Part shown: one piece after another, positions 1-64,000 of the stretch
Layout: every line of letters starts with the position of its first letter
Numbering within the stretch: position 1 is the stretch's first letter
From: a virus
IMG/VR virus record: IMGVR_UViG_3300047471_000325
Coordinates: 1-64,000 of that record
DNA: 64,000 nt
Direction: 5' to 3' (one strand)
The notes under the pieces: generated by a model
The model's database searches: none
Seen by the model: only the letters and a program-made list of their open reading frames with translations
What the model was told of the DNA's origin: nothing
Position numbers and translations under genes: made by a program

Positions 1-249
1 TGAACGTGTCGTCCAGCGCCTACACGCCTCAACATCGTCCTCTTTAAGGGCATACTCATCACAGTCAGCGGTCTTCTCTTGCCATTTAGCTATCAGCGCC
101 GTCAGGTTGACGCGGAGCGCCGTCAGCTCCTGAAAATACGACTCCATGATGTTGGCCCTCGACGCGCTCGTCATCAGCGCCTCGTTAGCAGCAGAGATAG
201 CGTGATCTAGTTCAGCCTCTAGCTTTCGGATGCGTGCATCGTCAGTCAT
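1..249 (-). CDS. Small coiled-coil protein, cut by the window edge
   Basis: An open frame starts at an ATG at 247-249 and runs 83 codons to the window edge without a stop. The predicted protein begins MTDDARIRKLEAELDHAI and is rich in Glu, Ala and Leu with heptad-like spacing, so a coiled coil is likely. Its ATG overlaps the stop of the upstream 53-codon gene by 4 nt (ATGA), which argues that it is translated as the next member of the early operon. A GGGGTGAG stretch may serve as ribosome binding site. The family is not recognised and the C-terminus is not visible. Confidence 0.6.
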   Translation of the reverse strand, partial: MTDDARIRKLEAELDHAISAANEALMTSASRANIMESYFQELTALRVNLTALIAKWQEKTADCDEYALKEDDVEACRRWTTRS

Positions 250-407
250 CGGCTCACCCCCAGCAATCTGCACAGCCACCCGGCCGTGCGGAAGGCGTGC
301 TTGTAGACGATGCGACGGGCGATGCGCTGTGGCACCCGGTGGTGCTCGACGGCATGGAGGTCGCCGAGCACGCGGGACGTGGTGTAGAGGAGGGAACGGA
401 AGGTCAT
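246..407 (-). CDS. Small basic hypothetical protein
   Basis: This is a 53-residue basic protein beginning MTFRSLLYTTSRVLGD. The start is chosen because its ATG overlaps the stop of the preceding gene by 4 nt (ATGA at 404-407), and its own stop overlaps the next ATG in the same way at 246-249. A longer open frame in the same phase runs upstream, but that would lie on top of the 404-808 gene. No domain is recognised. The tight coupling suggests co-translation with its neighbours; function is unknown. Confidence 0.5.
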   Translation of the reverse strand: MTFRSLLYTTSRVLGDLHAVEHHRVPQRIARRIVYKHAFRTAGWLCRLLGVSR

Positions 408-808
408 CGTCCACCCAGCCCTTCGGTCGGCGACAGCGGAGACTTCGAGGATGAGAGCAGGCCGGCGGTCCGCAGTTCGTTGTAGATCTTGTCGAAGAGT
501 TCTGCGCTGGCACCAACTGCTGCAAAGACTCCGGTCGGCGAGGTCGCGTCGCGGTGATAGACCGTGACGTAGCCGCTGGAACCGAACGAGCGGAAGCGCG
601 TATGCGTGCAGCGCGGGTCGAGAAGCGCGGCGCGGACCTTCGCTGGATGCTCGTAGTGCTGACACTCTTCGCGGCAGATCGGGCATTCATCGGCCGTCGG
701 CGTTGCAGTCTCCATCATCAGGCCGTAGATGTGAGCAGCCTGCCACTCGTAATGACAGACGCAGGTGATGAGGATGGCGCCATACTTGTTGACGATTCGC
801 GTGTTCAT
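404..808 (-). CDS. Hypothetical early protein with cysteine/histidine cluster
   Basis: A 134-residue protein starting MNTRIVNKYGAILITC. The start at 808 is preferred over an upstream in-frame ATG because GAGGAG lies 6 nt upstream of it, and because the upstream extension would overlap the leader hairpin and promoter. The middle of the protein holds C-x2-C and C-x-H spacings (CPICREECQHYEH), suggesting a zinc site. The C-terminal half has no recognised fold. It is the first gene of a short minus-strand operon and is preceded by one of the three related hairpins. Function unknown. Confidence 0.65.
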   Translation of the reverse strand: MNTRIVNKYGAILITCVCHYEWQAAHIYGLMMETATPTADECPICREECQHYEHPAKVRAALLDPRCTHTRFRSFGSSGYVTVYHRDATSPTGVFAAVGASAELFDKIYNELRTAGLLSSSKSPLSPTEGLGGR

Positions 809-827
809 CTTCTTCTCCTCAGCGGCG

Positions 828-842
828 CCCGCTGTCTGCGGG
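828..842 (-). promoter_or_regulatory. Leader hairpin, class 1 (copy A)
   Basis: On the minus strand the RNA reads CCCGC-AGACA-GCGGG, a 5-bp stem with a 5-nt loop. It is flanked by a GCG/CGC outer stem with a single unpaired A on the 5' side. It ends 19 nt before the ATG at 808, just upstream of the Shine-Dalgarno sequence. Related hairpins with different but compensating stem bases lie before the genes at 3066 and 54908. The conserved shape and loop suggest a protein-binding or stability element; this is inference. Confidence 0.6.
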
Positions 843-874
843 TCGCGGTTGACGGTGTCGGACTTCATGTAGAG

Positions 875-903
875 AGTGTATAGCAAATCTTTTTAGATGT
901 CTA
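875..903 (-). promoter_or_regulatory. Promoter of the 808 operon
   Basis: Minus-strand TAGACA (898-903), a 17-bp spacer and TACACT (875-880). This matches the pattern TAGACA-N17/18-TANNNT seen at several other places here, and lies in a gene-free AT-rich stretch upstream of the 808 gene. The predicted transcript would start near 868 and carry the class 1 hairpin in its leader. Confidence 0.6.
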
Positions 904-920
904 TAGAAAAATGAGCCTCA

Positions 921-963
921 AATAAAAAATCCGCTAAATCTAGGTGTTTGCTAGACTTAGCGG
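921..963 (-). terminator. Rho-independent terminator
   Basis: On the minus strand a hairpin CCGCTAAGTCTAG / CTAGATTTAGCGG (931-963, 7-nt loop, one mismatch) is followed directly by ATTTTTTATTT (921-930). It sits after the stop of the 1007 gene and before the promoter of the 808 operon, so it separates the two minus-strand operons. Confidence 0.85.
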
Positions 964-1006
964 ACTGTCGGCTCGAGCCGTCGGCTGGTGGTCGGCGCCT
1001 CGAGTC

Positions 1007-1633
1007 TTACATCGACGGCTGCGCGGCCTCGGCCGCCGCCTTCGCGGCCAGCTTGTTGGCGCGATCCTGGGCGCGCTGGGCCAGCTCCGCCAAGGTGGGC
1101 TTCGGCTTGGCCGCCCGCGCGGCCTTACGCTCTGCGGCGGCCGCCTTCTTCTCTTCAGCGCTCAGCTTCACCTTCTCGGCCTTCACCTTCGGCTCTTCGA
1201 AGACGCCGTCGACCACTTCGAAGCTGGCCGGCGCCACGCCGCCCTTGAAGCCCTTCACGACGAAGCGCTGGACGAGCGCTGCGCCGCTGTAATACGCCTG
1301 CTTGCCGTTCTTGCTGGAACTCTTGTAGGTGAGGATCATGTGCTTCTCCTGCTGCGGTGCAGCTGGTGGGTCGGTCGGCGTTATTGCCTCGACCTGATGT
1401 AAGTCTACTACGTGCTGCGTGGGGGTGTCTACAGTTTTCTGCGTTGGCTTCTGCGTGGCGCCTGCCACGTGACGCCCGCGTTCGAACTTTTTCTTCGAGA
1501 CGCCGAGTGGCCGAGCTTCTCCTGCGGGCATCTGCTTACGCATGTCTGCTTCTCCTTCAGTGAACAAGTGCGGCACATAGGCCGGCACGGGGAACGAGAG
1601 CGGCGGGCGGTCGATGATGAAGTCGAGCGTCAT
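1007..1633 (-). CDS. Lys/Ala-rich early protein with nested start codons
   Basis: The frame is open for 208 codons. Three in-frame ATGs each have a good ribosome binding site: 1633 (GGAGG, ATGA-coupled to the previous gene), 1543 (AGGAGAAGCAGAC) and 1339 (AGGAGAAGCAC). A promoter-like sequence lies between the last two. The form from 1339 (110 residues, MILTYKSSSKNGKQAYYSG) has a compact N-terminal part and a C-terminal tail dominated by Ala, Lys and Glu, reminiscent of histone-like or nucleic-acid-binding tails. The upstream segment is basic and of low complexity. I am confident of the 1339 product and less so of the longer forms. Family not recognised. Confidence 0.6.
   Translation of the reverse strand: MTLDFIIDRPPLSFPVPAYVPHLFTEGEADMRKQMPAGEARPLGVSKKKFERGRHVAGATQKPTQKTVDTPTQHVVDLHQVEAITPTDPPAAPQQEKHMILTYKSSSKNGKQAYYSGAALVQRFVVKGFKGGVAPASFEVVDGVFEEPKVKAEKVKLSAEEKKAAAAERKAARAAKPKPTLAELAQRAQDRANKLAAKAAAEAAQPSM
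1402..1431 (-). promoter_or_regulatory. Internal promoter before the 1339 start
   Basis: Minus-strand TAGACA (1426-1431), 18-bp spacer, TAGACT (1402-1407), immediately inside the open frame of the 1007-1633 gene. Transcription would begin near 1395, giving a leader of about 56 nt ending in AGGAGAAGCAC and the ATG at 1339. The element matches the other promoters of the window closely, so the short form of the protein may have separate expression. Confidence 0.5.
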
Positions 1634-1824
1634 GACGCGCCTCCAGCATCTGACGTAACCTCGTCGATCTTCTGCTTGGCCTCGTCGACTGTGTTGGCCC
1701 AGCAGATGTGAAAGCCGTCCTTCTCGACCCAGAATCGTGAGTCTGGCTTCTCTAACGTGAAGAGCGACCAGCGGATCGTGTAGCCTCTATAGATGCAGCG
1801 TTCGTGAACATTGACGGCCTTCAC
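1630..1824 (-). CDS. Small hypothetical early protein
   Basis: A 64-residue protein, MKAVNVHERCIYRGYTIRW, aromatic-rich and mixed in charge. Its end (DEAKQKIDEVTSDAG) looks helical. The start overlaps the stop of the preceding gene (ATGA at 1821-1824) and its stop overlaps the next ATG at 1630-1633, so it belongs to the same translation-coupled string. The pattern of short beta-like segments followed by a helix is common among small phage early proteins. No family is recognised. Confidence 0.6.
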   Translation of the reverse strand: MKAVNVHERCIYRGYTIRWSLFTLEKPDSRFWVEKDGFHICWANTVDEAKQKIDEVTSDAGGAS

Positions 1825-2042
1825 TTGACCCTCGTTACGTAACCGTCGACCACCGTCGCCTCGGCGTACCAGCGGTGCGGCTGCGGATAGTGCGGACCTT
1901 CCAGCGTGATCTTATGCGTGCCGACTTGCACCTGGTCCGTCTTGCCGTACATGTCGTTCGGCTGGTAGACGCTGACCTTCGTGCCGGCGGCGATGGCGTC
2001 CTTGAGGGCTTTCTTCGACGGGTAGTTCGTGGTGGTGTACAT
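1821..2042 (-). CDS. Small hypothetical early protein
   Basis: A 73-residue protein beginning MYTTTNYPSKKALKDAIA. An N-terminal helix (SKKALKDAIAAG) is followed by beta-like segments ending in the basic VDGYVTRVK. The start has AGGAGCAGC upstream. It overlaps the following gene by 4 nt. Proteins with this opening (a residue string followed by KKALKDAV) are frequent in phages as unassigned small proteins; I do not assign a function. Confidence 0.6.
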   Translation of the reverse strand: MYTTTNYPSKKALKDAIAAGTKVSVYQPNDMYGKTDQVQVGTHKITLEGPHYPQPHRWYAEATVVDGYVTRVK

Positions 2043-2067
2043 GATGCTGCTCCTTGAAGTTCAATGC

Positions 2068-2823
2068 CTATGAAATCTGTTTACGTGTTGAAGTCCCGAC
2101 GCCCTTCTGCCCGAGCTTCATCTGATCTGCCGCCGCACGACCTGCACGATAGCCAGCCGCGCTGTTGCCGCCTGTCGCTGCTGCGCGAATCTTGCTCTTA
2201 TACTTCTCGTCGATGTGCTTCGAGACTCGCGTCAGCGCGTTGTCGAGACGCATGAGCGCGGTGCTGCTGTTCGTCGCCTGCGCAACCTCGACCTTGCGCG
2301 CCTCGCGAAACCGCTCGCCGATCCTGCCGATGAAGCCACTGAGCCAGCTGGCGCGAAAGCCGCCTGACTCCAGGTGCTGCCCGCCGCACTCCTCCTTCCA
2401 CCAGTCTTCGCGCGCCTTCATGCTCATACGATCGGCTGCGGATGCCAAGACGCCGTAAGCATACTCAGCGACTGCGACGTGCTCGCGCGTGCCGACGAAG
2501 GTGATGAAGTTACTTCCGCTGTGAACCAGAAAGCGGCAGAGGTGTGCCGGCGCCACGATCCTGGCGAGCGCCTCCTGCCAGCCGACGCGTACGCGGCTGT
2601 ACTTGATGCCGTAGGCTCTGAGGTCGACCTGCTGCTCGATGATCGGCTCGTCCTTCACGCCGCCGATCGGAATGTCGACCTCGGAGAGTTCATGCTGGAT
2701 GAGCAGTCGGTTGATGGCCTCGGCGAACGCCTCGGCGGCAGCGGAGTTGCCGAGGGCGGCTTCGCCTTCGCGCGCCGCCTTCAGCTTGGAGAGCTTGTCG
2801 AGGACCTTGTCGATGGGAGACAT
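2068..2823 (-). CDS. DUF2786-type protein
   Basis: A 251-residue protein. The N-terminus (about residues 1-50: an amphipathic helix with DKLSKLKAA, an Ala-rich stretch, then LLIQHELSEVDI) follows the DUF2786 pattern, in which a helix and an EA-rich segment are followed by a helix ending in HxLS. The central region carries HSGSNFITFVGTREHVAVAEY, typical of the C-terminal part of the longer phage members, followed by helical segments and a basic tail. It abuts the 2824 gene directly. DUF2786 proteins are common in phages, function unknown. Confidence in the family is moderate to good. Confidence 0.7.
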   Translation of the reverse strand: MSPIDKVLDKLSKLKAAREGEAALGNSAAAEAFAEAINRLLIQHELSEVDIPIGGVKDEPIIEQQVDLRAYGIKYSRVRVGWQEALARIVAPAHLCRFLVHSGSNFITFVGTREHVAVAEYAYGVLASAADRMSMKAREDWWKEECGGQHLESGGFRASWLSGFIGRIGERFREARKVEVAQATNSSTALMRLDNALTRVSKHIDEKYKSKIRAAATGGNSAAGYRAGRAAADQMKLGQKGVGTSTRKQIS

Positions 2824-3066
2824 CTACTTGACCTCCTGCTCTGCCCAGCGGATAACGTTAGCGACTTCTTCGATCTTCCCCGCGAGTACGGCCAGGTTCT
2901 GGCAGGTCGCCGACATATTGAACGGACCGTGATCCGAGTAGCTGTCGCGCTTTACGATGGCGCTGCGGGCGTCGGCGACGCGCTGCTCGAGCGATTCCAG
3001 TTCGCGGCTGTAACGATCCTTGAGGTTTGCCAGCTCGTTGCGGAGGTCGGTGATGTTGAGTGTCAT
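2824..3066 (-). CDS. Coiled-coil early protein
   Basis: An 80-residue, almost fully helical protein (MTLNITDLRNELANLKD), with heptads in LRNELANLKDRYSRELESLEQRV suggesting a coiled coil. It is the first gene of the left minus-strand operon. AGGAGAAGCAG precedes the ATG, and a class 1 hairpin and promoter lie upstream. It could be a dimeric accessory or regulatory protein; no family is recognised. Confidence 0.65.
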   Translation of the reverse strand: MTLNITDLRNELANLKDRYSRELESLEQRVADARSAIVKRDSYSDHGPFNMSATCQNLAVLAGKIEEVANVIRWAEQEVK

Positions 3067-3086
3067 CTGCTTCTCCTTGTGCGGCG

Positions 3087-3101
3087 CCCAGTGTCTCTGG
3101 G
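3087..3101 (-). promoter_or_regulatory. Leader hairpin, class 1 (copy B)
   Basis: The minus-strand RNA reads CCCAG-AGACA-CTGGG: the same loop and flanks as copy A, but the two inner base pairs differ with both partners changed. It ends 20 nt before the ATG at 3066. The outer GCG/CGC pairing and the unpaired A are kept. Confidence 0.6.
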
Positions 3102-3118
3102 TCGCGGCCGATGGAGAG

Positions 3119-3148
3119 ATACTACTACGTTCTAAAAAGAAATGGTTA
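3119..3148 (-). promoter_or_regulatory. Promoter of the left early operon
   Basis: TAGTAT (3119-3124) inside the string CGTAGTAGTATCTCT, which is identical to the string in the promoter at 54970-54998. The upstream element is weaker (TAACCA at 3143-3148, spacing 18). It lies in an AT-rich divergent region facing the plus-strand promoter at 3203. Confidence 0.5.
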
Positions 3149-3202
3149 CTTTTATTGTAAAAGATTGTCTTCGCGCGGAATGTTTAAGGAAAACGCGGGA
3201 AT

Positions 3203-3231
3203 TAGACATCTTTTCTAGGATGAGTTAAACT
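3203..3231 (+). promoter_or_regulatory. Promoter of the HNH/primase unit
   Basis: TAGACA (3203-3208), 17-bp spacer, TAAACT (3226-3231). The predicted transcription start, about 7 nt downstream, falls at about 3238, exactly where the GGCUCGGC strand of the structured leader begins. Confidence 0.6.
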
Positions 3232-3238
3232 GTAGAGT

Positions 3239-3309
3239 GGCTCGGCGGGGCGGCCGCCCCCTGCCTTGTCTGCTGCTCCTCCGCTAGACCCGGATGAGCG
3301 GGCCGAGCC
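3239..3309 (+). promoter_or_regulatory. Structured 5' leader, class 2 (copy A)
   Basis: GGCTCGGC (3239-3246) pairs with GCCGAGCC (3302-3309). Inside lie a self-complementary GGGGCGGCCGCCCC (3247-3260) and a hairpin CCGCT/AGCGG (3281-3301). The whole can fold as a three-way junction at the very 5' end of the transcript and closes 27 nt before the GTG at 3337. It lacks tRNA features and a U-tract. Role unknown: RNA stabilisation, regulator binding and a small RNA are all possible. Confidence 0.5.
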
Positions 3310-3336
3310 GCTCTTTACAACACAGAGGTCTAGACT

Positions 3337-3834
3337 GTGCCTACCTTTGATTATCAGGCGTATCTTGCTAGTCGCGAATGGGCGCTCAAACGAGAAGCCG
3401 TCCGTGAACGCTCGGGAAACAGATGCGAACGCTATATAGGTGCGTATCGCTGTCCTTCACCTCATGAGTCTACACACCATATAACTTACGCAAACATTGG
3501 AAATGAGCCTCTCGACGATCTAATGGCAGTTTGTAATAACTGTCACCGATGGCTTTCAGGTAAGACGGACGTCGATCCCCTCATCTGTTTAGTTAACAGA
3601 CCACGTAAACCACGTACGGATTGTTCTCTTGCCGAATTTCTACGTATCTGCGATCTATGTGGTGAAGACTCTGAAGATGGATATTATGTTTCGCATGAGT
3701 CTTTTTCACACCATATTTGTGGAGCATGTAAGCAAGGATTAGAAAAGCAAGATAAACTATCGTGGGATGTAGTTGATGCATTACACGTTATGCTGGTCGT
3801 GCGCCGATATCTTGATGAGCAGGTTACTTTATGA
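3337..3834 (+). CDS. HNH endonuclease with extra zinc-finger-like tail
   Basis: A 165-residue protein with GTG start, AGAGGT upstream. Residues 7-75 follow the HNH pattern: YLASREWALKREAVRERSG, cysteines at 30 and 39, HH at 47-48, GNEPLDDLMAVC, then CNNCH at 66-70. This fold cuts DNA with a metal ion. The C-terminal part has a second CDLC...CGAC set, unusual for simple phage HNH enzymes. The gene is clearly richer in A+T than the structural genes, suggesting separate acquisition. It overlaps the primase gene by 4 nt. Packaging-linked, homing or defence roles cannot be told apart. Confidence 0.8.
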   Translation: MPTFDYQAYLASREWALKREAVRERSGNRCERYIGAYRCPSPHESTHHITYANIGNEPLDDLMAVCNNCHRWLSGKTDVDPLICLVNRPRKPRTDCSLAEFLRICDLCGEDSEDGYYVSHESFSHHICGACKQGLEKQDKLSWDVVDALHVMLVVRRYLDEQVTL

Positions 3835-6329
3835 TCCGCGAAACCATCGACCTGCTCTGTCCAAATGCGCCCGTCGAAATCCGCATCTTGCTCGACAAGA
3901 TGCTGACACCAAAACGCTTCATTGACCACGATGAGGCAGCACGCTGGGTGCTTGACTGGCCTAAAGCGCGCGGCATCTATATCGTTCTGAATCCGTTTGA
4001 CGAAACGAAGATCAAGGGCTTCGGCGCTGACGACGAATCAATCACGTGGCGACGCTGGCTGCTGATCGATGTTGATCCTAATCGGCCTAGAGATACCAAT
4101 GCAACTGACGTCGAACTTGGTTATGCGCTAACAGTCATCGAACGCATCAAAGCCTTCTTAACGTCGCAAGGCTGGCCAGCTCCAGTCGAAGCACTCTCAG
4201 GCAACGGTGGACACCTACTCTACCGCATCGATCTACCGAATGACGGCGACTCGCTGCAGATCGTCGAACGCATTCTCAAGTATCTAGCCAAGCACTTCGA
4301 TACGCCGCAGGCGCACGTTGACGTCGCGGTTGGCAATGCCTCGCGCATCACGAAGCTCTATGGCACGATGACGCATAAGGGCCCAGATACGATCGAACGC
4401 CCGGCACGTATCTCGGCCATGACAAAAGCCCCTGAGCCTCTTGGAACAGTCAACCTAGAGGCTCTTCGCGTTGTTTCTGCACTTACGCATGAGGATAGGC
4501 CGAAAAAGAAAGCGCAGAAATCTCTCTACGACTGGAGCAAGGTGCTCGCGCGCGTTGAAGTCTTGAAGACGTTCACGCGAGGAGACGTTACCTACTATCA
4601 GATACGATGCCCATGGGACGCCGAGCATACGACGAAGGACGATACAGGTACGGTTCTGACGGTCAACGCATCTGGTGCTGTCGGCTTCAAGTGTCAGCAT
4701 GATCACTGTAGAGAACGCACGTGGAAGGTGCTGCGCGATCATCTCGGCATTACGACGGAAGACAAGGCCAAGCGTGATATTACCGATGCTATCTTGATTC
4801 AGAGTGGACGTCTAACTGACATCGTTAATCAGTCAGAAGTCGCATTGCTCAAGCATGCAGACATCTATCAACGCGGTGGACAGCTGACGCGTGCCATTAC
4901 GCTTGACAGCCCGATCAGTGACATAAAAGAGGTGCGCCGCGAAATCGGTTCAACGATGTTGATCGCCGTCAAAGAACCCTGGCTTGTTGAGCACATGGGC
5001 TGCTCTTCAGTGTGGTTGAAATACGATCAGAAGGCTGATGATTGGACGCCTGCCGATCCGCCGCCCCTCTATGCACGGACGCTGCTTGGACGCGCTGAGT
5101 GGAAATTCCCTGTCCTTCGTGGCGTCGTTACTGCGCCGACGTTGACGCGAGATGGAAGGGTCGTTGAAGCTCCTGGCTATGATCCATCAACAGGGCTCTT
5201 GCTTGACATCTCGCCGAATCTTTTCCCTCCAATACCAAGAGAACCGACGCAAGAAGATGCGTATCTCGCGCTCATCCGTCTTTCGCGCCCGCTGCGGCAG
5301 TTTCCATTCGTTAACGAAGCAGCGCGTGCTGTCGCAATCTCTGGTCTACTTGCTGGTCTCATACGCTTCAGCATGAAAACGGCACCGCTACATAGTTATG
5401 ATGCACCGACTGCGGGGACTGGTAAGTCGCTGCTCGCAGAGATGGTCGGTCTGCTGGCTACAGGATGTCGGCCTCCAGCGATGAGTCAAGGTAAGAGCGA
5501 AGAGGAAGATGAAAAACGCCTCTCAACTGTGCTCTTCGCCGGCGATCCGGTCATTCACATTGATAACTGCGAACGGGCACTGTCAGGCGACTTTCTTTGC
5601 TCGATGCTGACGCAAGAGGTCGTACAGGCACGCATCCTTGGGTTGAGTGAACGACGCATCCTTCCCTCGACGGCGCTCGTGCTTGCGAGCGGTAACAATC
5701 TTGTCTTTGCTGGTGATACATCGCGCCGCGCCGTCATCTGTCGTCTCGATGCACAGGTTGAACGTCCAGATACACGTACGTTCGACTTTGATTGTCATGC
5801 AGAGGTTCTCGCAGAACGTCCGCAGCTTGTTGTCGACGCACTAACGATCTTACTTGCATATCATCTTGCTGGGCGTCCGTGTTCATTGCAACCGATGGGG
5901 TCTTTCGCAGACTATGAGTGGATACGCGGTGCCCTAGTATGGCTTGAGTGCGCAGACCCTGCTGAGACGAGACTATCCATCCTTGCAAATGACCCTCGTA
6001 AGGATGAACTCATTCTCATCATGGAGATGTGGGAGCAAGCATTTGGTAGCATGGCGATCGATGTTGCAGAGATTGAACGTCGTGCACTGCAGCATGGACA
6101 AACGCCTGACGCCGTCACGCTACTACGTAATAAGTTAGTTGAGGTTTGTTGTCGCAGCGGATGGAGCGGAAAGAGTGTTGGTTGGTGGCTACGCCGCAAC
6201 AAGGATCGTATCGTCGGAGGTCGCTCGTTTCGTTGTTATGCTGAAGGTAGGACGAATACATGGGCGTTGGCTGGCGCCGAAGAGAGATCTTCCGAAGCTC
6301 AGGACTACCAGCTCATCGATGATATGTAG
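3831..6329 (+). CDS. AEP primase-polymerase fused to helicase-like ATPase
   Basis: An 832-residue protein. Residues 1-200 match an archaeo-eukaryotic primase: WLLIDVDP gives the metal-binding Asp80 and Asp82, SGNGGH (123-128) is the nucleotide-binding motif, and VDVAVGNASRITKLYGT follows. A zinc-like cluster (C260, H266, C288, H290 or H292, C293) comes next. Residues 490-690 resemble an ATPase, with PTAGTGKS near 526-533 and a hydrophobic-acidic strand VIHIDNCE as Walker B. The usual first Gly of the P-loop is replaced by Pro. It probably primes, and may unwind, phage DNA. It is encoded away from the other replication genes, on the opposite strand. Confidence 0.8.
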   Translation: MIRETIDLLCPNAPVEIRILLDKMLTPKRFIDHDEAARWVLDWPKARGIYIVLNPFDETKIKGFGADDESITWRRWLLIDVDPNRPRDTNATDVELGYALTVIERIKAFLTSQGWPAPVEALSGNGGHLLYRIDLPNDGDSLQIVERILKYLAKHFDTPQAHVDVAVGNASRITKLYGTMTHKGPDTIERPARISAMTKAPEPLGTVNLEALRVVSALTHEDRPKKKAQKSLYDWSKVLARVEVLKTFTRGDVTYYQIRCPWDAEHTTKDDTGTVLTVNASGAVGFKCQHDHCRERTWKVLRDHLGITTEDKAKRDITDAILIQSGRLTDIVNQSEVALLKHADIYQRGGQLTRAITLDSPISDIKEVRREIGSTMLIAVKEPWLVEHMGCSSVWLKYDQKADDWTPADPPPLYARTLLGRAEWKFPVLRGVVTAPTLTRDGRVVEAPGYDPSTGLLLDISPNLFPPIPREPTQEDAYLALIRLSRPLRQFPFVNEAARAVAISGLLAGLIRFSMKTAPLHSYDAPTAGTGKSLLAEMVGLLATGCRPPAMSQGKSEEEDEKRLSTVLFAGDPVIHIDNCERALSGDFLCSMLTQEVVQARILGLSERRILPSTALVLASGNNLVFAGDTSRRAVICRLDAQVERPDTRTFDFDCHAEVLAERPQLVVDALTILLAYHLAGRPCSLQPMGSFADYEWIRGALVWLECADPAETRLSILANDPRKDELILIMEMWEQAFGSMAIDVAEIERRALQHGQTPDAVTLLRNKLVEVCCRSGWSGKSVGWWLRRNKDRIVGGRSFRCYAEGRTNTWALAGAEERSSEAQDYQLIDDM

Positions 6330-6335
6330 CAGATT

Positions 6336-6497
6336 CTAAAATGTTCTTTCTTAGCTTTGTTGTATTTCTTTTGACCCGGAACCGGTGGGATAGGATCTAG
6401 AAAGGCGTAGGTATGGCGAAGATCCGTTAGAAAAAAAGTCTTACGCGGTTAGATTGACTATGGAAAAATACAAGAAAGAGCAGAAAGAACATTTTAG
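6336..6497. repeat. Long imperfect inverted repeat in the longest gap
   Basis: CTAAAATGTTCTTTCT (6336-6351) and AGAAAGAACATTTTAG (6482-6497) are perfect inverted copies of 16 bp, and weaker complementarity continues inwards for about 20 bp. They flank about 130 nt of non-coding sequence between the primase and the small terminase gene. The transcript could form a long stem. A pacing, origin or transcription-termination role is possible; the region 6330-6579 contains no convincing gene. Confidence 0.6.
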
Positions 6498-6541
6498 GAT
6501 TTGCTAGTAGAAAGATATCTTTTCTTTTTAGGCGAATTTAA

Positions 6542-6570
6542 TAGACAGCCGGGCAGAACTGTAGTAAGTC
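6542..6570 (+). promoter_or_regulatory. Candidate promoter before the terminase genes
   Basis: TAGACA (6542-6547), 17-bp spacer containing GTAGTA at its end, then TAAGTC (6565-6570). The first element is perfect for this phage and the second is weak. Transcription would start only a few nt before the TTG at 6580, so the terminase small subunit mRNA could be nearly leaderless, fitting the absence of a ribosome binding site. Confidence 0.35.
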
Positions 6571-6579
6571 TAGACCGTC

Positions 6580-6930
6580 TTGGCCTCAGAAGACGACTCA
6601 GTTTCGGAAACCGCTCCAAAATTAGTGCGTAATGGCTATTTTGGCAATGGCCGCCCGGGGCCTGGACGCCCGAAGGGCGTCATTCCTAAGGTGACGCTCG
6701 AAGTGCGAGCTGCGGCGCGTGCTCTTCTTGATGATCCCGTCTACAAAGATTCACTACGCGCGAGACTGAATGCTGGCACTGCGCCGCATATGGAAACACT
6801 CCTGTGGCATTATGCCTTCGGCAAGCCAAAAGAAACCGTTGAGATCGAAGGTACCGTAACGCTCGAAAAGATTGTCCGCGAAGTGGTTCGCGCTCCTGAA
6901 TCTCACGACATAATCGATGCCGTCCACTGA
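6580..6930 (+). CDS. terS: Terminase small subunit-like protein
   Basis: A 116-residue protein, apparently using a TTG start. The segment GPGRPKGVIPKVTLEVRAAAR near residues 28-48, followed by LLDDPVYKDSLRARLNAGTAPHMETLLWHYAFGKPKE, is the common arrangement of small DNA-binding proteins encoded just before terminase large subunits. It is expected to recognise phage DNA and present it to the large subunit. It overlaps the large subunit gene by 14 nt. No convincing ribosome binding site is seen; an internal GTG start is possible. Confidence 0.7.
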   Translation: MASEDDSVSETAPKLVRNGYFGNGRPGPGRPKGVIPKVTLEVRAAARALLDDPVYKDSLRARLNAGTAPHMETLLWHYAFGKPKETVEIEGTVTLEKIVREVVRAPESHDIIDAVH

Positions 6931-8113
6931 TGGCGTCCTTCGCATCCCTACCCCTGCGGTCTTCGTGCCACTGCTCGAACCGAGCCGTTATAAGGGCATT
7001 CACGGCGGCCGCGGCGGCGCGAAGTCTCACTTCTTTGCCGATCAGATCATCGAGCGCTGCTTTCTTCGCAAGCCGTGTCGTGCCGTCTGCGTGCGCGAAG
7101 TGCAACGCACGTTGGCGCAGTCTGTCAAGCGGCTACTCGAGGACAAGATTCGAGCATACGGGCTTGAACGTGAGTTCCGCGTGCTGACGTCACACATCGA
7201 AGCGCCGCACGGCGGCATCATCATTTTCAACGGCATGCAAGATCACACGGCAGAGTCAATCAAGTCTCTTGAAGGGTTCGACGTGGCGTGGGTCGAAGAA
7301 GCACAGTCATTGAGTCAGAGGTCGCTCGACCTCCTGCGGCCTACGATCCGCGAAGAAGACTCCGAACTGTGGTTCTCCTGGAACCCACGCCACGCGACTG
7401 ACCCCGTCGATAGACTGCTGCGCAGTGATCCGCCGCCTGACTCTATCGTCATCGAGACGTCATATAAAGATAATCCATTCTTCCCCGACGTACTCCGCAA
7501 GGAGATGGAGTGGGACCGCAGTCGCGACGTCGAGAAGTATCAACACATCTGGCTTGGTGGCTATGAGCGGCACAGCGAGGCGCGCGTCTTTAAGAATTGG
7601 GTGATCGATGAGTTCGAATCTCCTGCTGATGCTACTTACTACTATGGTGCTGACTGGGGTTTTTCAGTTGATCCGAGCACGATGGTACGGTGTCGACTTG
7701 ACGGGCGCAAGTTATTCGTCGACTACGAGGCGTATCGGATAGGCGTCGAGATCGATCATCTCGGTAGTCTCTTTGACATGGTACCCGGTGCGCGAGACTG
7801 GCCAGTCAGGGCAGACTCTGCCCGTCCTGAGACGATCTCCTATCTCCAGCGCAACGGCTTCCCCAGGATAAAGCCCGCGACCAAGGGGCCGAATTCTGTC
7901 AAAGAAGGCGTCATCTTCCTCCAGGGTTATGACATCGTGGTGCACCCTCGTTGTGTGCACACGATCGATGAATTAACGATGTACTCGTATGTCGTCGACA
8001 AGATGTCGGGTCTTGTCACGCCAGTCCTCGCCGACAAAAAGAATCACATCATAGACCCGCTGCGTTATGCGACTGAAGAACTCCGCGTGCCGAACATAGG
8101 TCTCACATGGTAG
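6917..8113 (+). CDS. terL: Terminase large subunit
   Basis: A 398-residue packaging motor and nuclease. The Walker A motif GGRGGAKS is at residues 30-37 and Walker B FDVAWVEEA at 121-129. The coupling motif follows (LWFSWNPR). The RNase H-like nuclease domain begins at about 240, with Asp246 in YYGADWGFS, Asp300 in VRADSARPE and Asp380 in HIIDPLRYA. Length is normal for the PBSX/Terminase_3-like group. It overlaps the portal gene by 7 nt. Confidence 0.95.
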   Translation: MPSTDGVLRIPTPAVFVPLLEPSRYKGIHGGRGGAKSHFFADQIIERCFLRKPCRAVCVREVQRTLAQSVKRLLEDKIRAYGLEREFRVLTSHIEAPHGGIIIFNGMQDHTAESIKSLEGFDVAWVEEAQSLSQRSLDLLRPTIREEDSELWFSWNPRHATDPVDRLLRSDPPPDSIVIETSYKDNPFFPDVLRKEMEWDRSRDVEKYQHIWLGGYERHSEARVFKNWVIDEFESPADATYYYGADWGFSVDPSTMVRCRLDGRKLFVDYEAYRIGVEIDHLGSLFDMVPGARDWPVRADSARPETISYLQRNGFPRIKPATKGPNSVKEGVIFLQGYDIVVHPRCVHTIDELTMYSYVVDKMSGLVTPVLADKKNHIIDPLRYATEELRVPNIGLTW

Positions 8114-10080
8114 CCCCCGCCGGCGACTTCCGCTTCGAGTCGAAGCCGAACAGCAACGGCCACGCTGAGCCCGAACCACGCACAGCCGAAGTCGTACAGA
8201 GCATGCTCCGCACGCTCGACGTCTTGCTCGACCGTCAAGCGTTCATGAAGCAGGCGGGGTTTCAGTTCGACAGCAAACGCGATCTGTACGCGATCTTCGG
8301 TTACGACCGCATCATTACTGGCCGTCAGTTCCGCGACGAGTATGCACGTGGCGGGTTAGCAAAGGTCATCATCGACACGTACCCAGAGGCGACATGGCGT
8401 GGCGGCGTCGAGGTCTACGAGGATGAAGATACGAAGACGAACACCGCCTTCGAAAAGGCGTTTGATGAGATCAATAAAAAGCATCGTATCTTCTTCAAGT
8501 GTCAAGCCGCAGATATACTCGCGCAGCTGAGTACCTATTCGGTCATGCTCATCGGTGTACCAGGAGACTTGAGCGAAGAGATGCCGCGCGGCAATCCCAC
8601 GCAAATGCTTTACTTGCAGCCGTTCTGGGGCGGCGGCGGGCCAGGTGACCAGAGTCGCGGCACGAACATGGGTGTCCAGTCGATGGACACCGACGTCACC
8701 ATCGAGACGTTCGACATTGATCCCACCTCTGAGCGCTTCGGCGAGCCACTGACCTACCGCATCCGACGCACCGACATCTCGTCACCATTACTTGCGCGCT
8801 CAGTCCACTGGTCGCGCATCATTCATATCCCTGCGAAAGGCGCACTTGACAGTAACGTCTATGGCCCTCCTGGACTTGAGTGCGTGTGGAATCTACTCTT
8901 CGACTTAGAGAAGATCACTGGCGGGACGGCTGAGTCCTTCTTCCAGCGCGCCAAGCAAGTGCTGCATGCGAACATCGACAAAGATGTAATATTCACCGAT
9001 CCGCAGATGGCGGCGATGAAGTCGAAGTTCGAGGAGTACCAGAACAATATTACGACATTCATTCCGACTCGTGGCGTGGACGTGAAGTTCCTTGAATCGT
9101 CGAGTGCGAAGTCTGCTGCTGAAGCCGATGTGATCTTGACGCAGATCGCGGGCACGACAAAGATCCCGAAGCGCATCTTGACCGGCTCTGAGATGGGCGA
9201 ACTCGCGAGCACGCAAGACGCGGCGAACTTCGACAGCCGCGTGAAAGATCGCCGCACAGGCTATGCTGAGCCTGTCATCATGCGCCCGCTTGTTGATCGA
9301 CTTATTCAGTACGGCTATCTTCCGACCCCAGCGCAGTACGAAGTGGGCTGGCCTGTCGAAGAGACGATGGACGAGAAGGGCAAGTCGGACTTCGCGATGA
9401 CGTTGGCGAACGTCAACAAGACCTTCGACGGCGTTGTGTTTACTGAAGACGAGATCCGTGACATGGCGTTCGACAAAGAGCCGCTGCCGACCGTCGATAC
9501 CAACCAACTGCTCTCTGAAAGCCAGAAGGCGGAGATCGCCGTCAAGCTTTCGATGGTCAACAAGCAGATGGGCATCACGGTCTTCACCGACGACGAGATC
9601 CGCGACATCACCTATGGCTTCTCGCCGCTGAGTGATGACGAGAAGGTGCCGATTGGCGCGCCAGAGCGCATCTCAGTCACCGCACCGCCGCCGATTGGTG
9701 AGGATGGGAAGCCGATCCCGCAAGATACGCTCGGTCAGCCTATCGCGCCAGCAAAGCCCGTCGCTGTCAAGCCAAAAGTCCCACCTGCACTGAAAGCCGC
9801 CGCTGACGCGGGCATGCTCAGCGTGCTCGAAGCGGCCATCGTCGCGAAGGACCGCACGACGATTGACCGCATCCTCTTCGGGGCGATGGCGATTACGCCT
9901 GAGTCGGCCGTCTCGATGCTCTCCGACAAGCAAGGCGCCGAGGCGCTGGTCTTGGCGAAGCAGTTCGTCGTCGTGCTTGGCGATACGCTGGCGCAGTACG
10001 ACGTCGAGCGACTGTTCATCGAGTTCGAGGATTACGTCCAGCGGCATGGGACGGGGTTCGATGGGCATCGCGATGCTTAG
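8107..10080 (+). CDS. Portal protein (DUF1073 type)
   Basis: A 657-residue portal protein. Features shared with the DUF1073 portal group include FGYDRIITGRQFRDEY near 57, the DIDP...RIRR region, SRIIHIPAKG near 240, and TGSEMGELASTQDAANFDSRV near 360. It should form the dodecameric ring through which DNA enters the capsid. After about residue 430 two related segments follow each other (VFTEDEIRDMAF and VFTDDEIRDITYG with similar flanks), a local duplication. The C-terminal 120 residues are an Ala/Pro-rich tail. It lies directly after the large terminase. Confidence 0.9.
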   Translation: MVAPAGDFRFESKPNSNGHAEPEPRTAEVVQSMLRTLDVLLDRQAFMKQAGFQFDSKRDLYAIFGYDRIITGRQFRDEYARGGLAKVIIDTYPEATWRGGVEVYEDEDTKTNTAFEKAFDEINKKHRIFFKCQAADILAQLSTYSVMLIGVPGDLSEEMPRGNPTQMLYLQPFWGGGGPGDQSRGTNMGVQSMDTDVTIETFDIDPTSERFGEPLTYRIRRTDISSPLLARSVHWSRIIHIPAKGALDSNVYGPPGLECVWNLLFDLEKITGGTAESFFQRAKQVLHANIDKDVIFTDPQMAAMKSKFEEYQNNITTFIPTRGVDVKFLESSSAKSAAEADVILTQIAGTTKIPKRILTGSEMGELASTQDAANFDSRVKDRRTGYAEPVIMRPLVDRLIQYGYLPTPAQYEVGWPVEETMDEKGKSDFAMTLANVNKTFDGVVFTEDEIRDMAFDKEPLPTVDTNQLLSESQKAEIAVKLSMVNKQMGITVFTDDEIRDITYGFSPLSDDEKVPIGAPERISVTAPPPIGEDGKPIPQDTLGQPIAPAKPVAVKPKVPPALKAAADAGMLSVLEAAIVAKDRTTIDRILFGAMAITPESAVSMLSDKQGAEALVLAKQFVVVLGDTLAQYDVERLFIEFEDYVQRHGTGFDGHRDA

Positions 10081-10846
10081 TCTTCCGTTGCCCTCATCGC
10101 ACGGCGCCCGACTGCTGCTGCAGGCGTGGCAGAACGTGCGGTTAGCTGCGCATCCCCGCGAAACCGCCATCCACAAGGTTGCGGACGCGCACATCGCTCC
10201 GATCCAACAAGTCGTCAGCGCGGCGTTCGCTAAGGGTCGTGCCGCTGGGAAGGCCGGCGCGCCTGAGGTTATCCGCGCGGCGCTGACAAAGAGCCTGCCT
10301 CCCGTGCTGCTGGCTGCGCTGAGCGACGCGGGGAATGCGGCACTCGGGATGCTGCCACGACACCTCGAGATGCGCACCGCGAAAGACAAGGCCGATAAGG
10401 TTCCACCTGTCAAGCTCAAGATGTCCTTCGACGCCAGCAACCCCGACGCTGCCAAGTGGGCGCGCGAGCATGGCGCTGAGCTGGCAAAGGATATCAGTGA
10501 CACGACACGCGACCGCATTCGAGATGCAGTCGCTCGTGAGCACGAGACAGGCGAGAGCGCCGAGGATGCGCTCGACTCGATCTTCGACGATGCACGTGCC
10601 GAGATGATTGCACGCACTGAGTCAATGGATGCGGCGAATGAGGGACTCGCCCAAGGCTGGGATCAAGCGGTCGAGGAAGGCCTGCTCACCGGCGACGAGC
10701 AGAAGACATGGATCGCCGCCGAAGACCCATGCCCCGAGTGCGAAGAGGTCGACGGCGAGACCGTGCCGATGGATGAGGACTTCTCTGTCGGTGATGATCC
10801 GCCACTGCATCCAAACTGTCGGTGCACGATGGGGCTCGTCTCATGA
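10061..10846 (+). CDS. MuF-like minor head protein
   Basis: A 261-residue protein, MGIAMLSLPLPSSHGARL, overlapping the portal gene by 20 nt. The C-terminal third has the phage Mu F/SPP1 gp7 signature: ARTESMDAANEGLAQGW, then CPECEEVDGETVPMDEDFSVG and PPLHPNCRC. These proteins bind the portal inside the capsid and help in head assembly or DNA ejection. The cysteines in CPEC and CRC may bind zinc. An ATG at 10073 is an alternative start. Confidence in the family is high. Confidence 0.85.
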   Translation: MGIAMLSLPLPSSHGARLLLQAWQNVRLAAHPRETAIHKVADAHIAPIQQVVSAAFAKGRAAGKAGAPEVIRAALTKSLPPVLLAALSDAGNAALGMLPRHLEMRTAKDKADKVPPVKLKMSFDASNPDAAKWAREHGAELAKDISDTTRDRIRDAVAREHETGESAEDALDSIFDDARAEMIARTESMDAANEGLAQGWDQAVEEGLLTGDEQKTWIAAEDPCPECEEVDGETVPMDEDFSVGDDPPLHPNCRCTMGLVS

Positions 10847-10938
10847 TGGCGGCTCTTATCGTCTTCGCAGTTGCACTCGCGACGTTCGTCTGTTCGTATG
10901 TTGTCGGGTTAGTACTGGTCAGGTTGTTCGGATGGTAA
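10843..10938 (+). CDS. Single-span membrane microprotein
   Basis: A 31-codon frame starting ATGATG at 10843, overlapping the stop of the MuF-like gene. The product (MMAALIVFAVALATFVCSYV and so on, ending VRLFGW) is one hydrophobic helix with a short basic end. Placement and coupling support translation, but a role is unknown; small membrane proteins in head modules are often lysis-related or uncharacterised. Confidence 0.45.
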   Translation: MMAALIVFAVALATFVCSYVVGLVLVRLFGW

Positions 10939-10967
10939 CGTAGTTCCCTATGAAGGAGAACTCCACC

Positions 10968-11003
10968 ATGGAGTCGAGGGCTTTTGGGCTCATGCGTGCA
11001 TGA
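10968..11003 (+). CDS. Eleven-residue leader peptide
   Basis: GAAGGAGAACTCCACC precedes an ATG that opens a frame of 11 codons (MESRAFGLMRA). Its TGA overlaps the ATG of the next gene at 11000, which itself has no ribosome binding site. This looks like a short leader whose translation delivers ribosomes to the downstream start. Confidence 0.45.
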   Translation: MESRAFGLMRA

Positions 11004-11329
11004 CCTCGATTACGGATCGGAACAAGTACGATGGAGTGGACCGTCGCCTACCAGATGCTGGTACCCTCGAAGGCTTGCCGTGGCTCGTCAAGGCCGTCGG
11101 CTTCGTAGGGTTTCCAGCAGCGGTCGCCGCGTACTTGATTTGGATAGGGTCTGCATCACTACCATCGATTCAGGCAAGCGTCCAAGTGCTGACTGCTGAC
11201 AACAAGAGGATCATCGAACTCGTGTCTGATCACGTCCGACAGCAGGAAGAAGTCCTTCGCATGCTGCAACGTGTCTGTAGTAATACGGCGAAGAATGACG
11301 TCGAAAAACAAAGGTGCTTTGACAGATGA
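11000..11329 (+). CDS. Membrane protein with coiled coil
   Basis: A 109-residue protein. One predicted membrane helix (about 30-50: LVKAVGFVGFPAAVAAYLIW) is followed by a helical region with heptads (IQASVQVLTADNKRIIELVSDHVRQQ). The layout resembles holin-associated or Rz-like phage membrane proteins but no signature is decisive. It is coupled to the short leader frame at 10968, and is followed after 13 nt by another protein of the same plan. Confidence 0.6.
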   Translation: MTSITDRNKYDGVDRRLPDAGTLEGLPWLVKAVGFVGFPAAVAAYLIWIGSASLPSIQASVQVLTADNKRIIELVSDHVRQQEEVLRMLQRVCSNTAKNDVEKQRCFDR

Positions 11330-11342
11330 GGGAGAAGCAGCG

Positions 11343-11693
11343 ATGCTTCGAACGTTGAGCAGCGTCATTAGGTCGGCGTTCTTTATCGTCAGCATTGCTA
11401 TTACCGTGACCTACTTGCTCGCGAACCGGATTGCTGTCTATCGACTGACGACTGAGGTGGCGCTTCTGCACGCGAAGTTCAACGCGTATCTGATCACAGA
11501 AGAACAGCGCGACCAGACCTTTCGAGACGAGCTGACGACATTAGAGAAGACGATTTATTCGCCGCCGACGATAGAGAAGGATACTATCCGCAAGCCCGCC
11601 GCCGTCGAGCAGTGGATGGTGAACTCGGACAATGACCTGCGCAAGCGAATCGTGGCACTGGAGCAGTGGCGAATGAAGCAGGAGGCAAAGTGA
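11343..11693 (+). CDS. Membrane protein with coiled coil
   Basis: A 116-residue protein starting MLRTLSSVIRSAFFIVSI; GAGGGAGAAGCAGCG lies before the ATG. An N-terminal membrane helix (about 8-28) precedes helical, charged sequence to the end. The architecture equals that of the gene before it, and an inner-membrane spanin-like role is possible but unproven. Its stop overlaps the GTG of the next gene. Confidence 0.6.
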   Translation: MLRTLSSVIRSAFFIVSIAITVTYLLANRIAVYRLTTEVALLHAKFNAYLITEEQRDQTFRDELTTLEKTIYSPPTIEKDTIRKPAAVEQWMVNSDNDLRKRIVALEQWRMKQEAK

Positions 11694-12070
11694 TCTTCTT
11701 GCTTCTCCAGCTCGCGCTGCCAAACGCGATGACACCTGGACTCATACGCGGACTGACGCAAGAGCAGATTTGTGCAACGAAGTGGGGCGCTGATCGCAGG
11801 CATGTGACGCCAGCGATGCGGCAAGAAGTTTTAAGACGTTACAGGCTCGATCATATTGATGCACGCGGTAAGGGAGTCTGCTGCGAGATCGACCACAAAG
11901 TGCCGCGCGAGCTTGGCGGAGCAGACGACCCTTCGAACCTCTGGCCGCAACCGTGGGCCGAGGCTGCACTGAAGGATGCTGAAGAGAATTTCTATCATCG
12001 AGCAGTCTGTGCTGGCACGATGACGCTCTTTGCCGCGCAGTACCACTTCATGCATTGGGGTGAAGAATGA
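11690..12070 (+). CDS. HNH nuclease with hydrophobic N-terminus
   Basis: A 126-residue protein with GTG start (AGGAGG upstream, GTGA overlap). Residues 1-13 are a hydrophobic stretch like a signal peptide (MIFLLLQLALPNA). The nuclease core is CCEIDHKVPRELGGADDPSNLWPQPW (about 64-89) with the DH pair at 68-69 and N83. This is the HNH form often found near phage packaging genes, where HNH enzymes assist terminase cleavage. The apparent signal peptide is odd for that role and may instead mean an exported nuclease. Confidence 0.8.
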   Translation: MIFLLLQLALPNAMTPGLIRGLTQEQICATKWGADRRHVTPAMRQEVLRRYRLDHIDARGKGVCCEIDHKVPRELGGADDPSNLWPQPWAEAALKDAEENFYHRAVCAGTMTLFAAQYHFMHWGEE

Positions 12071-12303
12071 GGAACGCATCCGCACGCTGGTCGGCACTCT
12101 CAACGATCCTGACCTACGTCGAGCGGTGCCTAGAGGCGACTTGTCGGATGGACGATCCTCGGAGCACAAACGCCGTAGACTATGGCGCACCGATCGGCGA
12201 GCGCATCGACGCGGCGCAGCGAAAGGTCAGTAAAGAGTTGAACCGACTGACCGTCGAACTGCTGATGCGAGACTTGGCCAAGAAGAAGAGGAAGGCGGCA
12301 TGA
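12067..12303 (+). CDS. Small helical protein
   Basis: A 78-residue protein, MRNASARWSALSTILTYVE, ending in a basic LAKKKRKAA tail. The frame is fixed by 4-nt overlaps at both ends (12067-12070 and 12300-12303). An alternative frame here has neither coupling nor plausible composition. Function unknown. Confidence 0.5.
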   Translation: MRNASARWSALSTILTYVERCLEATCRMDDPRSTNAVDYGAPIGERIDAAQRKVSKELNRLTVELLMRDLAKKKRKAA

Positions 12304-12557
12304 CTCCTGTTGAACCTACTTTGCACGACAAAGCGCGATTAGTGCTCTTCGCGAAAGATCAACCAGAGTATATTCCGCTGCCTGCATCGGTCGATGACGA
12401 CGGCGTGGTGATGACCGAGTGGGAACCGACTGAGGTGGAACTTGATCGGCTGCTCAGTGGCGGCCGCATCCGCCTCTGGGTGCATACATTCGGACATCCG
12501 CTGCAGCCGGTGAATGTCGAGGCCATCGAGCCAGAGTGCGGAATGAGGGGCGAATGA
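12300..12557 (+). CDS. Hypothetical protein
   Basis: An 85-residue acidic protein, MTPVEPTLHDKARLVLFA, with alternating hydrophobic and acidic segments (VVMTEWEPTEVELDRLLSGG). ATGA overlaps join it to both neighbours. It lies between small membrane/nuclease genes and the capsid protease, where many phages keep unassigned short genes. Confidence 0.5.
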   Translation: MTPVEPTLHDKARLVLFAKDQPEYIPLPASVDDDGVVMTEWEPTEVELDRLLSGGRIRLWVHTFGHPLQPVNVEAIEPECGMRGE

Positions 12558-14314
12558 CCGAAGCGACACTCTCATACGTGAAGGCGGTCTTGGGGAAGAA
12601 GTCCGAGTCTCGTTCTTTGCACCTCCTTGGCGCTACCGGCAAGGCAACCATCGAGATGGACGGGAAGACTGAATATCTCGTCGTCCCAGTCGTCGCGCTG
12701 ATGGAAGGCGTGATCCACGCCGTGAACGCCGAGACGCCAGAGTTCGTACCCTTCGAGACGCTGGAGAAGTGCGCCGAGAGCTGGAACGGCAAACCGATTA
12801 CGATCGGGCACCCGAAGGGGAGCGACGGGAAACAGTGCTCAGCACAAGACGACGGCATCATCCGCGCGGTCGGCATCGGCAAGATTCGCAATGCGCACGT
12901 TGACGTCGCTTCGAAGAAGATGCTGATGGAGGCGCTCATCGATACGTCGAAGGCGAAGAAGCTTCACCCGGACATGTATCAGCGACTCGCTGAGGGTGGG
13001 ACTGAAGAAGTCTCAGTCGGCGCAATGGTCGTCACAGACCACAAGCCCGGACTCTGGAACAAAGTCAAGAAGTATCTTGGCACGTGGACGCACGCCGAGG
13101 GCGATCACCTCGCGTTCCTGCCTGGTGGACGCGGCGCGTGCAGCGTCGAGATGGGCTGCGGGACGCATCGGGCGGCGATGCGGGTGTGTGAGGGCGACAT
13201 GAAGTTAGAGACGCTGCGCGACATTCCACAGAGCGAGCGCGACAAGATGAGCGAGTCGGACTTCGCCGGACCCGATGAGACATACCCTATCAAGACGCAG
13301 GCCGACGTCGAAGCGGCCGCACACTTGATTGGTAAGGCGAAAGACCCCGCTGCCGTCAAGGCGAAGGTAATCTCCATTGCGAAAAAGAAGGGCCTGAAGC
13401 TGCCCGACGCGTGGATGAAGGCGGCGTCGAATCCCGAGGGGATCAATCAATATACGCAAGGCGGCGGAGGTGGCGGGCTTCCGACAAACAAAGGCAGCGG
13501 GGCCGGATCCAAAGGTGGCATCCCGCGCGGCGGACATACGGGGGCAACGACGTCTACGAAGCAAGGCGACACGACGCACTACCGCGGCGAAGGTGGGCAT
13601 TACAGCGTCCAAAGTTCATACTCCCACATGAGTACGGATAAGCAGGTTCCGACTGTATTTTCACATACACATTTTTCTCACGGTCTTGGAAGTACCGCTG
13701 CGCCGCACAGCACGCATGCATCTATGTCGGCCGCCCACGAAACTGCCAACAGGCTCGCGTCTACACCCGGGGCGCGTAACCTTGAGGACGGCGACACCAC
13801 AGAGCAAGAGACCGCAGAAGAGTCTGCTGAACTCACGATGTATCAGACGATGCGTTCACTCTGGGATTCGAGCGACAAGACATGGGATGAGATGAGCACG
13901 TTGATCGATGCGCTCATCGCCGATGAGACTGAGAGCCCAACTGAGACGCCTGCTGAAGAAGATGCAGAAGAGACGGTTGAGACTGCGCGACTTGAATCGA
14001 TTCGTGCGCTCTGCTCCGCGATGATGGGCTGCTGCCAAGGCATCTTGAGTGCGACTTACTCGCAGTCGCTGGCTGAAGATCCACCAACGATGCGCGGCTA
14101 CGCAGGCGCACGGCACAACATGGCTGATACGAAAGCGATCCAAGCGGTCCACGACCACTCGATGTCACTTGGCGCCGTCTGTGATCGGAGCAATTACAAA
14201 CAGCTCGAAGGCAATTTGGAGGATGCGCCAGTCAAATTGGACGTCTCTAAAATGAGTGACCCTGTCCGATTTTATATAGAGTCGGTCCGTCAGCGTGCGG
14301 CGGGAGCACGGTAA
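12554..14314 (+). CDS. DUF2213 capsid protease with fused C-terminal regions
   Basis: A 586-residue protein starting MTEATLSYVKAVLG. Residues 1-200 match DUF2213 (VVPVVALMEGVIHA, FVPFETLEKCAESWNGKPI, TIGHPKG, then GTEEVSVGAM), the family of prohead proteases in this phage type. Residues about 230-285 (DFAGPDETYPIKTQADVEAA, KKKGLKLPDAWMK) match the DUF6582-like module. Then comes a Gly/Ser/His-rich stretch of about 110 residues, and a helical C-terminus with cysteines (CSAMMGCCQ). The protease probably matures the capsid, with the C-terminal part acting as scaffold. Start chosen from the ATGA overlap. Confidence 0.8.
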   Translation: MTEATLSYVKAVLGKKSESRSLHLLGATGKATIEMDGKTEYLVVPVVALMEGVIHAVNAETPEFVPFETLEKCAESWNGKPITIGHPKGSDGKQCSAQDDGIIRAVGIGKIRNAHVDVASKKMLMEALIDTSKAKKLHPDMYQRLAEGGTEEVSVGAMVVTDHKPGLWNKVKKYLGTWTHAEGDHLAFLPGGRGACSVEMGCGTHRAAMRVCEGDMKLETLRDIPQSERDKMSESDFAGPDETYPIKTQADVEAAAHLIGKAKDPAAVKAKVISIAKKKGLKLPDAWMKAASNPEGINQYTQGGGGGGLPTNKGSGAGSKGGIPRGGHTGATTSTKQGDTTHYRGEGGHYSVQSSYSHMSTDKQVPTVFSHTHFSHGLGSTAAPHSTHASMSAAHETANRLASTPGARNLEDGDTTEQETAEESAELTMYQTMRSLWDSSDKTWDEMSTLIDALIADETESPTETPAEEDAEETVETARLESIRALCSAMMGCCQGILSATYSQSLAEDPPTMRGYAGARHNMADTKAIQAVHDHSMSLGAVCDRSNYKQLEGNLEDAPVKLDVSKMSDPVRFYIESVRQRAAGAR

Positions 14315-14919
14315 TGTGCGTAGATAATGCAGCCTGCACGTGCGGCTGCGGAGGTAGAAAGATGGATCGAGACGAACTTATTGCAGCGCTCGTGACCGAC
14401 AAGTATTCGGGGTTCAAGACCGGCGACGAAGCCATTCTGGCAACGGCATCCGACGTGCGGTTGGATGAATTTCGCACCGCGGCGGAAGCGAATCGTACGA
14501 CGCACAGCAATATCGTGAAGATGGAAGGCGATCAGCGCCAGACGGCGGCACGACTCAAGGTCGCCGAAGATCGCATCGTGAAGCTCGAACAGCCTATGAC
14601 TGACGACGAGTTCATCCAGCGTGCGCCGACGTCGGTAAAGGCGGTACTTGAGGCACGCGCCGCAGAAGAAGCCTCACTGAAGGCCTCGCTCGTGAACTCG
14701 CTGAAGGATCTCGGCGGCGAGACAGAAGAGGTCCTTAAGAAGCGCTCGATTCCTGAGCTGCAGACGCTGGCGCAGTATGCGCGCATCAAGGTGTTAGACT
14801 TCAGCGGCAAGGGAGTCCCGATGGAGCGCTATGCCGCAGACAAGCACGCGACCTATGCGCCGCCTGACCCGTATAAGGAGGGCCTCGAGCGGATGCGCGC
14901 AGCCGAGTCGAAGCACTAA
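14314..14919 (+). CDS. Scaffold-like helical protein
   Basis: A 201-residue, mainly helical, charged protein. The N-terminus carries MCVDNAACTCGCGGRK, a cysteine string, directly after the protease stop. A second good start (GGAGG, ATG at 14362) would remove it. The central part looks like a coiled coil (KVAEDRIVKLEQPMTDDEF). Proteins with this make-up between DUF2213 protease and capsid genes usually serve as scaffolding or an internal head protein. Known families are not matched with certainty. Confidence 0.55.
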   Translation: MCVDNAACTCGCGGRKMDRDELIAALVTDKYSGFKTGDEAILATASDVRLDEFRTAAEANRTTHSNIVKMEGDQRQTAARLKVAEDRIVKLEQPMTDDEFIQRAPTSVKAVLEARAAEEASLKASLVNSLKDLGGETEEVLKKRSIPELQTLAQYARIKVLDFSGKGVPMERYAADKHATYAPPDPYKEGLERMRAAESKH

Positions 14920-14967
14920 AACAATTTTGGGTGATCCGAAGTCGAGGTCACAAAGGAGATAGAGGCA

Positions 14968-15408
14968 ATGTCGATCACGAGACTCAATCCGAACACCATC
15001 TTCCTCGGCGGGGAGCGCATTCAGGTCAACGACCTGGCATGCTCCGAGGTTGTCACACCCGGTCAGATCGTCGAGCGCTTCAACAACGGCGGTATCATCC
15101 GGTGGAGGAAGAACACGATCGTCACGGGCAACCTGCCGTGCGCGGTGGCTTGCGAGCACTCGATGGCGAATAAGGGCGTCGATGATACGTATGCGGCCAA
15201 TGACCTCGTCGAGGTCAGCATCGTGCAGCCCGGAGGCGCGTTCTGGGGCTACATTGCGTCGGGGCAGAATATCGTCGCCGGCAACCAGCTGCAGACGGTC
15301 AGTGGTGGCACGCTGGCGATCTACAGCTCGGGTTCACTGGTCGCGACGGCGCTTGAGAACAAGGCGAACGTCAACGTGCTGACGCGCATCCGCTGCGAGG
15401 CCGTGTAA
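14968..15408 (+). CDS. Capsid decoration-like protein
   Basis: A 146-residue beta-rich protein, MSITRLNPNTIFLGGERIQV, preceded by AAGGAG. The segment ASGQNIVAGNQLQTVSGGTL, followed by A-rich repeats and a final VLTRIRCEAV strand, resembles the small head-stabilising proteins encoded just before the major capsid gene. It would sit on the outside of the capsid. Function is inferred from position, size and composition. Confidence 0.65.
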   Translation: MSITRLNPNTIFLGGERIQVNDLACSEVVTPGQIVERFNNGGIIRWRKNTIVTGNLPCAVACEHSMANKGVDDTYAANDLVEVSIVQPGGAFWGYIASGQNIVAGNQLQTVSGGTLAIYSSGSLVATALENKANVNVLTRIRCEAV

Positions 15409-15420
15409 ACAACAGATTGA

Positions 15421-15436
15421 CCCTGGTGCGCCAGGG
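15421..15436 (+). promoter_or_regulatory. Intercistronic hairpin before the capsid gene
   Basis: CCCTGG-TGCG-CCAGGG, a perfect 6-bp stem with tetraloop, in the 67-nt gap between the decoration and capsid genes. There is no U-tract, so processing or mRNA protection is more likely than termination. Confidence 0.6.
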
Positions 15437-15475
15437 CAGAATGAGTGTGACGCCCAGCGCGTCAGGAGGCTTTCG

Positions 15476-16585
15476 ATGGGAAACGAGATGAGATTTCGGG
15501 TAGCAGGATCGGGCGCGAGCCCGCTCAACGACATCGTCACGCGGTCGCTGATGGAGACGGGAGGATGGTCGATCGAGGCCATGCGCGCTCCAGGCTTCCG
15601 CATGATGGAAGCGGCAGAGAACGAGATGCGTGAGTTCAGGACTCTGGCGCCCTTGATGGACAAGGCGCAGGTCAGCATCGATAAGGCAGTGGTCGAGGTC
15701 GGGCTTCAGCGCCTGACGCTTGTCGCCGACATGATGGCGGCGGGAATGACCTACACGCTGAGCGATCCACTCTCGATTGCGCAGCTCGAATGGAGCACGC
15801 AGTCGAAGATTGGTGCGGCGCAAAGGACGATGAGCCCGGCAGCACGCGGTGAGAGCAAGCTGCCGATCATCACGCCGAACCGCCTGCCGATCTACCTCAC
15901 GACCGACCAGTTCGAGATCGACATCCGCACGTTGAAGACCTCACAGCGCGTCGGCACTCCGCTCGATACGGCGATCGTGAAGCAGTGCGTGCGGGCCGTC
16001 AACGAAGCGGTCGAGGACGCGATGATCAACGGCGCCACGACGCTGGACGGTCAGAACCTGCAGGATGCAGGCTATACCGCTCCGGGACTGCTGAACGCGC
16101 CGAACGTCAACACGAAGGCGAACCTCACGGCGGCGGCGTGGACGACCACGCCAGTCGGCTCGACGGTGTTTAACGAAGTGATGGCGATGATCAACATCCT
16201 GCAGGCGGACAAGAAGTTCGGACCCTACCGCCTCTACGTTGGTACGCAGATCGGCAATACGATGGACACCGACTACAACTCGGGCACATCGAATCCGATT
16301 ACCATCCGGCAGCGCCTCCTGCAGATCGAATCGCTGCAGGCCGTGCGCGTGGCGGACTTGCTGACCTCGGGCAACGGCGCGACGCCGTCCATCGGCAACA
16401 AGGTCGTGCTGATGCAGATGACGTCTGACGTTGCGGACGTGGTCGTTGGTCAGGCGCCGACGGTCATCCCCTGGACATCGCTCGATGGGTTCATGATCCA
16501 CAACCTCGTGATGGCGATCATGGTTCCTCGCGTTCGCTCGGATGCTGACGGCAACTCGGGCATCTGCGTTGGAACAACCGCGTAA
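15476..16585 (+). CDS. Major capsid protein, HK97 fold
   Basis: A 369-residue protein with AGGAGG before the ATG. Residue spacing and content follow the encapsulin-like HK97 capsid group (similar to DUF6260): helical N-terminus with FRTLAPLMDKAQVSIDKAVVEVG, beta strand AGMTYTLSDP, YLTTDQFEIDIRTLKTSQR, VNEAVEDAMINGA, PYRLYVGTQI, and a C-terminal beta region ending GNSGICVGTT. The protein forms the icosahedral shell. Hairpins in the gaps on both sides fit a gene needing high expression. Confidence 0.85.
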   Translation: MGNEMRFRVAGSGASPLNDIVTRSLMETGGWSIEAMRAPGFRMMEAAENEMREFRTLAPLMDKAQVSIDKAVVEVGLQRLTLVADMMAAGMTYTLSDPLSIAQLEWSTQSKIGAAQRTMSPAARGESKLPIITPNRLPIYLTTDQFEIDIRTLKTSQRVGTPLDTAIVKQCVRAVNEAVEDAMINGATTLDGQNLQDAGYTAPGLLNAPNVNTKANLTAAAWTTTPVGSTVFNEVMAMINILQADKKFGPYRLYVGTQIGNTMDTDYNSGTSNPITIRQRLLQIESLQAVRVADLLTSGNGATPSIGNKVVLMQMTSDVADVVVGQAPTVIPWTSLDGFMIHNLVMAIMVPRVRSDADGNSGICVGTTA

Positions 16586-16593
16586 GATTGGAG

Positions 16594-16618
16594 GGGCGAG
16601 GTCACGACTGACTCGCCC
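16594..16618 (+). promoter_or_regulatory. Intercistronic hairpin after the capsid gene
   Basis: GGGCGAG (16594-16600) pairs with CTCGCCC (16612-16618), leaving an 11-nt loop. It lies directly after the capsid stop and is not followed by a T-run. Confidence 0.6.
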
Positions 16619-16626
16619 AACACCCG

Positions 16627-16893
16627 ATGGCACAAGAAGTCGTCCCATTCATCGCGAAGCCAGTCGGCTGGAAGCGCTGCTTCGCGTGCAAGGACTACAA
16701 GCGGCACCCTGGCAAGATGTGGTTGGGATATAACCATGCGACGCACGAGGACATCATGATTGACTGTCCGCAGTGCAAAGGAACCGGGCAAATTGAGGTC
16801 CTCAAGCACTATGATGTGCGCACGGGCCTTGAGATCGATTACGAGCGACCAGATCAGAAGTTTGTGTACCTAGGAGAAGAACCGCATGGCTGA
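16627..16893 (+). CDS. Small zinc-ribbon-like protein
   Basis: An 88-residue protein. C18-x2-C21 (CFACKDYKRHPGKMW) and CPQCKGTGQI near 46-55 form two CxxC pairs; the second follows the DnaJ-type CxxCxGxG pattern. It is encoded between capsid and tail-side genes and overlaps the next gene by 8 nt. A structural metal site is likely; its role in the virion or assembly is unknown. Confidence 0.6.
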   Translation: MAQEVVPFIAKPVGWKRCFACKDYKRHPGKMWLGYNHATHEDIMIDCPQCKGTGQIEVLKHYDVRTGLEIDYERPDQKFVYLGEEPHG

Positions 16894-17383
16894 TCGCACG
16901 TATACGGTATCGGGTGACAACATCTCGGTGACAGGTTCGCCGAAACTCGTCTGGCTCAATCCGTCTGCCGCAGGCGCAGGCGTACCTGGCTTCGAACTAT
17001 TGCGCGCATGGGTTGGACAGCGAGCGGATACGACGAGTCGTCAACAGGGCGTCTCGATTGGCACGAAGGTCTCAGCATTCCCCACGATGGTTGGCGCGAC
17101 ACCAGCGAAGAGTTCGCTTGGACTGCCGGTAGCGAACTTAGTCAGTGGCACTGGAGCGGCGGGCACGGCCGGCATCAATAGTTCGGTAGACGGTGCTGGC
17201 ACGGAGGTCAACGTCTATCCGGACAACTTTAACACGCTGGTTGGACATCTCTGGGTGCCGACGCAAGAAGAGCGCATGCAATTCATGCCAGGTGGCACGA
17301 GTGGATGGTTTTATCGGTTTACAGCGACGCCGGGTTCGACGTCCGGATGGTCGTTCGGCGCCGTGTACAGAGAAATCGGATAA
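16886..17383 (+). CDS. Putative virion protein
   Basis: A 165-residue beta-rich protein, MADRTYTVSGDNISVTG, low in charge and rich in Gly, Ser, Thr and Val. Position between capsid and connector genes suggests a head-surface or neck protein. No family is recognised. The C-terminal half (FRFTATPG-like strands, then GWSFGAVYREIG) also looks like a beta sandwich. Confidence 0.55.
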   Translation: MADRTYTVSGDNISVTGSPKLVWLNPSAAGAGVPGFELLRAWVGQRADTTSRQQGVSIGTKVSAFPTMVGATPAKSSLGLPVANLVSGTGAAGTAGINSSVDGAGTEVNVYPDNFNTLVGHLWVPTQEERMQFMPGGTSGWFYRFTATPGSTSGWSFGAVYREIG

Positions 17384-17401
17384 TTTCACAAAGGAGCGAC
17401 G

Positions 17402-18058
17402 ATGTCATTCAAGCAGGGCGAGAAAATCCGGATGCACGATGGCAGCATCCGTCGCGTTGGGAAAGACGGCAAGCTGCCGAAGATGGGGCGGAAACGAACT
17501 GGAGATGGCATCTCGATTCGAGGCTTCGTGCGCGGCGCACTGGTCGACTGCATCTCTGGCGAAGAGCAGGTCGGCGACTGGCACGAGAACGTCATCACGA
17601 CCTACGGTCATGGCGCGGTGATTCGCGCGTTCGTCGGGCTGCAGTCGTCGCAGGGCTCGACTGCATCGAGCGCGGCGACCGTGCTGACCGACCTCGGGCT
17701 GGCGCGCTTCTGGGCTGTCGGCCACATGACTGAGGCACAGTCGTCGAACTTCTCGACGAAGTCGGCGATTGATAGCTCTGAGCAGGGCACAGCGTCGACG
17801 TCGGGCTCGACGGCTGGCGGAGCGCGAGCGACGGTGAGCGCCGGCATTCAGTCGCTGGCGGCGACGTGGACGCTCTCACAGAGCTTCCAGTACGTCTCGA
17901 CGGCGATCAGTAACGCAGTGACGATCAACGCCATTGCACAGTACCACAACGCGACTGTCGGATCGGGGACGGCGCTGAGCATTGCGACGTTCGCGAGCAG
18001 CACGAAGGGAACGACCCAGGCACTCAACATCACATATAACTGGGTCTTCAGCACATAG
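17402..18058 (+). CDS. Putative virion protein
   Basis: A 218-residue protein with a basic first 40 residues (GKDGKLPKMGRKRTGDG) and a long low-complexity Ser/Thr/Ala C-terminus ending NITYNWVFST. The segment VDCISGEEQVGDWHENVITTYG resembles the opening of proteins found in tail or fibre regions. Hairpin 18064-18086 follows. It is likely structural, with exact role unknown. Confidence 0.55.
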   Translation: MSFKQGEKIRMHDGSIRRVGKDGKLPKMGRKRTGDGISIRGFVRGALVDCISGEEQVGDWHENVITTYGHGAVIRAFVGLQSSQGSTASSAATVLTDLGLARFWAVGHMTEAQSSNFSTKSAIDSSEQGTASTSGSTAGGARATVSAGIQSLAATWTLSQSFQYVSTAISNAVTINAIAQYHNATVGSGTALSIATFASSTKGTTQALNITYNWVFST

Positions 18059-18063
18059 CACGG

Positions 18064-18086
18064 GTGCCGGTCTCGCTGGCCGGCAC
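18064..18086 (+). promoter_or_regulatory. Intercistronic hairpin
   Basis: GTGCCGG (18064-18070) pairs with CCGGCAC (18080-18086) around a 9-nt loop, in the gap after the 17402 gene. There is no T-tract. It resembles the hairpin at 34513-34536 in sequence (GGTGCCGC). Confidence 0.6.
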
Positions 18087-18104
18087 TCACCTTAAGGAGC
18101 AGCA

Positions 18105-18353
18105 ATGACGAAGAAGCAGAACGAAGCACAGAACAAAGGACCGATGCAAGTCAATATCAACGCGCTGAACGATGGCACGGTCTCACTCGTGTTTACGAGA
18201 TCCCTTACACAATTCACAGCTGGCGCAAACGAGATGGTGCAGCTCGGGGTGAACCTGATCAAGGCGGCACAGGTCGCATTGATGCAACAAGAGCAGAATA
18301 GCGTCCGCGGTGCTGACTACATCGCGACCGTCCAGCCGTTGAGGAAGATGTGA
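18105..18353 (+). CDS. Small hypothetical protein
   Basis: An 82-residue protein, MTKKQNEAQNKGPMQVNINA. A basic, polar N-terminus leads to a beta-like core and helical end. AAGGAGCAGCA precedes the ATG. Its stop overlaps the GTG of the methyltransferase-like gene. It marks the end of the head block before the modification island; function unknown. Confidence 0.55.
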   Translation: MTKKQNEAQNKGPMQVNINALNDGTVSLVFTRSLTQFTAGANEMVQLGVNLIKAAQVALMQQEQNSVRGADYIATVQPLRKM

Positions 18354-18952
18354 CGCTTCCAAGAGGCGGCATCGTACTCGATAAACCGCACATGACTCCG
18401 AAGCAAGTCAAGAAGCTTCTCGCCCGCAAGAAGGGCATCCTTCTCGACATCTCACTCGGCGGCGAGACGCAGCCACGAAGCGTACACATGTCACCAATGG
18501 GAGACCTGAAGTACGATCCGACGTGGCGTGCGCTTGGGCCGCACTTCCACCAGAAGTTCCCGCTTCCTGATTCATGCGTCCACACGGCCGTCGTCACGCA
18601 CGTCCTCGAATATCTTGCACCGCAACAGTTCTTCACGTGGTGGGACGAACTCCACCGCGTGATGCAGCCGAGCGGCATCGTGTACGTGAGCGGCCCCTAC
18701 GGCGGTGACGAGTCATGCGGGTGGATCTCTGACCCGCAGCACGTCACGCGCGTCATCGAGCAGAGCTTCGCGTGGCTCGATCCAAGGACGCCGTTCTACG
18801 AGGTGCATGACAACCTTGGGCGGCCGCGACCGAAGCCCTGGCACCCGCTCACGCTCTCGCGCGTGCCCGGTGCGCATGGGACGCTGAGCTACAACGTGAC
18901 GCTCCAGAAGCCGAAGCAGGAAGCATTGCGTAAGAAGGAGAAGAAGCGATGA
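18350..18952 (+). CDS. Methyltransferase-like protein
   Basis: A 200-residue protein with GTG start (GTGA overlap). The segment VHTAVVTHVLEYLAPQQFFTW, followed by LHRVMQPSGIVYVSGPYGG, matches the middle and end of class I SAM-dependent methyltransferases. The glycine-rich SAM motif near residue 30 (GILLDISLGGE) is not typical, so activity is uncertain. The 3' end contains one copy of a 52-bp direct repeat. It opens the sugar/methyl island. Confidence 0.65.
   Translation: MTLPRGGIVLDKPHMTPKQVKKLLARKKGILLDISLGGETQPRSVHMSPMGDLKYDPTWRALGPHFHQKFPLPDSCVHTAVVTHVLEYLAPQQFFTWWDELHRVMQPSGIVYVSGPYGGDESCGWISDPQHVTRVIEQSFAWLDPRTPFYEVHDNLGRPRPKPWHPLTLSRVPGAHGTLSYNVTLQKPKQEALRKKEKKR
18901..18952 (+). repeat. 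52-bp direct repeat, copy 1
   Basis: Identical over 52 bp to 19131-19182. It encodes the C-terminal LQKPKQEALRKKEKKR of the 18350 gene and includes the AAGGAGAAGAAGCG ribosome binding site and the start of the next gene. Confidence 0.95.
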
Positions 18953-19182
18953 GTATTAACGATTCGAAGAGTACCGATGACCTAATGATTAGTAAAGAAA
19001 CACTTGAATATATCGAACGTTATATCTCCGGCTGTGAGTGTGCCTGGCTTGGCGGAAAGCGTTATCACGATTGCATGTGTATGGTACATGGTGAGCCATC
19101 ACAGAAGAATGATAGTTCCGCTGCAGAAGCGCTCCAGAAGCCGAAGCAGGAAGCATTGCGTAAGAAGGAGAAGAAGCGATGA
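18949..19182 (+). CDS. Small AT-rich cassette gene
   Basis: A 77-residue protein, MSINDSKSTDDLMISKETLE, with a Cys-rich centre (CECAWLGGKRYHDCMCM). Its last 16 residues are copied exactly from the end of the preceding gene because the 52-bp repeat supplies its 3' end. Base composition is richer in A+T than the neighbours. This is best explained as a gene inserted by recombination between or into the repeat. Function unknown. Confidence 0.6.
   Translation: MSINDSKSTDDLMISKETLEYIERYISGCECAWLGGKRYHDCMCMVHGEPSQKNDSSAAEALQKPKQEALRKKEKKR
19131..19182 (+). repeat. 52-bp direct repeat, copy 2
   Basis: Second copy of the repeat at 18901-18952, without mismatch. It ends with the ribosome binding site and start of the 19179 gene. 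Together the two copies flank about 180 bp of unique sequence. Confidence 0.95.
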
Positions 19183-19448
19183 TCGACGCACAAGATATCG
19201 CAGACCGTACGAAGAATGCGTTCAGTTATACACGCTTCGGACGAGCGCGTTGGATAGCTATCACTCGAATCCTCCTTAACCACGGCTTTGACGCGCAACA
19301 AGCTGAAATCATACTGCGCTCGAAGTTCATGCGCTGGGCGATGGACTCTATTGGCGAAGATATGAGCGCGGAGGAATTTGCTCAGGCTCTCGATGCTGAA
19401 GGAAACTTGAATCTGGCATGGGACATCGTGCAGGAAGTGACACGATGA
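19179..19448 (+). CDS. Small helical protein
   Basis: An 89-residue protein, MIDAQDIADRTKNAFSYTRF, mostly helical with the pattern ILLNHGFDAQQAEIILRSKFMRWA. This resembles a short DNA-binding or UBA-like helical domain but is not assigned. ATGA overlaps link it to both sides (repeat copy 2 and the CmcI-like gene). Confidence 0.5.
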   Translation: MIDAQDIADRTKNAFSYTRFGRARWIAITRILLNHGFDAQQAEIILRSKFMRWAMDSIGEDMSAEEFAQALDAEGNLNLAWDIVQEVTR

Positions 19449-20233
19449 GCGACTACAAGCCGCTCACCGTCGTCGATGACGAAACCGCCTGCCCGACCGA
19501 GGTGCTGATCGAGCGCATCAAGCAGTCGCGCGAGCAGAACGCCGACCTGCTCCAGCGCTACCACGACCTCTGGTACTCCTCGGGCCACACGTGGCACTAT
19601 ACGCACTTCCTCGGCGTGGGGATGATGAAGTGCCCGAACGACATCTGGATGTATCAAGACCTGATGACGAAACTGTGCCCGCAGGTCGTCATCGAGACTG
19701 GCACCTATCAGGGCGGGTCGGCGTTGTGGTTCGCGTTCTTGATGGACATGTTGCGGATCAAGGACGGTAAGGTACTGACAGTCGATATCCATGACTACCG
19801 GAAGACGTGGCTCGTCGAGCATCCGCGCATTACCTACATCGAGGGTAACAGTGCTGATCCGGCGATCAGAGATCTGATCTCTGAGAAGTCTGGAGTCTGG
19901 CAGTCTGACTTAGCAGGTCCACCGAGTATCAATACGCGGACGTTCTCGACACTCGTCGTCCTCGACTCAGACCATTCAGCGGAGCATGTCTACAATGAAC
20001 TCACTCTCTACGCCCCAATGCTCAGAGTCGGCGACTGGCTCGTGGTGGAAGATACAAACATTGGCTGGACAGATAACAACGGCGGAGGTGATCGAGGAGC
20101 CCGAGGCGGCGTGCAAGATTACATGGACCAGCACCCAGGCGAGTTTACTCAAGATCTACTTTCTGAACGTTATCTATTGACCATGAATCCGGGCGGATGG
20201 ATGCAGCGCGTGAAGGAGCACGGTCATGTCTGA
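19445..20233 (+). CDS. CmcI-family (cephalosporin hydroxylase-like) methyltransferase
   Basis: A 262-residue protein. VVIETGTYQGGSALWFA (about 81-97), a VLTVDIHDY strand and VVLDSDHSAEHVYNEL with an acidic pair fit the CmcI/rhamnosyl O-methyltransferase family, a Rossmann methyltransferase group acting on sugars or small molecules. Towards the C-terminus LVVEDTNIGWTDNNGGG and the NPGGWMQRV end are also family-like. It probably O-methylates a sugar. Start chosen from the ATGA overlap. Confidence 0.75.
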   Translation: MSDYKPLTVVDDETACPTEVLIERIKQSREQNADLLQRYHDLWYSSGHTWHYTHFLGVGMMKCPNDIWMYQDLMTKLCPQVVIETGTYQGGSALWFAFLMDMLRIKDGKVLTVDIHDYRKTWLVEHPRITYIEGNSADPAIRDLISEKSGVWQSDLAGPPSINTRTFSTLVVLDSDHSAEHVYNELTLYAPMLRVGDWLVVEDTNIGWTDNNGGGDRGARGGVQDYMDQHPGEFTQDLLSERYLLTMNPGGWMQRVKEHGHV

Positions 20234-20561
20234 CCAAGTAGAGGCGCGTAACGGCAATCATCTCGTTGTGCGCGGTGGTGTGCGTCTTCCTTTCGGTTCT
20301 CAGATTGATTTTTCTAATCATCCAGAACCAATCGGCTCGATTACTCAATATATGGAGCCAATTAAACCAGGCGCATATTATTGTGAGGTGTGGGTGGATG
20401 ATAACTATACACGAACTTCACTCGGGCATCGTGTGACGCCCACTGGATTGTATTTTCAGTTCGTACCGCCTCTGCCGCCACGTCAGACTTACGGGTTCAA
20501 GTATTTCCGCATCGACGATAATGGTGATCGCTATGACATTGTTATCGAGGGGATACTTTGA
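20226..20561 (+). CDS. Hypothetical AT-rich protein
   Basis: A 111-residue beta-rich protein, MSDQVEARNGNHLVVRGGVR, markedly more A+T-rich than its neighbours. It overlaps the preceding gene by 8 nt and the next by 1 nt. The sequence YCEVWVDDNYTRTSLGHRV suggests a small sandwich fold. It may be another acquired cassette like the one at 18949. No family recognised. Confidence 0.5.
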   Translation: MSDQVEARNGNHLVVRGGVRLPFGSQIDFSNHPEPIGSITQYMEPIKPGAYYCEVWVDDNYTRTSLGHRVTPTGLYFQFVPPLPPRQTYGFKYFRIDDNGDRYDIVIEGIL

Positions 20562-21397
20562 TGTCTAAGATGAACGGCAAGACGAACGGACATAAGCTCG
20601 CCCTCAACCCCGTCCACCCGAAACCCGGCAGCGACACCGTGCAAGTATTGCTTGGTACCCCGACGCTCGGCATCATTCGCATCGAGTGGTACAACGCGAT
20701 GGTCGGCATGGTGACGCCGCCGAACTGGGCACTCGTCCGCAGCGTGCCGATGGGCTACACGGTGCCCGACGCGCAGAACATGATCGTCGACTCGATGCTG
20801 CGCGGATCGTTTCGCGCGCTGCTGCTGATTGAGGATGATACCTGCCCGCCACCTGAGACGATTCTGACCTTCGACCGCTGGTTCTGGAAGATGGAGCGCA
20901 AGAAGGCGCCGCCCGTTGTCAGCGGTCTGTACCACATCAAGGGAAGCGGCGAGGTGCGCAAGGGAAAGACGGGTGGCATCGAACTGCTCGGACCCGAACC
21001 ATTGGCCTACCGCGGAAGCGGCACGCGTGCCTACCGCGACTGGAAGTACGGCGACGTGATCTGGGTGCGCGGTGTCCCGACTGGCGCGCTACTGATCCAT
21101 CGCTCGGTACTCGAAGCTTGGGCGAAGGAGCCTGACGTCGAGACATATACCGTGCCTGGCTATCCATACCCCATCAAGCGCATCTTCATTGCACCCGCGC
21201 GCGTGTGGGTGGATAGCTTCGGTGGCAAGCATATCGCGAGCGGCACGAGCGACCTCTACTGGAGCGACCAGACGATCAAGCGCGACATCCTGACGAAGGC
21301 CGGTTACGGTAAGTGGGCGAAGAAGGAAAACCCCTACATCATCGACACGAGCCTCGTGTTCAAGCACGTTGACCGCTCGAATGGAGCGATGTATTAG
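20561..21397 (+). CDS. Glycosyltransferase-like protein
   Basis: A 278-residue protein. LLLIEDDTCPPPETI (about 88-102) looks like the DxD metal/nucleotide-sugar site of a GT-A fold. VRGVPTGALLIHRSVLEAW with the following SFGGKHIASGTSDLYW matches the acceptor and catalytic half. TPTLGIIRIEWYNAM near the start fits the nucleotide-binding strand. It probably transfers a sugar to a phage component. The ATG at 20561 has GAGGGG upstream and overlaps the previous stop (TGATG). Confidence 0.7.
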   Translation: MSKMNGKTNGHKLALNPVHPKPGSDTVQVLLGTPTLGIIRIEWYNAMVGMVTPPNWALVRSVPMGYTVPDAQNMIVDSMLRGSFRALLLIEDDTCPPPETILTFDRWFWKMERKKAPPVVSGLYHIKGSGEVRKGKTGGIELLGPEPLAYRGSGTRAYRDWKYGDVIWVRGVPTGALLIHRSVLEAWAKEPDVETYTVPGYPYPIKRIFIAPARVWVDSFGGKHIASGTSDLYWSDQTIKRDILTKAGYGKWAKKENPYIIDTSLVFKHVDRSNGAMY

Positions 21398-22525
21398 ATG
21401 GCTGATCTCTTTCGGCGGGTTGGCGGGTTAGGACGGTCGCCAATTCCTGGGGATATCTCCGGAGCAACGAATGTATGGTCTAATGTAACACCAGCAGATA
21501 TGATCCTTGATAATAACGATGCTGGGATTGCTGCGCGTGCAGGAGCAGGTAGTAACTTCGGTTGTCAAGGTGTGCGCCTCGATCCTGCGAATTATGGCGT
21601 GATGTACACATCAGCGACGTATCAGAAATTATGGAAGTCTACTGACTTTGGCCTGACGTGGAATCCAGTGACGATCTCTGGGCTGGATCCGTTCTTCAAC
21701 GCTCGGCCAAACCTGAACATCGCGTGTGATGGCAGCTACATGATTACGACGGCGCTATATAACGCCGGTGGTGGAGTGCAGAATGGCTGCTGGCGAGCGA
21801 CGCCACCATTTACGAGTTGGACGCGCTATAACATAGGGTTTGACAACGGTGATGATGCCGGTCGCATGAACGTTTGTCCGTTCACAGCGACGATCAACGG
21901 CGTGGCGGGACGGGACCGCATTGTGGCATCAGCTCACAGCGGCACGGACCACATGTGGGAATCTAAAGACGGCGGTCTGACGTGGACTGATCAAGGTGCC
22001 CAACCTGCAACACCAGAGGCAGAGTATTTTTGGGTTGACCAAGACACGTTACTCGCAATTCCTGATAGTTCTGGTGCAGCGCATACATATCGTGGCGTGC
22101 GATCTGGTAATTCATGGCCTTGGACATGGACATGGACCGATGTAGATACGCAGCAACACTACCACGGTACATGCCAGCCCTATATGGACCCGAGTTCTGG
22201 ATCGATTTGGACTGGCGGTAATGCGAACATTCGTAAGTCTACAGATGCTGGAGCGACATGGTCACAAGTTGACTCGCACATCGGTTCTGGTATTTTAGCA
22301 ACTAGCAAGACGCTCTTTTCAACACAGCAATTTGCGACGGGTGGCACGAACGGACCATGGTTGTTGCATGCAAGCCTTCCTGCTGGTACATCATGGACAC
22401 TTGACACTGAGCCGTCAGGGTTCACCAATGGTTGGCTTTATGGTTGCTCTGCGACAGATGGTTTTCGATGGGCGGTAGTCGGTGGTTGTTGGTGCGCTGG
22501 TATTTGGCGGTATGTAGAAACCTAG
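21398..22525 (+). CDS. Asp-box beta-propeller protein (sialidase-like fold)
   Basis: A 375-residue protein with at least three Asp boxes: WKSTDFGLTW, WESKDGGLTW and RKSTDAGATW. These mark the BNR/sialidase or sortilin-like propeller fold. Catalytic Arg triad and Tyr/Glu of true sialidases cannot be confirmed. The gene follows a glycosyltransferase and precedes a fibre-like protein, so a glycan-binding or glycan-cleaving virion part is plausible. Base composition is slightly more A+T-rich than the capsid genes. Confidence 0.7.
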   Translation: MADLFRRVGGLGRSPIPGDISGATNVWSNVTPADMILDNNDAGIAARAGAGSNFGCQGVRLDPANYGVMYTSATYQKLWKSTDFGLTWNPVTISGLDPFFNARPNLNIACDGSYMITTALYNAGGGVQNGCWRATPPFTSWTRYNIGFDNGDDAGRMNVCPFTATINGVAGRDRIVASAHSGTDHMWESKDGGLTWTDQGAQPATPEAEYFWVDQDTLLAIPDSSGAAHTYRGVRSGNSWPWTWTWTDVDTQQHYHGTCQPYMDPSSGSIWTGGNANIRKSTDAGATWSQVDSHIGSGILATSKTLFSTQQFATGGTNGPWLLHASLPAGTSWTLDTEPSGFTNGWLYGCSATDGFRWAVVGGCWCAGIWRYVET

Positions 22526-23211
22526 TGGCTATTTCTCTCGTCAGCGGTGCTAATCTCGCGCAGGACTTGAACCCTGCCGGTACACAGTCGTCTACTTTCG
22601 ACACTAGTGGCTCAGACTTCCTAGGACTGGCGGCGGCATACTTCGACACGGTGCCTACGATTACGGACAACAAGGTCAACACGTGGAACCTAATTGACCA
22701 CGCAGGACAGTTTGATACGCAGGCGTTTATTGATTCGTATTACGCTACTGCTCCACCAGTCGTCGGTACTGGTGAATGGATGAAACCCACTGTCGGCCGG
22801 GCCGCACTTGCGATGGCGGGTTTCGTTGGAGTAGCGCAGTCTTCACCGCTTGATGGCGCGAATCATGCAGCGCACGGTGGCGGCAGCGGCGTAACAGAAC
22901 AACCCGGGAGTATTACACCTTCGATAGACGGATGCCTCGTCCTTGTCTTCATTTACTTCGAGTCGGGGACGATCTCCACTGTCAGTGGATGTACGATCAT
23001 TTGTCAGGCGACAGGCGCGTCTGGCGTTGGACTTGCCTATGTAGTACAGACTACGGCAGGAGCGATTAATCCACTCATTACGTTCTCAGGGAGCCAGACG
23101 CGATCAGCATCGGCTATTGCGGCGTTTAAACCACAGCCTATAGCTGATCTCAACGCTTTGATCGGTGAGCCGATTACCGGTTCAAGTCTCATCGAAGGGG
23201 GATTGCGCTAA
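22525..23211 (+). CDS. Putative virion or receptor-binding protein
   Basis: A 228-residue protein with a GTG start overlapping the stop of the Asp-box gene by 1 nt. Composition is Ser/Thr/Gly/Ala-rich and beta-like throughout, with STFDTSGSDFLGLAAAYFDT near the start and a C-terminal strand-rich region. Such proteins occur in phage fibres and in concanavalin-like surface layers. No catalytic motif is visible. Confidence 0.55.
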   Translation: MAISLVSGANLAQDLNPAGTQSSTFDTSGSDFLGLAAAYFDTVPTITDNKVNTWNLIDHAGQFDTQAFIDSYYATAPPVVGTGEWMKPTVGRAALAMAGFVGVAQSSPLDGANHAAHGGGSGVTEQPGSITPSIDGCLVLVFIYFESGTISTVSGCTIICQATGASGVGLAYVVQTTAGAINPLITFSGSQTRSASAIAAFKPQPIADLNALIGEPITGSSLIEGGLR

Positions 23212-23393
23212 TGGATGAAGGACAGCTTGGCATCGGCGAGGAACTGCACGCCGAGTTGATTGATTGCACGATTGTGAAGATACATCGAGGAGTTCTTGAG
23301 AACGTGCTGCGCCATCTTGACCGTGATAGCTTGACGAACGATCAGACAGAAGCGCGTTTGGCACAACAGGTACGAGATATCTTGAATGGCTGA
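23211..23393 (+). CDS. Small helical protein
   Basis: A 60-residue acidic helical protein, MDEGQLGIGEELHAELIDCT. It overlaps by 1 nt with the gene before (TAATG) and by 8 nt with the repeat protein after it. The coupling suggests it may help assembly of the next product. No family is recognised. Confidence 0.5.
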   Translation: MDEGQLGIGEELHAELIDCTIVKIHRGVLENVLRHLDRDSLTNDQTEARLAQQVRDILNG

Positions 23394-25200
23394 CCTCTCG
23401 ATCAACGTCCAGCAAGACTCCTTCCGCGTCCGAGATTTCCTCCTCGGGGCTGCGCTAGGTGTTGCTCTATCTGCTGGTTTGATTGAGATCCCGAAGATAT
23501 CTGACAGCGTTCAAGCTGCATTAAATCCGCCGCCAGATCTCTCGATTCAAGTGTCGGATGAAGGTTGCAGACCGCGCGAGTTTGTCTATGGCGCCACACG
23601 CTACGTGCAGTCGCAGAACGCGCTGTCTGCTGGGCTGCGTGAAGGTTACGTCAAGCTCTCTGAGACACCGACTGCGCTACGCACGCTTGACCCAGGCCTC
23701 ATCCAAGAGGTCATGCGCCTCGACGACTTCGGGCAGATCGATCTGCGCGGTCTCGGTGCATGGGTCAAGGTTGCTGATCAGACGCCCATTGCCATATTGT
23801 TTGATGGCATCTCAGCCTCTGGGTTTGATGAAAGTCTAAAGGTTCAGGATCAACCTACAGCAGGCACGACGCCATTCGGCGTAACGGTTCCAGCGGAAAG
23901 CCTTAAGATATCAGAAGGCGGATTCGTTGAACTTAGCGTCGAAGCTGAGATCCTACACATTACTGATACTGTAACAGCTGGTTTAGAGTTTGGCCCCGAG
24001 ATTCTACATGTACAGGACCAGACGCCACTTGCGTCGCTCACTGGCGGTGGCAATCTTTCAGCATCGGGATTTGATGAACTCCTTCATGTTCAAGATACTG
24101 TTACTGCACTCCTGAATCCTGAACAGACAACGCCTGCGGAATCGCTGAAGGTTCAGGACATCGTCATCAATACCTTGCTCAACCCAGAGCAAGCGAATGG
24201 GTTTGACGAGTCGCTAAAGATCGCTGATACAGTTCTTGGACCGACACTGAACCCCGAGCAAGCAAACCCCTCGGAGTTGCTGAAGGTCCAGGATACTCCG
24301 AGCACGACACTCGATCCAGAGCAGACATCGACGGCATCTGAGGCACTGAAGGTCCAAGACACCGTTACTGTTGCTCTCGATCCGCTGAACGCGCCGACGC
24401 TGACAGAGTCGCTGAAGGTTCAAGATACCGTTACACCCGCATTGTGGCTGGCAACACAAGCTGGCGATGAGACGCTGCACGTCCAGGACAGTGTCCAGAA
24501 CACGCTGCTAAACCCACTGCAGACATCTGGTTTCGATGAGCTACTGCACGTTCAAGACCAGACGCCGAACACAGGATCGAACCTTGCTGCGAGTGGGTTT
24601 GATGAGTCGCTAAAGATTGCCGACATCGTCACCCCGCAGCTGACAGCGCTCTTCGCGTCAGGCTTCGATGAGAGTCTGAAAGTCGCGGACGTCGTTACCC
24701 CGAGCATCACCCCGCTCCTCGCCTCTGGCTTTGATGAATCGCTGAAGGTTCAAGATGCTGTTACTGGGCTGACGCTCAACCCACTGCAGACTTCGGGCTT
24801 TAATGAGCTATTGCACGTCGTCGACCAGACACCGCAAGTCGGGGCAAGCATCGCGCCACCTGTTCTGACTGAGACGTGCAAACTCGCTGATCAGGTTTTT
24901 GCGCAGCTCGATACGTTACTAGCAACGCCCATAGAATCACTTAAGGTCGTCGATACTGTCTTACAGCAGATTACACCGCTGCTGGCGTCTGGTTTCGACG
25001 AGCAAGCAAAGGTTTCTGACAGCATCAGTGAGTCGATTACGCCGCTGCTTGCGCAAGCATCAGAGTCGCTGAAGATTGAAGATAAGCAACCGAATTTCGC
25101 TGGGCCATCAATCATTGACGTGAATGGTTCCTACATCACAAAGGTCGATGTCGGTGGTTCCTATATCCCACATATCGACGTGATCGGACAGGTGGAGTAA
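23386..25200 (+). CDS. Repeat protein with 20 ESLKVQD units
   Basis: A 604-residue protein. After a unique N-terminus (DEGCRPREFVYGATRYVQSQ near 55-75) come 20 units of about 23 residues with consensus SGFDESLKVQDTVTPxLNP. The central E-S/L-L-K/H-V-x-D is well conserved. The last 40 residues turn to short VDVGGSYIPHIDV strands. The same N-terminal module and about five units recur in the 38632 distal tail protein. It is probably an elongated virion fibre, with repeat number perhaps variable. No known family is matched. Confidence 0.75.
   Translation: MADLSINVQQDSFRVRDFLLGAALGVALSAGLIEIPKISDSVQAALNPPPDLSIQVSDEGCRPREFVYGATRYVQSQNALSAGLREGYVKLSETPTALRTLDPGLIQEVMRLDDFGQIDLRGLGAWVKVADQTPIAILFDGISASGFDESLKVQDQPTAGTTPFGVTVPAESLKISEGGFVELSVEAEILHITDTVTAGLEFGPEILHVQDQTPLASLTGGGNLSASGFDELLHVQDTVTALLNPEQTTPAESLKVQDIVINTLLNPEQANGFDESLKIADTVLGPTLNPEQANPSELLKVQDTPSTTLDPEQTSTASEALKVQDTVTVALDPLNAPTLTESLKVQDTVTPALWLATQAGDETLHVQDSVQNTLLNPLQTSGFDELLHVQDQTPNTGSNLAASGFDESLKIADIVTPQLTALFASGFDESLKVADVVTPSITPLLASGFDESLKVQDAVTGLTLNPLQTSGFNELLHVVDQTPQVGASIAPPVLTETCKLADQVFAQLDTLLATPIESLKVVDTVLQQITPLLASGFDEQAKVSDSISESITPLLAQASESLKIEDKQPNFAGPSIIDVNGSYITKVDVGGSYIPHIDVIGQVE
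23815..25090 (+). repeat. Tandem protein-level repeats (about 69 bp period)
   Basis: About 20 degenerate units in frame. Neighbouring units share stretches such as TCTGGCTTTGATGA followed by TCGCTGAAGGTTCAAGA at DNA level, so unequal recombination could change the number of units. Confidence 0.75.
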
Positions 25201-25571
25201 TGGCGATACAAGCGACGGTTGGCGGGAGTGGGACGCTCTTCGTAGGAGAAGATAAGATCTTCAGACTGAAGAATGTTATCGATGAGAATGGTGTTCTCAT
25301 CGATATGTCTGGATGGACCGTGCTCTTCGATGTGCGCGCGAAGGTCACCTCGGCAGACCCGGCAATCATCTCAATCAACGCAACGCTCATCGGCATCTAT
25401 AGCGTGACACCCGCGCTGAATACACAGATGTGGACGGCATCAGTGACAGACGATCTGATGAACCTGTTCAAAGCGAAGACGTATCAATATTCCTGGAAGC
25501 GAATGGATACGGGTGTCGAGACGGTGCTTGCTTATGGCCCGTTCGTGCCCGAGAAAGCGACGGCCCCTTAA
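25200..25571 (+). CDS. Putative virion protein
   Basis: A 123-residue beta-rich protein, MAIQATVGGSGTLFVGEDK. The pattern LKNVIDENGVLIDMSGWTVLFDVR, followed by a second sandwich half, resembles the N-terminal domain of phage baseplate or fibre-attached proteins (BppU-like). It overlaps the repeat protein by 1 nt. The role is inferred from context. Confidence 0.55.
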   Translation: MAIQATVGGSGTLFVGEDKIFRLKNVIDENGVLIDMSGWTVLFDVRAKVTSADPAIISINATLIGIYSVTPALNTQMWTASVTDDLMNLFKAKTYQYSWKRMDTGVETVLAYGPFVPEKATAP

Positions 25572-26177
25572 ATGCCTGTCATCGTCTCGACTCCTGGTGC
25601 GAGTAACGCGAACAGCTACTTAACAGTCGCTGAGGCAGATGCTTACTATGATACGCGCGTACCTGGCGTGGTGTTTGACGCGTGGGATGGTGCAGATAGT
25701 AAAGAAGCACTGCTGATCAATGCCACGCGCATGCTCGATAAGTTGCTGCTACCTGACGTCAAAGAACTCTACTATCAGAACGGCAAAGCCTACTATCGCG
25801 TCCGACCGGCATGGACAGGAGCTGCTGCGACGACGGTGCAGCGTCTCTGTTGGCCGCGCTCAAGTATGTTCGACCAGAATAACAATGCGATTGCGACGAA
25901 TGTTATCCCAGACGATTTGAAGTTCGCGACCGCAGAGTTCGCCGGGCAACTTGGCGTCGCTGATCGTCAGCTTGATAACGATGTCGTCTTGCAGGGACTA
26001 ACGTCAGTGAAAGCTGGCAGTGTGGCGCTGACGTTTAAGACGGACGGGCTCGCGGTGACATATACGATTCCGCAAGCGGTCTATGATCTGCTTGTGCCGA
26101 GTTGGTATACGAATGAGTCCTTCGAGTCAGCACTCGCGGGTATCTTCGACGTTATCACGCAGGAGGATAACGCGTGA
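25572..26177 (+). CDS. Head-tail connector / DnaT-like protein
   Basis: A 201-residue protein. ANSYLTVAEADAYYDTR at the start, EALLINATRMLDKL in the middle and the RLCWPRS segment (GxxxxQxLxWPR-like) match the head-completion (gp6/DnaT-like) group of phage connectors that attach to the portal. It is directly followed by a small stopper-like gene. Confidence 0.75.
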   Translation: MPVIVSTPGASNANSYLTVAEADAYYDTRVPGVVFDAWDGADSKEALLINATRMLDKLLLPDVKELYYQNGKAYYRVRPAWTGAAATTVQRLCWPRSSMFDQNNNAIATNVIPDDLKFATAEFAGQLGVADRQLDNDVVLQGLTSVKAGSVALTFKTDGLAVTYTIPQAVYDLLVPSWYTNESFESALAGIFDVITQEDNA

Positions 26178-26554
26178 GTCTTTTAGATACACTTAGGGGC
26201 GGCGTTAAGCTCGCGAATAAGATCACGCGGCCACTGCAGGCAACCGTGATGTATGCGCGCAAGACCTCGGGCGGCGGCTATGGCCCGGTCTATGCCAACG
26301 CCGTACCCCTGCATGCTATCGTTGACTTCAAGGCCGTACAAGTAAGAACGCAAGATGGGACGTTGACAGCGACGCGGGCAGTGATCACACTGCTCGATAT
26401 CAATGAAGTCGTCGCAGCAACGGCTGGAAATGGTATCGGGAACGACGATATCTTCACGCTGCCTGATGGTGATACGGGGCCGATCCTTGATATTGCTGGA
26501 TTCATCGACGCAGGGACAGGACACCCTATCGCCACTGAAATCATGATGGGTTGA
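26174..26554 (+). CDS. Putative head-tail stopper / minor capsid protein
   Basis: A 126-residue protein, MSLLDTLRGGVKLANKITRP, with ATGA overlap to the connector gene. Beta-rich with a helical N-terminus. Size and place after the connector fit a head-closure protein. A family signature is not clear. Confidence 0.55.
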   Translation: MSLLDTLRGGVKLANKITRPLQATVMYARKTSGGGYGPVYANAVPLHAIVDFKAVQVRTQDGTLTATRAVITLLDINEVVAATAGNGIGNDDIFTLPDGDTGPILDIAGFIDAGTGHPIATEIMMG

Positions 26555-26565
26555 AGGAGGAGATA

Positions 26566-26796
26566 ATGGACTTTACACCGACGGAAAAAGATAAGGTACC
26601 GGCCGCAGCATCAACGACTACCGCGACCGTGACTTCGGAAGGCATGGTGTTTTCTCATGCGGCGCCACAGAAAACAGCGCTGCTTGAATGCTCTGTCTGC
26701 CATAACACCGACACGGTCGAAGGCGTGCTAGGGCGGCAGCACTATCCAGGGTCGTGCGGGCACTGCGGCAGCGCGTTCAGGGTCATCGAGAAATGA
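26566..26796 (+). CDS. Small zinc-finger-like protein
   Basis: A 76-residue protein with AAGGAGGAGATA before the ATG. The C-terminal half has LLECSVCHNTDTVEGVLG and then YPGSCGHCGSAF: two CxxC pairs of a zinc ribbon. The N-terminal half is low-complexity Thr/Ala. It is coupled to the glycosyltransferase gene (ATGA). Function unknown. Confidence 0.6.
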   Translation: MDFTPTEKDKVPAAASTTTATVTSEGMVFSHAAPQKTALLECSVCHNTDTVEGVLGRQHYPGSCGHCGSAFRVIEK

Positions 26797-27551
26797 TCAC
26801 GATCTGCTTCACCTACTTCAAGAGTCTGACGCTGCAGAACCTAGATGCGGCGCTCTACTCGGTGAGTCGTCAGGACTTGTCACTGGTGGAGGAGATCATC
26901 ATCGTCGATAACGATACGCCGGATGCCGTTGAGGAGATTGAGGCTATCGTTGCGCTGCAGCACTTCCCAGTACCGGCGCGCGTCATCTCCTATAAGCACG
27001 GTGATCTATCGCGTTGCCAAGCGTGGTCGACGAATGCGACCGTCCGACTGGCCACATCGCCGTGGGTCTTCTACACGCGAGCAGACTACCTGCTTGACTT
27101 CACCATGCTGGGGAAGTTCATCGACGTCGCCGGCAGCAAGCCTGAGGGCTGGGACGGGTTCATCGTTAGTCATGGCGCGCACCTCGGGAATACGATCACG
27201 GAGTGCGAAGCGACTGGCTGGCGCGTGACCGGCCCTCGTCACCTCGGAGGCATCGTCTATGACTACACCGAGATCGACTCCGGCGTCTGGATGGCTCGAC
27301 GGGATACCTATGACCGCATCGGCGGGTTTGACGAGCGACTCTTTGCTTGGGGGCATGCGCAGACCGAGTTTCAATACCGGATGTACTTGGCCGGCGTCGA
27401 GTTCGTGCGGATCCCAGAAGTGCTGTTCTGCCACCCTGGACATGGCGGCGATAAGGACATGGACCTGGCGATGAAGCAGTTGGCGGCGCAGGGGACGGAC
27501 CTGAAGGCGATGTGGGCACGCTATCATGGAGTGTCGCCCTATGGCCATTAG
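26793..27551 (+). CDS. Family 2-like glycosyltransferase
   Basis: A 252-residue protein. EEIIIVDNDTPDAVEEIE (about 33-50) is the nucleotide-binding region. YKHGDLSRCQAWSTNATVRLA and VFYTRADYLLDFTML with an acidic pair correspond to the GT-A sugar-nucleotide site. DRIGGFDERLFAWGHAQTEFQYRMYLAG is a classical GT2 catalytic-side region. It probably adds a sugar in a phage-coded pathway. Coupled to the preceding zinc-ribbon gene. Confidence 0.8.
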   Translation: MITICFTYFKSLTLQNLDAALYSVSRQDLSLVEEIIIVDNDTPDAVEEIEAIVALQHFPVPARVISYKHGDLSRCQAWSTNATVRLATSPWVFYTRADYLLDFTMLGKFIDVAGSKPEGWDGFIVSHGAHLGNTITECEATGWRVTGPRHLGGIVYDYTEIDSGVWMARRDTYDRIGGFDERLFAWGHAQTEFQYRMYLAGVEFVRIPEVLFCHPGHGGDKDMDLAMKQLAAQGTDLKAMWARYHGVSPYGH

Positions 27552-28242
27552 GCCGTACACGCGGTCGCTTGACTTGAGCGACTATGAGTTCCTCCGCCCG
27601 CACGTCGATCCGCTTGCTGAGTTCCAGCGAGACATGACAGCGAAGGGCGTTCCGCACCGTGAGTGGCATCCGCACCGCTTCTGGGAGTACGCGTCGATCT
27701 TACAGCAGATGTTAGAACTTGGTGTACCGCAGAATGGATGGTTCATCGACGTTGGAGCTGGCGCGTCATTCTTTGATCCCTACTTCGCGCGACTCTATCC
27801 AAACCTTTGCTGCACGGACACTGAGAAGTATGGTGACTATCGGTGGATGGTGCAGAAACAGCGCGAGGCATATGGCGTAACACTACCACTCTTCGATGTG
27901 CCGCTCGAAGATATGTCGGTATTTGGCGACTCGCAGTTCGATGCGACCTTCTGCATTTCGACCATCGAGCATGTTGATGATCACGATCAAGCGTTCGGCG
28001 AGTTAGTGCGGATTACGAAGCCTAGCGGCTATATCATGCTGACGTCAGACTACTTTCGTGACCTTCCACATTATGAGCAGAGTATCTCTCGGCACTTGCA
28101 AGTTACTCCCTATCGTGAAGAGTTTGTGCTAGACTTACCGAGGCGCTTTGGAGTAGAATTTGTCGGGGCAACTGACTTAGCCTATCGCGGCGACTATATC
28201 CATAACTATTCGTTCTGTAACATCTGCCTGAGGAAGCTATGA
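27541..28242 (+). CDS. SAM-dependent methyltransferase
   Basis: A 233-residue class I methyltransferase. FIDVGAGAS (68-75) is the SAM-binding motif, CCTDTEKYGDYRW the acidic post-motif, FDATFCISTIEHVDDHDQAF the middle motif and ITKPSGYIMLTSDYF the last strand. It overlaps the GT2 gene by 11 nt and the C-methyltransferase gene by 4 nt. A sugar substrate is probable from the context. Confidence 0.8.
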   Translation: MAIRPYTRSLDLSDYEFLRPHVDPLAEFQRDMTAKGVPHREWHPHRFWEYASILQQMLELGVPQNGWFIDVGAGASFFDPYFARLYPNLCCTDTEKYGDYRWMVQKQREAYGVTLPLFDVPLEDMSVFGDSQFDATFCISTIEHVDDHDQAFGELVRITKPSGYIMLTSDYFRDLPHYEQSISRHLQVTPYREEFVLDLPRRFGVEFVGATDLAYRGDYIHNYSFCNICLRKL

Positions 28243-29477
28243 CGGGTTATTGCCGCGTCTGCTGCAAAGCGCTCGTATCTGTTTTTGATATGGGTATGAT
28301 GAAGCTCTCAGGATTCCCGCTGACAGATGATGTGCTGCCTGAATCACCGCTTGATCTCTGTCGCTGCCCACTGTGCGGCCTCGTGCAGCTTCGGCATACA
28401 GTCTCTCCTGATCGCATGTTCAGAGAGTATTGGTATCGAAGCGGCATTAATGAGGCGATGTGCGCTGAGCTGAAGGACGTCGTCGAGGATGCAGTAGAGC
28501 ACCTAGGGTATCTGGAAGAAGATGACGTTGTCGTGGATGTCGGTGCAAACGACGGGACGCTGCTCTCGGTCTATCCGAAGAACGTGAAGCGCGTTGCGTT
28601 TGAACCAGCAGAGAACTTACAGGAGCAAGTCAGTCAACATTGCGACGTGCTGATTCCTGACTACTTTCCGGATGGTGGCTTATTGGCGCAAGGCAGCGTC
28701 ACACTGTTAACCTCCATCGCGTGCTTCTACGCCGTAGATAAACCCATGCAGTTCGTCTCTGCCGTGAACGACGTGTTGTCGGCAAACGGCATCTGGGTGG
28801 TACAATTCCAAGACCTCGCCCAGATGCTGGAGACGACGGCCTTCGACGATATCTGCCACGAGCACCTTTTCTATCCAAGCATGGCGTCGGTCGCCAGGAT
28901 GCTTGAGCCGTTCGACTTGGCGATCATTGACGCCGAGCGACGTGAGATTAACGGCGGGAGCCTTCGACTGACGATCGGGCGTCGGTGGCGCAAGGTCTCT
29001 CCGCATGTCTTGGAACTCTACATCAAGGAGAAGAACTGCGAGAGCCCGGTGGCGCTTCGCATGTTCGCGCAGCACGTCTATGAGATGCGGCTGGCGATAC
29101 GCGATGTTATCGTCAATCAGCATGGCACCGTGGACCTATATGGCGCATCGACGAAGGGCAACACACTGCTGCAGTTCTGCAATCTCGGCGCTGGGCTCAT
29201 TCGGCAGGCATGGGAGCGGTCGCCGGCGAAGATTGGGCGCCGGACGGTGACCGGCATTCCTATCGTGAGCGAGGAGTCGGGTCGTGCTGATCCTCCGGAT
29301 ATGCTCTTCGTCGGCATCTGGCAGTTTCGTGAAGCAGTCATTCAGCGCGAGGCGGCATACTTAGAGGCGGGTGGCAAGCTACTCTTTCCACTGCCGACGG
29401 TTGAGATCATCTCAAATGGAAGCGATGGTATTTACGAAGATCTCCGTACTCATCCCGACGCGCCAGCGGTTGGCTAG
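28239..29477 (+). CDS. Sugar C-methyltransferase-like protein
   Basis: A 412-residue protein with the three-part layout of deoxysugar C-methyltransferases (TylCIII/NovU type). An N-terminal zinc domain has C5-x2-C8 and C43-x2-C46. Then comes SAM motif VDVGANDGTLL (99-108). A C-terminal domain carries HEHLFYPSM, INGGSLRL and DLYGASTKGNTLLQF. These enzymes methylate carbon 3 of a keto-sugar nucleotide, so the phage may build an unusual branched or methylated sugar. Confidence 0.85.
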   Translation: MTGYCRVCCKALVSVFDMGMMKLSGFPLTDDVLPESPLDLCRCPLCGLVQLRHTVSPDRMFREYWYRSGINEAMCAELKDVVEDAVEHLGYLEEDDVVVDVGANDGTLLSVYPKNVKRVAFEPAENLQEQVSQHCDVLIPDYFPDGGLLAQGSVTLLTSIACFYAVDKPMQFVSAVNDVLSANGIWVVQFQDLAQMLETTAFDDICHEHLFYPSMASVARMLEPFDLAIIDAERREINGGSLRLTIGRRWRKVSPHVLELYIKEKNCESPVALRMFAQHVYEMRLAIRDVIVNQHGTVDLYGASTKGNTLLQFCNLGAGLIRQAWERSPAKIGRRTVTGIPIVSEESGRADPPDMLFVGIWQFREAVIQREAAYLEAGGKLLFPLPTVEIISNGSDGIYEDLRTHPDAPAVG

Positions 29478-30105
29478 ACTCGCGACGATGCTCGACTCGT
29501 TCGAGCAGACGACGAGTGGTCGGGCGGACCTCGTGTTCCGCGTTGATGATGATGACATCGCGACGCAGGAGTATCTTCGCGACGATGCACGTGCGCACTG
29601 GCGGATGGTCGTCGGTCCGAGACTGGGCTATGCGAACCTTCCGAAGATGTACAACGAGCTGTACCAATGGTCGAATGGCGACGTGCTGATGGTCGGGAAC
29701 GATGACATGATCTTTAAGACGCCCAATTGGGACCACATCATCCTCGACGAGGCGAGGAAGTACCCAGATGGCCTCTTCGACTTCGGCGTCATGACACACA
29801 ACTACTTGAACTTCCCGTTCGCGACGATCAGCAAGCGGATGGCCGACTGCCTCGGGTTCTTCTTCGACGAGCGGTTCTTCTGGGGTGACATCTTCTGGCG
29901 GGACGTCACGTCGCGCTTTGGACGCGCGCTCCCGCTGCACTCGGTCGAAATTGATCATGACTGGGTCGGGTTCAAGCCAGACAGAGTCTTCTTGGCTGGA
30001 GACAGCGCACGTAGGGCGGATCACTCGAAGTATCACGCGATAGCCGTAGCAGAAGCAGCACGAAAATTGGAGGCAGTATGGTTCACGTCTGCGTCCCGGT
30101 CTTAA
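29425..30105 (+). CDS. Glycosyltransferase-like protein
   Basis: A 226-residue protein, MVFTKISVLIPTRQRLARLA, overlapping the previous gene by about 53 nt. SVLIPTRQR and DLVFRVDDDD give the typical GT2 start and DxD site. The later DERFFWGDIFWRDVTSRFG supplies an acidic catalytic region. The start at 29425 is the second of two close ATGs. It belongs to the glycosyltransferase run. Confidence 0.7.
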   Translation: MVFTKISVLIPTRQRLARLATMLDSFEQTTSGRADLVFRVDDDDIATQEYLRDDARAHWRMVVGPRLGYANLPKMYNELYQWSNGDVLMVGNDDMIFKTPNWDHIILDEARKYPDGLFDFGVMTHNYLNFPFATISKRMADCLGFFFDERFFWGDIFWRDVTSRFGRALPLHSVEIDHDWVGFKPDRVFLAGDSARRADHSKYHAIAVAEAARKLEAVWFTSASRS

Positions 30106-30701
30106 GGCGGTATGATCTGCTTCGTAACTTGCTAGAATCGCTGAATTCCAGCACGATCCCCTATGAGGTGCGCATCCTCGATAATGGTCGCGATGCTGCT
30201 CGGTTGAAGCAGGCGACGGCATACTTTGATGTCGATGTCGAGACGCCACATCAGCCTTATGGCGTCGCTGAATCGTGGAACCACTTCATCAATCAGGTGC
30301 CAGAAGAGCGCGTCATCGTCAACGACGACGTCATCTTCGCGCCCGACTCGCTGGAGCGCATGGTCGCGACGAAGTACGACCTCGCATGGTCGTATGAGGC
30401 GGGCTTCTCGTGCTTCCTCATCCGGGACAAGTGCGTCGAGACAGTCGGACTATTCGATGAGAGTATTTCTCCTGGCTATGCCTACTTCGAAGATGAAGAC
30501 TATATGCAGCGCGTGAACGGGAAGGGCACGAAGCCGTCGCTCATCAACTGCGGGCACGTCGAGTGCGGCGTGATGCACCCGGTCCAGAGCCAGACGCTGA
30601 AGGCAGCGACACGTAAGGAGCTGGGCGAGCACCACAAGAAGTTCATGGTCGCGCGTGCGAACTTCGCGGCGAAGTGGGGAGAAGCGGCGGTGCCGAAGTG
30701 A
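30078..30701 (+). CDS. Family 2-like glycosyltransferase
   Basis: A 207-residue protein. VCVPVLRRYDLLRNLLESL, EVRILDNGRDAARLK, VIVNDDVIFAPDSLERM (DD site) and ETVGLFDESISPGYAYFEDEDYMQRV form a complete GT2 pattern. TTGGAGGCAGT lies before the ATG. It overlaps the preceding gene by 28 nt. The run of three small GTs in a row suggests stepwise assembly of a short glycan. Confidence 0.75.
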   Translation: MVHVCVPVLRRYDLLRNLLESLNSSTIPYEVRILDNGRDAARLKQATAYFDVDVETPHQPYGVAESWNHFINQVPEERVIVNDDVIFAPDSLERMVATKYDLAWSYEAGFSCFLIRDKCVETVGLFDESISPGYAYFEDEDYMQRVNGKGTKPSLINCGHVECGVMHPVQSQTLKAATRKELGEHHKKFMVARANFAAKWGEAAVPK

Positions 30702-31231
30702 TCACCTTCCTCGTCCCGACTCTTGGCCGTCGCTCGCTGAGGTCCACGCTTCGGTCCATCGAGACGTGGCCTGGTGACGAGATACTCGTGGTTGGGAACG
30801 TCGCTGGACTGAACGGTGGCAATCCTATCGTGCGTTACGTGGAGTGCGCACCCGGCAAAGACTGGGGACACAGCGAGCGCAATTTCGCCACGCCGTTGGC
30901 GAAGGGTCGCTACATCGCACACATCGACGATGACGACATCTACGTACCCGGCACGCGGGCGCTGATGCAAGACGCCATCGAGAAGACACCCGACCGTCCG
31001 GTGCTATTCCGGATGCAATTCCCGAACGGCATCACGCTGTGGCACGAACCGAAGATTGAGTGTGGTAATGTCGGGACACCGATGTTCCTGATCCCGAACG
31101 TGCCTGAGAAGCTCGGCACGTGGAAGCCGTACGTTGGTGGTGATTGCGACTTTCTCGCAGAGTGTAAGTGGAGCGCAGAAGAAATCGTCTGGCGACCCGA
31201 GGTCACGGTAAGCCTTGGACATAATACGTAG
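30698..31231 (+). CDS. Family 2-like glycosyltransferase
   Basis: A 177-residue protein with GTG start (GTGA overlap). ITFLVPTLGRRSLRSTLRSI, GDEILVVGN, then HIDDDDIYVPGTRALM (DDD site) and GNVGTPMFLIPNV fit a compact GT-A. It is the last of the tight GT cluster. AGGAGAAGCAG starts the next gene's leader. Confidence 0.75.
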   Translation: MITFLVPTLGRRSLRSTLRSIETWPGDEILVVGNVAGLNGGNPIVRYVECAPGKDWGHSERNFATPLAKGRYIAHIDDDDIYVPGTRALMQDAIEKTPDRPVLFRMQFPNGITLWHEPKIECGNVGTPMFLIPNVPEKLGTWKPYVGGDCDFLAECKWSAEEIVWRPEVTVSLGHNT

Positions 31232-31241
31232 GAGAAGCAGC

Positions 31242-31382
31242 ATGACACAAGAAGACTTCGAGATGGTGCAAAAAGGTTTCCTGTTGGTGGATCAGAATCT
31301 GGCACAAGTAACGCGGACGTTGAAGGCTATCCTCGACCAGATGATTTACATGAATGAACAACTGGCCGGGAAGAAGTCATAG
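31242..31382 (+). CDS. Small helical protein
   Basis: A 46-residue helical protein, MTQEDFEMVQKGFLLVDQNL, preceded by TAGGAGAAGCAGC. Exactly the same 16-base string (TAGGAGAAGCAGCATG) begins the next gene, so the two may derive from cassette insertion. The helix could form a coiled coil. Confidence 0.55.
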   Translation: MTQEDFEMVQKGFLLVDQNLAQVTRTLKAILDQMIYMNEQLAGKKS

Positions 31383-31392
31383 GAGAAGCAGC

Positions 31393-31590
31393 ATGCAACT
31401 CATGTCAAGTTTTGGACTATACAAGGCGCTGAAAGATGAAGGTTTCGAGTTACCCCCGGAGTGCGGTGACATTACTTTGGAACTACCGGTCGATGGCGTC
31501 ATCCGTCTCAACTGCCCGCTGATGTTGACTGGCGAGCGCCTCGCGCAGCTCGGTCGAGCATTGACCAAGATGGCGGAGGCGCAATCATGA
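31393..31590 (+). CDS. Small hypothetical protein
   Basis: A 65-residue protein, MQLMSSFGLYKALKDEGFEL, with a beta-like middle and a helical end (ERLAQLGRALTKMAEAQ). The ATG at 31393 is chosen for AGGAGAAGCAGC. Its stop overlaps the next ATG. No family recognised. Confidence 0.55.
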   Translation: MQLMSSFGLYKALKDEGFELPPECGDITLELPVDGVIRLNCPLMLTGERLAQLGRALTKMAEAQS

Positions 31591-31904
31591 ATTACAAAGA
31601 CAAGACGAACGGCGATATTGTCACAGCGTGGCAGTGGGATGGTAAAGACGAAGTGTCACTTAAACAGATGCTCTTCGGACTGCTGTCATATACCGTTGAG
31701 GATGGCGAAGTCTCTGTGCGGCTTGGCAGGTTTGACTATCTTAAGATCGTGCCCGGCACATTCATCGTCAATGGTCCTGCGACCAATCAGCTTCGCACGT
31801 TCAACGCTGGAATCTTTGCCAAACAGTTTGAGAAGATCGTCGTAGCAGCACCAGCACCGACGCAGATTACTCATGATACGGAGAAGAAGGAGAAGCAGTC
31901 ATGA
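31587..31904 (+). CDS. Hypothetical protein with compact beta fold
   Basis: A 105-residue protein, MNYKDKTNGDIVTAWQWDGK, resembling small phage proteins that begin with an aromatic-rich strand (VTAWQW) and end in a charged helix. ATGA overlaps on both sides. Possibly a regulatory or accessory protein; not assigned. Confidence 0.55.
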   Translation: MNYKDKTNGDIVTAWQWDGKDEVSLKQMLFGLLSYTVEDGEVSVRLGRFDYLKIVPGTFIVNGPATNQLRTFNAGIFAKQFEKIVVAAPAPTQITHDTEKKEKQS

Positions 31905-33190
31905 AAAACCTCCTCTGGGTCGGCGATGCAGTCGTCCCCTCTGGCTTCGCTACGGCGACGCACAAGATCCTCGAGCATCTGATACCGCACTATAACATCA
32001 GTGTGCTTGGGATGAACTACAATGGCGATCCGCACGAGTACCCGTATCACATCTACCTCGCTGGCGTTGGTGGTGATGGCTTCGGCGTGAAGCGCATCGC
32101 GCAGATCGCGTTGAAGACACAAGCTGACGTCATCGTCATCCAGCAAGATGGGTGGAACATCCCAGGATATATCCACTATCTTCAGCAGTTCGAAGAGACG
32201 AAGGACATCCCTGTCGTGGCTGCAGTGGCCGTCGATGGGAAGAACTTCAACGGACAATGGCTGCGCGGCGTGTCGCTCGCAATCTTCTGGACGCAGTTCG
32301 CGCTCGACGAAGCGCGGGCAGGTGGTTACCACGGTCCGGCGCAAGTCATCCCACTTGGCGTCGACCTCGACACCTACAAGCCGCTCGACAAGATCGAGAC
32401 ACGCAAGACGCACGGTGGCGCACTGGCACTCAGTGCCGTGCTCGGCAACCCGGACAATTTCATCGTCGGTAATGTGAACCGCAATCAGCCGCGCAAGCGC
32501 TGGGACTTGACGATCAAGTATTTCGCCAAGTGGATCGAAGACAACAACATCAATAATGCATGGCTCTACATGCATTCGGCGCCGACGGGTGACATGAGCG
32601 TGAATGTCATCGACCTCGCGCGCTACTACAATTGTCTCGACCGCACGCTCTACATCGAGCCGCCGACGTTCACCGGGCTGACCGAAGAGGAGATGTGCAA
32701 GACCTATAACTGCTTCGACGTCTTGATCAGCACGACGCAGGGCGAGGGGATGGGGCTGCCGGCGATGGAGGCGATGGCGTGCGGCGTGCCGTGCATCCTA
32801 CCCAACTGGTCGGCCTTTGGCGATTGGGCGCGTGATGCAGCGGTGCTCGTACCATGCACCTCGACGCGGGTGGATTTCCCTTACGTGAACGTCATCGGCG
32901 GCGTGCCGGATGAGGGTGAGTTCATCGCAGAACTCGATAGGGTTTATCACGATAACAATTACAGAATGCACCTCGCATCGGGTGGTTTACGCCGCGTGCA
33001 TGAGGATCGTTTCCGCTGGGCGACCATCGGGTTGCGATATGTTGCAGCTATCGGGGAATTGCTCGCGGAGGTCGAGGCGAAGCAAGGCGACAAAGTCAAT
33101 GCTGAACTTCTTAAGAAGGAACACGAAGAGATGCAGCAACGCCTCGTCGAGCGCCGGATGAAGATCATGAGCGGCGAGGTGCAGGCGTGA
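31901..33190 (+). CDS. Family 4-like glycosyltransferase (GT-B)
   Basis: A 429-residue protein. An N-terminal Rossmann half (VGDAVVPSGFATATHKILEH) is followed by VIPLGVDLDTYKP, NRNQPRKRWDL (195-205) and GEGMGLPAMEAMACGVPCIL (281-300). The last is the EX7E nucleotide-sugar signature of GT4-type retaining enzymes. The C-terminal 50 residues form a helix rich in Lys and Glu. It sits directly before the neck/tail genes, overlapping by 4 nt. Confidence 0.85.
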   Translation: MKNLLWVGDAVVPSGFATATHKILEHLIPHYNISVLGMNYNGDPHEYPYHIYLAGVGGDGFGVKRIAQIALKTQADVIVIQQDGWNIPGYIHYLQQFEETKDIPVVAAVAVDGKNFNGQWLRGVSLAIFWTQFALDEARAGGYHGPAQVIPLGVDLDTYKPLDKIETRKTHGGALALSAVLGNPDNFIVGNVNRNQPRKRWDLTIKYFAKWIEDNNINNAWLYMHSAPTGDMSVNVIDLARYYNCLDRTLYIEPPTFTGLTEEEMCKTYNCFDVLISTTQGEGMGLPAMEAMACGVPCILPNWSAFGDWARDAAVLVPCTSTRVDFPYVNVIGGVPDEGEFIAELDRVYHDNNYRMHLASGGLRRVHEDRFRWATIGLRYVAAIGELLAEVEAKQGDKVNAELLKKEHEEMQQRLVERRMKIMSGEVQA

Positions 33191-33594
33191 AGACTGCCAT
33201 AGCTGGTGTCAATGAGATGCTGGCGAAGATCAAAGGCATCGCCAACTCGTTCCCTGACCGTGTCGGCGCAGCGCTCTATCAGGAAGCCCAGGTCGAGATG
33301 ACTGAGGCGAAGCGTCGGTGTCCGGTGGATACCGGCAAGCTGCGTGCTAGTGGACAGGTCTCGAAGCCTGAGCGCGAAGGTCGGCGTATCTCGGTGACGC
33401 TCTCATTCGGTGGAGCGGCGGCGGACTATGCGATCTATGTGCATGAGAACCTCGAAGCGAACCACGCCAGTCCGCCATTCGGGGGTGGTCAGGCGAAGTT
33501 CTTAGAGAGTGTGCTCAATGAGTCACAGCCTTATATGGCAGAGCGTCTGGCACGTCGTCTTGATTTGAACAAGAGCAAGGAGGAGGTTGAGTAA
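33187..33594 (+). CDS. HK97 gp10-like neck/tail protein
   Basis: A 135-residue protein. RRCPVDTGKLRASGQVSKP is the characteristic region of HK97 gp10-like proteins, followed by YAIYVHENLEANHASPPFGGGQAKFLES. It acts in the head-tail join. Coupled to the glycosyltransferase before it. Confidence 0.8.
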   Translation: MKTAIAGVNEMLAKIKGIANSFPDRVGAALYQEAQVEMTEAKRRCPVDTGKLRASGQVSKPEREGRRISVTLSFGGAAADYAIYVHENLEANHASPPFGGGQAKFLESVLNESQPYMAERLARRLDLNKSKEEVE

Positions 33595-33998
33595 TGCCTT
33601 TCCTCGATGAAGTCGCCGCTCGCCTCGTCTCTTCTGGAGTCGGCACGATTGGCTCGAACATCTTTCTCGGTTCGAAGGCCGTGATTCCTCCAGGGCCAGG
33701 GCCGTATCTGACACTCATCGAAACCGGTGGCATGGCACCAACACGAGTGCGGAACAAGGCGAGCGCGAATACACAACGCCCGACAGCGCAAGTTGCCGTG
33801 CGCGGAATCAGCTATACGACCACTCGCACGATGCTGAAAGCGGCGTATGACGCACTTGACGGCATCTTCAATACGACACTCAGTGGGACGTTCTACCACA
33901 AGGTGACAGCGCGGCAAGAACCGACAGACATCGGGCAAGACGCGGATGGGCGTCCGACAATTGTCTTCAACATCGAAGCAGAGAAGATACCTTCGTAA
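33594..33998 (+). CDS. Tail terminator-like protein
   Basis: A 134-residue protein, MPFLDEVAARLVSSGVGTIG. The pattern of an N-terminal helix, PGPYLTLIETGG, a beta core (TAQVAVRGISYTTT) and EPTDIGQDADGRPTIVFNIE fits the tail terminator / minor tail group that closes the tail tube. It overlaps the gp10-like gene by 1 nt. Confidence 0.65.
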   Translation: MPFLDEVAARLVSSGVGTIGSNIFLGSKAVIPPGPGPYLTLIETGGMAPTRVRNKASANTQRPTAQVAVRGISYTTTRTMLKAAYDALDGIFNTTLSGTFYHKVTARQEPTDIGQDADGRPTIVFNIEAEKIPS

Positions 33999-34018
33999 AT
34001 AGAAGCAGAAGCATTCCA

Positions 34019-34045
34019 GAGGTCGTACCAATAACGGTACACCTC
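34019..34045 (+). promoter_or_regulatory. Intercistronic hairpin before the tail tube gene
   Basis: GAGGT-C-GTACC and GGTAC-ACCTC form a 10-bp stem with a bulged C and a 6-nt loop. A second small stem (CTCT/AGAG) follows before the GAGGAATTGC leader of the tail tube gene. Confidence 0.6.
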
Positions 34046-34070
34046 ATCTCTTATATCAGAGAGGAATTGC

Positions 34071-34505
34071 ATGGCTATCAGCGCACACGGAACAGTCGTT
34101 GCCAGGGCACCAGTTGCCACCCCTACAGTCTTCACCAACATCGCCGAGATGGGCGATGTCACGCCGCCAGAACTCAGCCGCAAAGAGTTCGACGCGACGA
34201 CGCAGACGCTGAACATCGACACCTACGTGGTCGGTGTGCTGCGTCGCTCGGGCTTTACGATGAAGCTCAACGCGTTGCAGACGGACGCTTCGCAGGACCA
34301 TCTCACTGGTCTGCTCAAGGCAATGATCACTGAGCCGCCGCCTGTTGATGGTTACCGCATCTCGTTTCCAGACGGTCTCGTCTGGTTGATGAGCGGTCAG
34401 GTGTCGATGTTCAAGAACCTGTCGCCAGTAGATGGGTTGATGTCTGTCGAAGTGACCATCCGCCCGACGGGCAAGATGGTGATCGGCGGCATCGTCGTTG
34501 GGTAA
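34071..34505 (+). CDS. Tail tube protein
   Basis: A 144-residue protein, MAISAHGTVVARAPVATPTV. The composition and segments IAEMGDVTPPELSRKEFDAT, GFTMKLNALQTDASQDHLTG and RISFPDGLVWLMSGQVSMFK, then MSVEVTIRPTGKMVI, fit siphovirus tail tube proteins. Its gene lies between two intercistronic hairpins, fitting high expression, and is followed by the tail chaperone genes. Confidence 0.75.
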   Translation: MAISAHGTVVARAPVATPTVFTNIAEMGDVTPPELSRKEFDATTQTLNIDTYVVGVLRRSGFTMKLNALQTDASQDHLTGLLKAMITEPPPVDGYRISFPDGLVWLMSGQVSMFKNLSPVDGLMSVEVTIRPTGKMVIGGIVVG

Positions 34506-34512
34506 TTGAGTG

Positions 34513-34536
34513 GGTGCCGCTCGCAAGGGCGGCACC
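34513..34536 (+). promoter_or_regulatory. Intercistronic hairpin after the tail tube gene
   Basis: GGTGCCGC (34513-34520) and GCGGCACC (34529-34536) form a perfect 8-bp stem with an 8-nt loop, 8 nt after the tail tube stop. There is no T-run. Confidence 0.65.
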
Positions 34537-34558
34537 TGACTTCTTGAGGAGCAGTAGC

Positions 34559-34777
34559 ATGATGACGGTGAAGCACATCGAATCAGACGGTACTGAGCAC
34601 GTCTTTCAGGTTGAATCGCTCAGCCGATTGCCAGACGGCGAACTCGTCTTCAATACACTCAAGCGCATCTCGTCCGGTCGGATTTATGTCATGGACATGG
34701 GCAAGACGGTTGCCACCTATGACTTCACCAAGCGCGTACTAAGTATTCCCAAACCCTCGGAGAAGGAGCAGCAATGA
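34559..34777 (+). CDS. Small hypothetical tail-region protein
   Basis: A 72-residue protein, MMTVKHIESDGTEHVFQVES, with GAGGAGCAGTAGC before the first ATG. It is beta-rich, and its stop overlaps the chaperone start. Similar short genes in this place have no assigned role. Confidence 0.55.
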   Translation: MMTVKHIESDGTEHVFQVESLSRLPDGELVFNTLKRISSGRIYVMDMGKTVATYDFTKRVLSIPKPSEKEQQ

Positions 34778-35133
34778 CTGAAGCAGTACAGACGCAGATC
34801 GACTCGATGGAAGAGATCCTCGCCTCGGACGACGTCGAGTTCGCCACCATCGAAGGCTTCACAAAGAACAAGCCATTCCGCATCGGCTCGCTCTCTGCCG
34901 GTGACCTTATCGAATGGTCAGAAGCGAACGAGGGCGAAGCGAAGCGCACGGCAGGCTTGCGTCTCATTTGCAAGAGCCTCGTCGATACTGGCGGCAAGCG
35001 CTTCGCGTCTGACCCAAAGAACATCGCCGTCTTCCGACTGAAGTCTCACAAGGTGACTGAGCGCATCGTGCGCGAGATCCTGAAGCTGAACGGGATGGTC
35101 GTCAAGGATGCGGAGAAGGCAAAAAACGACTGA
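34774..35133 (+). CDS. Tail assembly chaperone (G-like)
   Basis: A 119-residue helical protein ending GMVVKDAEKAKND. It starts with GAGAAGGAGCAGCA. Position between tail tube and tape measure, and a slippery A-AAA-AAC in its last codons, identify it as the first tail assembly chaperone. Ribosomes that slip produce the longer G-T form. Confidence 0.8.
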   Translation: MTEAVQTQIDSMEEILASDDVEFATIEGFTKNKPFRIGSLSAGDLIEWSEANEGEAKRTAGLRLICKSLVDTGGKRFASDPKNIAVFRLKSHKVTERIVREILKLNGMVVKDAEKAKND

Positions 35134-35156
35134 GGCGGAGCCCACGTCGTCGCCTC
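35121..35156 (+). other. Programmed -1 frameshift site
   Basis: The heptamer A_AAA_AAC (35121-35127) is read in the zero frame as GCA AAA AAC, then GAC TGA. Four bases later GAGGCG (35132-35137) can pair with CGCCTC (35151-35156). The -1 frame is open into the 35127-35474 region, giving a fusion of about 233 residues. This is the classical lambda G/GT-type arrangement. Confidence 0.9.
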
Positions 35157-35474
35157 GCGTATCGGTTGGAACTGAGAGGCATTCAGGTGCGCAAGCTGAC
35201 GGCGAAACAATTCATCGGGTGGGAGCACTTCGCCGAGATCGAGCCATTCACACTAGATACAGAACTGCGTGCTGATATCCGCGCTGCACAGATCGCACAA
35301 GTGATCGCGAACGTCAACCGAGGCAAGGGGCAGAAAGCGTATACGATCAAGGACTTCCTCGTCCAGTTCGATGGGGAAGCACAGCAACCAGAGCGCAAGA
35401 AGACGTGGCAAGAGATGCAGCAAATCGCCTACATGATTGCCTCGGCGTATAACGCACCTGGAGTGACGAGCTGA
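35127..35474 (+). CDS. Tail assembly chaperone, T-like -1 frame extension
   Basis: In the -1 frame the region from 35127 encodes 115 residues containing the GIQVRKLTAKQFIGWEHF segment. It is probably made only as a fusion to the 34774 gene. A TTG at 35166 is the only nearby start and lacks a ribosome binding site. The fusion binds the tape measure protein during tail assembly. It ends at the TGATG overlap with the tape measure. Confidence 0.8.
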   Translation, partial: RLRRSPRRRLAYRLELRGIQVRKLTAKQFIGWEHFAEIEPFTLDTELRADIRAAQIAQVIANVNRGKGQKAYTIKDFLVQFDGEAQQPERKKTWQEMQQIAYMIASAYNAPGVTS

Positions 35475-38400
35475 TGGAGATCGGAACACTCACTGGCGAG
35501 ATCACTCTTGAAGATACTTTCTCGTCCGGCCTTGAGATGGCGAACGAGAAGGTTAAAGAGTTCGCTGAGAGCTTCGAGGGGATGGCTGGCGCGGTCATCG
35601 CTGGGTCAGCGCTCATTGCGACAGCGATCATCGGCGTCGGTGCCACGGTCTTTGGCCTCGCCGAGCACGCGGCGAAAGCAGGTGAAGAAGTCGAGGCATT
35701 CAGCCTGAAGACGGGTATTGCGGTCGAGAACGTTGGACCGCTGAAGTTCGCCGTCGATGCTGCTGGCGGAAGTCTCGATCAGCTGAACTCTACGCTCATG
35801 CGCATGACGATGAAGGAGGCGGCCGATTCTAGCGGGAAGTTCTCCAGTGCGCTGAAAGACCTCGGCATCAACGCAGATGCATTCGGGAGAATGGATGCCG
35901 AGCAGAAGATCATGGCCCTTGGCGAAGGGTTCAGGAAGGGTGCTGAGAACGGCACGAACATGGCCGATGCGATGGCGCTGATGGGGCGCGGCGGCGCGAA
36001 CATGATCCCGACGCTAGAGAAGCTCACGCCCGAGCTGATGGCGATTGCGCAGCAGACCGCGATCATCTGGACGCCCGAGAGCATCGAGGCGGCGAAACAG
36101 TTCAGCGTGGCGACGAACATTGTGCACCAGTCGCTCGCCAACATCACAACGCGCGTCGGTGCTGAACTCCTCCCCGCAATGTCTGCACTCGCTGACGCAC
36201 TCGCGAAAGACCCAGCATTCCTCAATGCCGTAACAACAGGTGTTGACCTTCTTGCGCACGGCCTCGGTTACGCTGTCGAAGCGGCCGGTTATCTTGTGAC
36301 CGGGTTCATCTCGCTCGGCGCTGGACTCGTGAACATCTACGGCATGCTGCTTGAAGGCTCGGTGAAGTTTGATCAGTTCTTTCTCACCATCGTCACTGGG
36401 CTTGGCAAGATTCCTGGCATGGGCGATAAGATGAAGGGTTCTATCGAAGGACTCACGCTTACCATCGCTGAGAACCAAGCGAAGGTCGACGGCGCGAATA
36501 AGACCTATACCTCGATGATCAACGTCGGCGGCGCAGTCTACGACACGACGCAGCACATGGGCCAAGGGCTGCTCGACGTCGGCACGGCAAGCGACCATGC
36601 GACAGAGAGCGTCGGGAAGAACACCAAGGGGCTGGCCGAGAACGGCAAACAGGCTGCCGCCGCTGCTGCTGCGCAGAAAGCCTATTGGGATGCCGTCCTT
36701 GGCATCTACGATGGACTCGCCGGAGAGACGAAAAAGCTCTACGAACAGAACGACGCGCTCAATCTCATCATCGACTCTGGTGAGACGAATACTGAGGTCG
36801 TCAAGCGCACCATCGACATGATGGATAAGTACGTGAAGGCTGGCGGCGTGCTGACCGACGTGCAGAAGAACTGGTACGACAGCAACAAGACGATCAGCGG
36901 GTCGCTCGACAACGTTGGCATGCACCTGACGCAGGTCGGCGTGCTCGTGCCAGAGAACACCGAGCACATCCAGGAGATGACCGCCGAGTTCATGAACGCG
37001 GCGAGCGGCGAAGATGTCCTGACCGCGAGTGCGCTAGAGACCTCGAATGCGCTGACGAGCACGAGCGATGTGACGGATAACTTCCGCCTGTCGCTTGTGA
37101 AGCTTCAGCCAGACATGAAGGGCATGAACCAGGGTTTTGTGGATGCCGCGCTGAACGCTGGGAACTTTGCCGATGAACTCGGCGGAGACCTGACGCAGGC
37201 ACTCACCGCGATGCCGAACCTGCTCGTCAAGGCTTTTACCGGCGGTGGCGGATTCTCTGGCGCCATTTCGGCATTCGGCTCGAAGTTTGGTGCTGATGTG
37301 GGTAAGAGCCTCGAAAAAGATGCGATGCCGGCGCTGACGAACTCCCTTGGCAAGACGCTTGGCGGCGCACTGGGATCGGCAATTCCAGTGGTTGGTGCGC
37401 TCATCGGCCCGCTCATCGGCAAGCTCTTCGACTCATTCGGTCCGTCGCAGGCAGAACTTGCTGGCCGCAAGGCTGAAGCCTCCTTCGAGGCTGGGTTCGG
37501 CGGCTTCCAAGGCATGATGGACAAGATCGGAGTCGCCTATGCTGACACAGGGCGCTCAGCAGCGCAGGCGCAAGCCGACGTGCAGGCGCTCTTCGCAGCT
37601 GAAAAGCAAGGACCAGATGCCGTCAAGGCGGCGCTCAATACGATCAATCAAGTCTTCGCCGACCAGAAGGCAAAGATCGATAGCGACACGACGGCGATGG
37701 GCGCACTCCTCAAGGAAGGCGCCACGCTCGGTATCACGCTCCCGCAGTCGATTCAAGATTCAATTCAGAAGTTGATCGACATGGGCAAAGTGACTGGTGA
37801 TACGCAGTCGCTCTTGTCTCAGTTGACTGGCGCACAGACCGTGAATTTCGGCACGATGCGCGACCTCGCCACGAAGTATGGCGCGGACTTGACGCAGCTC
37901 GGTCCGGCCTTCGAGAAGGCGAAGATCGACGACACCGCGACGACGATCATCAATGACTTCGATACCCTGCAGCGCGGACTCGGTGATACCGATACCGCGC
38001 TGACGGTGATGAAGAAGCCGATCAATGATCTCGTGAACGAGTCGATCAAGTTCGGCGTTGACATCCCGGCGAACATGCAGCCATGGGTCGATCAATTGGA
38101 GAAGACAGGACAACTGACCGACGAGAATGGCAATCAGCTGACTGACATCTCAAAGATCAAGTTCTCAGCACCTATTGAGACGCAGTTTCAGTTGCTGATT
38201 GATAAGATCTCGAAGTTGATTGATACGATCACTGGTCCGAGCGGACTCAATGCGGCGATTAACAGCGTACCGAATAAGCAGACTGAAATCGTCACAGTGC
38301 ATACCGACGTCTATAAGACTGAGCGACAGGATGATTCAGCGGCATATGCTTCTATGGGTGGCCGAGTGACAGCATCTGGCGTCTCTTACTATGGCGGCGG

Positions 38401-38632
38401 TGGCAATGTCTTGTCGCCAGCGTTCGTTCCGCGTGGTACAGATACAGTTCCTGCGATGCTGACACCAGGTGAGACAGTCACGAGCACGCATGACGTCGGG
38501 TCGCAAGCGCAGAGCATGGAGAGCATGGCGAACGACATGGCGAGCATTCGTAACTTGCTCGCCGCGCAACCTGGAGCGATGGCCGTGGCCTTGAAGGACG
38601 CCATCGTCTTGCTGCCGCGTAGGGTCGCCTGA
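35474..38632 (+). CDS. Tape measure protein
   Basis: A 1052-residue protein, the longest tail gene but one. It starts with a helical region and a hydrophobic segment (AGAVIAGSALIATAIIGVGATVFGLA in several pieces), followed by long helical repeats rich in Ala, Glu and Lys, hydrophobic patches near residues 265-300, and LGKTLGGALGSAIPVVGALI near 635. The end has Gly-rich GGRVTASGVSYYGGGGN, then a helix. Tape measures set tail length (roughly 1.5 angstrom per residue, thus about 160 nm). Confidence 0.85.
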   Translation: MEIGTLTGEITLEDTFSSGLEMANEKVKEFAESFEGMAGAVIAGSALIATAIIGVGATVFGLAEHAAKAGEEVEAFSLKTGIAVENVGPLKFAVDAAGGSLDQLNSTLMRMTMKEAADSSGKFSSALKDLGINADAFGRMDAEQKIMALGEGFRKGAENGTNMADAMALMGRGGANMIPTLEKLTPELMAIAQQTAIIWTPESIEAAKQFSVATNIVHQSLANITTRVGAELLPAMSALADALAKDPAFLNAVTTGVDLLAHGLGYAVEAAGYLVTGFISLGAGLVNIYGMLLEGSVKFDQFFLTIVTGLGKIPGMGDKMKGSIEGLTLTIAENQAKVDGANKTYTSMINVGGAVYDTTQHMGQGLLDVGTASDHATESVGKNTKGLAENGKQAAAAAAAQKAYWDAVLGIYDGLAGETKKLYEQNDALNLIIDSGETNTEVVKRTIDMMDKYVKAGGVLTDVQKNWYDSNKTISGSLDNVGMHLTQVGVLVPENTEHIQEMTAEFMNAASGEDVLTASALETSNALTSTSDVTDNFRLSLVKLQPDMKGMNQGFVDAALNAGNFADELGGDLTQALTAMPNLLVKAFTGGGGFSGAISAFGSKFGADVGKSLEKDAMPALTNSLGKTLGGALGSAIPVVGALIGPLIGKLFDSFGPSQAELAGRKAEASFEAGFGGFQGMMDKIGVAYADTGRSAAQAQADVQALFAAEKQGPDAVKAALNTINQVFADQKAKIDSDTTAMGALLKEGATLGITLPQSIQDSIQKLIDMGKVTGDTQSLLSQLTGAQTVNFGTMRDLATKYGADLTQLGPAFEKAKIDDTATTIINDFDTLQRGLGDTDTALTVMKKPINDLVNESIKFGVDIPANMQPWVDQLEKTGQLTDENGNQLTDISKIKFSAPIETQFQLLIDKISKLIDTITGPSGLNAAINSVPNKQTEIVTVHTDVYKTERQDDSAAYASMGGRVTASGVSYYGGGGNVLSPAFVPRGTDTVPAMLTPGETVTSTHDVGSQAQSMESMANDMASIRNLLAAQPGAMAVALKDAIVLLPRRVA

Positions 38633-41600
38633 TGGGTCAGATCGTCACAGACTCCTTCAATCGGGCTAATTCCACCGGCCTCGGTGCGGATTGGACGAAC
38701 AATATCACCGACCAAGGTCGCTGGGATATTGCGTCTACTCTGTGCTTCGGTGCGACCAGTAATGGTGCGGCACTCTCTTCTTTTACGGGTGGTGCATGGA
38801 CGGGCGGTGCCGATCAATACTCAGAAGCACAGATCTTCGAAGTATCTGCATCTGACAAAGATTGCGGACCCGCCGTACGATGCTCCGGCTCGGTCGCATC
38901 GAACTCGAACTGCTACCTCTTTGACTTCAATGACAGCAGTCCAGGGCTTGCCCTCGGGTCTTCGACATTCAGTGTCTCGCTCTACAAGTTAGTTAACGGC
39001 ACCTACACGCAGCTTGGCGTAAGCGTCACCGGCCAGACAGTCAACGCTGGCGATGTTATCCGCGTAGAGGTCACCGGGACAGGCGTATCAACGATTGTCG
39101 TCGGGAAGATCAACGGCACGACGATTATCACCAGGACAGATACAGCAGGAAGCATTGCAAGTGGCAACCCTGGCCTCTTCGGCGTAGACATCGGTTGGGG
39201 ATGGTTGAACTTCGCAGCTGGAGATTTTTCAGGCGGCGATATCAGCGCTACTCCTACAGAGTCGCTGAAGGTTGTTGACCAAACGCCTGCAGCAAGCTTA
39301 GTCAGCATACCTAACCTTTCTGTCACAGTATCGACTGAAGGCATCCGACTCGTCGACCGTGTCTATGGTGCGACGCGCTTTGTCCAGTCACAGAATCAGC
39401 TTGAGGCTGGACTTTACGAGCAGCACGTCAAGATCTCTGAGCAACTCACGATCTGTCCGCTCATCGGTCTACCAGCGCATGATGAATTTAATGGCGTCGC
39501 TTCAGGAGTATTAGACCCTTGTAATTGGACGCAAGCCTACGGTCAGCTCGGCGTCGATGGCTCGGGTCATGCGTATCGAGTGAACCCAGCGAGCAGTCTC
39601 GCCTTCTGGAAAGAGACCGCCTTCTCGCCCGACCAGTATGCGCAAGTCACCGTCACGGCCTACAACGGTGACTCACCAGCACCATGCGTCCGCATCTCGC
39701 CGAGTGGTGATGCGTCGTATGCCATGCTGGCGACTCCCGCATTATCTCAGATCAATCTTTATCAGACTATCGCTAATGTCGGCACGCTGATCCAGACCGT
39801 CTCATCTGTCTCACTCGCTGACGGCGACGTGCTTCGACTGCAGATCGTTGGAACGACCCTGAGCATGTTCCTGAATGGAACGCAGGTCGGGACCAATCAG
39901 ATTGATACAGGCGTCGCTTCTGGACAGCCAGGAATCTACTGCAATAATGGCGGCGCGACAGCGACACTACTTGATAACTTCGTCGCTAATAATATCGGTG
40001 TGCAAGCGCATGATTCACCGATTGGCGCTCATCCAACCGGGTGGCTGAATCCCGGCATCGTAGCCTCGGTCTTTCAGCCTTTCACCCTGCAGATCGTCGA
40101 TACGAACGTTGTCATTCAGCAGCCGCCGCCGGGAGAAGATCTCTCGATATCGCTTGTCGATGCCATTAAGATCTCAGATACTGCGCAGACAATACCGAAC
40201 CCCTATCCACTTATCATACCCGCTGAAGCAGCGAAGATTACTGACACGGTACAGGTCCGGATCTCTCCGATTCAGTTACTCGTCCCTGCCGAATCACTGA
40301 AGGTCCAAGACGTTACGCCGCAAGCGGGACTTGTTCTCCCACTCGCGCTTGTAGAGACGCTGAAGATTTCAGATACGGCGCGGGCTGCGCTGAACCCGTA
40401 TCCGCTCGTTATCCCTGCTGAAACACTGAAGCTCTCAGACAGTCTGCAGGCAGGACTGACCGCTCCGCCTCCGCTTATCCAAGCCGTCTACGAAGCGAAG
40501 TTTGATGGCGTCAATTGGACAAACTTTACGCCAGATGTCATCGACGCAGGTGCAACGGCCGCCTGGGGCATTACGACCGGGAACGGTCCGCTGGACAGCG
40601 TCGCCGGCAGCGGTACATGTACCTTCCTACTGCGCAATGACTTAGAGAACGGGCATCCGATCGGTTACTACTCGCCGAATCATGCGGCGTGCCGCGCTGG
40701 TTGGACGTTCGGCATCCCGTTTCGTTTGAGCTATATCTTTAACGGGTCGACGTATCAGAGGTTTACTGGGAAGGTCTACTCTATCTTGCCCGATTCTGGC
40801 ATTCATGAACGTCGTCAAGTTGCTGTCACCGCGTACGACATCATGCGCGACTTATCAGAGATTGACTTGAACACGATCGGCATCCAGGTCAGCATGACCG
40901 AGTCGCAGATCATCGCCAATATCATTGCATCACTGCCTGCCGCGTCACAGCCGTTCGCGACGAGTTATGATTCGGGCGTCGATACGTTCCCCTACGCGCT
41001 CGATACGATTGGCTCTGGCGCGAAAGCATTGTCAGTCATCGCTGATGTCGCTCGCAGTTCATTCTCTCTGGTCTTCTGTAAGAGCGATGGGACGTTTACG
41101 GTTGTGAACCGGCATACACGCACGCTCGGTTCAGCAGCGATTGAGTTCTCTGGCGACTTCATGGACTTCCAGGTGCCGTCTGACCTGTCGAACGTCTACA
41201 ACTTGGCGCGCGTCGTCATCCACCCGAAGACGATTGATGCGGCAGCGACGACTGTGCTCTATGCCCTCACAGGTACTGTACCTTCGATCTCCGCAGGACA
41301 GACGCTGACACTGTGGGGCACCTACAATGACCCCGCGAACGCGCAGCGGCTCGTCGGCGGACTCAGTATGGTCACGACGCTCGTGGCCTATCCGACCGCT
41401 AACTGGGACTATGCAGGTAACGCGGCTGCTGATGGCAGTGGCTCGAACTTGACATCGAGTCTGTCTATCGTAGCCACAGCATTCGCGACGACGGTGAAGT
41501 TCGAGATCACGAACACCGGCGGCGCGTCGGTCTATCTCATCGAGCCGAGTGGAACGACTGGGCCTAAGCTGCGCATCCGCGGCAAGGGTGTCTATGATCG

Positions 41601-42012
41601 CGGTCCGCAGACGTATCAGTCTTCTTCGACGCAGCCTTACGGCACGCGACCGATCGACATCGACATGCCGTACCAAGCCGACCCGAACGTCGGGCAATCG
41701 ACAGCAGAGTATGTCGTGGCGTCATATAAGACGCTCTCGGCTCAAGTGAAGCAGCTGACATTCATTGCGAATGACTCTCCTGCGCACATGCTTTTCGCGT
41801 TGACCGTGGAACCGGGCACTCGCCTCATTGTCTCAGAGACTGTAACAGGCATTTCAGCCATCACAGCGACCGTGCAATCTGTCGCGCTGACGATGACTGA
41901 GAAGTATATGGTCGTCGTCATCAATCTTGCACCAGTTAGCCCGTTCACTGTGTGGCTCTGGGGCATCGTCGGTCAATCAGAGTGGGGTATTACGACAGTG
42001 TATGGATTCTAA
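38632..42012 (+). CDS. Large multi-domain distal tail / hub protein
   Basis: An 1126-residue protein. The N-terminus is a LamG-like sandwich (DSFNRANSTGLGADWTNNI). It is followed by a module shared with the 23386 protein (VYGATRFVQSQ), a second LamG-like domain (about 290-450) and five or six ESLKVQD-type units. The C-terminal half begins YEAKFDGVNWTNFTPDVIDA and resembles the tail hub/baseplate proteins that follow the tape measure. It probably sits at the tail tip and binds glycans. The mixture of ordinary hub with repeats and lectin-like domains is unusual. Confidence 0.7.
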   Translation: MGQIVTDSFNRANSTGLGADWTNNITDQGRWDIASTLCFGATSNGAALSSFTGGAWTGGADQYSEAQIFEVSASDKDCGPAVRCSGSVASNSNCYLFDFNDSSPGLALGSSTFSVSLYKLVNGTYTQLGVSVTGQTVNAGDVIRVEVTGTGVSTIVVGKINGTTIITRTDTAGSIASGNPGLFGVDIGWGWLNFAAGDFSGGDISATPTESLKVVDQTPAASLVSIPNLSVTVSTEGIRLVDRVYGATRFVQSQNQLEAGLYEQHVKISEQLTICPLIGLPAHDEFNGVASGVLDPCNWTQAYGQLGVDGSGHAYRVNPASSLAFWKETAFSPDQYAQVTVTAYNGDSPAPCVRISPSGDASYAMLATPALSQINLYQTIANVGTLIQTVSSVSLADGDVLRLQIVGTTLSMFLNGTQVGTNQIDTGVASGQPGIYCNNGGATATLLDNFVANNIGVQAHDSPIGAHPTGWLNPGIVASVFQPFTLQIVDTNVVIQQPPPGEDLSISLVDAIKISDTAQTIPNPYPLIIPAEAAKITDTVQVRISPIQLLVPAESLKVQDVTPQAGLVLPLALVETLKISDTARAALNPYPLVIPAETLKLSDSLQAGLTAPPPLIQAVYEAKFDGVNWTNFTPDVIDAGATAAWGITTGNGPLDSVAGSGTCTFLLRNDLENGHPIGYYSPNHAACRAGWTFGIPFRLSYIFNGSTYQRFTGKVYSILPDSGIHERRQVAVTAYDIMRDLSEIDLNTIGIQVSMTESQIIANIIASLPAASQPFATSYDSGVDTFPYALDTIGSGAKALSVIADVARSSFSLVFCKSDGTFTVVNRHTRTLGSAAIEFSGDFMDFQVPSDLSNVYNLARVVIHPKTIDAAATTVLYALTGTVPSISAGQTLTLWGTYNDPANAQRLVGGLSMVTTLVAYPTANWDYAGNAAADGSGSNLTSSLSIVATAFATTVKFEITNTGGASVYLIEPSGTTGPKLRIRGKGVYDRGPQTYQSSSTQPYGTRPIDIDMPYQADPNVGQSTAEYVVASYKTLSAQVKQLTFIANDSPAHMLFALTVEPGTRLIVSETVTGISAITATVQSVALTMTEKYMVVVINLAPVSPFTVWLWGIVGQSEWGITTVYGF

Positions 42013-42420
42013 ATGGCTATCATCTTGACAGTACGACACATCAATGGGCTCTGGGGCGTCGTCCCTTACGAGCGACGCACGCTTGCACTACTCAAAGAAA
42101 ACCAAGCCGCCTACGTCGCGAAGAATCCTGCGACGCAGGCGCCGACTGAGATCGTCAGCGAGATACCGGCTTACATCGGCAGTGGATGCTGGCGCATACA
42201 TTGCCGCTGTGGGGAGCGGACACACACAGACCCCGAGTGGAAAGAAGCGTGCTGCTTTGGGTGTGGGGCTATCTGGACGAACGTCGTCTTTCCTGAAGAC
42301 TGGCAGAAGATTGACACATTGCTTGCAAAACGCGCCGTGCAGGGCATGCGGAACTGGCAAGCACCTGAGACGCTCGACGACTTAATCACAGAGCAGGTCG
42401 CGCATGGAGAACCTACCTAA
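42013..42420 (+). CDS. Zinc-ribbon-like tail-region protein
   Basis: A 135-residue protein. CWRIHCRCGERTHTDPEW followed by CCFGCGAIWTNV gives four or more possible zinc ligands. Placed between the hub and a fibre gene, it overlaps the next gene by 1 nt. It may stabilise a tail part; not recognised. Confidence 0.6.
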   Translation: MAIILTVRHINGLWGVVPYERRTLALLKENQAAYVAKNPATQAPTEIVSEIPAYIGSGCWRIHCRCGERTHTDPEWKEACCFGCGAIWTNVVFPEDWQKIDTLLAKRAVQGMRNWQAPETLDDLITEQVAHGEPT

Positions 42421-42683
42421 TGGGCATGCCAAAGATTTGGAATGATTCAGGATTGATCTCGACCCATGATAATGACCTTCGTGATGGTGACTTGAAGGTC
42501 GCTGGCTCTGAGCCTCCCTATACGTTGCAGATCAGGCAAGATGGCGCATGGATAGACTTCTTCCCGCGTCTCGATGACGCGGGACTCGTGCCACCGAAGT
42601 GCTTACCTCCGCCAGATACGAACGCAGAATTTATGGCCTTGAAAGCTGATGTCGAAGACCTTAAGAAAGCATTGAAGCCATGA
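42420..42683 (+). CDS. Small tail-region protein
   Basis: An 87-residue protein, MGMPKIWNDSGLISTHDND, ending in a short coiled-coil helix (ALKADVEDLKKALKP). The end helix may trimerise. It is coupled to the fibre gene by ATGA. Confidence 0.55.
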   Translation: MGMPKIWNDSGLISTHDNDLRDGDLKVAGSEPPYTLQIRQDGAWIDFFPRLDDAGLVPPKCLPPPDTNAEFMALKADVEDLKKALKP

Positions 42684-43681
42684 GTTATACGATCCTCTCC
42701 CATGTAGCGACCGGCGACCTCGCGACAGCAGCGCTGCAGAACGCGCTCATCGACGACCTCGCCGTCTTGAAGGTGTCGATTACGAATGCGGGTGACATCA
42801 GCGCACCAAATGCGATTGTCAGCGCAGCGCAAGGCAATCGGTTGGGCACAGTGGCTGGAGATTCTGTTACACCACTGCGCACCAATACGAACGTCTTGCT
42901 TTATGACGCCGGCCCCACGAGTTGGGCTGGGTTCGGAGTTGACGCGACCGGTTCTCTATATGTCGTCACTGGAGCAATCGCGCCTACAACGCGCATGAAG
43001 ATTGATCAGGTAGGTAATACGCAGGTTGCAGGACGCATGCAGTTCGGTAATACTGGCGGGATGTCACCGTTATTTCCTGCGTGGCGCAATACAGGCGCGC
43101 GCATGGAAGCGGTGCTCGGAGATAACTCGAATTGGGCAAGCGTTGCTGCGCTGAACTACTTCGCTGTTGGAACAGGAAACAGCCTTGCCGACCTAACGGT
43201 GACTGGCGCGACGAACTTTCAGAATGGTGTGACGCTTACAGGGGGCAACATCACCGGTCCTGGCTACCTTCAGATCACTGGCGTCGTCTATCCTGGACGT
43301 GTCGATACTCCAGGATCGCAGGGCAGTTGGTATCTCGCTTCGCATGGCAGCTTCGGGCTCTATACGAATACAGGGTTGTATATCGCAGGCGCGTTGACGG
43401 TTATCGGTCAGGCTTATGTACCGAATCGATTCGGCATCGTCATCACCGGCATCGCTGTCACTGCTGCTGCTGGGCAGTTCATCCTCTGCAGCGGGACGTT
43501 CAACGTCACGCTACCTGCTCCGACTTCGGGTAGTGTAATAGACGTCAAGAACTACGGAACTGGTGTCATCACGGTCGTTCCATCGAGCGGTTCGATTGAT
43601 CTCGCTGGGTCATACGTTCTATCAGTACAGAACATGTCGGTAACTCTCGTGGCAGACGGAGGGAACTGGTGGATAAGATAA
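42680..43681 (+). CDS. Tail fibre-like protein
   Basis: A 333-residue, Gly/Thr/Val-rich protein with little charge. Repeated strand segments (DLTVTGATNFQNGVTLTGG, NITGPGYLQITGVVYPG) and a C-terminal strand domain (PAPTSGSVIDVKNYGTGVI, then LVADGGNWWIR) are typical of trimeric tail fibres. The final GNWWIR pattern is common at the ends of fibre knobs. Its stop overlaps the next gene. Confidence 0.75.
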   Translation: MSYTILSHVATGDLATAALQNALIDDLAVLKVSITNAGDISAPNAIVSAAQGNRLGTVAGDSVTPLRTNTNVLLYDAGPTSWAGFGVDATGSLYVVTGAIAPTTRMKIDQVGNTQVAGRMQFGNTGGMSPLFPAWRNTGARMEAVLGDNSNWASVAALNYFAVGTGNSLADLTVTGATNFQNGVTLTGGNITGPGYLQITGVVYPGRVDTPGSQGSWYLASHGSFGLYTNTGLYIAGALTVIGQAYVPNRFGIVITGIAVTAAAGQFILCSGTFNVTLPAPTSGSVIDVKNYGTGVITVVPSSGSIDLAGSYVLSVQNMSVTLVADGGNWWIR

Positions 43682-44325
43682 GAATACTCGCGGCACTCAT
43701 CGTGCTCTGGGTCTGGACGATACTCGTGGCGAGCATCGCTCAGAATCCGAATGGGATGGTCTATCGCAACCTATCACCCTACATCTGGCTCTGGCAAGGC
43801 GTACCAGTCGAAGCGACCTATACGCCGACGCCGATCCAGTCTGTGCAGCACCTCCAATGCACGGGCAACGGGACGGTCAACTTTACGGCCATCGATTTGA
43901 ATTACTCGGTCATCAGCACGCTTGGTGGAGGCGCACAGAATGGTAGCGGCAACCTCTCCAACCAAGCCATTCGTGCCGTATTCAATTCGGCCTCACAAGC
44001 AGGTTGCGGCAGTGCCACCGGTTCTTCTGTCATCGACTTCGATGTGATCTATTTCGTGCCCACACTCCTCAAGCATGCCGTCGTACGCGACTTGGCTGTC
44101 ACGATTGGGACTGGCGTGAACGTCAACGGAGTCTCGTCGACCGGCTACACCGTGACCCTTGCGAAGTCGATAGCATTCTTCCAGGGATGCACGATCAACA
44201 ACGGTCAGTCAATTAACGAAGTCAACTTCACAGCGCGGCAGAACAGCACGACGCAGATCACCGTCTATAAGAACAACAGCGACAACGGGTTTGACTGCAA
44301 CGTGGGGATGGTGGAGTTCAAATGA
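43669..44325 (+). CDS. Protein with N-terminal membrane or signal segment
   Basis: A 218-residue protein. Residues 4-24 (IRILAALIVLWVWTILVAS) are a membrane or signal helix; the rest is Ser/Thr/Asn-rich and beta-like with Cys residues in CTGNGTVNF, CGSATG and CTINNGQ. It overlaps the fibre gene by 13 nt. It may be an exported or membrane-anchored surface protein; function unknown. Confidence 0.55.
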   Translation: MDKIRILAALIVLWVWTILVASIAQNPNGMVYRNLSPYIWLWQGVPVEATYTPTPIQSVQHLQCTGNGTVNFTAIDLNYSVISTLGGGAQNGSGNLSNQAIRAVFNSASQAGCGSATGSSVIDFDVIYFVPTLLKHAVVRDLAVTIGTGVNVNGVSSTGYTVTLAKSIAFFQGCTINNGQSINEVNFTARQNSTTQITVYKNNSDNGFDCNVGMVEFK

Positions 44326-44495
44326 AATCCTGGTACCTCTCTAAGACGCTCTGGGTCAACCTCCTGGCGCTCCTCGCGACGTGGGTCATTGGGCGCTCAG
44401 ACTTCTACGTCAACCCGCAGGTCATGATCGTCGGCATGGCCGTGCTCAACGTTGGGCTGCGGTTCCTCACCTCTACGGCGATAGGGCGAGCCTAA
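44322..44495 (+). CDS. Holin-like small membrane protein
   Basis: A 57-residue protein, MKSWYLSKTLWVNLLALLA, with two hydrophobic segments (about 8-22 and 30-50) and a short basic end. The KSWxxSKTLWVN opening is common in small phage membrane proteins near lysis genes. A holin role is plausible, but no direct evidence is visible. ATGA overlaps the previous stop. Confidence 0.55.
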   Translation: MKSWYLSKTLWVNLLALLATWVIGRSDFYVNPQVMIVGMAVLNVGLRFLTSTAIGRA

Positions 44496-44507
44496 TAGGA
44501 GCAGCAT

Positions 44508-44771
44508 ATGAAGTATGTGGTCGACATGCACGTCGCGACGGTCAAGCTCATCCCGTGCTCCATCGTGGCGAGCACGAACCCTGGCTACTATCTCTGCGTG
44601 CATGAAGATGGCTCGTCGCTCGTCGTCGAGCCTGACGGTTCGCAGAACCGCACAGTACCCGCAGGGCAGACGAACTGGGACTCGCCGTGGACGCAAGCCG
44701 CGCTGCTCGGCGACAAGTTAGTCTATCGCAGTTCAGGCGGGACGCCCCGTGGCTATCTGGTGATCGGATGA
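44508..44771 (+). CDS. Small beta-rich protein
   Basis: An 87-residue protein, MKYVVDMHVATVKLIPCSIV, with alternating strands and a glycine-rich end. AGGAGCAGCAT precedes it. It is linked to the next gene by an ATGA overlap. It may be a fibre-associated or ricin-like small fold; unassigned. Confidence 0.5.
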   Translation: MKYVVDMHVATVKLIPCSIVASTNPGYYLCVHEDGSSLVVEPDGSQNRTVPAGQTNWDSPWTQAALLGDKLVYRSSGGTPRGYLVIG

Positions 44772-45862
44772 ATCCCGGTCAAGTGGCGCTGTTCAGCGGA
44801 CGCGGTGGAGGTGGCGGCGGTACAATTACACCTATCAAGCGTGCACCATTCGGCCCAGCTCCGCAGCCTATCGATTATCGTAACGTCTTGCCGTTTACGC
44901 CGCCAGGTCGCGACCTGCACTTCTATCGCGGGAACTTCTGCGGCTTAACCATTCCAGGTGCGCCACCAGTGCCAGGCGGCAATGACTCGAACCCTGAAAT
45001 GGTGATGGCTTGTCTGCTCGACAACTATCCGCCAGTGGTGCAAGATCAGTATCTACTTGCCTATGCGCAGGCTGGCTATACACATCTGCAGCGCAGCCTT
45101 GGGCATTCACTCTACTATGGACATAGCATCGAAGATCATATTATACTGAGTCGCAAAGCACAAGGCTATGGATTGTTCTGCGATGAATGGTGGCTCGGTG
45201 GAGGAGAAGGCGATGACTGGACATTCAAATCGAGAGACAAAGATGCAGCGTATTGGGCGCCTATTCTGCAACCATATGTCGACCAACTCGTTGGCGCAGG
45301 GGTGGTGGATTGCGCGTGCGTTGGATGGCAACTCGACCAGTGGAACGCTCCAGGCAACCCCATCATCTCCATCATTGCCTATCTCGCGAGTGCGCTCCCC
45401 CAGTCCGTTCCGCTTTACACACATTGGGTGAACGAGGCGCTCGCGTGGTGGAAGACTGGCGGCGAGGTGTGGAGCGACAAGTATCAGACGGTCAACGTTG
45501 ATAATCGCTTCTCATGGTGGGGCGCCATGCAGCCTTACTTGACTGGCGGGCATCATCAGGGTGATAACCAGATCGCGTTGACGAATCCGAAGCTCTATCA
45601 GGATAAGTTGCTCGATACGCTTGATCCCTTCGGCGGCGACCAAAGCAAAGGCAACATGGGCCAGAGCCAGCGCGGCGGGGTATTGCGACCGTTCTCTCTC
45701 GTCGGCTTCGAGGTAATGGCACAGTTCGAGTTCGACGCAAGAGCTTCAGAGTTACAAGGCGATCAGGCGGGTTACTACGTCATGTGTACGACATCGCATA
45801 CTGGATTGGCGATGGGTGGATACGGAAATGGTGCTCGACGTCCGGATGGAACAGCTCTCTAA
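44768..45862 (+). CDS. Glycoside hydrolase-like virion protein
   Basis: A 364-residue protein. After a Gly-rich start come FYRGNFCGLTIPGAPPVPGG, a region with GLFCDEWWLGGG and CACVGWQLDQWNAPGN, then THWVNEALAWW and SWWGAMQPYLTGGHHQGDN. This collinear pattern is seen in a group of large phage proteins thought to carry a TIM-barrel glycan hydrolase. It may cut capsule or host surface glycan. A catalytic pair cannot be assigned with certainty. Confidence 0.6.
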   Translation: MNPGQVALFSGRGGGGGGTITPIKRAPFGPAPQPIDYRNVLPFTPPGRDLHFYRGNFCGLTIPGAPPVPGGNDSNPEMVMACLLDNYPPVVQDQYLLAYAQAGYTHLQRSLGHSLYYGHSIEDHIILSRKAQGYGLFCDEWWLGGGEGDDWTFKSRDKDAAYWAPILQPYVDQLVGAGVVDCACVGWQLDQWNAPGNPIISIIAYLASALPQSVPLYTHWVNEALAWWKTGGEVWSDKYQTVNVDNRFSWWGAMQPYLTGGHHQGDNQIALTNPKLYQDKLLDTLDPFGGDQSKGNMGQSQRGGVLRPFSLVGFEVMAQFEFDARASELQGDQAGYYVMCTTSHTGLAMGGYGNGARRPDGTAL

Positions 45863-45874
45863 AGGAGAACAGTC

Positions 45875-46012
45875 ATGTCATTAGTCTTGCTCGTCTTCGC
45901 GTTCGTGCTCTTCGTCCTTGCGGCGGTTCCTGTTCCTACACGCTTTAACTTGGTCGCGGCTGGCCTAGCATGCTGGGTCGCCGCGAACCTCTTTGCACAG
46001 GTGATCAGATGA
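45875..46012 (+). CDS. Small membrane protein
   Basis: A 45-residue protein, MSLVLLVFAFVLFVLAAVPV, with two hydrophobic stretches. It has AAAGGAGAACAG upstream and overlaps the lipoprotein gene. It resembles holins or small lysis proteins by size and place. Confidence 0.5.
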   Translation: MSLVLLVFAFVLFVLAAVPVPTRFNLVAAGLACWVAANLFAQVIR

Positions 46013-46329
46013 AAACACGTATTGCGCTCGTCATCATCGCACTCGCCATCAGCGCGTGCCACCTCTCGCATCCGCTGACGCAAGCACAAGTCCAGACGTT
46101 CATCTCAGAGGCGCACGACGGCGTGACCTACTCATGTGATGTGCAGTGGCTCCAGCCACCTGTCTGCGTCGTCGCGCTGCGCATCTTGGATGATGCCCAG
46201 GCGGCGACCATCGGCTTGACCTCTGGCTGGCAGGCGGCAGCGAAGGCCGTGCTGATCAAGGAGGAAGCACTGCTCGCAGCAGACTCGCGTATCCGTCCGT
46301 ACCTAGATGCAGTGATCTCACTGTTATGA
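46009..46329 (+). CDS. Lipoprotein
   Basis: A 106-residue protein with a signal peptide and lipobox: MKTRIALVIIALAISACHLS, where Ala-Ile-Ser-Ala-Cys gives a lipidated Cys21. The mature part is helical. Next to small membrane genes and a hydrolase-like gene it could act as an outer-membrane spanin or superinfection protein, if the host is diderm. Start chosen at the ATG overlapping the previous stop. Confidence 0.6.
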   Translation: MKTRIALVIIALAISACHLSHPLTQAQVQTFISEAHDGVTYSCDVQWLQPPVCVVALRILDDAQAATIGLTSGWQAAAKAVLIKEEALLAADSRIRPYLDAVISLL

Positions 46330-47279
46330 GGTGGATCTTTGTGCTAACTGGACTGCTCGGTGCTTGCCTGGTATGGTTCGGGAGCAGTTTGATTGACCGC
46401 AAGGAGCGGTTTGGCTGGACTCTCTCATTGTCAGGAGTATGCCTCGTCGTTCTGTTCATTGCGCTACTAGGTATCGGCGGTTGCGGCCACTCGCTGGTGG
46501 TCGTGCCGCCGACGCCGTTCGTCGTCCACACGGAACCCATTCCTCACCTCGGGGTCAATGGGCTCTATGGCGGTGTGCTGCCCTCTGACACGTTGAACGC
46601 GCTCGATGCTATGAACATTCTTACGCTGCGTGCCACCGTGCGCACGAAGGCTGAAGCTCAGGCCGCGCTTGACAGCGTTCATGGGTATCCAGACCTTAAC
46701 GTGCTTCTGCTCGTCGGCACGGCGGACCTTGGGCTCGTGGGAGACATCGCGACCCTCGCGTCATCGTCGCATTGGGTCGGCGTCGAGCTGGGAAACGAGC
46801 TGGACCTCGCCGGACTCTCGGCGGCGCAGTTCGGTAAGTTTGTGAGCGATGGTGATCAAGTCTTGCGTGCGCACGGCTTCACCGGCGACGTCATCAGCGG
46901 CGGCGTCTACACCGTCACGAATGAGACGCTCGGCTACCTGCAGGAAGCCATGCAGTTGATGCCGCCTGACGTCGTGCTGGGACTGCATTGGTATGGTGAC
47001 TCTGGCCCTGCGCTTCAAGCCACCGTGCAAGCGCTGGCCGGCAGTCGGAAGGTCGCGGTGACAGAGTTCGGGATGCCGAGTCAGGATGCAGACCAAGACG
47101 CACAGCAGCTCGCTTACCTACAGCAGCAACTGGCGGCGTTTCAACGCTTAGGTGCAACGTATGCGCTCATCTATCAGCTCGTCTCAGGCCCGACGACGAG
47201 CGCGAACGATAACTTCGGTCTCCAGCGCTATGACGGGACATGGAAACCAGCAGCAGCGTTACTCGGGAGGAAGCCATGA
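46326..47279 (+). CDS. Membrane-anchored clan A glycoside hydrolase-like protein
   Basis: A 317-residue protein. Two membrane-like segments (about 3-20 and 33-52) lead to GIGGCGHS, which could also act as a lipobox. The rest fits a TIM-barrel glycosidase of clan GH-A: VGVELGNELD with Asn157-Glu158 as acid/base, HWYG (221-224) and VTEFGM with Glu247 as possible nucleophile. It may degrade cell-envelope or capsular glycan for release or entry. Substrate unknown. Confidence 0.65.
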   Translation: MRWIFVLTGLLGACLVWFGSSLIDRKERFGWTLSLSGVCLVVLFIALLGIGGCGHSLVVVPPTPFVVHTEPIPHLGVNGLYGGVLPSDTLNALDAMNILTLRATVRTKAEAQAALDSVHGYPDLNVLLLVGTADLGLVGDIATLASSSHWVGVELGNELDLAGLSAAQFGKFVSDGDQVLRAHGFTGDVISGGVYTVTNETLGYLQEAMQLMPPDVVLGLHWYGDSGPALQATVQALAGSRKVAVTEFGMPSQDADQDAQQLAYLQQQLAAFQRLGATYALIYQLVSGPTTSANDNFGLQRYDGTWKPAAALLGRKP

Positions 47280-47461
47280 GTGAGATACTCGACGTACGTG
47301 AGAATAAGGTCGGTGATGGATGGTGGTTGATCCTGGACTGTGGACATTGGTTCAAGTGGGCAGGCTCTCCACGTCCGTCTGATAACCATGACCCTCCGGC
47401 AATCGGTGATGACTTCCCTTGTCCCTCAGATAAACCAATCGTCGTGAAGCGTGGCGTTTGA
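47276..47461 (+). CDS. Small hypothetical protein
   Basis: A 61-residue protein, MSEILDVRENKVGDGWWLIL, with an aromatic strand (WWLILDCGHWFKWAG) and a Cys-His pair CGH. Its ATG overlaps the stop of the hydrolase gene. Possibly a small zinc protein; unassigned. Confidence 0.5.
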   Translation: MSEILDVRENKVGDGWWLILDCGHWFKWAGSPRPSDNHDPPAIGDDFPCPSDKPIVVKRGV

Positions 47462-47463
47462 CT

Positions 47464-48096
47464 ATGACGCCTATGAACGCAAGATCAGGAAGCAGTGGAG
47501 CGCAGTCATTGAAGCGCATTATCTACGTTGTGTGGATGCTGCTGGCAACATCCACTGGGTTGAGCGCACAGCCGACAGTCTCAAACCCAGTGAGCTTCAC
47601 GTGGAATGCGAACGCCCCGAGTGACAATGTTACTGGGTACCGTTTCATCCTTGACTCGACGATCACTGACGTTGGTAACGTCGTCATCTTTACGGCGCCG
47701 ACGCTAACGCCAGGACCGCACACAGCGTCCGTCTTAGCCTATAGTGGAGCGGCAGTCAGTCCACCATCGGCGCCGTTGACGTTTACGATTGCGGGGCAGA
47801 CTGACCCGTGCATCGGGCTGTCTGTCGTCGTAACGAGCTATACAACGCCGCTCAAGGGAGGTGTCGAGGGGCAGGTTGTAGCGAAGGTTCTCGGGCCAGC
47901 ACCTGTCCTTCAGATACAGGTGAAGCTTGATGCGCAGGTCATTGGCGAGATCAACGGAACTGAGTTGCGCTTCGTCAGAGCAATTGGCTTCGGCACGCCG
48001 CGCATACCAGGCACGTATAATCTGTTTGTGACTGCAGCAGATAACCGAGGGTGCCATACTTCGACGACGGCCGCACGGCCACTGGTGATTCAATGA
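47464..48096 (+). CDS. Exported Ig/FN3-like protein
   Basis: A 210-residue protein with a signal-like segment (IIYVVWMLLATSTGLSA, about 20-37). After this come two beta-sandwich domains: PVSFTWNANAPSDNVTGYRF, VLAYSGAAVSPPSAPLTFT, and a C-terminal domain. FN3/Ig-like domains in phages bind surface glycans. An earlier TTG start is less likely than the ATG at 47464. Confidence 0.55.
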   Translation: MTPMNARSGSSGAQSLKRIIYVVWMLLATSTGLSAQPTVSNPVSFTWNANAPSDNVTGYRFILDSTITDVGNVVIFTAPTLTPGPHTASVLAYSGAAVSPPSAPLTFTIAGQTDPCIGLSVVVTSYTTPLKGGVEGQVVAKVLGPAPVLQIQVKLDAQVIGEINGTELRFVRAIGFGTPRIPGTYNLFVTAADNRGCHTSTTAARPLVIQ

Positions 48097-48593
48097 GCTG
48101 CGATCCGCTGGTCATCGAACACGGGTGTCGTCCAGTCACCGTAAAGGTGACAGATGACACGACGATCATCACTGTTACACATAAGCGTGGACCGATGTCG
48201 GTCCCGCTGCTCGTCTGGACGTTCGGTCCCGTTCAGGAGCAACCGTCAGGACCGCTTCCAGGAGTTTCAATGCAGACAATGAGTGCGACGCAGCAGACGA
48301 CGGGTACCGTTCAGCCGGTCGACCACCTCGGACATCCGGCGCCAGTGCAGGCTGGGTCGTCAGTCTTCACTTCTTCGGACGTCAACGTGCTCACCGTGAG
48401 CGCGGACCCGACCAACGAACTGAGCGTGCTTGTTAAGGGTGTGCTATCGGGCACGGCGCAGGTGCGTTGGTCGGCTGATGCGGATCTTGGGGATGGGGTG
48501 GTGACGATCTCGGCGGCGGAAGACTTCACCATCACGAGCGCGATGGCCACCGGCGCGTCGTTCGGCTTTACGCCTCCCGTCGAGCAGGCGTAA
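48093..48593 (+). CDS. Ig-like C-terminal virion or surface protein
   Basis: A 166-residue protein, MSCDPLVIEHGCRPVTVKV. The second half (SSVFTSSDVNVLTVSADPT, GTAQVRWSADADLGDGV) resembles bacterial Ig-like (Big-2 type) strands. It is the last gene of the plus-strand block and ends before the terminator. Confidence 0.55.
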   Translation: MSCDPLVIEHGCRPVTVKVTDDTTIITVTHKRGPMSVPLLVWTFGPVQEQPSGPLPGVSMQTMSATQQTTGTVQPVDHLGHPAPVQAGSSVFTSSDVNVLTVSADPTNELSVLVKGVLSGTAQVRWSADADLGDGVVTISAAEDFTITSAMATGASFGFTPPVEQA

Positions 48594-48635
48594 ACAGTTT
48601 GTATAATGTATAGGGACTGAGGTTCTTATACAGCT

Positions 48636-48678
48636 TAGCCCCTAGGGACGCTGTAGAGCGCCTAGGGGCTATTTTCTT
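48636..48678 (+). terminator. Rho-independent terminator of the structural block
   Basis: TAGCCCCTAGG (48636-48646) and CCTAGGGGCTA (48661-48671) form a perfect 11-bp stem, followed by TTTTCTT. It ends the long plus-strand block, facing the minus-strand early genes. The rest of the gap 48594-48740 has a TATAAT without a matching -35 and no credible gene. Confidence 0.9.
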
Positions 48679-48740
48679 AGACTCGATAGCTAGACAAGGG
48701 ACTGACTGCGAACGCTGCGCTAGCGTGCTCTGGGCGCTTG

Positions 48741-48938
48741 CTAGACTGGCCCACCTTGGTCGAACGTACCTGTTGACGTCGTGTCAGCGTCAGCAGGTGG
48801 CGCAAAGCCCGCCATCAGCCCAGTCCATTCGTGAGGCGTCTCCAACCAGATGGATGGTGGACAGAGATGTTCGTCGCCAAAATGTCCGCAGTTCCCGCAT
48901 TGGTCATCTTCGCAGGACGGATAATAGGTTTCACTCAT
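48741..48938 (-). CDS. Small zinc-finger-like protein
   Basis: A 65-residue protein, MSETYYPSCEDDQCGNCGHF. Cysteines in CEDDQCGNCGHFGDEHLC suggest a zinc site. AGAGGAGCCGAG lies before the ATG at 48938. It is the last gene of the right early operon. Function unknown. Confidence 0.55.
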   Translation of the reverse strand: MSETYYPSCEDDQCGNCGHFGDEHLCPPSIWLETPHEWTGLMAGFAPPADADTTSTGTFDQGGPV

Positions 48939-49309
48939 CTCGGCTCCTCTCGCGGCTCCACGGCGGGACGGGCCGCCCATGTTTCTGATGCAGCATGCTT
49001 GCCGTGAAGAATCGACTGGTCACCAAAACACGCCTCTGAGCCATCATCCACAGCGTTGCTGGACGCTTTGTCGAGGAAGTCCGAGAGCAGCGATGAACCG
49101 TCCTCGCGCTCGTCCTGCATCGCTCGCTTCACATCCTTGGCGAATTGCTCTGCGTCCGCGATTGCGAACGTGCGGATGTAGTCGTGCTTTTCTTCGTCGT
49201 AGGGGTTCGCCCAATCCGCATAGCTCACAGCATGGGCCAGCACGTTGACGCCGATGACAATTCGCAGTTCACCATCAGCCACTTCAACCCTTAACGGACT
49301 ATCTCGCAT
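48935..49309 (-). CDS. Hypothetical early protein
   Basis: A 124-residue protein, MRDSPLRVEVADGELRIVIG. The first half is beta-like, with YADWANPYDEEKHDYIRTFA; the second is helical and acidic. The ATG overlaps the previous gene, and its stop overlaps the next ATG. No family recognised. Confidence 0.55.
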   Translation of the reverse strand: MRDSPLRVEVADGELRIVIGVNVLAHAVSYADWANPYDEEKHDYIRTFAIADAEQFAKDVKRAMQDEREDGSSLLSDFLDKASSNAVDDGSEACFGDQSILHGKHAASETWAARPAVEPREEPR

Positions 49310-49544
49310 CTTCTGCCTCGGCTTTCTGCCTTAGTCCTTCCGCGATGTCATGGAGGGTCTGCGAGTCGTCCTTCCCCTCGCTCACGCGCTCAGGCGGGGC
49401 GGCTGATCGAAGAAGTTTCGCCCTGATGCGCTCGTGGCGCTTCAGATAGTGATCACGGCGACCGTAGTAGCTACCTTCCGACTCTGCATCGCGCAACAGC
49501 GTCAAGAGGTGGTCTATCTCAACCTCTGTGAAATCAATGGACAT
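49299..49544 (-). CDS. Small helical early protein
   Basis: An 81-residue protein, MSIDFTEVEIDHLLTLLRDA, helical with YGRRDHYLKRHERIRAKLL. The start at 49544 is chosen because the upstream in-frame part lies on the next gene. It overlaps neighbours on both sides. Unassigned. Confidence 0.55.
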   Translation of the reverse strand: MSIDFTEVEIDHLLTLLRDAESEGSYYGRRDHYLKRHERIRAKLLRSAAPPERVSEGKDDSQTLHDIAEGLRQKAEAEDAR

Positions 49545-49782
49545 GGCCAGTGCCTTTACAAACGGGACACGTAAATGCGGGGCTTCCCTCGCACCAACCG
49601 CAACCAGAACACGCGACACAAATCGGCTGTTGCTCTGGTTCCGCTGTCGGTGCAGGCGGGGCGGCAGCCTGGAGGAGCGCAGCGACGATAGCGTCACGCA
49701 ACTTGGCGCAAAAATGCTCATGGCCTCGCACGATGGCCTCAGCAATTTTCAGCGCCTCCAGCGGTCGCACCGGCTCAGTCAT
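49534..49782 (-). CDS. Small zinc-ribbon early protein
   Basis: An 82-residue protein with a helical first half (EALKIAEAIVRGHEHFCAKL) and a C-terminal CVACSGCGWCEG...CPVCKGTGHV, matching the DnaJ-type zinc pattern. Many small phage proteins carry this ribbon; target unknown. It overlaps the following gene by 11 nt. Confidence 0.6.
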   Translation of the reverse strand: MTEPVRPLEALKIAEAIVRGHEHFCAKLRDAIVAALLQAAAPPAPTAEPEQQPICVACSGCGWCEGSPAFTCPVCKGTGHVH

Positions 49783-49784
49783 GA

Positions 49785-50075
49785 CTATTCTCCTTTCGTT
49801 ACGAGTCGTTTGACCTGCTCACCAAACGAGATGAACTGATCCGGGTCGCAGTGATGGAGGTGCCTCGGCAACCGCACATCGCCATAGATGTCCTCGCCAT
49901 CGAAGGGAAACTCACCGTCGTGCCAGACGTACGCCTCGAAGCACGAGTTGTAGGAATATTTCACCATGGCTCTCCCGACGTAGCCGCCCATCTGCGGATA
50001 CCAGATGGCGATCCATCCATCACCAAGGTCAGCGTTCATCGAGCACTGTTCTGGCGTTGGCTCTTTGTAATTCAT
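49785..50075 (-). CDS. Hypothetical early protein
   Basis: A 96-residue protein, MNYKEPTPEQCSMNADLGDG, aromatic-rich (WIAIWYPQMGGYVGRAMVKY) and acidic in the middle. Two nt separate it from the next gene. It has no recognised fold. Confidence 0.55.
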   Translation of the reverse strand: MNYKEPTPEQCSMNADLGDGWIAIWYPQMGGYVGRAMVKYSYNSCFEAYVWHDGEFPFDGEDIYGDVRLPRHLHHCDPDQFISFGEQVKRLVTKGE

Positions 50076-50080
50076 GACCG

Positions 50081-50305
50081 CTATATCTCCTCAAAGAAGT
50101 CGAACAGCCGCGAGCCATCTTTGCGAGCTATAGTCCCACGACGCTGAAACGTCCTGATAGACTCAGTGTTGCATGGTGCCCAATCCATAGTACTGAGTTT
50201 GGCTGGTCGGCGGTCATGCATCTGGTAATACTCAAGGTCGAATGACGGTTGTTGTATGTCTACACGCAGGAGGTCGCCGTTCTTCGCGATGAGCAGAAGC
50301 GTCAT
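50081..50305 (-). CDS. Small hypothetical early protein
   Basis: A 74-residue protein, MTLLLIAKNGDLLRVDIQQP. GGGGAGACCAGT precedes the ATG at 50305, which is better than an upstream in-frame start. The end FQRRGTIARKDGSRLFDFFEEI is basic, then acidic. Unassigned. Confidence 0.55.
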   Translation of the reverse strand: MTLLLIAKNGDLLRVDIQQPSFDLEYYQMHDRRPAKLSTMDWAPCNTESIRTFQRRGTIARKDGSRLFDFFEEI

Positions 50306-50316
50306 ACTGGTCTCCC

Positions 50317-51717
50317 CTAACAATTCACCGAGAACACATGCACGATCGGTCGGTGATCGCCTTCACTGTTGCGCGCGGTCATGAAGAGCAGCTTGCTCGT
50401 CGGTTCGAACCATGCGCCGCCGTGACAGTTCTGACAGGGCGCGATCTCAGGGAATGCGCCTCCACCTGGTAAGTCGAAGAGGCGTGCGGAATCCGTGGTT
50501 GGCGGCAGGAGAACCGAAGACTTCAGACCACCTGCCACGAGGGCGAAGTCAGCAGGGTCATAGATCCACATCGTTGATTGCATCGTTGTCGTGCCCGGTC
50601 CAGTGGCCTCATTGCCATAGCGCGTATCATTCTGACCATGTGCGCACAACTTCTTCACACCGTAGATCTGCGCAGGGCCATACCACTGGTGACACTTCTG
50701 ATCAGGTGGATAGACTCCTGTTCCGACCAGTGAGGCAACAGTTCTAGCAAGTTGGCCGATGAAGACCACACCTTGCTTCGTCGCGCCGTTGATCCAGACC
50801 GACGCATTGACGACGTCAACTGCGGTGAAGACCGAGACAGGACCGTATTGCACGCCGCAGAGCACGCCGTCGATATTGCATCCGCTTCCGTCCTGCACGG
50901 GGTTCAACTGCGGCTGACGTGGTGGATCGTTATCAGGTATGCCGTAGTTCGTCCATCCGCAGTCATCCACATCAGACGGACGAGACTGTTTGCTGCCGAG
51001 ATCAGAGTGAACTAGATTGGTGACAGGGATCGTCACGTGTCCGTCATTATAGCCGTCTGCAGGCACGCTGTTAGCAGGCACATCGCAAGACGACGTCTCG
51101 ACGCCCCACGGCGATCCCGCATTGCCAGATCCAATCGGTGCCCCGGTGATGATGCGCCCGTGCAGTGTCGATTGATAGGCCGCTGGCACGGGTGCCATAT
51201 AACCGGCAGTGAAACCTGAGAACGAAGATGTCCGCCACGGGCCAAAGGCTGTCACAAGTCCAGGAGCGAGAATTGAACTCCCGAAGCTCGGATTCCAATC
51301 GCCGCCGACGTTGTACTGATCCTGATAGGACCAGATCAACTGCTGCGTCACCTCATCCCAGAGCAGACCGCGCGTCGGCTTAGAGTTCGCCGACCCGACT
51401 TTCTTGCCCATCGTCACGTCCCACCAGTTCGTGACGAAGGTGGCGACGTTTCCTACACCGTTGTATCTAATCTCGTAGACCGGATCAGGCCAGCCTGTCT
51501 CGGCTTGTGAACCGCAGACGAGCAAGTAGATCTGGCCGCCGACAACACGCCCAGTGAGTGCGCCAGCGGAATAGGCGAAGCGAATGCCATTCGCCTGATC
51601 TTCAGGCGGCATCGTTATAAATCCGAGGTAGAGAAAGTCGTTCGGCTGCAGTAGAGACCCTATGGGAGAAGGTGGCACATACGGTGTTGGTACGCCGTGT
51701 CGTCGCTGAAGGTACAT
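50317..51717 (-). CDS. Large beta-rich, virion-like protein in the early operon
   Basis: A 466-residue protein, MYLQRRHGVPTPYVPPSPIG, with GAGGAGTCTTC before the ATG. It is strand-rich, low in Lys, and rich in Gly, Pro, Thr and Trp with several Cys (VLLVCGS-like, CNIDGVLC, CQNCHGGAW). This looks like a propeller or lectin-like surface protein rather than a replication protein. It is preceded by a class 2 structured leader. Its position among early genes on the opposite strand suggests a late-acquired adhesion or host-interaction gene. Family not recognised. Confidence 0.6.
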   Translation of the reverse strand: MYLQRRHGVPTPYVPPSPIGSLLQPNDFLYLGFITMPPEDQANGIRFAYSAGALTGRVVGGQIYLLVCGSQAETGWPDPVYEIRYNGVGNVATFVTNWWDVTMGKKVGSANSKPTRGLLWDEVTQQLIWSYQDQYNVGGDWNPSFGSSILAPGLVTAFGPWRTSSFSGFTAGYMAPVPAAYQSTLHGRIITGAPIGSGNAGSPWGVETSSCDVPANSVPADGYNDGHVTIPVTNLVHSDLGSKQSRPSDVDDCGWTNYGIPDNDPPRQPQLNPVQDGSGCNIDGVLCGVQYGPVSVFTAVDVVNASVWINGATKQGVVFIGQLARTVASLVGTGVYPPDQKCHQWYGPAQIYGVKKLCAHGQNDTRYGNEATGPGTTTMQSTMWIYDPADFALVAGGLKSSVLLPPTTDSARLFDLPGGGAFPEIAPCQNCHGGAWFEPTSKLLFMTARNSEGDHRPIVHVFSVNC

Positions 51718-51741
51718 GAAGACTCCTCTAATTGAGAGATA

Positions 51742-51824
51742 TTCCGCCGTCCCCACCGACAGACCGCCGCAGCAGTCTCGATGCGTGATTGACGCGATAC
51801 CCTCGTTCGCGCGGGACGGCGGAA
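51742..51824 (-). promoter_or_regulatory. Structured 5' leader, class 2 (copy B)
   Basis: TTCCGCCGTCCC and GGGACGGCGGAA (51742-51753 / 51813-51824) form a perfect 12-bp stem. Inside are a hairpin with AGAC/GTCT (51761-51777) and one with GCGT/ACGC (51783-51795). The stem closes 24 nt before the ATG at 51717. There is no T-tract, so this is not an ordinary terminator. Confidence 0.55.
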
Positions 51825-51834
51825 ACTTTACCGG

Positions 51835-52050
51835 CTACACCGGTACTACTTGATCCGCACGCAATACGGCGCACGCTGGTCCGAGTGACGACGATCCCTT
51901 ACCGATCCTTACGAGATAGACAGGGACTTGCTCATCGTCACCAGTTAGTTGCTTATCGTCCTGCGGCCATGTAAGAGAACCATAGCCGATTATCGAGCCA
52001 ACGATGTTGATTGTTCTCTTACTTTTGACTCGTTGTCCTATCCTGAACAT
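51835..52050 (-). CDS. Small hypothetical early protein
   Basis: A 71-residue protein, MFRIGQRVKSKRTINIVGSI, SH3-like in its strand pattern (GQRVKSKR, IIGYGSLTW, VPVYLVRIG). AGAGGATTTT precedes the ATG. It follows a class 2 leader. A small regulatory or DNA-binding barrel is possible; unproven. Confidence 0.55.
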   Translation of the reverse strand: MFRIGQRVKSKRTINIVGSIIGYGSLTWPQDDKQLTGDDEQVPVYLVRIGKGSSSLGPACAVLRADQVVPV

Positions 52051-52070
52051 AAAATCCTCTGATCTGAATT

Positions 52071-52164
52071 GGGGCAGCCGCAGTGCTCCCACACGTGATC
52101 AACGGGATTGTTGATCACCCCGACAAGGTGCCCAATAACACCACCATCAGGAACGGCTGGCCCC
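52071..52164 (-). promoter_or_regulatory. Structured 5' leader, class 2 (copy C)
   Basis: GGGGCAGCC (52071-52079) pairs with GGCTGGCCCC (52155-52164, one bulged G). Inside, GTGATCAAC/GTTGATCAC (52095-52103 / 52110-52118) is a perfect 9-bp hairpin and GGTG/CACC (52127-52142) a weaker one. The closing stem ends 20 nt before the ATG at 52050. The overall plan equals the leaders at 3239 and 51742. Confidence 0.5.
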
Positions 52165-52170
52165 AAACCT

Positions 52171-52947
52171 TTACATCTCGCTCGCTGTCGCTGCGTGCTG
52201 GCCTTCGAACTGCGCCGGGTCGAAGCTGTCCGGGTCAGCGTCGTGATGGACCATCTCGGGCGCGATGTCCTTCACAGCCTCGAACATCTCCTCGCCGAGC
52301 GCGTAGTCGGCCTCACTGACCCACCCTGCTTGTTCGACTTTGTAGATCTGATGCGGCTTTGGCGTCAGCTTCACGCCAGTGGTAATCTTTAGCCGTACGG
52401 CGAAGCAGTCGCGGTTGGCCATCGTCGCCAAGCCCCAGAGCGTCTTCGCGGCGTTGATGCCAGATGACTTGAAGCTCAGTGCGATGATCTCGCGCGCTGG
52501 CAGGATGACGGCCAAGAAGTCACGAAAGAGCGTCGCCTTCGGGCGGTCGGTCTTCTTGTCGCCGCTCGTACCCCACCGCAGACGTTCGTCGCCGATTGGC
52601 ACATTCGGGTCGACGACTCCACCGCCATCGTCGATGCTGCGAAACTCCATTGCGCGAAGCGGCATCTTGCGCACGACCTGCACATAGACTTCTTTGCCGT
52701 AGCTGACGCCGGTGATCGAGTTGAAAAGGTCGCCAGCCTTCAGCCCAGCGATGCGCGCCGGGTCGCCGTCGGTTACCTGCGGGCTGAGCGCCTGTGCAAG
52801 CGCCAACCTAGGGATCATGAGGTCGCTTTGGACGGTGTCCTCGAAGCCTCTACGGCTGCCCTTCTTGATGTAGTTGGGTGCGGGCGCGAGAGTGCCAGCT
52901 TGCGTCGTGGCGATGTCAGTCGTTGCGTTCTTCGTTTCAGTGCTCAT
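52171..52947 (-). CDS. Recombination/replication-associated protein, possibly ssDNA-binding
   Basis: A 258-residue protein. MIPRLALAQALSPQVTDGDP, LKAGDLFNSITGVSYGKEVYVQVV and ALSFKSSGINAAKTLWGLAT are shared with a phage group encoded next to recombination and replication genes and suspected to have an OB-fold ssDNA-binding role. The C-terminus is acidic (EMVHHDADPDSFDPAQFEG), as in many SSB-like proteins. Its gene is followed by the structured leader at 52071-52164. Confidence 0.6.
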   Translation of the reverse strand: MSTETKNATTDIATTQAGTLAPAPNYIKKGSRRGFEDTVQSDLMIPRLALAQALSPQVTDGDPARIAGLKAGDLFNSITGVSYGKEVYVQVVRKMPLRAMEFRSIDDGGGVVDPNVPIGDERLRWGTSGDKKTDRPKATLFRDFLAVILPAREIIALSFKSSGINAAKTLWGLATMANRDCFAVRLKITTGVKLTPKPHQIYKVEQAGWVSEADYALGEEMFEAVKDIAPEMVHHDADPDSFDPAQFEGQHAATASEM

Positions 52948-52991
52948 TTGATTCTGACTCCTGATGTCTGATTTAATGCTGTGTATTACTG

Positions 52992-53174
52992 TTACTCAAC
53001 CGCCGTCTCGATCTTCACCTCCAGTCCAGTGATGCGCGATAGGTGCCGCTCGGTCTCCCAGATGCGCTCCGTCAGGTCGCCGACGGTGAGTTTATCATAC
53101 AAGACCTCAACGCCGTGTATGGTGTGCTCGCTCATGCCAAGCGTGAACTTGACTTGGACCTTGATACTACTCAT
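52992..53174 (-). CDS. Small hypothetical early protein
   Basis: A 60-residue protein, MSSIKVQVKFTLGMSEHTIH, beta-helix-like, with GGGGGTAGCT before the ATG. It lies between the two recombination-associated genes with 2 nt upstream spacing. Unassigned. Confidence 0.55.
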   Translation of the reverse strand: MSSIKVQVKFTLGMSEHTIHGVEVLYDKLTVGDLTERIWETERHLSRITGLEVKIETAVE

Positions 53175-53176
53175 AG

Positions 53177-53794
53177 CTACCCCCGATTCAACCGGACCAT
53201 AACTTTTGCCGTCACCTCGACGCCGTCCGGCGGAGCCTCGCCAGCCAGAGTGCGTTCTTTCGCGATGGCATTCGTCGTCATCCAGAGCAGCTGCATCTGC
53301 GGCTCGTAGCCGTTATCGATGCACCAATTCCTGAATGCCTCGCGGTCAACGATCTTGCTATAAGGCTCCATGTAGGTACTGACCGAGGCGCCCGACTCCA
53401 GACGCAGGCTGGCGACGCCTTCCTCTTCCATCTTCTCGACCATCAGCCGCTCGTAGGCGTCTTGAAGCAGCTGGGCGGCGGACTTCAGGTCGCCGAGCGT
53501 GTCGACGACCGTCCTGGTCGCGGCGTAGGCAGAGGCGAAGGCGGCGGCGCTGCGCTTGTCACCGACCTGCTGCTTGCCCAGCGCAAGGATGGACGCGACC
53601 TGCGTTTTGACGTCAGCGAGGCGCGAAAGCATCTGCACGTCGATGTTCCAGTTATTGTCAAGCATGCAGCTGGCAGGAGTCGCGAGAATCTCGTCACGCA
53701 CCTTGTTCAGCAGCTCGACTCTGCCTGGATCGTCACCGAGGTACTTCGGCAGATCCTTGACGACCGATGCGTACTTCGTCTGTCTTGTCGCCAT
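53177..53794 (-). CDS. Gp157-like helical protein
   Basis: A 205-residue helical protein, MATRQTKYASVVKDLPKYLG. The C-terminal part (VSTYMEPYSKIVDREAFRNW, CIDNGYEPQMQLLWMTTNAI, AKERTLAGEAPPDGVEV) is conserved in phage proteins adjacent to recombination genes and related to the Gp157/host-nuclease-inhibitor region. CGAGGAGGATTTG precedes the ATG at 53794, which overlaps the upstream stop by 1 nt. Confidence 0.65.
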   Translation of the reverse strand: MATRQTKYASVVKDLPKYLGDDPGRVELLNKVRDEILATPASCMLDNNWNIDVQMLSRLADVKTQVASILALGKQQVGDKRSAAAFASAYAATRTVVDTLGDLKSAAQLLQDAYERLMVEKMEEEGVASLRLESGASVSTYMEPYSKIVDREAFRNWCIDNGYEPQMQLLWMTTNAIAKERTLAGEAPPDGVEVTAKVMVRLNRG

Positions 53795-54186
53795 CAAATC
53801 CTCCTCGGATCGAGCAGCACGCTCTCTTCGCACACCCAGTCAACGATTTCAACCTCGCGCTCCGGCTGCGCGGGTACGATCTTGTGTCCGACGACGATCT
53901 TGCGGCAGACCTGCTCGCGACTGACGTTGATGTCGAGCTTCACGTCTTCGCTGAACGTGCGGCGCAGCGCGAACCACGAGTCGTAGTATTCTTTCGACCA
54001 CCCGCCAAGGCGCGCGAGCGCGGTCAGTTCGCTGCGCTCGACGAAGATGTTGCCGTCGATGCTGCAAGTCTTGATCTGCGGATGCTGCTCGAAGAAGTCG
54101 GCCATCTTTCGCAGGCCGTCGATGAAGTCGGCGCGGCGCTTGGCGGCGGCGTAGTCGTAGGTCGGGTCAGGGGTTTCACTTGTCAT
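53794..54186 (-). CDS. Hypothetical early protein
   Basis: A 130-residue protein, MTSETPDPTYDYAAAKRRAD. A helical start is followed by IKTCSIDGNIFVERSELTAL, and by RTFSEDVKLDINVSREQVCR near the end. It resembles small unassigned phage proteins with a mixed fold. It is ATG-coupled to the Gp157-like gene. Confidence 0.55.
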   Translation of the reverse strand: MTSETPDPTYDYAAAKRRADFIDGLRKMADFFEQHPQIKTCSIDGNIFVERSELTALARLGGWSKEYYDSWFALRRTFSEDVKLDINVSREQVCRKIVVGHKIVPAQPEREVEIVDWVCEESVLLDPRRI

Positions 54187-54187
54187 T

Positions 54188-54451
54188 CTACTGCTCCTTC
54201 TGATAATAACCCTTACCGTTGCACTCCGGGCACGGCAGCATGCGCGTGATGTCGTCGGTGACGTGCTGCTCTGTTTCGCGGCTGCCCATGCAATCCGGGC
54301 AGACCTCGATCTCGCCGCCGAGTTTCCTGAATGCGAGGTCACCGGTCGCTTCTTGATGCATCTTTGTTGCTGTAGCAATCACCGACCGCGCAAACGCCTG
54401 ATCTCGTCGGTCGCGGTTGGTGCGCGAGCCTGAACGTAGGTGGCGGTTCAT
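54188..54451 (-). CDS. Small zinc-ribbon early protein
   Basis: An 87-residue protein. CPDCMGSRETEQHV and MLPCPECNGKGYYQKEQ form the two halves of a DnaJ-like zinc domain. GCAGGAGAAAGGTC precedes the ATG at 54451. It is the third such protein in this operon. Confidence 0.6.
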   Translation of the reverse strand: MNRHLRSGSRTNRDRRDQAFARSVIATATKMHQEATGDLAFRKLGGEIEVCPDCMGSRETEQHVTDDITRMLPCPECNGKGYYQKEQ

Positions 54452-54690
54452 GACCTTTCTCCTGCGACCTTGAACGCATACTCCTGAAGCCCCCGCCGCC
54501 TGACCTCGGCGCTGAGCGCGGTGCTGACTGCCGCCGGTTCCTGCTCCCGCAGCGCCTTGAGCAGCGCGTTGACGAGGTGCGCGTCGTTCATCAGCGCGAT
54601 CGCCACGCACTTGCCGTGGCTCGTCTGCCAGAGGCCGGCTTCGGCGGCTTTGATTCTTGTTGAGGCTGAGAGGCGGAGGAGGTGGGTCAT
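54448..54690 (-). CDS. Small helical early protein
   Basis: An 80-residue protein, MTHLLRLSASTRIKAAEAGL, helical throughout, with AAGGTGGCGAA before the ATG. It overlaps both neighbours by 4 nt. Unassigned. Confidence 0.55.
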   Translation of the reverse strand: MTHLLRLSASTRIKAAEAGLWQTSHGKCVAIALMNDAHLVNALLKALREQEPAAVSTALSAEVRRRGLQEYAFKVAGERS

Positions 54691-54908
54691 TTCGCCACCT
54701 TGAAGAGCGACTTCAGCCAGCCGAGATCGCCGACCATGTCGCCGCCGGCAGCCTTCCAAAGGCAGTCATCATCAAGTCGGATGCTTACAGTGATTTTTCC
54801 GTAGACGCCCGGATGTGCGATGGAGGGGACTGCCAACTCCCGATATACGATCTCACCGGTAGCGCCGTCTCGCTTGCGGATAACCTTAGTGCCGATGGCT
54901 GAATTCAT
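54687..54908 (-). CDS. Small beta-rich early protein
   Basis: A 73-residue protein, MNSAIGTKVIRKRDGATGEI, with a likely SH3-like barrel start and a helical end (GDLGWLKSLFKVAK). It begins the lower part of the right operon with its own promoter (54970-54998), a class 1 hairpin and TAGGAGACAGAC before the ATG. Confidence 0.6.
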   Translation of the reverse strand: MNSAIGTKVIRKRDGATGEIVYRELAVPSIAHPGVYGKITVSIRLDDDCLWKAAGGDMVGDLGWLKSLFKVAK

Positions 54909-54929
54909 GTCTGTCTCCTAGTGACGGGC

Positions 54930-54944
54930 CTCGGTGTTTCCGAG
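54930..54944 (-). promoter_or_regulatory. Leader hairpin, class 1 (copy C)
   Basis: The minus-strand RNA reads CTCGG-AAACA-CCGAG, with a GGC/GCC outer stem and an unpaired G on the 5' side. It ends 21 nt before the ATG at 54908. Stem bases differ from copies A and B at matching positions on both strands. Confidence 0.6.
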
Positions 54945-54969
54945 CGCCGGTTGACTGCTTACAAAAGAG

Positions 54970-54998
54970 ATACTACTACGAGTTGGGGCCGGTGTAAA
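54970..54998 (-). promoter_or_regulatory. Promoter of the 54908 operon
   Basis: Minus-strand TTTACA (54993-54998), 17-bp spacer, TAGTAT (54970-54975), within the string CGTAGTAGTATCTCT that also occurs in the promoter at 3119. The surrounding gap 54909-55040 is AT-rich and holds no gene. Confidence 0.7.
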
Positions 54999-55040
54999 CA
55001 ACTATTTTTAACTATTTGAAAACCGCTAAAACATTAAGGA

Positions 55041-56603
55041 TTATTCGTCTTTCAGCGCCTTGACCCAGCCTGCCGCTGTCCGCTGTGCGATATCCTCGCC
55101 GTTACGCCGCGTCAGCAGGATGTCGCGGTCAATGGTGTGCTGCCCCTTCGGACCGACGGCGATGATGTCGTAGTACGCGATGGGAAACTTTTGTCCTGGA
55201 CCATAGACACGATCGAGCGTCTGCGCCGAGCGTCCAGGTGAGTAGCCGCTGCTCATCGTCACGCACGTATGTGCCGCGCACATGTCGAGGCCGAAGCTGC
55301 CCGTGCCCTCGATGCCGGCGACGAAGACTGGACCAGTCGGCGATGTCTCGGGCTTCAGTAGTGCAAGAGCGCGGAGTCGTTCGGCCTTCTTCTGGCCGCC
55401 CATGATCGTCGCTGTCTCGAACTGCGGGAACTTTACTTTGACTTCTGCCTCGGCGCGCAGCACCTCTGCTCTGAAGCGTCCCCACGCGACGAGGTGGAGG
55501 TTCTCGTCCTCAGCGAGCCGCTGCTCGATGAACCAGAGGAGGACGTCGAGCTTCTCGTGGCCGATCTCGCGAATAGGATCAACGGACCTGTTCGTCGGTG
55601 GCCAGTCTGGGTATTGAACATCGATGCCAGAATCTTCGACCCCACCGATGAACCCACCCGTGATCTGCGACAGCCGCAGCGCCTTGATCGCCGCCGTCGC
55701 TGAGGTTGCGACGTCGTTTGACGACAGCCACACGACCATCTCCTCGCGCATGTCCTTGTAGGCCTTCCACGTCTCCGGCGTCAGCGTCGTCGTCAGCGTC
55801 ACCGGATCGAGCTTTGGCGGGAGATCGAGACAATCTTTTTGAAGACGCCTGACCGTGACTGGCGCGAAGCGTCGCTGCAGGTCGTCGAGGTTCGTCCACC
55901 CATTGACCTTCATGATCGGCCTGCCCCACGCGTTGACCATCGGACTGCCGCCGTTGCGCAGCACAGGACCTTGTATCGCGTATCTGGCCTTGAAGTGCGT
56001 CACGTACTTCGTGCCGATGATGCTCTCGTGAAGTATGTTCCCCTGTGAAAAAAGGTCGAGCGGCGAGTGAAACAGCGGCGTGCCATTGAGCAGCACGACG
56101 CGCCCGCATGCCCGGCGCAGCTGCAGGCAGGCCTTCGTCTGCTCGGCGGCGTGGTTCTTGACGAAGCTCGACTCGTCGAGGACGAGGAGCGTCTTCTGGT
56201 TGCAGAAGGGCAACAACTGTATTAACCGGTTCTTGCTGCGCAGGAACTCGAAGTTCGTTACCGCCCACTGCAATCGACGTACGCCTGGAGCATCATTCAG
56301 CCATTGGCGACATCGAGCGTGGAATTCAGATACTTTAATGGGCAGGTCTAGCCAGGCGTGCTTGGCGATCTCGCCGATCTGTTCATCGTACCACACGTCG
56401 CGCACGGGCGCCGGGGAGACGACGATCACCTTATCGATGACGCCGGCCTCGAAGAGGAACTGCGCGGCATCGACGATGATCTTGCTTTTTCCGGTCCGCA
56501 TCTCCGACGCGACGAAGAAGTACGGATGGTCGATCACCGCCTGCACATCCTCACGTTGATGCTGGAACGGTGCAAGACGACACCGACTGAAGTCGAGCGT
56601 CAC
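55041..56603 (-). CDS. SNF2/DEAD-like helicase
   Basis: A 520-residue protein with GTG start at 56603 (GAGGAAGGC upstream, GTGA overlap with the exonuclease stop). Motif I is SEMRTGKS (about 33-40), motif II LLVLDESSF (about 140-148), motif III LLNGTPLF, and the C-terminal half has FVAGIEGTGSFGLDMC and SAQTLDRVYGPGQ (motifs V-VI). These are features of SF2 SNF2-type ATPases common in phage replication modules. It likely remodels or unwinds DNA. Confidence 0.8.
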   Translation of the reverse strand: MTLDFSRCRLAPFQHQREDVQAVIDHPYFFVASEMRTGKSKIIVDAAQFLFEAGVIDKVIVVSPAPVRDVWYDEQIGEIAKHAWLDLPIKVSEFHARCRQWLNDAPGVRRLQWAVTNFEFLRSKNRLIQLLPFCNQKTLLVLDESSFVKNHAAEQTKACLQLRRACGRVVLLNGTPLFHSPLDLFSQGNILHESIIGTKYVTHFKARYAIQGPVLRNGGSPMVNAWGRPIMKVNGWTNLDDLQRRFAPVTVRRLQKDCLDLPPKLDPVTLTTTLTPETWKAYKDMREEMVVWLSSNDVATSATAAIKALRLSQITGGFIGGVEDSGIDVQYPDWPPTNRSVDPIREIGHEKLDVLLWFIEQRLAEDENLHLVAWGRFRAEVLRAEAEVKVKFPQFETATIMGGQKKAERLRALALLKPETSPTGPVFVAGIEGTGSFGLDMCAAHTCVTMSSGYSPGRSAQTLDRVYGPGQKFPIAYYDIIAVGPKGQHTIDRDILLTRRNGEDIAQRTAAGWVKALKDE

Positions 56604-57475
56604 GCCTTCCTCACTGGATACACCCCAAGCTTCGCCTGCGCCGCGATCCGCTTCGTCTCGACTGGAAAGTCCTTGCTCAGGATCCAATCCCAGTATCCGA
56701 CGTCGGCCGCCGTCATAGGCTTGCCGCCGTACTTCCCCCAGCGCGTGAAGCAAGGGACGTCCTTGACGTAGCAGAACTTTCCCTCGAGGTCGATCATCGT
56801 CGGCCACTGGAGTGCGTGCAGTGCGTCGAGGTCGTGGGGCAGTAAGTCACCATCGTCGTTGAGGCTTGCGTTAAGTTGCAGTTCGATGACTTCCGCAACA
56901 GCTTCGACGTCCGCCATCGCACCGTGCGCACCTGGGAATGCTTGATCAGTATACTTCTTGTAGAGGTGCGTCAGGCTGCGCGGCACGAGCAGCGCCTCGA
57001 GCCGGTCGGCATCGATGATTCGCGCATCACCAATCGACCACTCGACGCCGGCACGAGCGAACTCGGCCGAGAGGATGCGGAGGTCAAAGCGGATGTTTTT
57101 GCCGGCATAGTCGACGTTGGTGAAGCCGACGGCGAGATTTGGCGCGAGGTGCTTGAAGGTGGGCCAACCACGCGGATCGATGCAAGGCCAATTGACGCAT
57201 TCATCTGACTTATCGATTGGATGACCTGCTAGTTCAGCATTGCATGTCCGACACAGCCAGAAGTCCTCATCCTTGTAGCCGTGCACCTCGGTTGCTTCCG
57301 CCGGGATCGGCACGCCCGGATTGACCAATGTCCGATACTTCTTTACGTCGCGCCCATCGTGATAGTAGACCTGGAACGCCAGCTCCACGATGCGGTCATT
57401 CGTCGTGTCAAGGCCTGTCGTCTCGGTGTCGAGGACGATGAGCGGACGGGGGAGGGTGAGGAGGTCGGTGATCAT
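56600..57475 (-). CDS. DnaQ-like 3'-5' exonuclease (DEDDh)
   Basis: A 291-residue protein starting MITDLLTLPRPLIVLDTETT. Exo I LDTETTGL gives Asp16 and Glu18, exo II AGKNIRFDLRIL gives the third Asp, and exo III HGAMADVEAV supplies His and Asp. It has an inserted Cys/His set (CRTCNAELAGHPIDKSDEC). The ATG at 57475 is chosen from its 4-nt overlap with the upstream stop. As the nearby polymerase has a degenerate exonuclease domain, this protein may provide proofreading. Confidence 0.8.
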   Translation of the reverse strand: MITDLLTLPRPLIVLDTETTGLDTTNDRIVELAFQVYYHDGRDVKKYRTLVNPGVPIPAEATEVHGYKDEDFWLCRTCNAELAGHPIDKSDECVNWPCIDPRGWPTFKHLAPNLAVGFTNVDYAGKNIRFDLRILSAEFARAGVEWSIGDARIIDADRLEALLVPRSLTHLYKKYTDQAFPGAHGAMADVEAVAEVIELQLNASLNDDGDLLPHDLDALHALQWPTMIDLEGKFCYVKDVPCFTRWGKYGGKPMTAADVGYWDWILSKDFPVETKRIAAQAKLGVYPVRKA

Positions 57476-57651
57476 GATTCGCACACCTCATCGAAATCGA
57501 TCGCTGTGGTGCATTCGTGGCCATCGACCCAGACAGTACCTTCATCCGCGCTGAAAGCAAACTCAAGGATAGAACCATCTTCAAAGGTTAGCTTCAATCC
57601 GATGTCACCTTGATCCGTCGGTTCGAGTTTGATGAGCTTTTTACCGATCAC
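57472..57651 (-). CDS. Small acidic early protein
   Basis: A 59-residue protein beginning at GTG 57651 (VIGKKLIKLEPTDQGDIGLK). The frame is bounded by GTGA and ATGA overlaps on both sides, which decides it is real. The sequence is acidic and beta-like (FSADEGTVWVDGHECTTAI). Unassigned. Confidence 0.55.
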   Translation of the reverse strand: MIGKKLIKLEPTDQGDIGLKLTFEDGSILEFAFSADEGTVWVDGHECTTAIDFDEVCES

Positions 57652-57845
57652 GGCTTCATCCCCCTCAGCTCATCCCAGATGCCGCGCCGAATGGCTTCTT
57701 CTTTCAGATGCTTGAAGAGCGTTGCCGTTGACTGGATGATCAACTTGAACTTGTCATTCGGCACTTCTTCGAGCAGCTTCTCGGTCGTCATGCGGCTGGC
57801 TTCTGCGTAGCGCTCGATGATCGTGAGCAGGTCGCGAGCTTTCAT
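57648..57845 (-). CDS. Small helical early protein
   Basis: A 65-residue helical protein, MKARDLLTIIERYAEASRMT. GGAAGGCGAA precedes the ATG, which overlaps the previous stop by 4 nt. It may form a short helical bundle. Unassigned. Confidence 0.55.
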   Translation of the reverse strand: MKARDLLTIIERYAEASRMTTEKLLEEVPNDKFKLIIQSTATLFKHLKEEAIRRGIWDELRGMKP

Positions 57846-58177
57846 TTCGCCTTCCACTGGACGCAGCCGAAGTCTACTTTTGTTTCGAGTGTGCCTAAGG
57901 CTCGCGGATATTGTCTTTCAGGAGGGTCAGCTACTACCCCACATCTACCGATGTCTTCTAATTCGAATCGATGCCAATAAGCGCACGTCTCGCACCTCGG
58001 TACCGGCATGTAGGCGACGCCTGGCTGTGCGGGTATATAGACGACGTCAGGCTCGAAGGGCCAATGCGCTTCGATGATGCGTGCAATCAGTGCCTTGCGG
58101 TCTTCGGACCCGACGACGAGTCCTTCAGATCGCTGGATGTTTTCTGCGGCTTCTACAACCCAATCTTTAGATATCAT
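57842..58177 (-). CDS. Small protein with C-x2-C and C-rich tail
   Basis: A 111-residue protein. RCETCAYWHRFELEDIGRCG and DFGCVQW provide four cysteines in a pattern (CxxCxxW...GxC...GCxxW) known from small phage and bacterial proteins that bind a metal. The N-terminal half is helical. ATGA overlaps on both sides. Confidence 0.6.
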   Translation of the reverse strand: MISKDWVVEAAENIQRSEGLVVGSEDRKALIARIIEAHWPFEPDVVYIPAQPGVAYMPVPRCETCAYWHRFELEDIGRCGVVADPPERQYPRALGTLETKVDFGCVQWKAK

Positions 58178-58272
58178 CGCTGATTCCTGATGTACTCATC
58201 CAACCATCGTGCGCTCATGTAGATCTTCGGCGTGCGATAGAAGATGTCTTGCAGGCGCTCCCAGAAGGTCAT
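58174..58272 (-). CDS. 32-residue microprotein
   Basis: A short frame, MTFWERLQDIFYRTPKIYMS, bounded by ATGA overlaps with the genes before and after. It is amphipathic and aromatic. Position supports translation, but a function cannot be given. Confidence 0.45.
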   Translation of the reverse strand: MTFWERLQDIFYRTPKIYMSARWLDEYIRNQR

Positions 58273-58457
58273 TCTTTCACCTCCACGAAGCCGCACCGAA
58301 TGCGTACGCAGTCTTTGATAAACCTTTCTAGGCCGCCGACAACTTCAGGCTCAAGCACAATTGTGTTTATCACCTCGGTCCAATTCTCGGTTGTCAGGGT
58401 GATACTGAAGCCATCATAGGAGACGTAGACGCCATCGCCGATATAACGCTTGATCAT
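58269..58457 (-). CDS. Small hypothetical early protein
   Basis: A 62-residue protein, MIKRYIGDGVYVSYDGFSIT, with beta-like start (GVYVSYDGFSITLTTEN) and helical end with Cys. The pattern IGDGVYVSYDG resembles small phage proteins of unknown function found near replication genes. ATGA-coupled. Confidence 0.6.
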   Translation of the reverse strand: MIKRYIGDGVYVSYDGFSITLTTENWTEVINTIVLEPEVVGGLERFIKDCVRIRCGFVEVKE

Positions 58458-58795
58458 AAGTCCTCAACCTGTGTGATAACGCGGACTCCAGGTAGGTGGT
58501 GAAAATTACTCGACCTAGCGCCGAGTACGACCAGTCGCTTACCGATAGCGGCGGCGTACCCCATCTCGAAGTGCCGACCTCCGGTGCCAGCATTATGCCA
58601 GGCAATTGGATTCCAGAGTAGCAGTACATCGCAGCGCTCGATGTCCATGATATCCATCATCGCAGCATCAGGCCCATCGTCATCGATCTGTGTCAGCCAC
58701 CTACTCGTTACGCTGTGACCAAGCTTCTCGATGGCGTGCATGAGCGTGATAGCGTCATTCCGAGTGGGGTATGGGGCTGCTATATACACTCTCAT
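58454..58795 (-). CDS. Nucleoside deoxyribosyltransferase-like protein
   Basis: A 113-residue protein. MRVYIAAPYPTRNDAITLM, IERCDVLLLWNPI and GGRHFEMGYAAAIGKRLVVLG match the 2-deoxyribosyltransferase/RCL-type Rossmann fold, with the acidic catalytic residue probably in HFEMG. Such enzymes split or exchange bases on deoxynucleotides. In a phage this may support unusual nucleotide supply or base modification. Confidence 0.7.
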   Translation of the reverse strand: MRVYIAAPYPTRNDAITLMHAIEKLGHSVTSRWLTQIDDDGPDAAMMDIMDIERCDVLLLWNPIAWHNAGTGGRHFEMGYAAAIGKRLVVLGARSSNFHHLPGVRVITQVEDL

Positions 58796-59091
58796 CGTAC
58801 TGCCTCATCGAGCACGTCGGACGCAAACTTCGAGACGCTGACGCCCTTCGCATCTGCCTGCTCCTTCAGCGCATCCTTGGTCTCGGCGGTGACGTTCACG
58901 CCGAGGAACTTCTCGCGCCCCTGCTTGACGTATGGCTTCCAGGCGCCGGCGGCTTGAAGGATCTGCAGGATGCGTTGACGCCCGAGCTGAAACTCCGACG
59001 CACACTGCTTGAGCGTCTTGCCCGATGCGTAGCAGTCGCAGATCATCTTGTTGCGAGTCGTCATCTGTCGCGCCCTCTCTTCGTCAGTCAT
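58792..59091 (-). CDS. HTH plus ribbon-helix-helix regulator-like protein
   Basis: A 99-residue protein, MTDEERARQMTTRNKMICDC. The middle has a helix-turn-helix-like segment (LKQCASEFQLGRQRILQILQ). The C-terminus (NVTAETKDALKEQADAKGVS, then SKFASDVLDEA) looks like a CopG/Arc-type ribbon-helix-helix. The combination would make a DNA-binding regulator. The start overlaps the end of the preceding 53-residue gene by 8 nt. Confidence 0.6.
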   Translation of the reverse strand: MTDEERARQMTTRNKMICDCYASGKTLKQCASEFQLGRQRILQILQAAGAWKPYVKQGREKFLGVNVTAETKDALKEQADAKGVSVSKFASDVLDEAVR

Positions 59092-59245
59092 CTTCGGCAT
59101 CCTCATCGTCAATGTCATAACCTTCAAGATTGCTTTCGTTAAATTCATGCGGATGCAGACTCTGATCTTTCTCATGCATCGGGCAGAACGTCTTCTCGGT
59201 CATCGCCACGCACCAGGTGATCGCACAGGGATACATAGACGTCAT
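59084..59245 (-). CDS. Small acidic Cys-rich protein
   Basis: A 53-residue protein, MTSMYPCAITWCVAMTEKTF, with CPMH in the middle and a strongly acidic end (YDIDDEDAEDD). The ATG overlaps the sliding clamp stop (ATGA). Cys/His residues suggest a metal site. Unassigned. Confidence 0.5.
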   Translation of the reverse strand: MTSMYPCAITWCVAMTEKTFCPMHEKDQSLHPHEFNESNLEGYDIDDEDAEDD

Positions 59246-60312
59246 CCTTTCAGCAACATGATTACGGCGATGTGGTCGTCTCCATCGGTGAGGAGTAGCG
59301 GACTCTTAGCGTCCTTCAGCTTCAGTGTGATGTGCGACTGCGTCGCCGCGTTGAGAAAGTCCAGTACGAAGCCTGCGTTCACGCAGACCTTCAGCGGCTG
59401 GCCGTCATACTCACCGGCAACAACCTCGCTTGCCGCGCCGACCTCAGCCGACTGCGTTGTCAGCTCGAGCTGTCCAGCACTAAGCGATAGATACGTTGCC
59501 TTGTTGTCTTCCGACACCAGCACGATGCGCCGCAGTGCGGCAGTCAACGCCAGCCTATCGATCGTCAACATCAAGGCATTGTCCTGCGGGATGATGCGCT
59601 CGTAGGCGGGGAACTTCCCCTCCAGCATGCGTGAGACGAGCAGCCTACCACCAGAGGCGAAGAAGATATGGCGCTCGCCGACGGTCAGCTCCATCGTCCC
59701 CTGCTCAGAGCCACCGGCCAGCACGTCGAGCGCCTTCACTGGTATAGTAATGCTACCATCCGGCCCGCTGCGACTCATTGTCGCCAGCGCGAGACGCCTG
59801 CTGTCGGTTGCGACCATCGCCGCGCCGTCGCCACTCATCGTCAGTAGGGCGCCCTTCAGGATGTACTTGCTGCTGGCCGCGTTGATGGCGTAGCGCGTCT
59901 TGGCGATCAGCATGCGAAAGTCTGCGGCGTCGAACTGATACGTCGTGCCGCTGGCCTCGGGTAGCGCCGGGAAATCGTTAACGGATAGCGATGAGAGGCG
60001 AGACTTAAACGCGCCACAGCTGACTGCTGCATGCATCTTGTCTAGCTGCATGCTGACGTCGGCATCAGGAAACTGCTCCACCAGTGAGAGCAGCTTCGCG
60101 GCCGGTAGCGCCACCTCGCCAGGCTCGTCGACGCGTGCCGCGCAGTCGGTCGACAGGCCAACCTCGACATCCGTCGCATAGAGGTGCAGACCGTCACTGT
60201 CACCGCGTAGGCGAACGTGGCCGAGGATGGCGATCGCTGGCTTGCTTGGGACGACGCGGTTGAGAAGTCTCAATTCAGCCGCGAGGACTTGTGAGTTTAC
60301 AACGATGTGCAT
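59242..60312 (-). CDS. dnaN: DNA polymerase III beta subunit-like sliding clamp
   Basis: A 356-residue protein, MHIVVNSQVLAAELRLLNRV, with AAGGAGCAGC before the ATG. Three repeated domains are visible, with features such as GHVRLRGDSDGLHLYATDVE, SKYILKGALLTMSGDGAAMVATDSRRLAL and FPAYERIIP. It should form a ring that holds the polymerase on DNA. The C-terminus ends IAVIMLLKG, a little shorter than the usual MPMRL. A bacterial-type clamp next to a family A polymerase is unusual, though known in some phages. Confidence 0.9.
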   Translation of the reverse strand: MHIVVNSQVLAAELRLLNRVVPSKPAIAILGHVRLRGDSDGLHLYATDVEVGLSTDCAARVDEPGEVALPAAKLLSLVEQFPDADVSMQLDKMHAAVSCGAFKSRLSSLSVNDFPALPEASGTTYQFDAADFRMLIAKTRYAINAASSKYILKGALLTMSGDGAAMVATDSRRLALATMSRSGPDGSITIPVKALDVLAGGSEQGTMELTVGERHIFFASGGRLLVSRMLEGKFPAYERIIPQDNALMLTIDRLALTAALRRIVLVSEDNKATYLSLSAGQLELTTQSAEVGAASEVVAGEYDGQPLKVCVNAGFVLDFLNAATQSHITLKLKDAKSPLLLTDGDDHIAVIMLLKG

Positions 60313-60320
60313 GCTGCTCC

Positions 60321-60710
60321 TTATGTTCGATGCTCTTTCAACACTTGCTCCACCAGCCACCGCATATCAAATCCCACGCACCACGCCTCGGGAATCAAAT
60401 CCCACCCGTCGCGGTCCATCACCGTCCTCGGATGCACGATCAGCGTCTGCTCGATGCCGCGGTGTTCTTTCCAGATAACATAACGGCAATGGCCTGCAGC
60501 GGCAAGACGAGCGCAGCAGAGTTGCTGGTCACCTGGACTATCGAAGTGCGGCGTCGCGTGCTTTCCTTCCCAGCGACTCGTCCGTCCGCAGCCGACGACC
60601 TCGATGTCGGGAGCGCCGTTCGTCGCATAGGCAAGCAGCATAAAGCTTGGCGCTTGACGCTTCAACTCTTTCCTAAATAACGACTTCAATTCGCCTTCAC
60701 GCTTGGACAT
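60321..60710 (-). CDS. VRR-NUC-like nuclease, probably leaderless mRNA
   Basis: A 129-residue protein. GAPDIEVVGCGRTSRWEGK contains the Asp, Glu and Lys of the PD-(D/E)xK core, followed by DQQLCCARLAAAGHCRYVIW. This is the pattern of the VRR-NUC family in phages. No ribosome binding site precedes the ATG; the promoter at 60717-60745 places the transcription start at or next to this ATG. It may act in recombination or DNA repair. Confidence 0.75.
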   Translation of the reverse strand: MSKREGELKSLFRKELKRQAPSFMLLAYATNGAPDIEVVGCGRTSRWEGKHATPHFDSPGDQQLCCARLAAAGHCRYVIWKEHRGIEQTLIVHPRTVMDRDGWDLIPEAWCVGFDMRWLVEQVLKEHRT

Positions 60711-60716
60711 ATATCA

Positions 60717-60745
60717 AGACTAGCACAAAATTTTAGTGGTGTCTA
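60717..60745 (-). promoter_or_regulatory. Promoter of the VRR-NUC gene
   Basis: TAGACA (60740-60745), 17-bp spacer, TAGTCT (60717-60722). The -35 overlaps the stop codon of the polymerase gene. Only 6 nt lie between the -10 and the ATG, so transcription should begin at the start codon itself. Confidence 0.65.
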
Positions 60746-63700
60746 CTTACAATCCGCCCAGTTCTTTCCAGTCCCACATTCCCACAAGATCGGTACTTTC
60801 AGCGGAAAGCTCTGCGCGTTCAGGATCGCCGAGACCTTCTCTTTCGTCTCCGGCGTCGTGGCGTCACCAAGTACGGCGTCGTGATTCGTGATGCGCAGGA
60901 TGAAGCCTATCTCCTTACGCTGCGCGTGCAGCTCGACGAGCTTCTGCTTCATGATGTCGGCGCCGGTGCCCTGCAGCACTCGGTTGAGACCGATGTATGG
61001 CTTATAGTTGTTGACGCAGCGACTTCGTCGTCCGAGCAACGTCTTGACGTAGCCGCGGTGCTGAAACTGTCGGTGCAATATGTCGTTCTTCTTGCAGTAC
61101 TCGTCGCACTCGTTCTTCATCAAGTGCGAAGCACGATCCAGCAGCGCGCCAGCCTCTGGGTGCGCCTTCTTGTAGGCAGCCTCGATCTCCTTGATGGTCT
61201 TCAGCCTCGGGTCATCCCAGCGCTTTGCTCTGCGTATCTCTTCGCCGACGCGCTCCGAGATGAAGCCCATCATCACGGCAAGCTTGATGCTCTTTGCGCC
61301 ATACTGTGCCGCGAAGTTGTAGCTCTTCGTGTGCGTATAGTTCATGTCGGGCTTGTAGGCGACCAGCATCTCTTGCATCTTCTTGTGAAATGACATCCAC
61401 GGGTCGTCTTTATAGGCTTGAAGCAGCTTAGCGTTACCCGAATATTGCACGAGCAGTCGAAACTCGATCTGCGCGGCATCACCTTCGAAGTACTCGCCAG
61501 AGCCAGGCACGAACAGACGACGGGGGAAGAGTTCGTCGCCGAAGATCTCACCGTGATTATAGGCATTCGGCACCTGCTGAACGATGCCGATCGAGAAGCG
61601 TCCGCTTACCGTGCCGCCGTCGTCGCTCGCCAGCTGATTGATGTTATAGCGAAGAACGCCATCTTGGATGTGCTCTGGGTACGCCTTAAAGATCTTGCTG
61701 TTCAGCGACGCATACTGACTTGCGCGCTGCCCCTTGCGAACCAGCGGATGATCGACTTCGTTCAGCACGCTCTCGGAAAACGAGTCTGGTACTACTAAGT
61801 GTAGCGACTCGATGAGCCGCTTCCACCCTGCCGCCGTATGTTCGAATGCGAAGCCACATTCGCGGCTGACCTCCCACAGCAGCCGATCGTGCTCGGCCAT
61901 GCATTCGCGGCCGTACTGTTCGAGCAGCAGCACGTCGATCGGACTGCCGTTCTTCTCCATCTCGACGACGGTCGGGATGACGGCGTCTTCGAGGTCGTGT
62001 ACCGCGCGCAGTTCCTGCTTACTGATCTCAGGATCCATGACGGCGCGCAGCCTACCAACGAGTCGCGCTGTCGCCCGCTCACGCTCTGCTGCCTGCGCTG
62101 CCGTAAATCGATGATGCTGCGTCTCGTCGAGTCGCAGTGCAAACTGCTCGCCTGGAAAGTAGTCGGCTGCCAGCAGGTCGAGACTGAAGCGCTTGCGACG
62201 GTCGTCGAGTAGAGCCGCCGTATGTTGTACGTCGGAGAACGTACAACCTTGTTCTTCAAGGTCGATGCCCCACTCGCGCGCCACGTGGACGTCGAACTTC
62301 GTCTTGCTATTAACAATTTTCTTACCGCGCAGCTGCTCCAGCGCCCAGCGCTTGACGGTCTCTTCACTGAGGTTGCCATCAGCGAAGCCGAACGGCAGGA
62401 AACGACACAGCTGCCCGTCAAGCGTGCTTACCGTCACGCCGCATGGCCTGTCGCCGCCGGCCCAATTCAGGCCGGTGGTGGCGAAGTTCAGAACCACTTC
62501 GTCGATGCCGGTGAGGTCAGGCGGCTCGTCTGGCACGTAGTCAGTCGGCGATGACGCATCGAGAAACTGTGCCAGCGTCTGCCCTGAGCGCGCTTCTTCG
62601 AAGAGCGTCTCGGAGGTATCGGCCGGCATCTGCTCGACGACGAGGGGCTCGAGCCACACTGTCGCCAGCGGGATCAGTTGCTCGCGATGCTGCTTGATCG
62701 TCGCGCGCTCGACGTCAGTCAGGCTGCTTGACTCTGAAACGAAGAACTTTCCGTCTCGCGTCAGCAGGCGGTGGCTGTTCAGGGCCAGCTCAGCCTTGAA
62801 TCTAACTGGGTCGAAATCAGTCTCAGGCTCCTGCGGCCTGGATTCCGGCTGAGGACTGGCTAGGGCCGGCTGTTCGGAGGTCGGGCTAGACTTCTCTAGG
62901 CTGGGCTCGGGCCCGGCAGGGACAGGCTGTACTGCCCGGATGAAGCTCAGCGCGGAGATGGTCGGTTTGGAGCTCGCCAGCTGGCTCTGCTGTATCGGGC
63001 GGGGCCGTGCATCGTCGAGCGGCATGGCGTCCAGCGTCAGGTCGTAGATATTCGTCAGGTCAGCGTCAGATCGGAGCTTTAGCACGTTGCGGCCATATTC
63101 TTGACCGAATGCGCGATAGTCGACGCTGTGTTGCCAACGCTTAATGCCCTCTTCACTTGATCCGAACTTCCGCTCGACAGTCGTACAGTCTGGGTGCTGC
63201 TCACGTAGACTCTCGGCCATCAGCCAGCGACCGTCTCTCGACAGAATACTTCGTCCTACGTCGCATGGCGTCAGACGAGAGTCGTAGCCGTCGTTACACG
63301 AGGCGCACTGTTGACATGTAATGCAGTGCTCCTGCCAGTCCGCTTCGACTCCACCTGAACCCTTATAGAGTTCGTCGGCGTTGCCGCCCTTCATCGTCAG
63401 GGTCGGCTTCTTGTACATCAAGAACGCGTTGAAGAGTACCGTACAGTGCCCGTCTTTCAGGATTCTCAGACTCAGGTCAGTGTCCTCATTATAGCGCCCA
63501 CGCCAGCGCATCGGCGTGCCGTCAGTATTCGTTAGATCGTTACGCAGGAGAATGCCAGAATAGCACCGCGTATTGAGCGTGATCGGCTTGATCTTGGCAC
63601 CTTGCTTGCGCGGCGCAAAATAATCGTAGTTAAATGCCGCCATCGCGACATCTTCATAGCGGTCGACCCAGTCCTCGATGGCGCAGTGTAGGATACCGCT

Positions 63701-64000
63701 GTCGACCTCGACCTTCAGGTTGTCCTGAAAGCGACAGAAGCCCGAGATGTTATCATCGAAGATCCAGTGACGCTTTGCGCCAGTCGCCACTGCATGATCC
63801 CAGACGAAGTTACGCGCCGGGATACTCCCTTGCCCGAGGTTGCTGAATGGCAGAACGATGATCTTCTCACGCGGCATAACACGCGCATACTGCTCGAGAT
63901 CTTGCGGCTCGATGACAATGTGATATGGCACGTGGATAAATTCTTCGAAGCACTTCTGCGTGAGACGTGTATCTGCACGGTTCTTGCTGATGATGTAAAT
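60743..64000 (-). CDS. Glycosyltransferase fused to family A DNA polymerase (partial)
   Basis: One frame open from beyond the window edge to 60743, at least 1085 residues. Numbered from codon 63931: residues 1-290 (with about 23 more upstream, including IYIISKNRADTRLTQKCFEE) resemble the TET-associated GT-A glycosyltransferases, with IFDDN (57-61) and NEDTDLSLRIL (148-158). A cysteine cluster (203-223) and a Pro-rich linker follow. Residues 470-620 resemble a DEDD exonuclease that has lost residues (LNFATTGL at 481-488). Polymerase motifs are GDAAQIEFRL (817-826), KSYNFAAQYG (869-878) and TNHDAV (1015-1020). It probably replicates phage DNA; the attached glycosyltransferase suggests linked base modification. 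Confidence 0.8.
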   Translation of the reverse strand: MYIISKNRADTRLTQKCFEEFIHVPYHIVIEPQDLEQYARVMPREKIIVLPFSNLGQGSIPARNFVWDHAVATGAKRHWIFDDNISGFCRFQDNLKVEVDSGILHCAIEDWVDRYEDVAMAAFNYDYFAPRKQGAKIKPITLNTRCYSGILLRNDLTNTDGTPMRWRGRYNEDTDLSLRILKDGHCTVLFNAFLMYKKPTLTMKGGNADELYKGSGGVEADWQEHCITCQQCASCNDGYDSRLTPCDVGRSILSRDGRWLMAESLREQHPDCTTVERKFGSSEEGIKRWQHSVDYRAFGQEYGRNVLKLRSDADLTNIYDLTLDAMPLDDARPRPIQQSQLASSKPTISALSFIRAVQPVPAGPEPSLEKSSPTSEQPALASPQPESRPQEPETDFDPVRFKAELALNSHRLLTRDGKFFVSESSSLTDVERATIKQHREQLIPLATVWLEPLVVEQMPADTSETLFEEARSGQTLAQFLDASSPTDYVPDEPPDLTGIDEVVLNFATTGLNWAGGDRPCGVTVSTLDGQLCRFLPFGFADGNLSEETVKRWALEQLRGKKIVNSKTKFDVHVAREWGIDLEEQGCTFSDVQHTAALLDDRRKRFSLDLLAADYFPGEQFALRLDETQHHRFTAAQAAERERATARLVGRLRAVMDPEISKQELRAVHDLEDAVIPTVVEMEKNGSPIDVLLLEQYGRECMAEHDRLLWEVSRECGFAFEHTAAGWKRLIESLHLVVPDSFSESVLNEVDHPLVRKGQRASQYASLNSKIFKAYPEHIQDGVLRYNINQLASDDGGTVSGRFSIGIVQQVPNAYNHGEIFGDELFPRRLFVPGSGEYFEGDAAQIEFRLLVQYSGNAKLLQAYKDDPWMSFHKKMQEMLVAYKPDMNYTHTKSYNFAAQYGAKSIKLAVMMGFISERVGEEIRRAKRWDDPRLKTIKEIEAAYKKAHPEAGALLDRASHLMKNECDEYCKKNDILHRQFQHRGYVKTLLGRRSRCVNNYKPYIGLNRVLQGTGADIMKQKLVELHAQRKEIGFILRITNHDAVLGDATTPETKEKVSAILNAQSFPLKVPILWECGTGKNWADCK

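Follow-up and report, generated by a model that had tools for sequence, protein, structure and literature searches.

Glycosylation or methylation of their DNA allows phages to evade restriction and CRISPR, but even for T4 the extent to which such modification keeps time with replication is unsettled. The virus record analysed here raises the question of whether the two processes can be joined in one polypeptide. Within the window, which comprises bases 1 to 64,000 of the 65,926-base record, a minus-strand frame is stop-free from 60743 up to the window end and encodes both a glycosyltransferase (GT) and a DNA polymerase.

In the full record the gene is a single frame of 1180 aa (P0001; 60743-64285, minus strand), which the window truncates. 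Its ATG is at record position 64285, beyond the window, with GGTGGAGG upstream. Codon-position composition is coding-like across the whole gene and also within the linker; the other two frames of the same strand are interrupted by 43 and 58 stops. From N- to C-terminus, P0001 consists of a TAGT-type GT, a Cys insert, a disordered linker, a 53-aa mini-domain, a second disordered linker and a Klenow-like family A polymerase. Pfam profiles PF20691 (TAGT) and PF00476 (DNA_pol_A) match residues 94-301 (133.7 bits, cut-off 27.5) and residues 836-1178 (83.6 bits, cut-off 34.3), respectively. An AlphaFold model built from 47 sequences (mean pLDDT 83) is confident for the GT, the mini-domain and the exonuclease/polymerase domains, and the linkers between them are disordered. 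The preliminary description had read a TAGT-type GT-A domain, a Cys cluster (CxxCxxCx10C), a proline-rich linker and a family A polymerase in one frame, and had named sequence beyond 64000, models of both halves and a search of related phages as informative. The single frame holds in the window and at full length, every element named is present, and the models and the search agree with it, as detailed below. The parts of the gene, with the evidence for each, are as follows.

60743-64000, minus strand: in-window part (residues 96-1180) of the GT-polymerase fusion gene (open reading frame and full record)
63020-64000, minus strand: TAGT-type GT module, residues 96-422 of 1-422 (Pfam, alignment to stand-alone phage GTs, GT-A fold)
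63263-63316, minus strand: Cys cluster C324-x2-C327-x2-C330-x10-C341 within the Cys insert (sequence comparison)
62822-63013, minus strand: first disordered, Pro-rich linker, residues 425-488 (pLDDT <50)
62663-62821, minus strand: folded mini-domain within the linker region, residues 489-541 (pLDDT ~90, order H-E-E-H-H)
62540-62653, minus strand: second disordered linker, residues 545-582 (AlphaFold)
62561-62581, minus strand: QTLAQFL, residues 569-575, a candidate motif for binding the sliding clamp (motif pattern)
62006-62500, minus strand: 3′-5′ exonuclease domain, predicted inactive (alignment)
60746-62005, minus strand: family A polymerase domain with intact catalytic residues (Pfam, Foldseek, alignment)

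Relatives were recovered only with alignment queries, as a single-sequence search returned none. Alignment-guided searches identified the same fusion in four more IMG/VR contigs, each from another metagenome (L012, 3300011441_000013; L150, 3300020195_000103; L179, 3300038441_002473; L180, 3300046533_000687). These proteins share 56-62% overall identity with P0001 and have no internal stops, and in each of the five GT fusions both halves score above their Pfam cut-offs. All family members are uncultured contigs, and more than 100 other relatives of the GT, from viral and bacterial contigs, occur without an attached polymerase. An assembly chimera of two genes, or a stop or frameshift missed between them, was a natural concern for an architecture known from a single metagenomic contig. 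Against it, the frames from five metagenomes remain open through linkers that differ in length and sequence, and they share no internal start codon preceded by a Shine-Dalgarno site that could give rise to a free polymerase. Since four other contigs at 56-62% identity carry the same fusion, a join of this kind is excluded for practical purposes, and on comparative sequence grounds the GT-polymerase fusion is real.

The GT half (residues 1-422) is ~40% identical, end to end, to stand-alone GTs of Aeromonas, Vibrio, Tenacibaculum and Pectobacterium phages, and the alignment reaches their natural C-terminus. Among 36 sequences, the catalytic-type motif D177-D178-N179 is invariant and the block Y265-N266-E267-D268-T269 is invariant or nearly so. 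Foldseek matches are GT-A enzymes (SpsA, GnT-I and chondroitin polymerase). The Cys insert separates the core of the GT from the C-terminal part; a CxxC occurs in this stretch in 5/5 polymerase-fused GTs and in 0/114 stand-alone GTs. The reference for the TAGT (TET-associated glycosyltransferase) family, T6 beta-glucosyl-HMC-alpha-glucosyltransferase, is a DNA-modifying GT-A enzyme (PMC13216743). P0001 resembles it in passing the Pfam cut-off for PF20691, in GT-A fold and in end-to-end homology with stand-alone phage members, but differs in its fusion to a polymerase, its Cys-rich insert and the lack of a recognised hydroxymethyl-base source in the contigs.

Several features of related GT genes were also observed. 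Stand-alone relatives often adjoin ParB-like genes. In many genomes the small N-terminal module of the GT (GMPEF...VHF...TKSIWFP) forms the end of a distinct ORF further upstream, ParB-like on visual inspection (L031:5536-6231, L093:5542-6219, L100:5554-6252, L113:5536-6216 and others; that of L093 has no Pfam match). Two stand-alone relatives, L019:5761-7500 and L023:5839-7527, carry a C-terminal uracil-DNA-glycosylase (UDG)-like domain (phrog_12275, 5e-32; weak Pfam match of 4e-4 for L019). In L180, a second, separate TAGT gene (8339-9145) is encoded near the GT-polymerase, whose GT half is strongly diverged.

Between the GT and the polymerase, the 53-residue mini-domain is shared with the unfused relative L159. 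In most fused polymerases a TLAQFL/SLxxFL motif directly precedes the exonuclease domain; its counterpart in unfused relatives is an N-terminal MxSLFDxL. A TLAQFL/SLFDxL-type pattern, picked post hoc, occurs in 13/33 sequences compared with a mean of 0.18 in 2000 shuffles. The linker motif may be a clamp-binding motif.

The polymerase half retains the motif A (D936), motif B (K987/F991/Y995) and motif C (H1135-D1136) residues and matches Klenow (1d8y, E 2e-28), with DpoZ (7pbk) also among the Foldseek matches. In its exonuclease domain the Exo I Asp/Glu are replaced by N600/A602 and the Exo III Asp by Thr, and this is the case in 5/5 GT fusions; the equivalent DpoZ residues D26/E28 belong to the catalytic set of that enzyme (PMC8599892). 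Because these acidic residues are replaced, the built-in exonuclease domain of the GT fusions should not proofread; an active 3′-5′ exonuclease is frequent among family A polymerases but not obligatory. A Z-genome polymerase was considered and rejected: the DpoZ profile NF038380 scores 136.6 bits against an NCBIfam cut-off of 500, and a PurZ-like adenylosuccinate synthetase (PF00709) had no match in the ten fusion contigs described below, some of which may be partial (controls 14/14). P0001 thus shares the Klenow-like fold and polymerase catalytic residues of phage family A polymerases (PHROG 17; DpoZ of phiVC8, PDB 7PBK), but differs from them by its lost exonuclease site, its N-terminal module, a score below the DpoZ cut-off and the lack of a detected PurZ. 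The polymerase domain also contains H-x5-C-x3-C-x6-H (residues 1054-1071; window ~61073-61126), a possible metal site conserved in the inner clade of polymerases and missing from more distant relatives.

The genes next to the fusion belong to a replication module.

60321-60710, minus strand: small gene adjoining the fusion, a position conserved in relatives (no Pfam match)
59242-60360, minus strand: DnaN beta sliding clamp (Pfam)
58792-59175, minus strand: small gene, RHH-like, belonging to the same module (matches weak and under cut-off)
56600-57484, minus strand: separate DnaQ-type exonuclease (RNase_T) with intact DTETTG motif (Pfam)
55041-56807, minus strand: replication-module helicase of the SNF2 type, with a 44% identical counterpart in the L012 contig (Pfam)

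DnaN is encoded in 10/10 fused-polymerase contigs and also in the contigs of L154 and L159, which lack an N-terminal enzyme. In the inner clade, RNase_T accompanies 8/8 polymerases with a damaged exonuclease site and 0/3 with an intact site. A separate DnaQ-like enzyme as a general rule for exonuclease loss was nevertheless rejected, as the wider set has RNase_T beside intact sites and lacks it beside some damaged ones. The G000 and L012 phages have the polymerase, clamp, SNF2 helicase and large terminase in common, and most other structural genes are without a match. Minus-strand genes near the record ends (64286-65926; window 1-3066) continue the replication module in the order found upstream of the fusion in L012, which suggests a circular or permuted genome. 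Elsewhere in the window, a second glycosyltransferase of the Glycos_transf_1 / GT4 type (31901-33190, plus strand) lies within the structural gene block, and relatives of cyanophage Pam3 gp34 (52171-52947, minus strand; above cut-off) and gp33 (53177-53833, minus strand; just below cut-off) are encoded.

Searches with the polymerase half uncovered relatives with other N-terminal enzymes. The closest relative of the window polymerase, L152 (73% identical), and L175 each encode, in one frame with this polymerase and ahead of it, a DNA methyltransferase (phrog_498, ~1e-71; Pfam N6_N4_Mtase just under cut-off). This module is homologous to phrog_498 phage DNA methyltransferases, although the profile itself includes no polymerase and the module in L152 and L175 is joined to one. 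A second, different methyltransferase-like module with the motifs DPCAGWGGRM and TSPPYYD and weak profile matches is found in L174, L156 and L223. The enzyme-polymerase fusions therefore number ten (five GT, two phrog_498-type and three of the second methyltransferase-like type), and neither L154, L159 nor any more distant relative has an N-terminal enzyme. A PLP-enzyme-like gene is encoded shortly upstream of the methyltransferase-polymerase gene in L183:3612-4292, L187:3905-4594, L197:2216-2905 and L184:2632-3318 (phrog_7093 threonine dehydratase at 1e-36; the Pfam PALP match, 3e-5, is under cut-off), and is possibly part of a modification pathway.

In the polymerase tree the window sequence is sister to L152 (bootstrap 100, SH-aLRT 98). 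A single clade of the five GT-fusion polymerases is rejected (p-AU 0.0013), whereas a single clade of the five GT halves is compatible with the data (p-AU 0.68), the constrained tree having the higher likelihood. Because the polymerase halves do not form one clade while the GT halves fit one, modules and polymerases have recombined, and the phylogenies indicate that N-terminal modules are exchanged among polymerases. An independent GT capture in L180, suggested by a first quick tree, was not retained, as the AU test permits a single clade and L180 has the Cys insert too. We consider it somewhat better than an even chance that these proteins represent a phage replicative polymerase lineage with interchangeable N-terminal GT and methyltransferase modules, so that the replicase itself would modify the genome and a one-domain swap would be enough to alter the chemistry.

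The reading that we favour, and hold to be reasonably probable, is that the fused protein is a replicative polymerase with an exchangeable N-terminal DNA-modifying “writer” acting at the fork. A long flexible tether would place the TAGT-type writer on the polymerase N-terminus. The polymerase half, its own proofreading site lost, probably works with the phage DnaN, to which the motif preceding the exonuclease domain would bind, and probably also with the separate DnaQ-like exonuclease. The clamp would hold the polymerase, and the GT, mobile on its disordered tether, would have access to nascent DNA, which would be glycosylated as it emerges and presumably hidden from host nucleases. Sister phages, in which the same polymerase carries a DNA methyltransferase, point to the writer as an exchangeable module. 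Phages with such writer-polymerases thus probably mark their DNA during copying. The fusion, its conservation in five contigs, the catalytic residues, the dead exonuclease site, the module exchange and the co-occurrence with the clamp are read directly from sequence; we infer enzymatic activity, DNA as the acceptor, clamp binding, coupling to synthesis and a protective role.

A precedent for glycosylation beside the replisome is T4 alpha-glucosyltransferase, which co-purifies with the gp45 clamp, although expression and enzyme activity set the share of glucosylation and the clamp interaction is not its main determinant (PMC13216743). The idea is the same, but the T4 enzyme is a separate GT-B protein that binds the clamp non-covalently, whereas P0001 has a GT-A domain covalently joined to the polymerase.

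The fusion could instead serve co-expression, keeping two operon enzymes in equal amounts with no mechanistic coupling at the fork. That GT and polymerase are elsewhere separate proteins, and that long disordered linkers fix no geometry, would fit this explanation; we regard it as unlikely, given that three kinds of N-terminal module, two methyltransferase-like and one TAGT, occupy one place, that a clamp-like motif is retained in the linker and that the Cys insert is limited to fused GTs. Less likely still, the polymerase would serve only as an anchor for the GT, which would glycosylate a protein, the dNTP pool or a host polymer and not DNA bases. GT-A folds do serve many acceptors, and no base-hydroxylating enzyme was found in the contigs, but TAGT, the nearest characterised family, acts on DNA (PMC13216743, PMC13390438). 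We argue that the GT would act on DNA, because methyltransferases hold its position in relatives and because it belongs to TAGT.

No GT- or methyltransferase-polymerase fusion of this kind is described in the open-access full texts searched, and neither a paper on Caudoviricetes polymerase swapping nor one on bacterial polymerase diversity mentions such a fusion; within that literature, the statement in the preliminary description that no example was known is upheld. Each part comes from a known family, and the architecture is novel. With five GT and five methyltransferase-type contigs, it is a family of cases rather than a single one. This, the dead exonuclease site, the module exchange and the linker motif go beyond the preliminary description. 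A covalent writer-polymerase makes the timing of modification relative to replication directly testable, module swapping suggests replicases whose mark changes through exchange of one domain, and the fusion marks out the P0001-type TAGT branch, whose members stand alone in many genomes, as a strong candidate for an enzyme that acts on DNA.

The acceptor hydroxyl, the attachment point of the sugar, is the main gap in the writer-polymerase reading, because no match was found to a thymidylate-synthase-fold enzyme in the ten fusion contigs, which may be partial (valid control), or to ThyX and 2OG-FeII_Oxy_3 in the five GT-fusion contigs. The Tet_JBP profile also gave no match in the contigs, but its control was silent at the strict limit as well, and absence is not claimed. 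Partial contigs, a host-supplied base or new chemistry may account for the missing source. The ParB-like neighbours of stand-alone GT relatives, the minor part of the clamp interaction in T4, the weak matches of the second methyltransferase-like module and the restriction of the family to uncultured contigs also weigh against the writer-polymerase reading. A short way downstream of the GT-polymerase, L012 encodes a UDG-like gene (8270-8707) and an MT-A70 adenine methyltransferase (8638-9237), and MT-A70-like relatives are also found in L180, L182 and L197.
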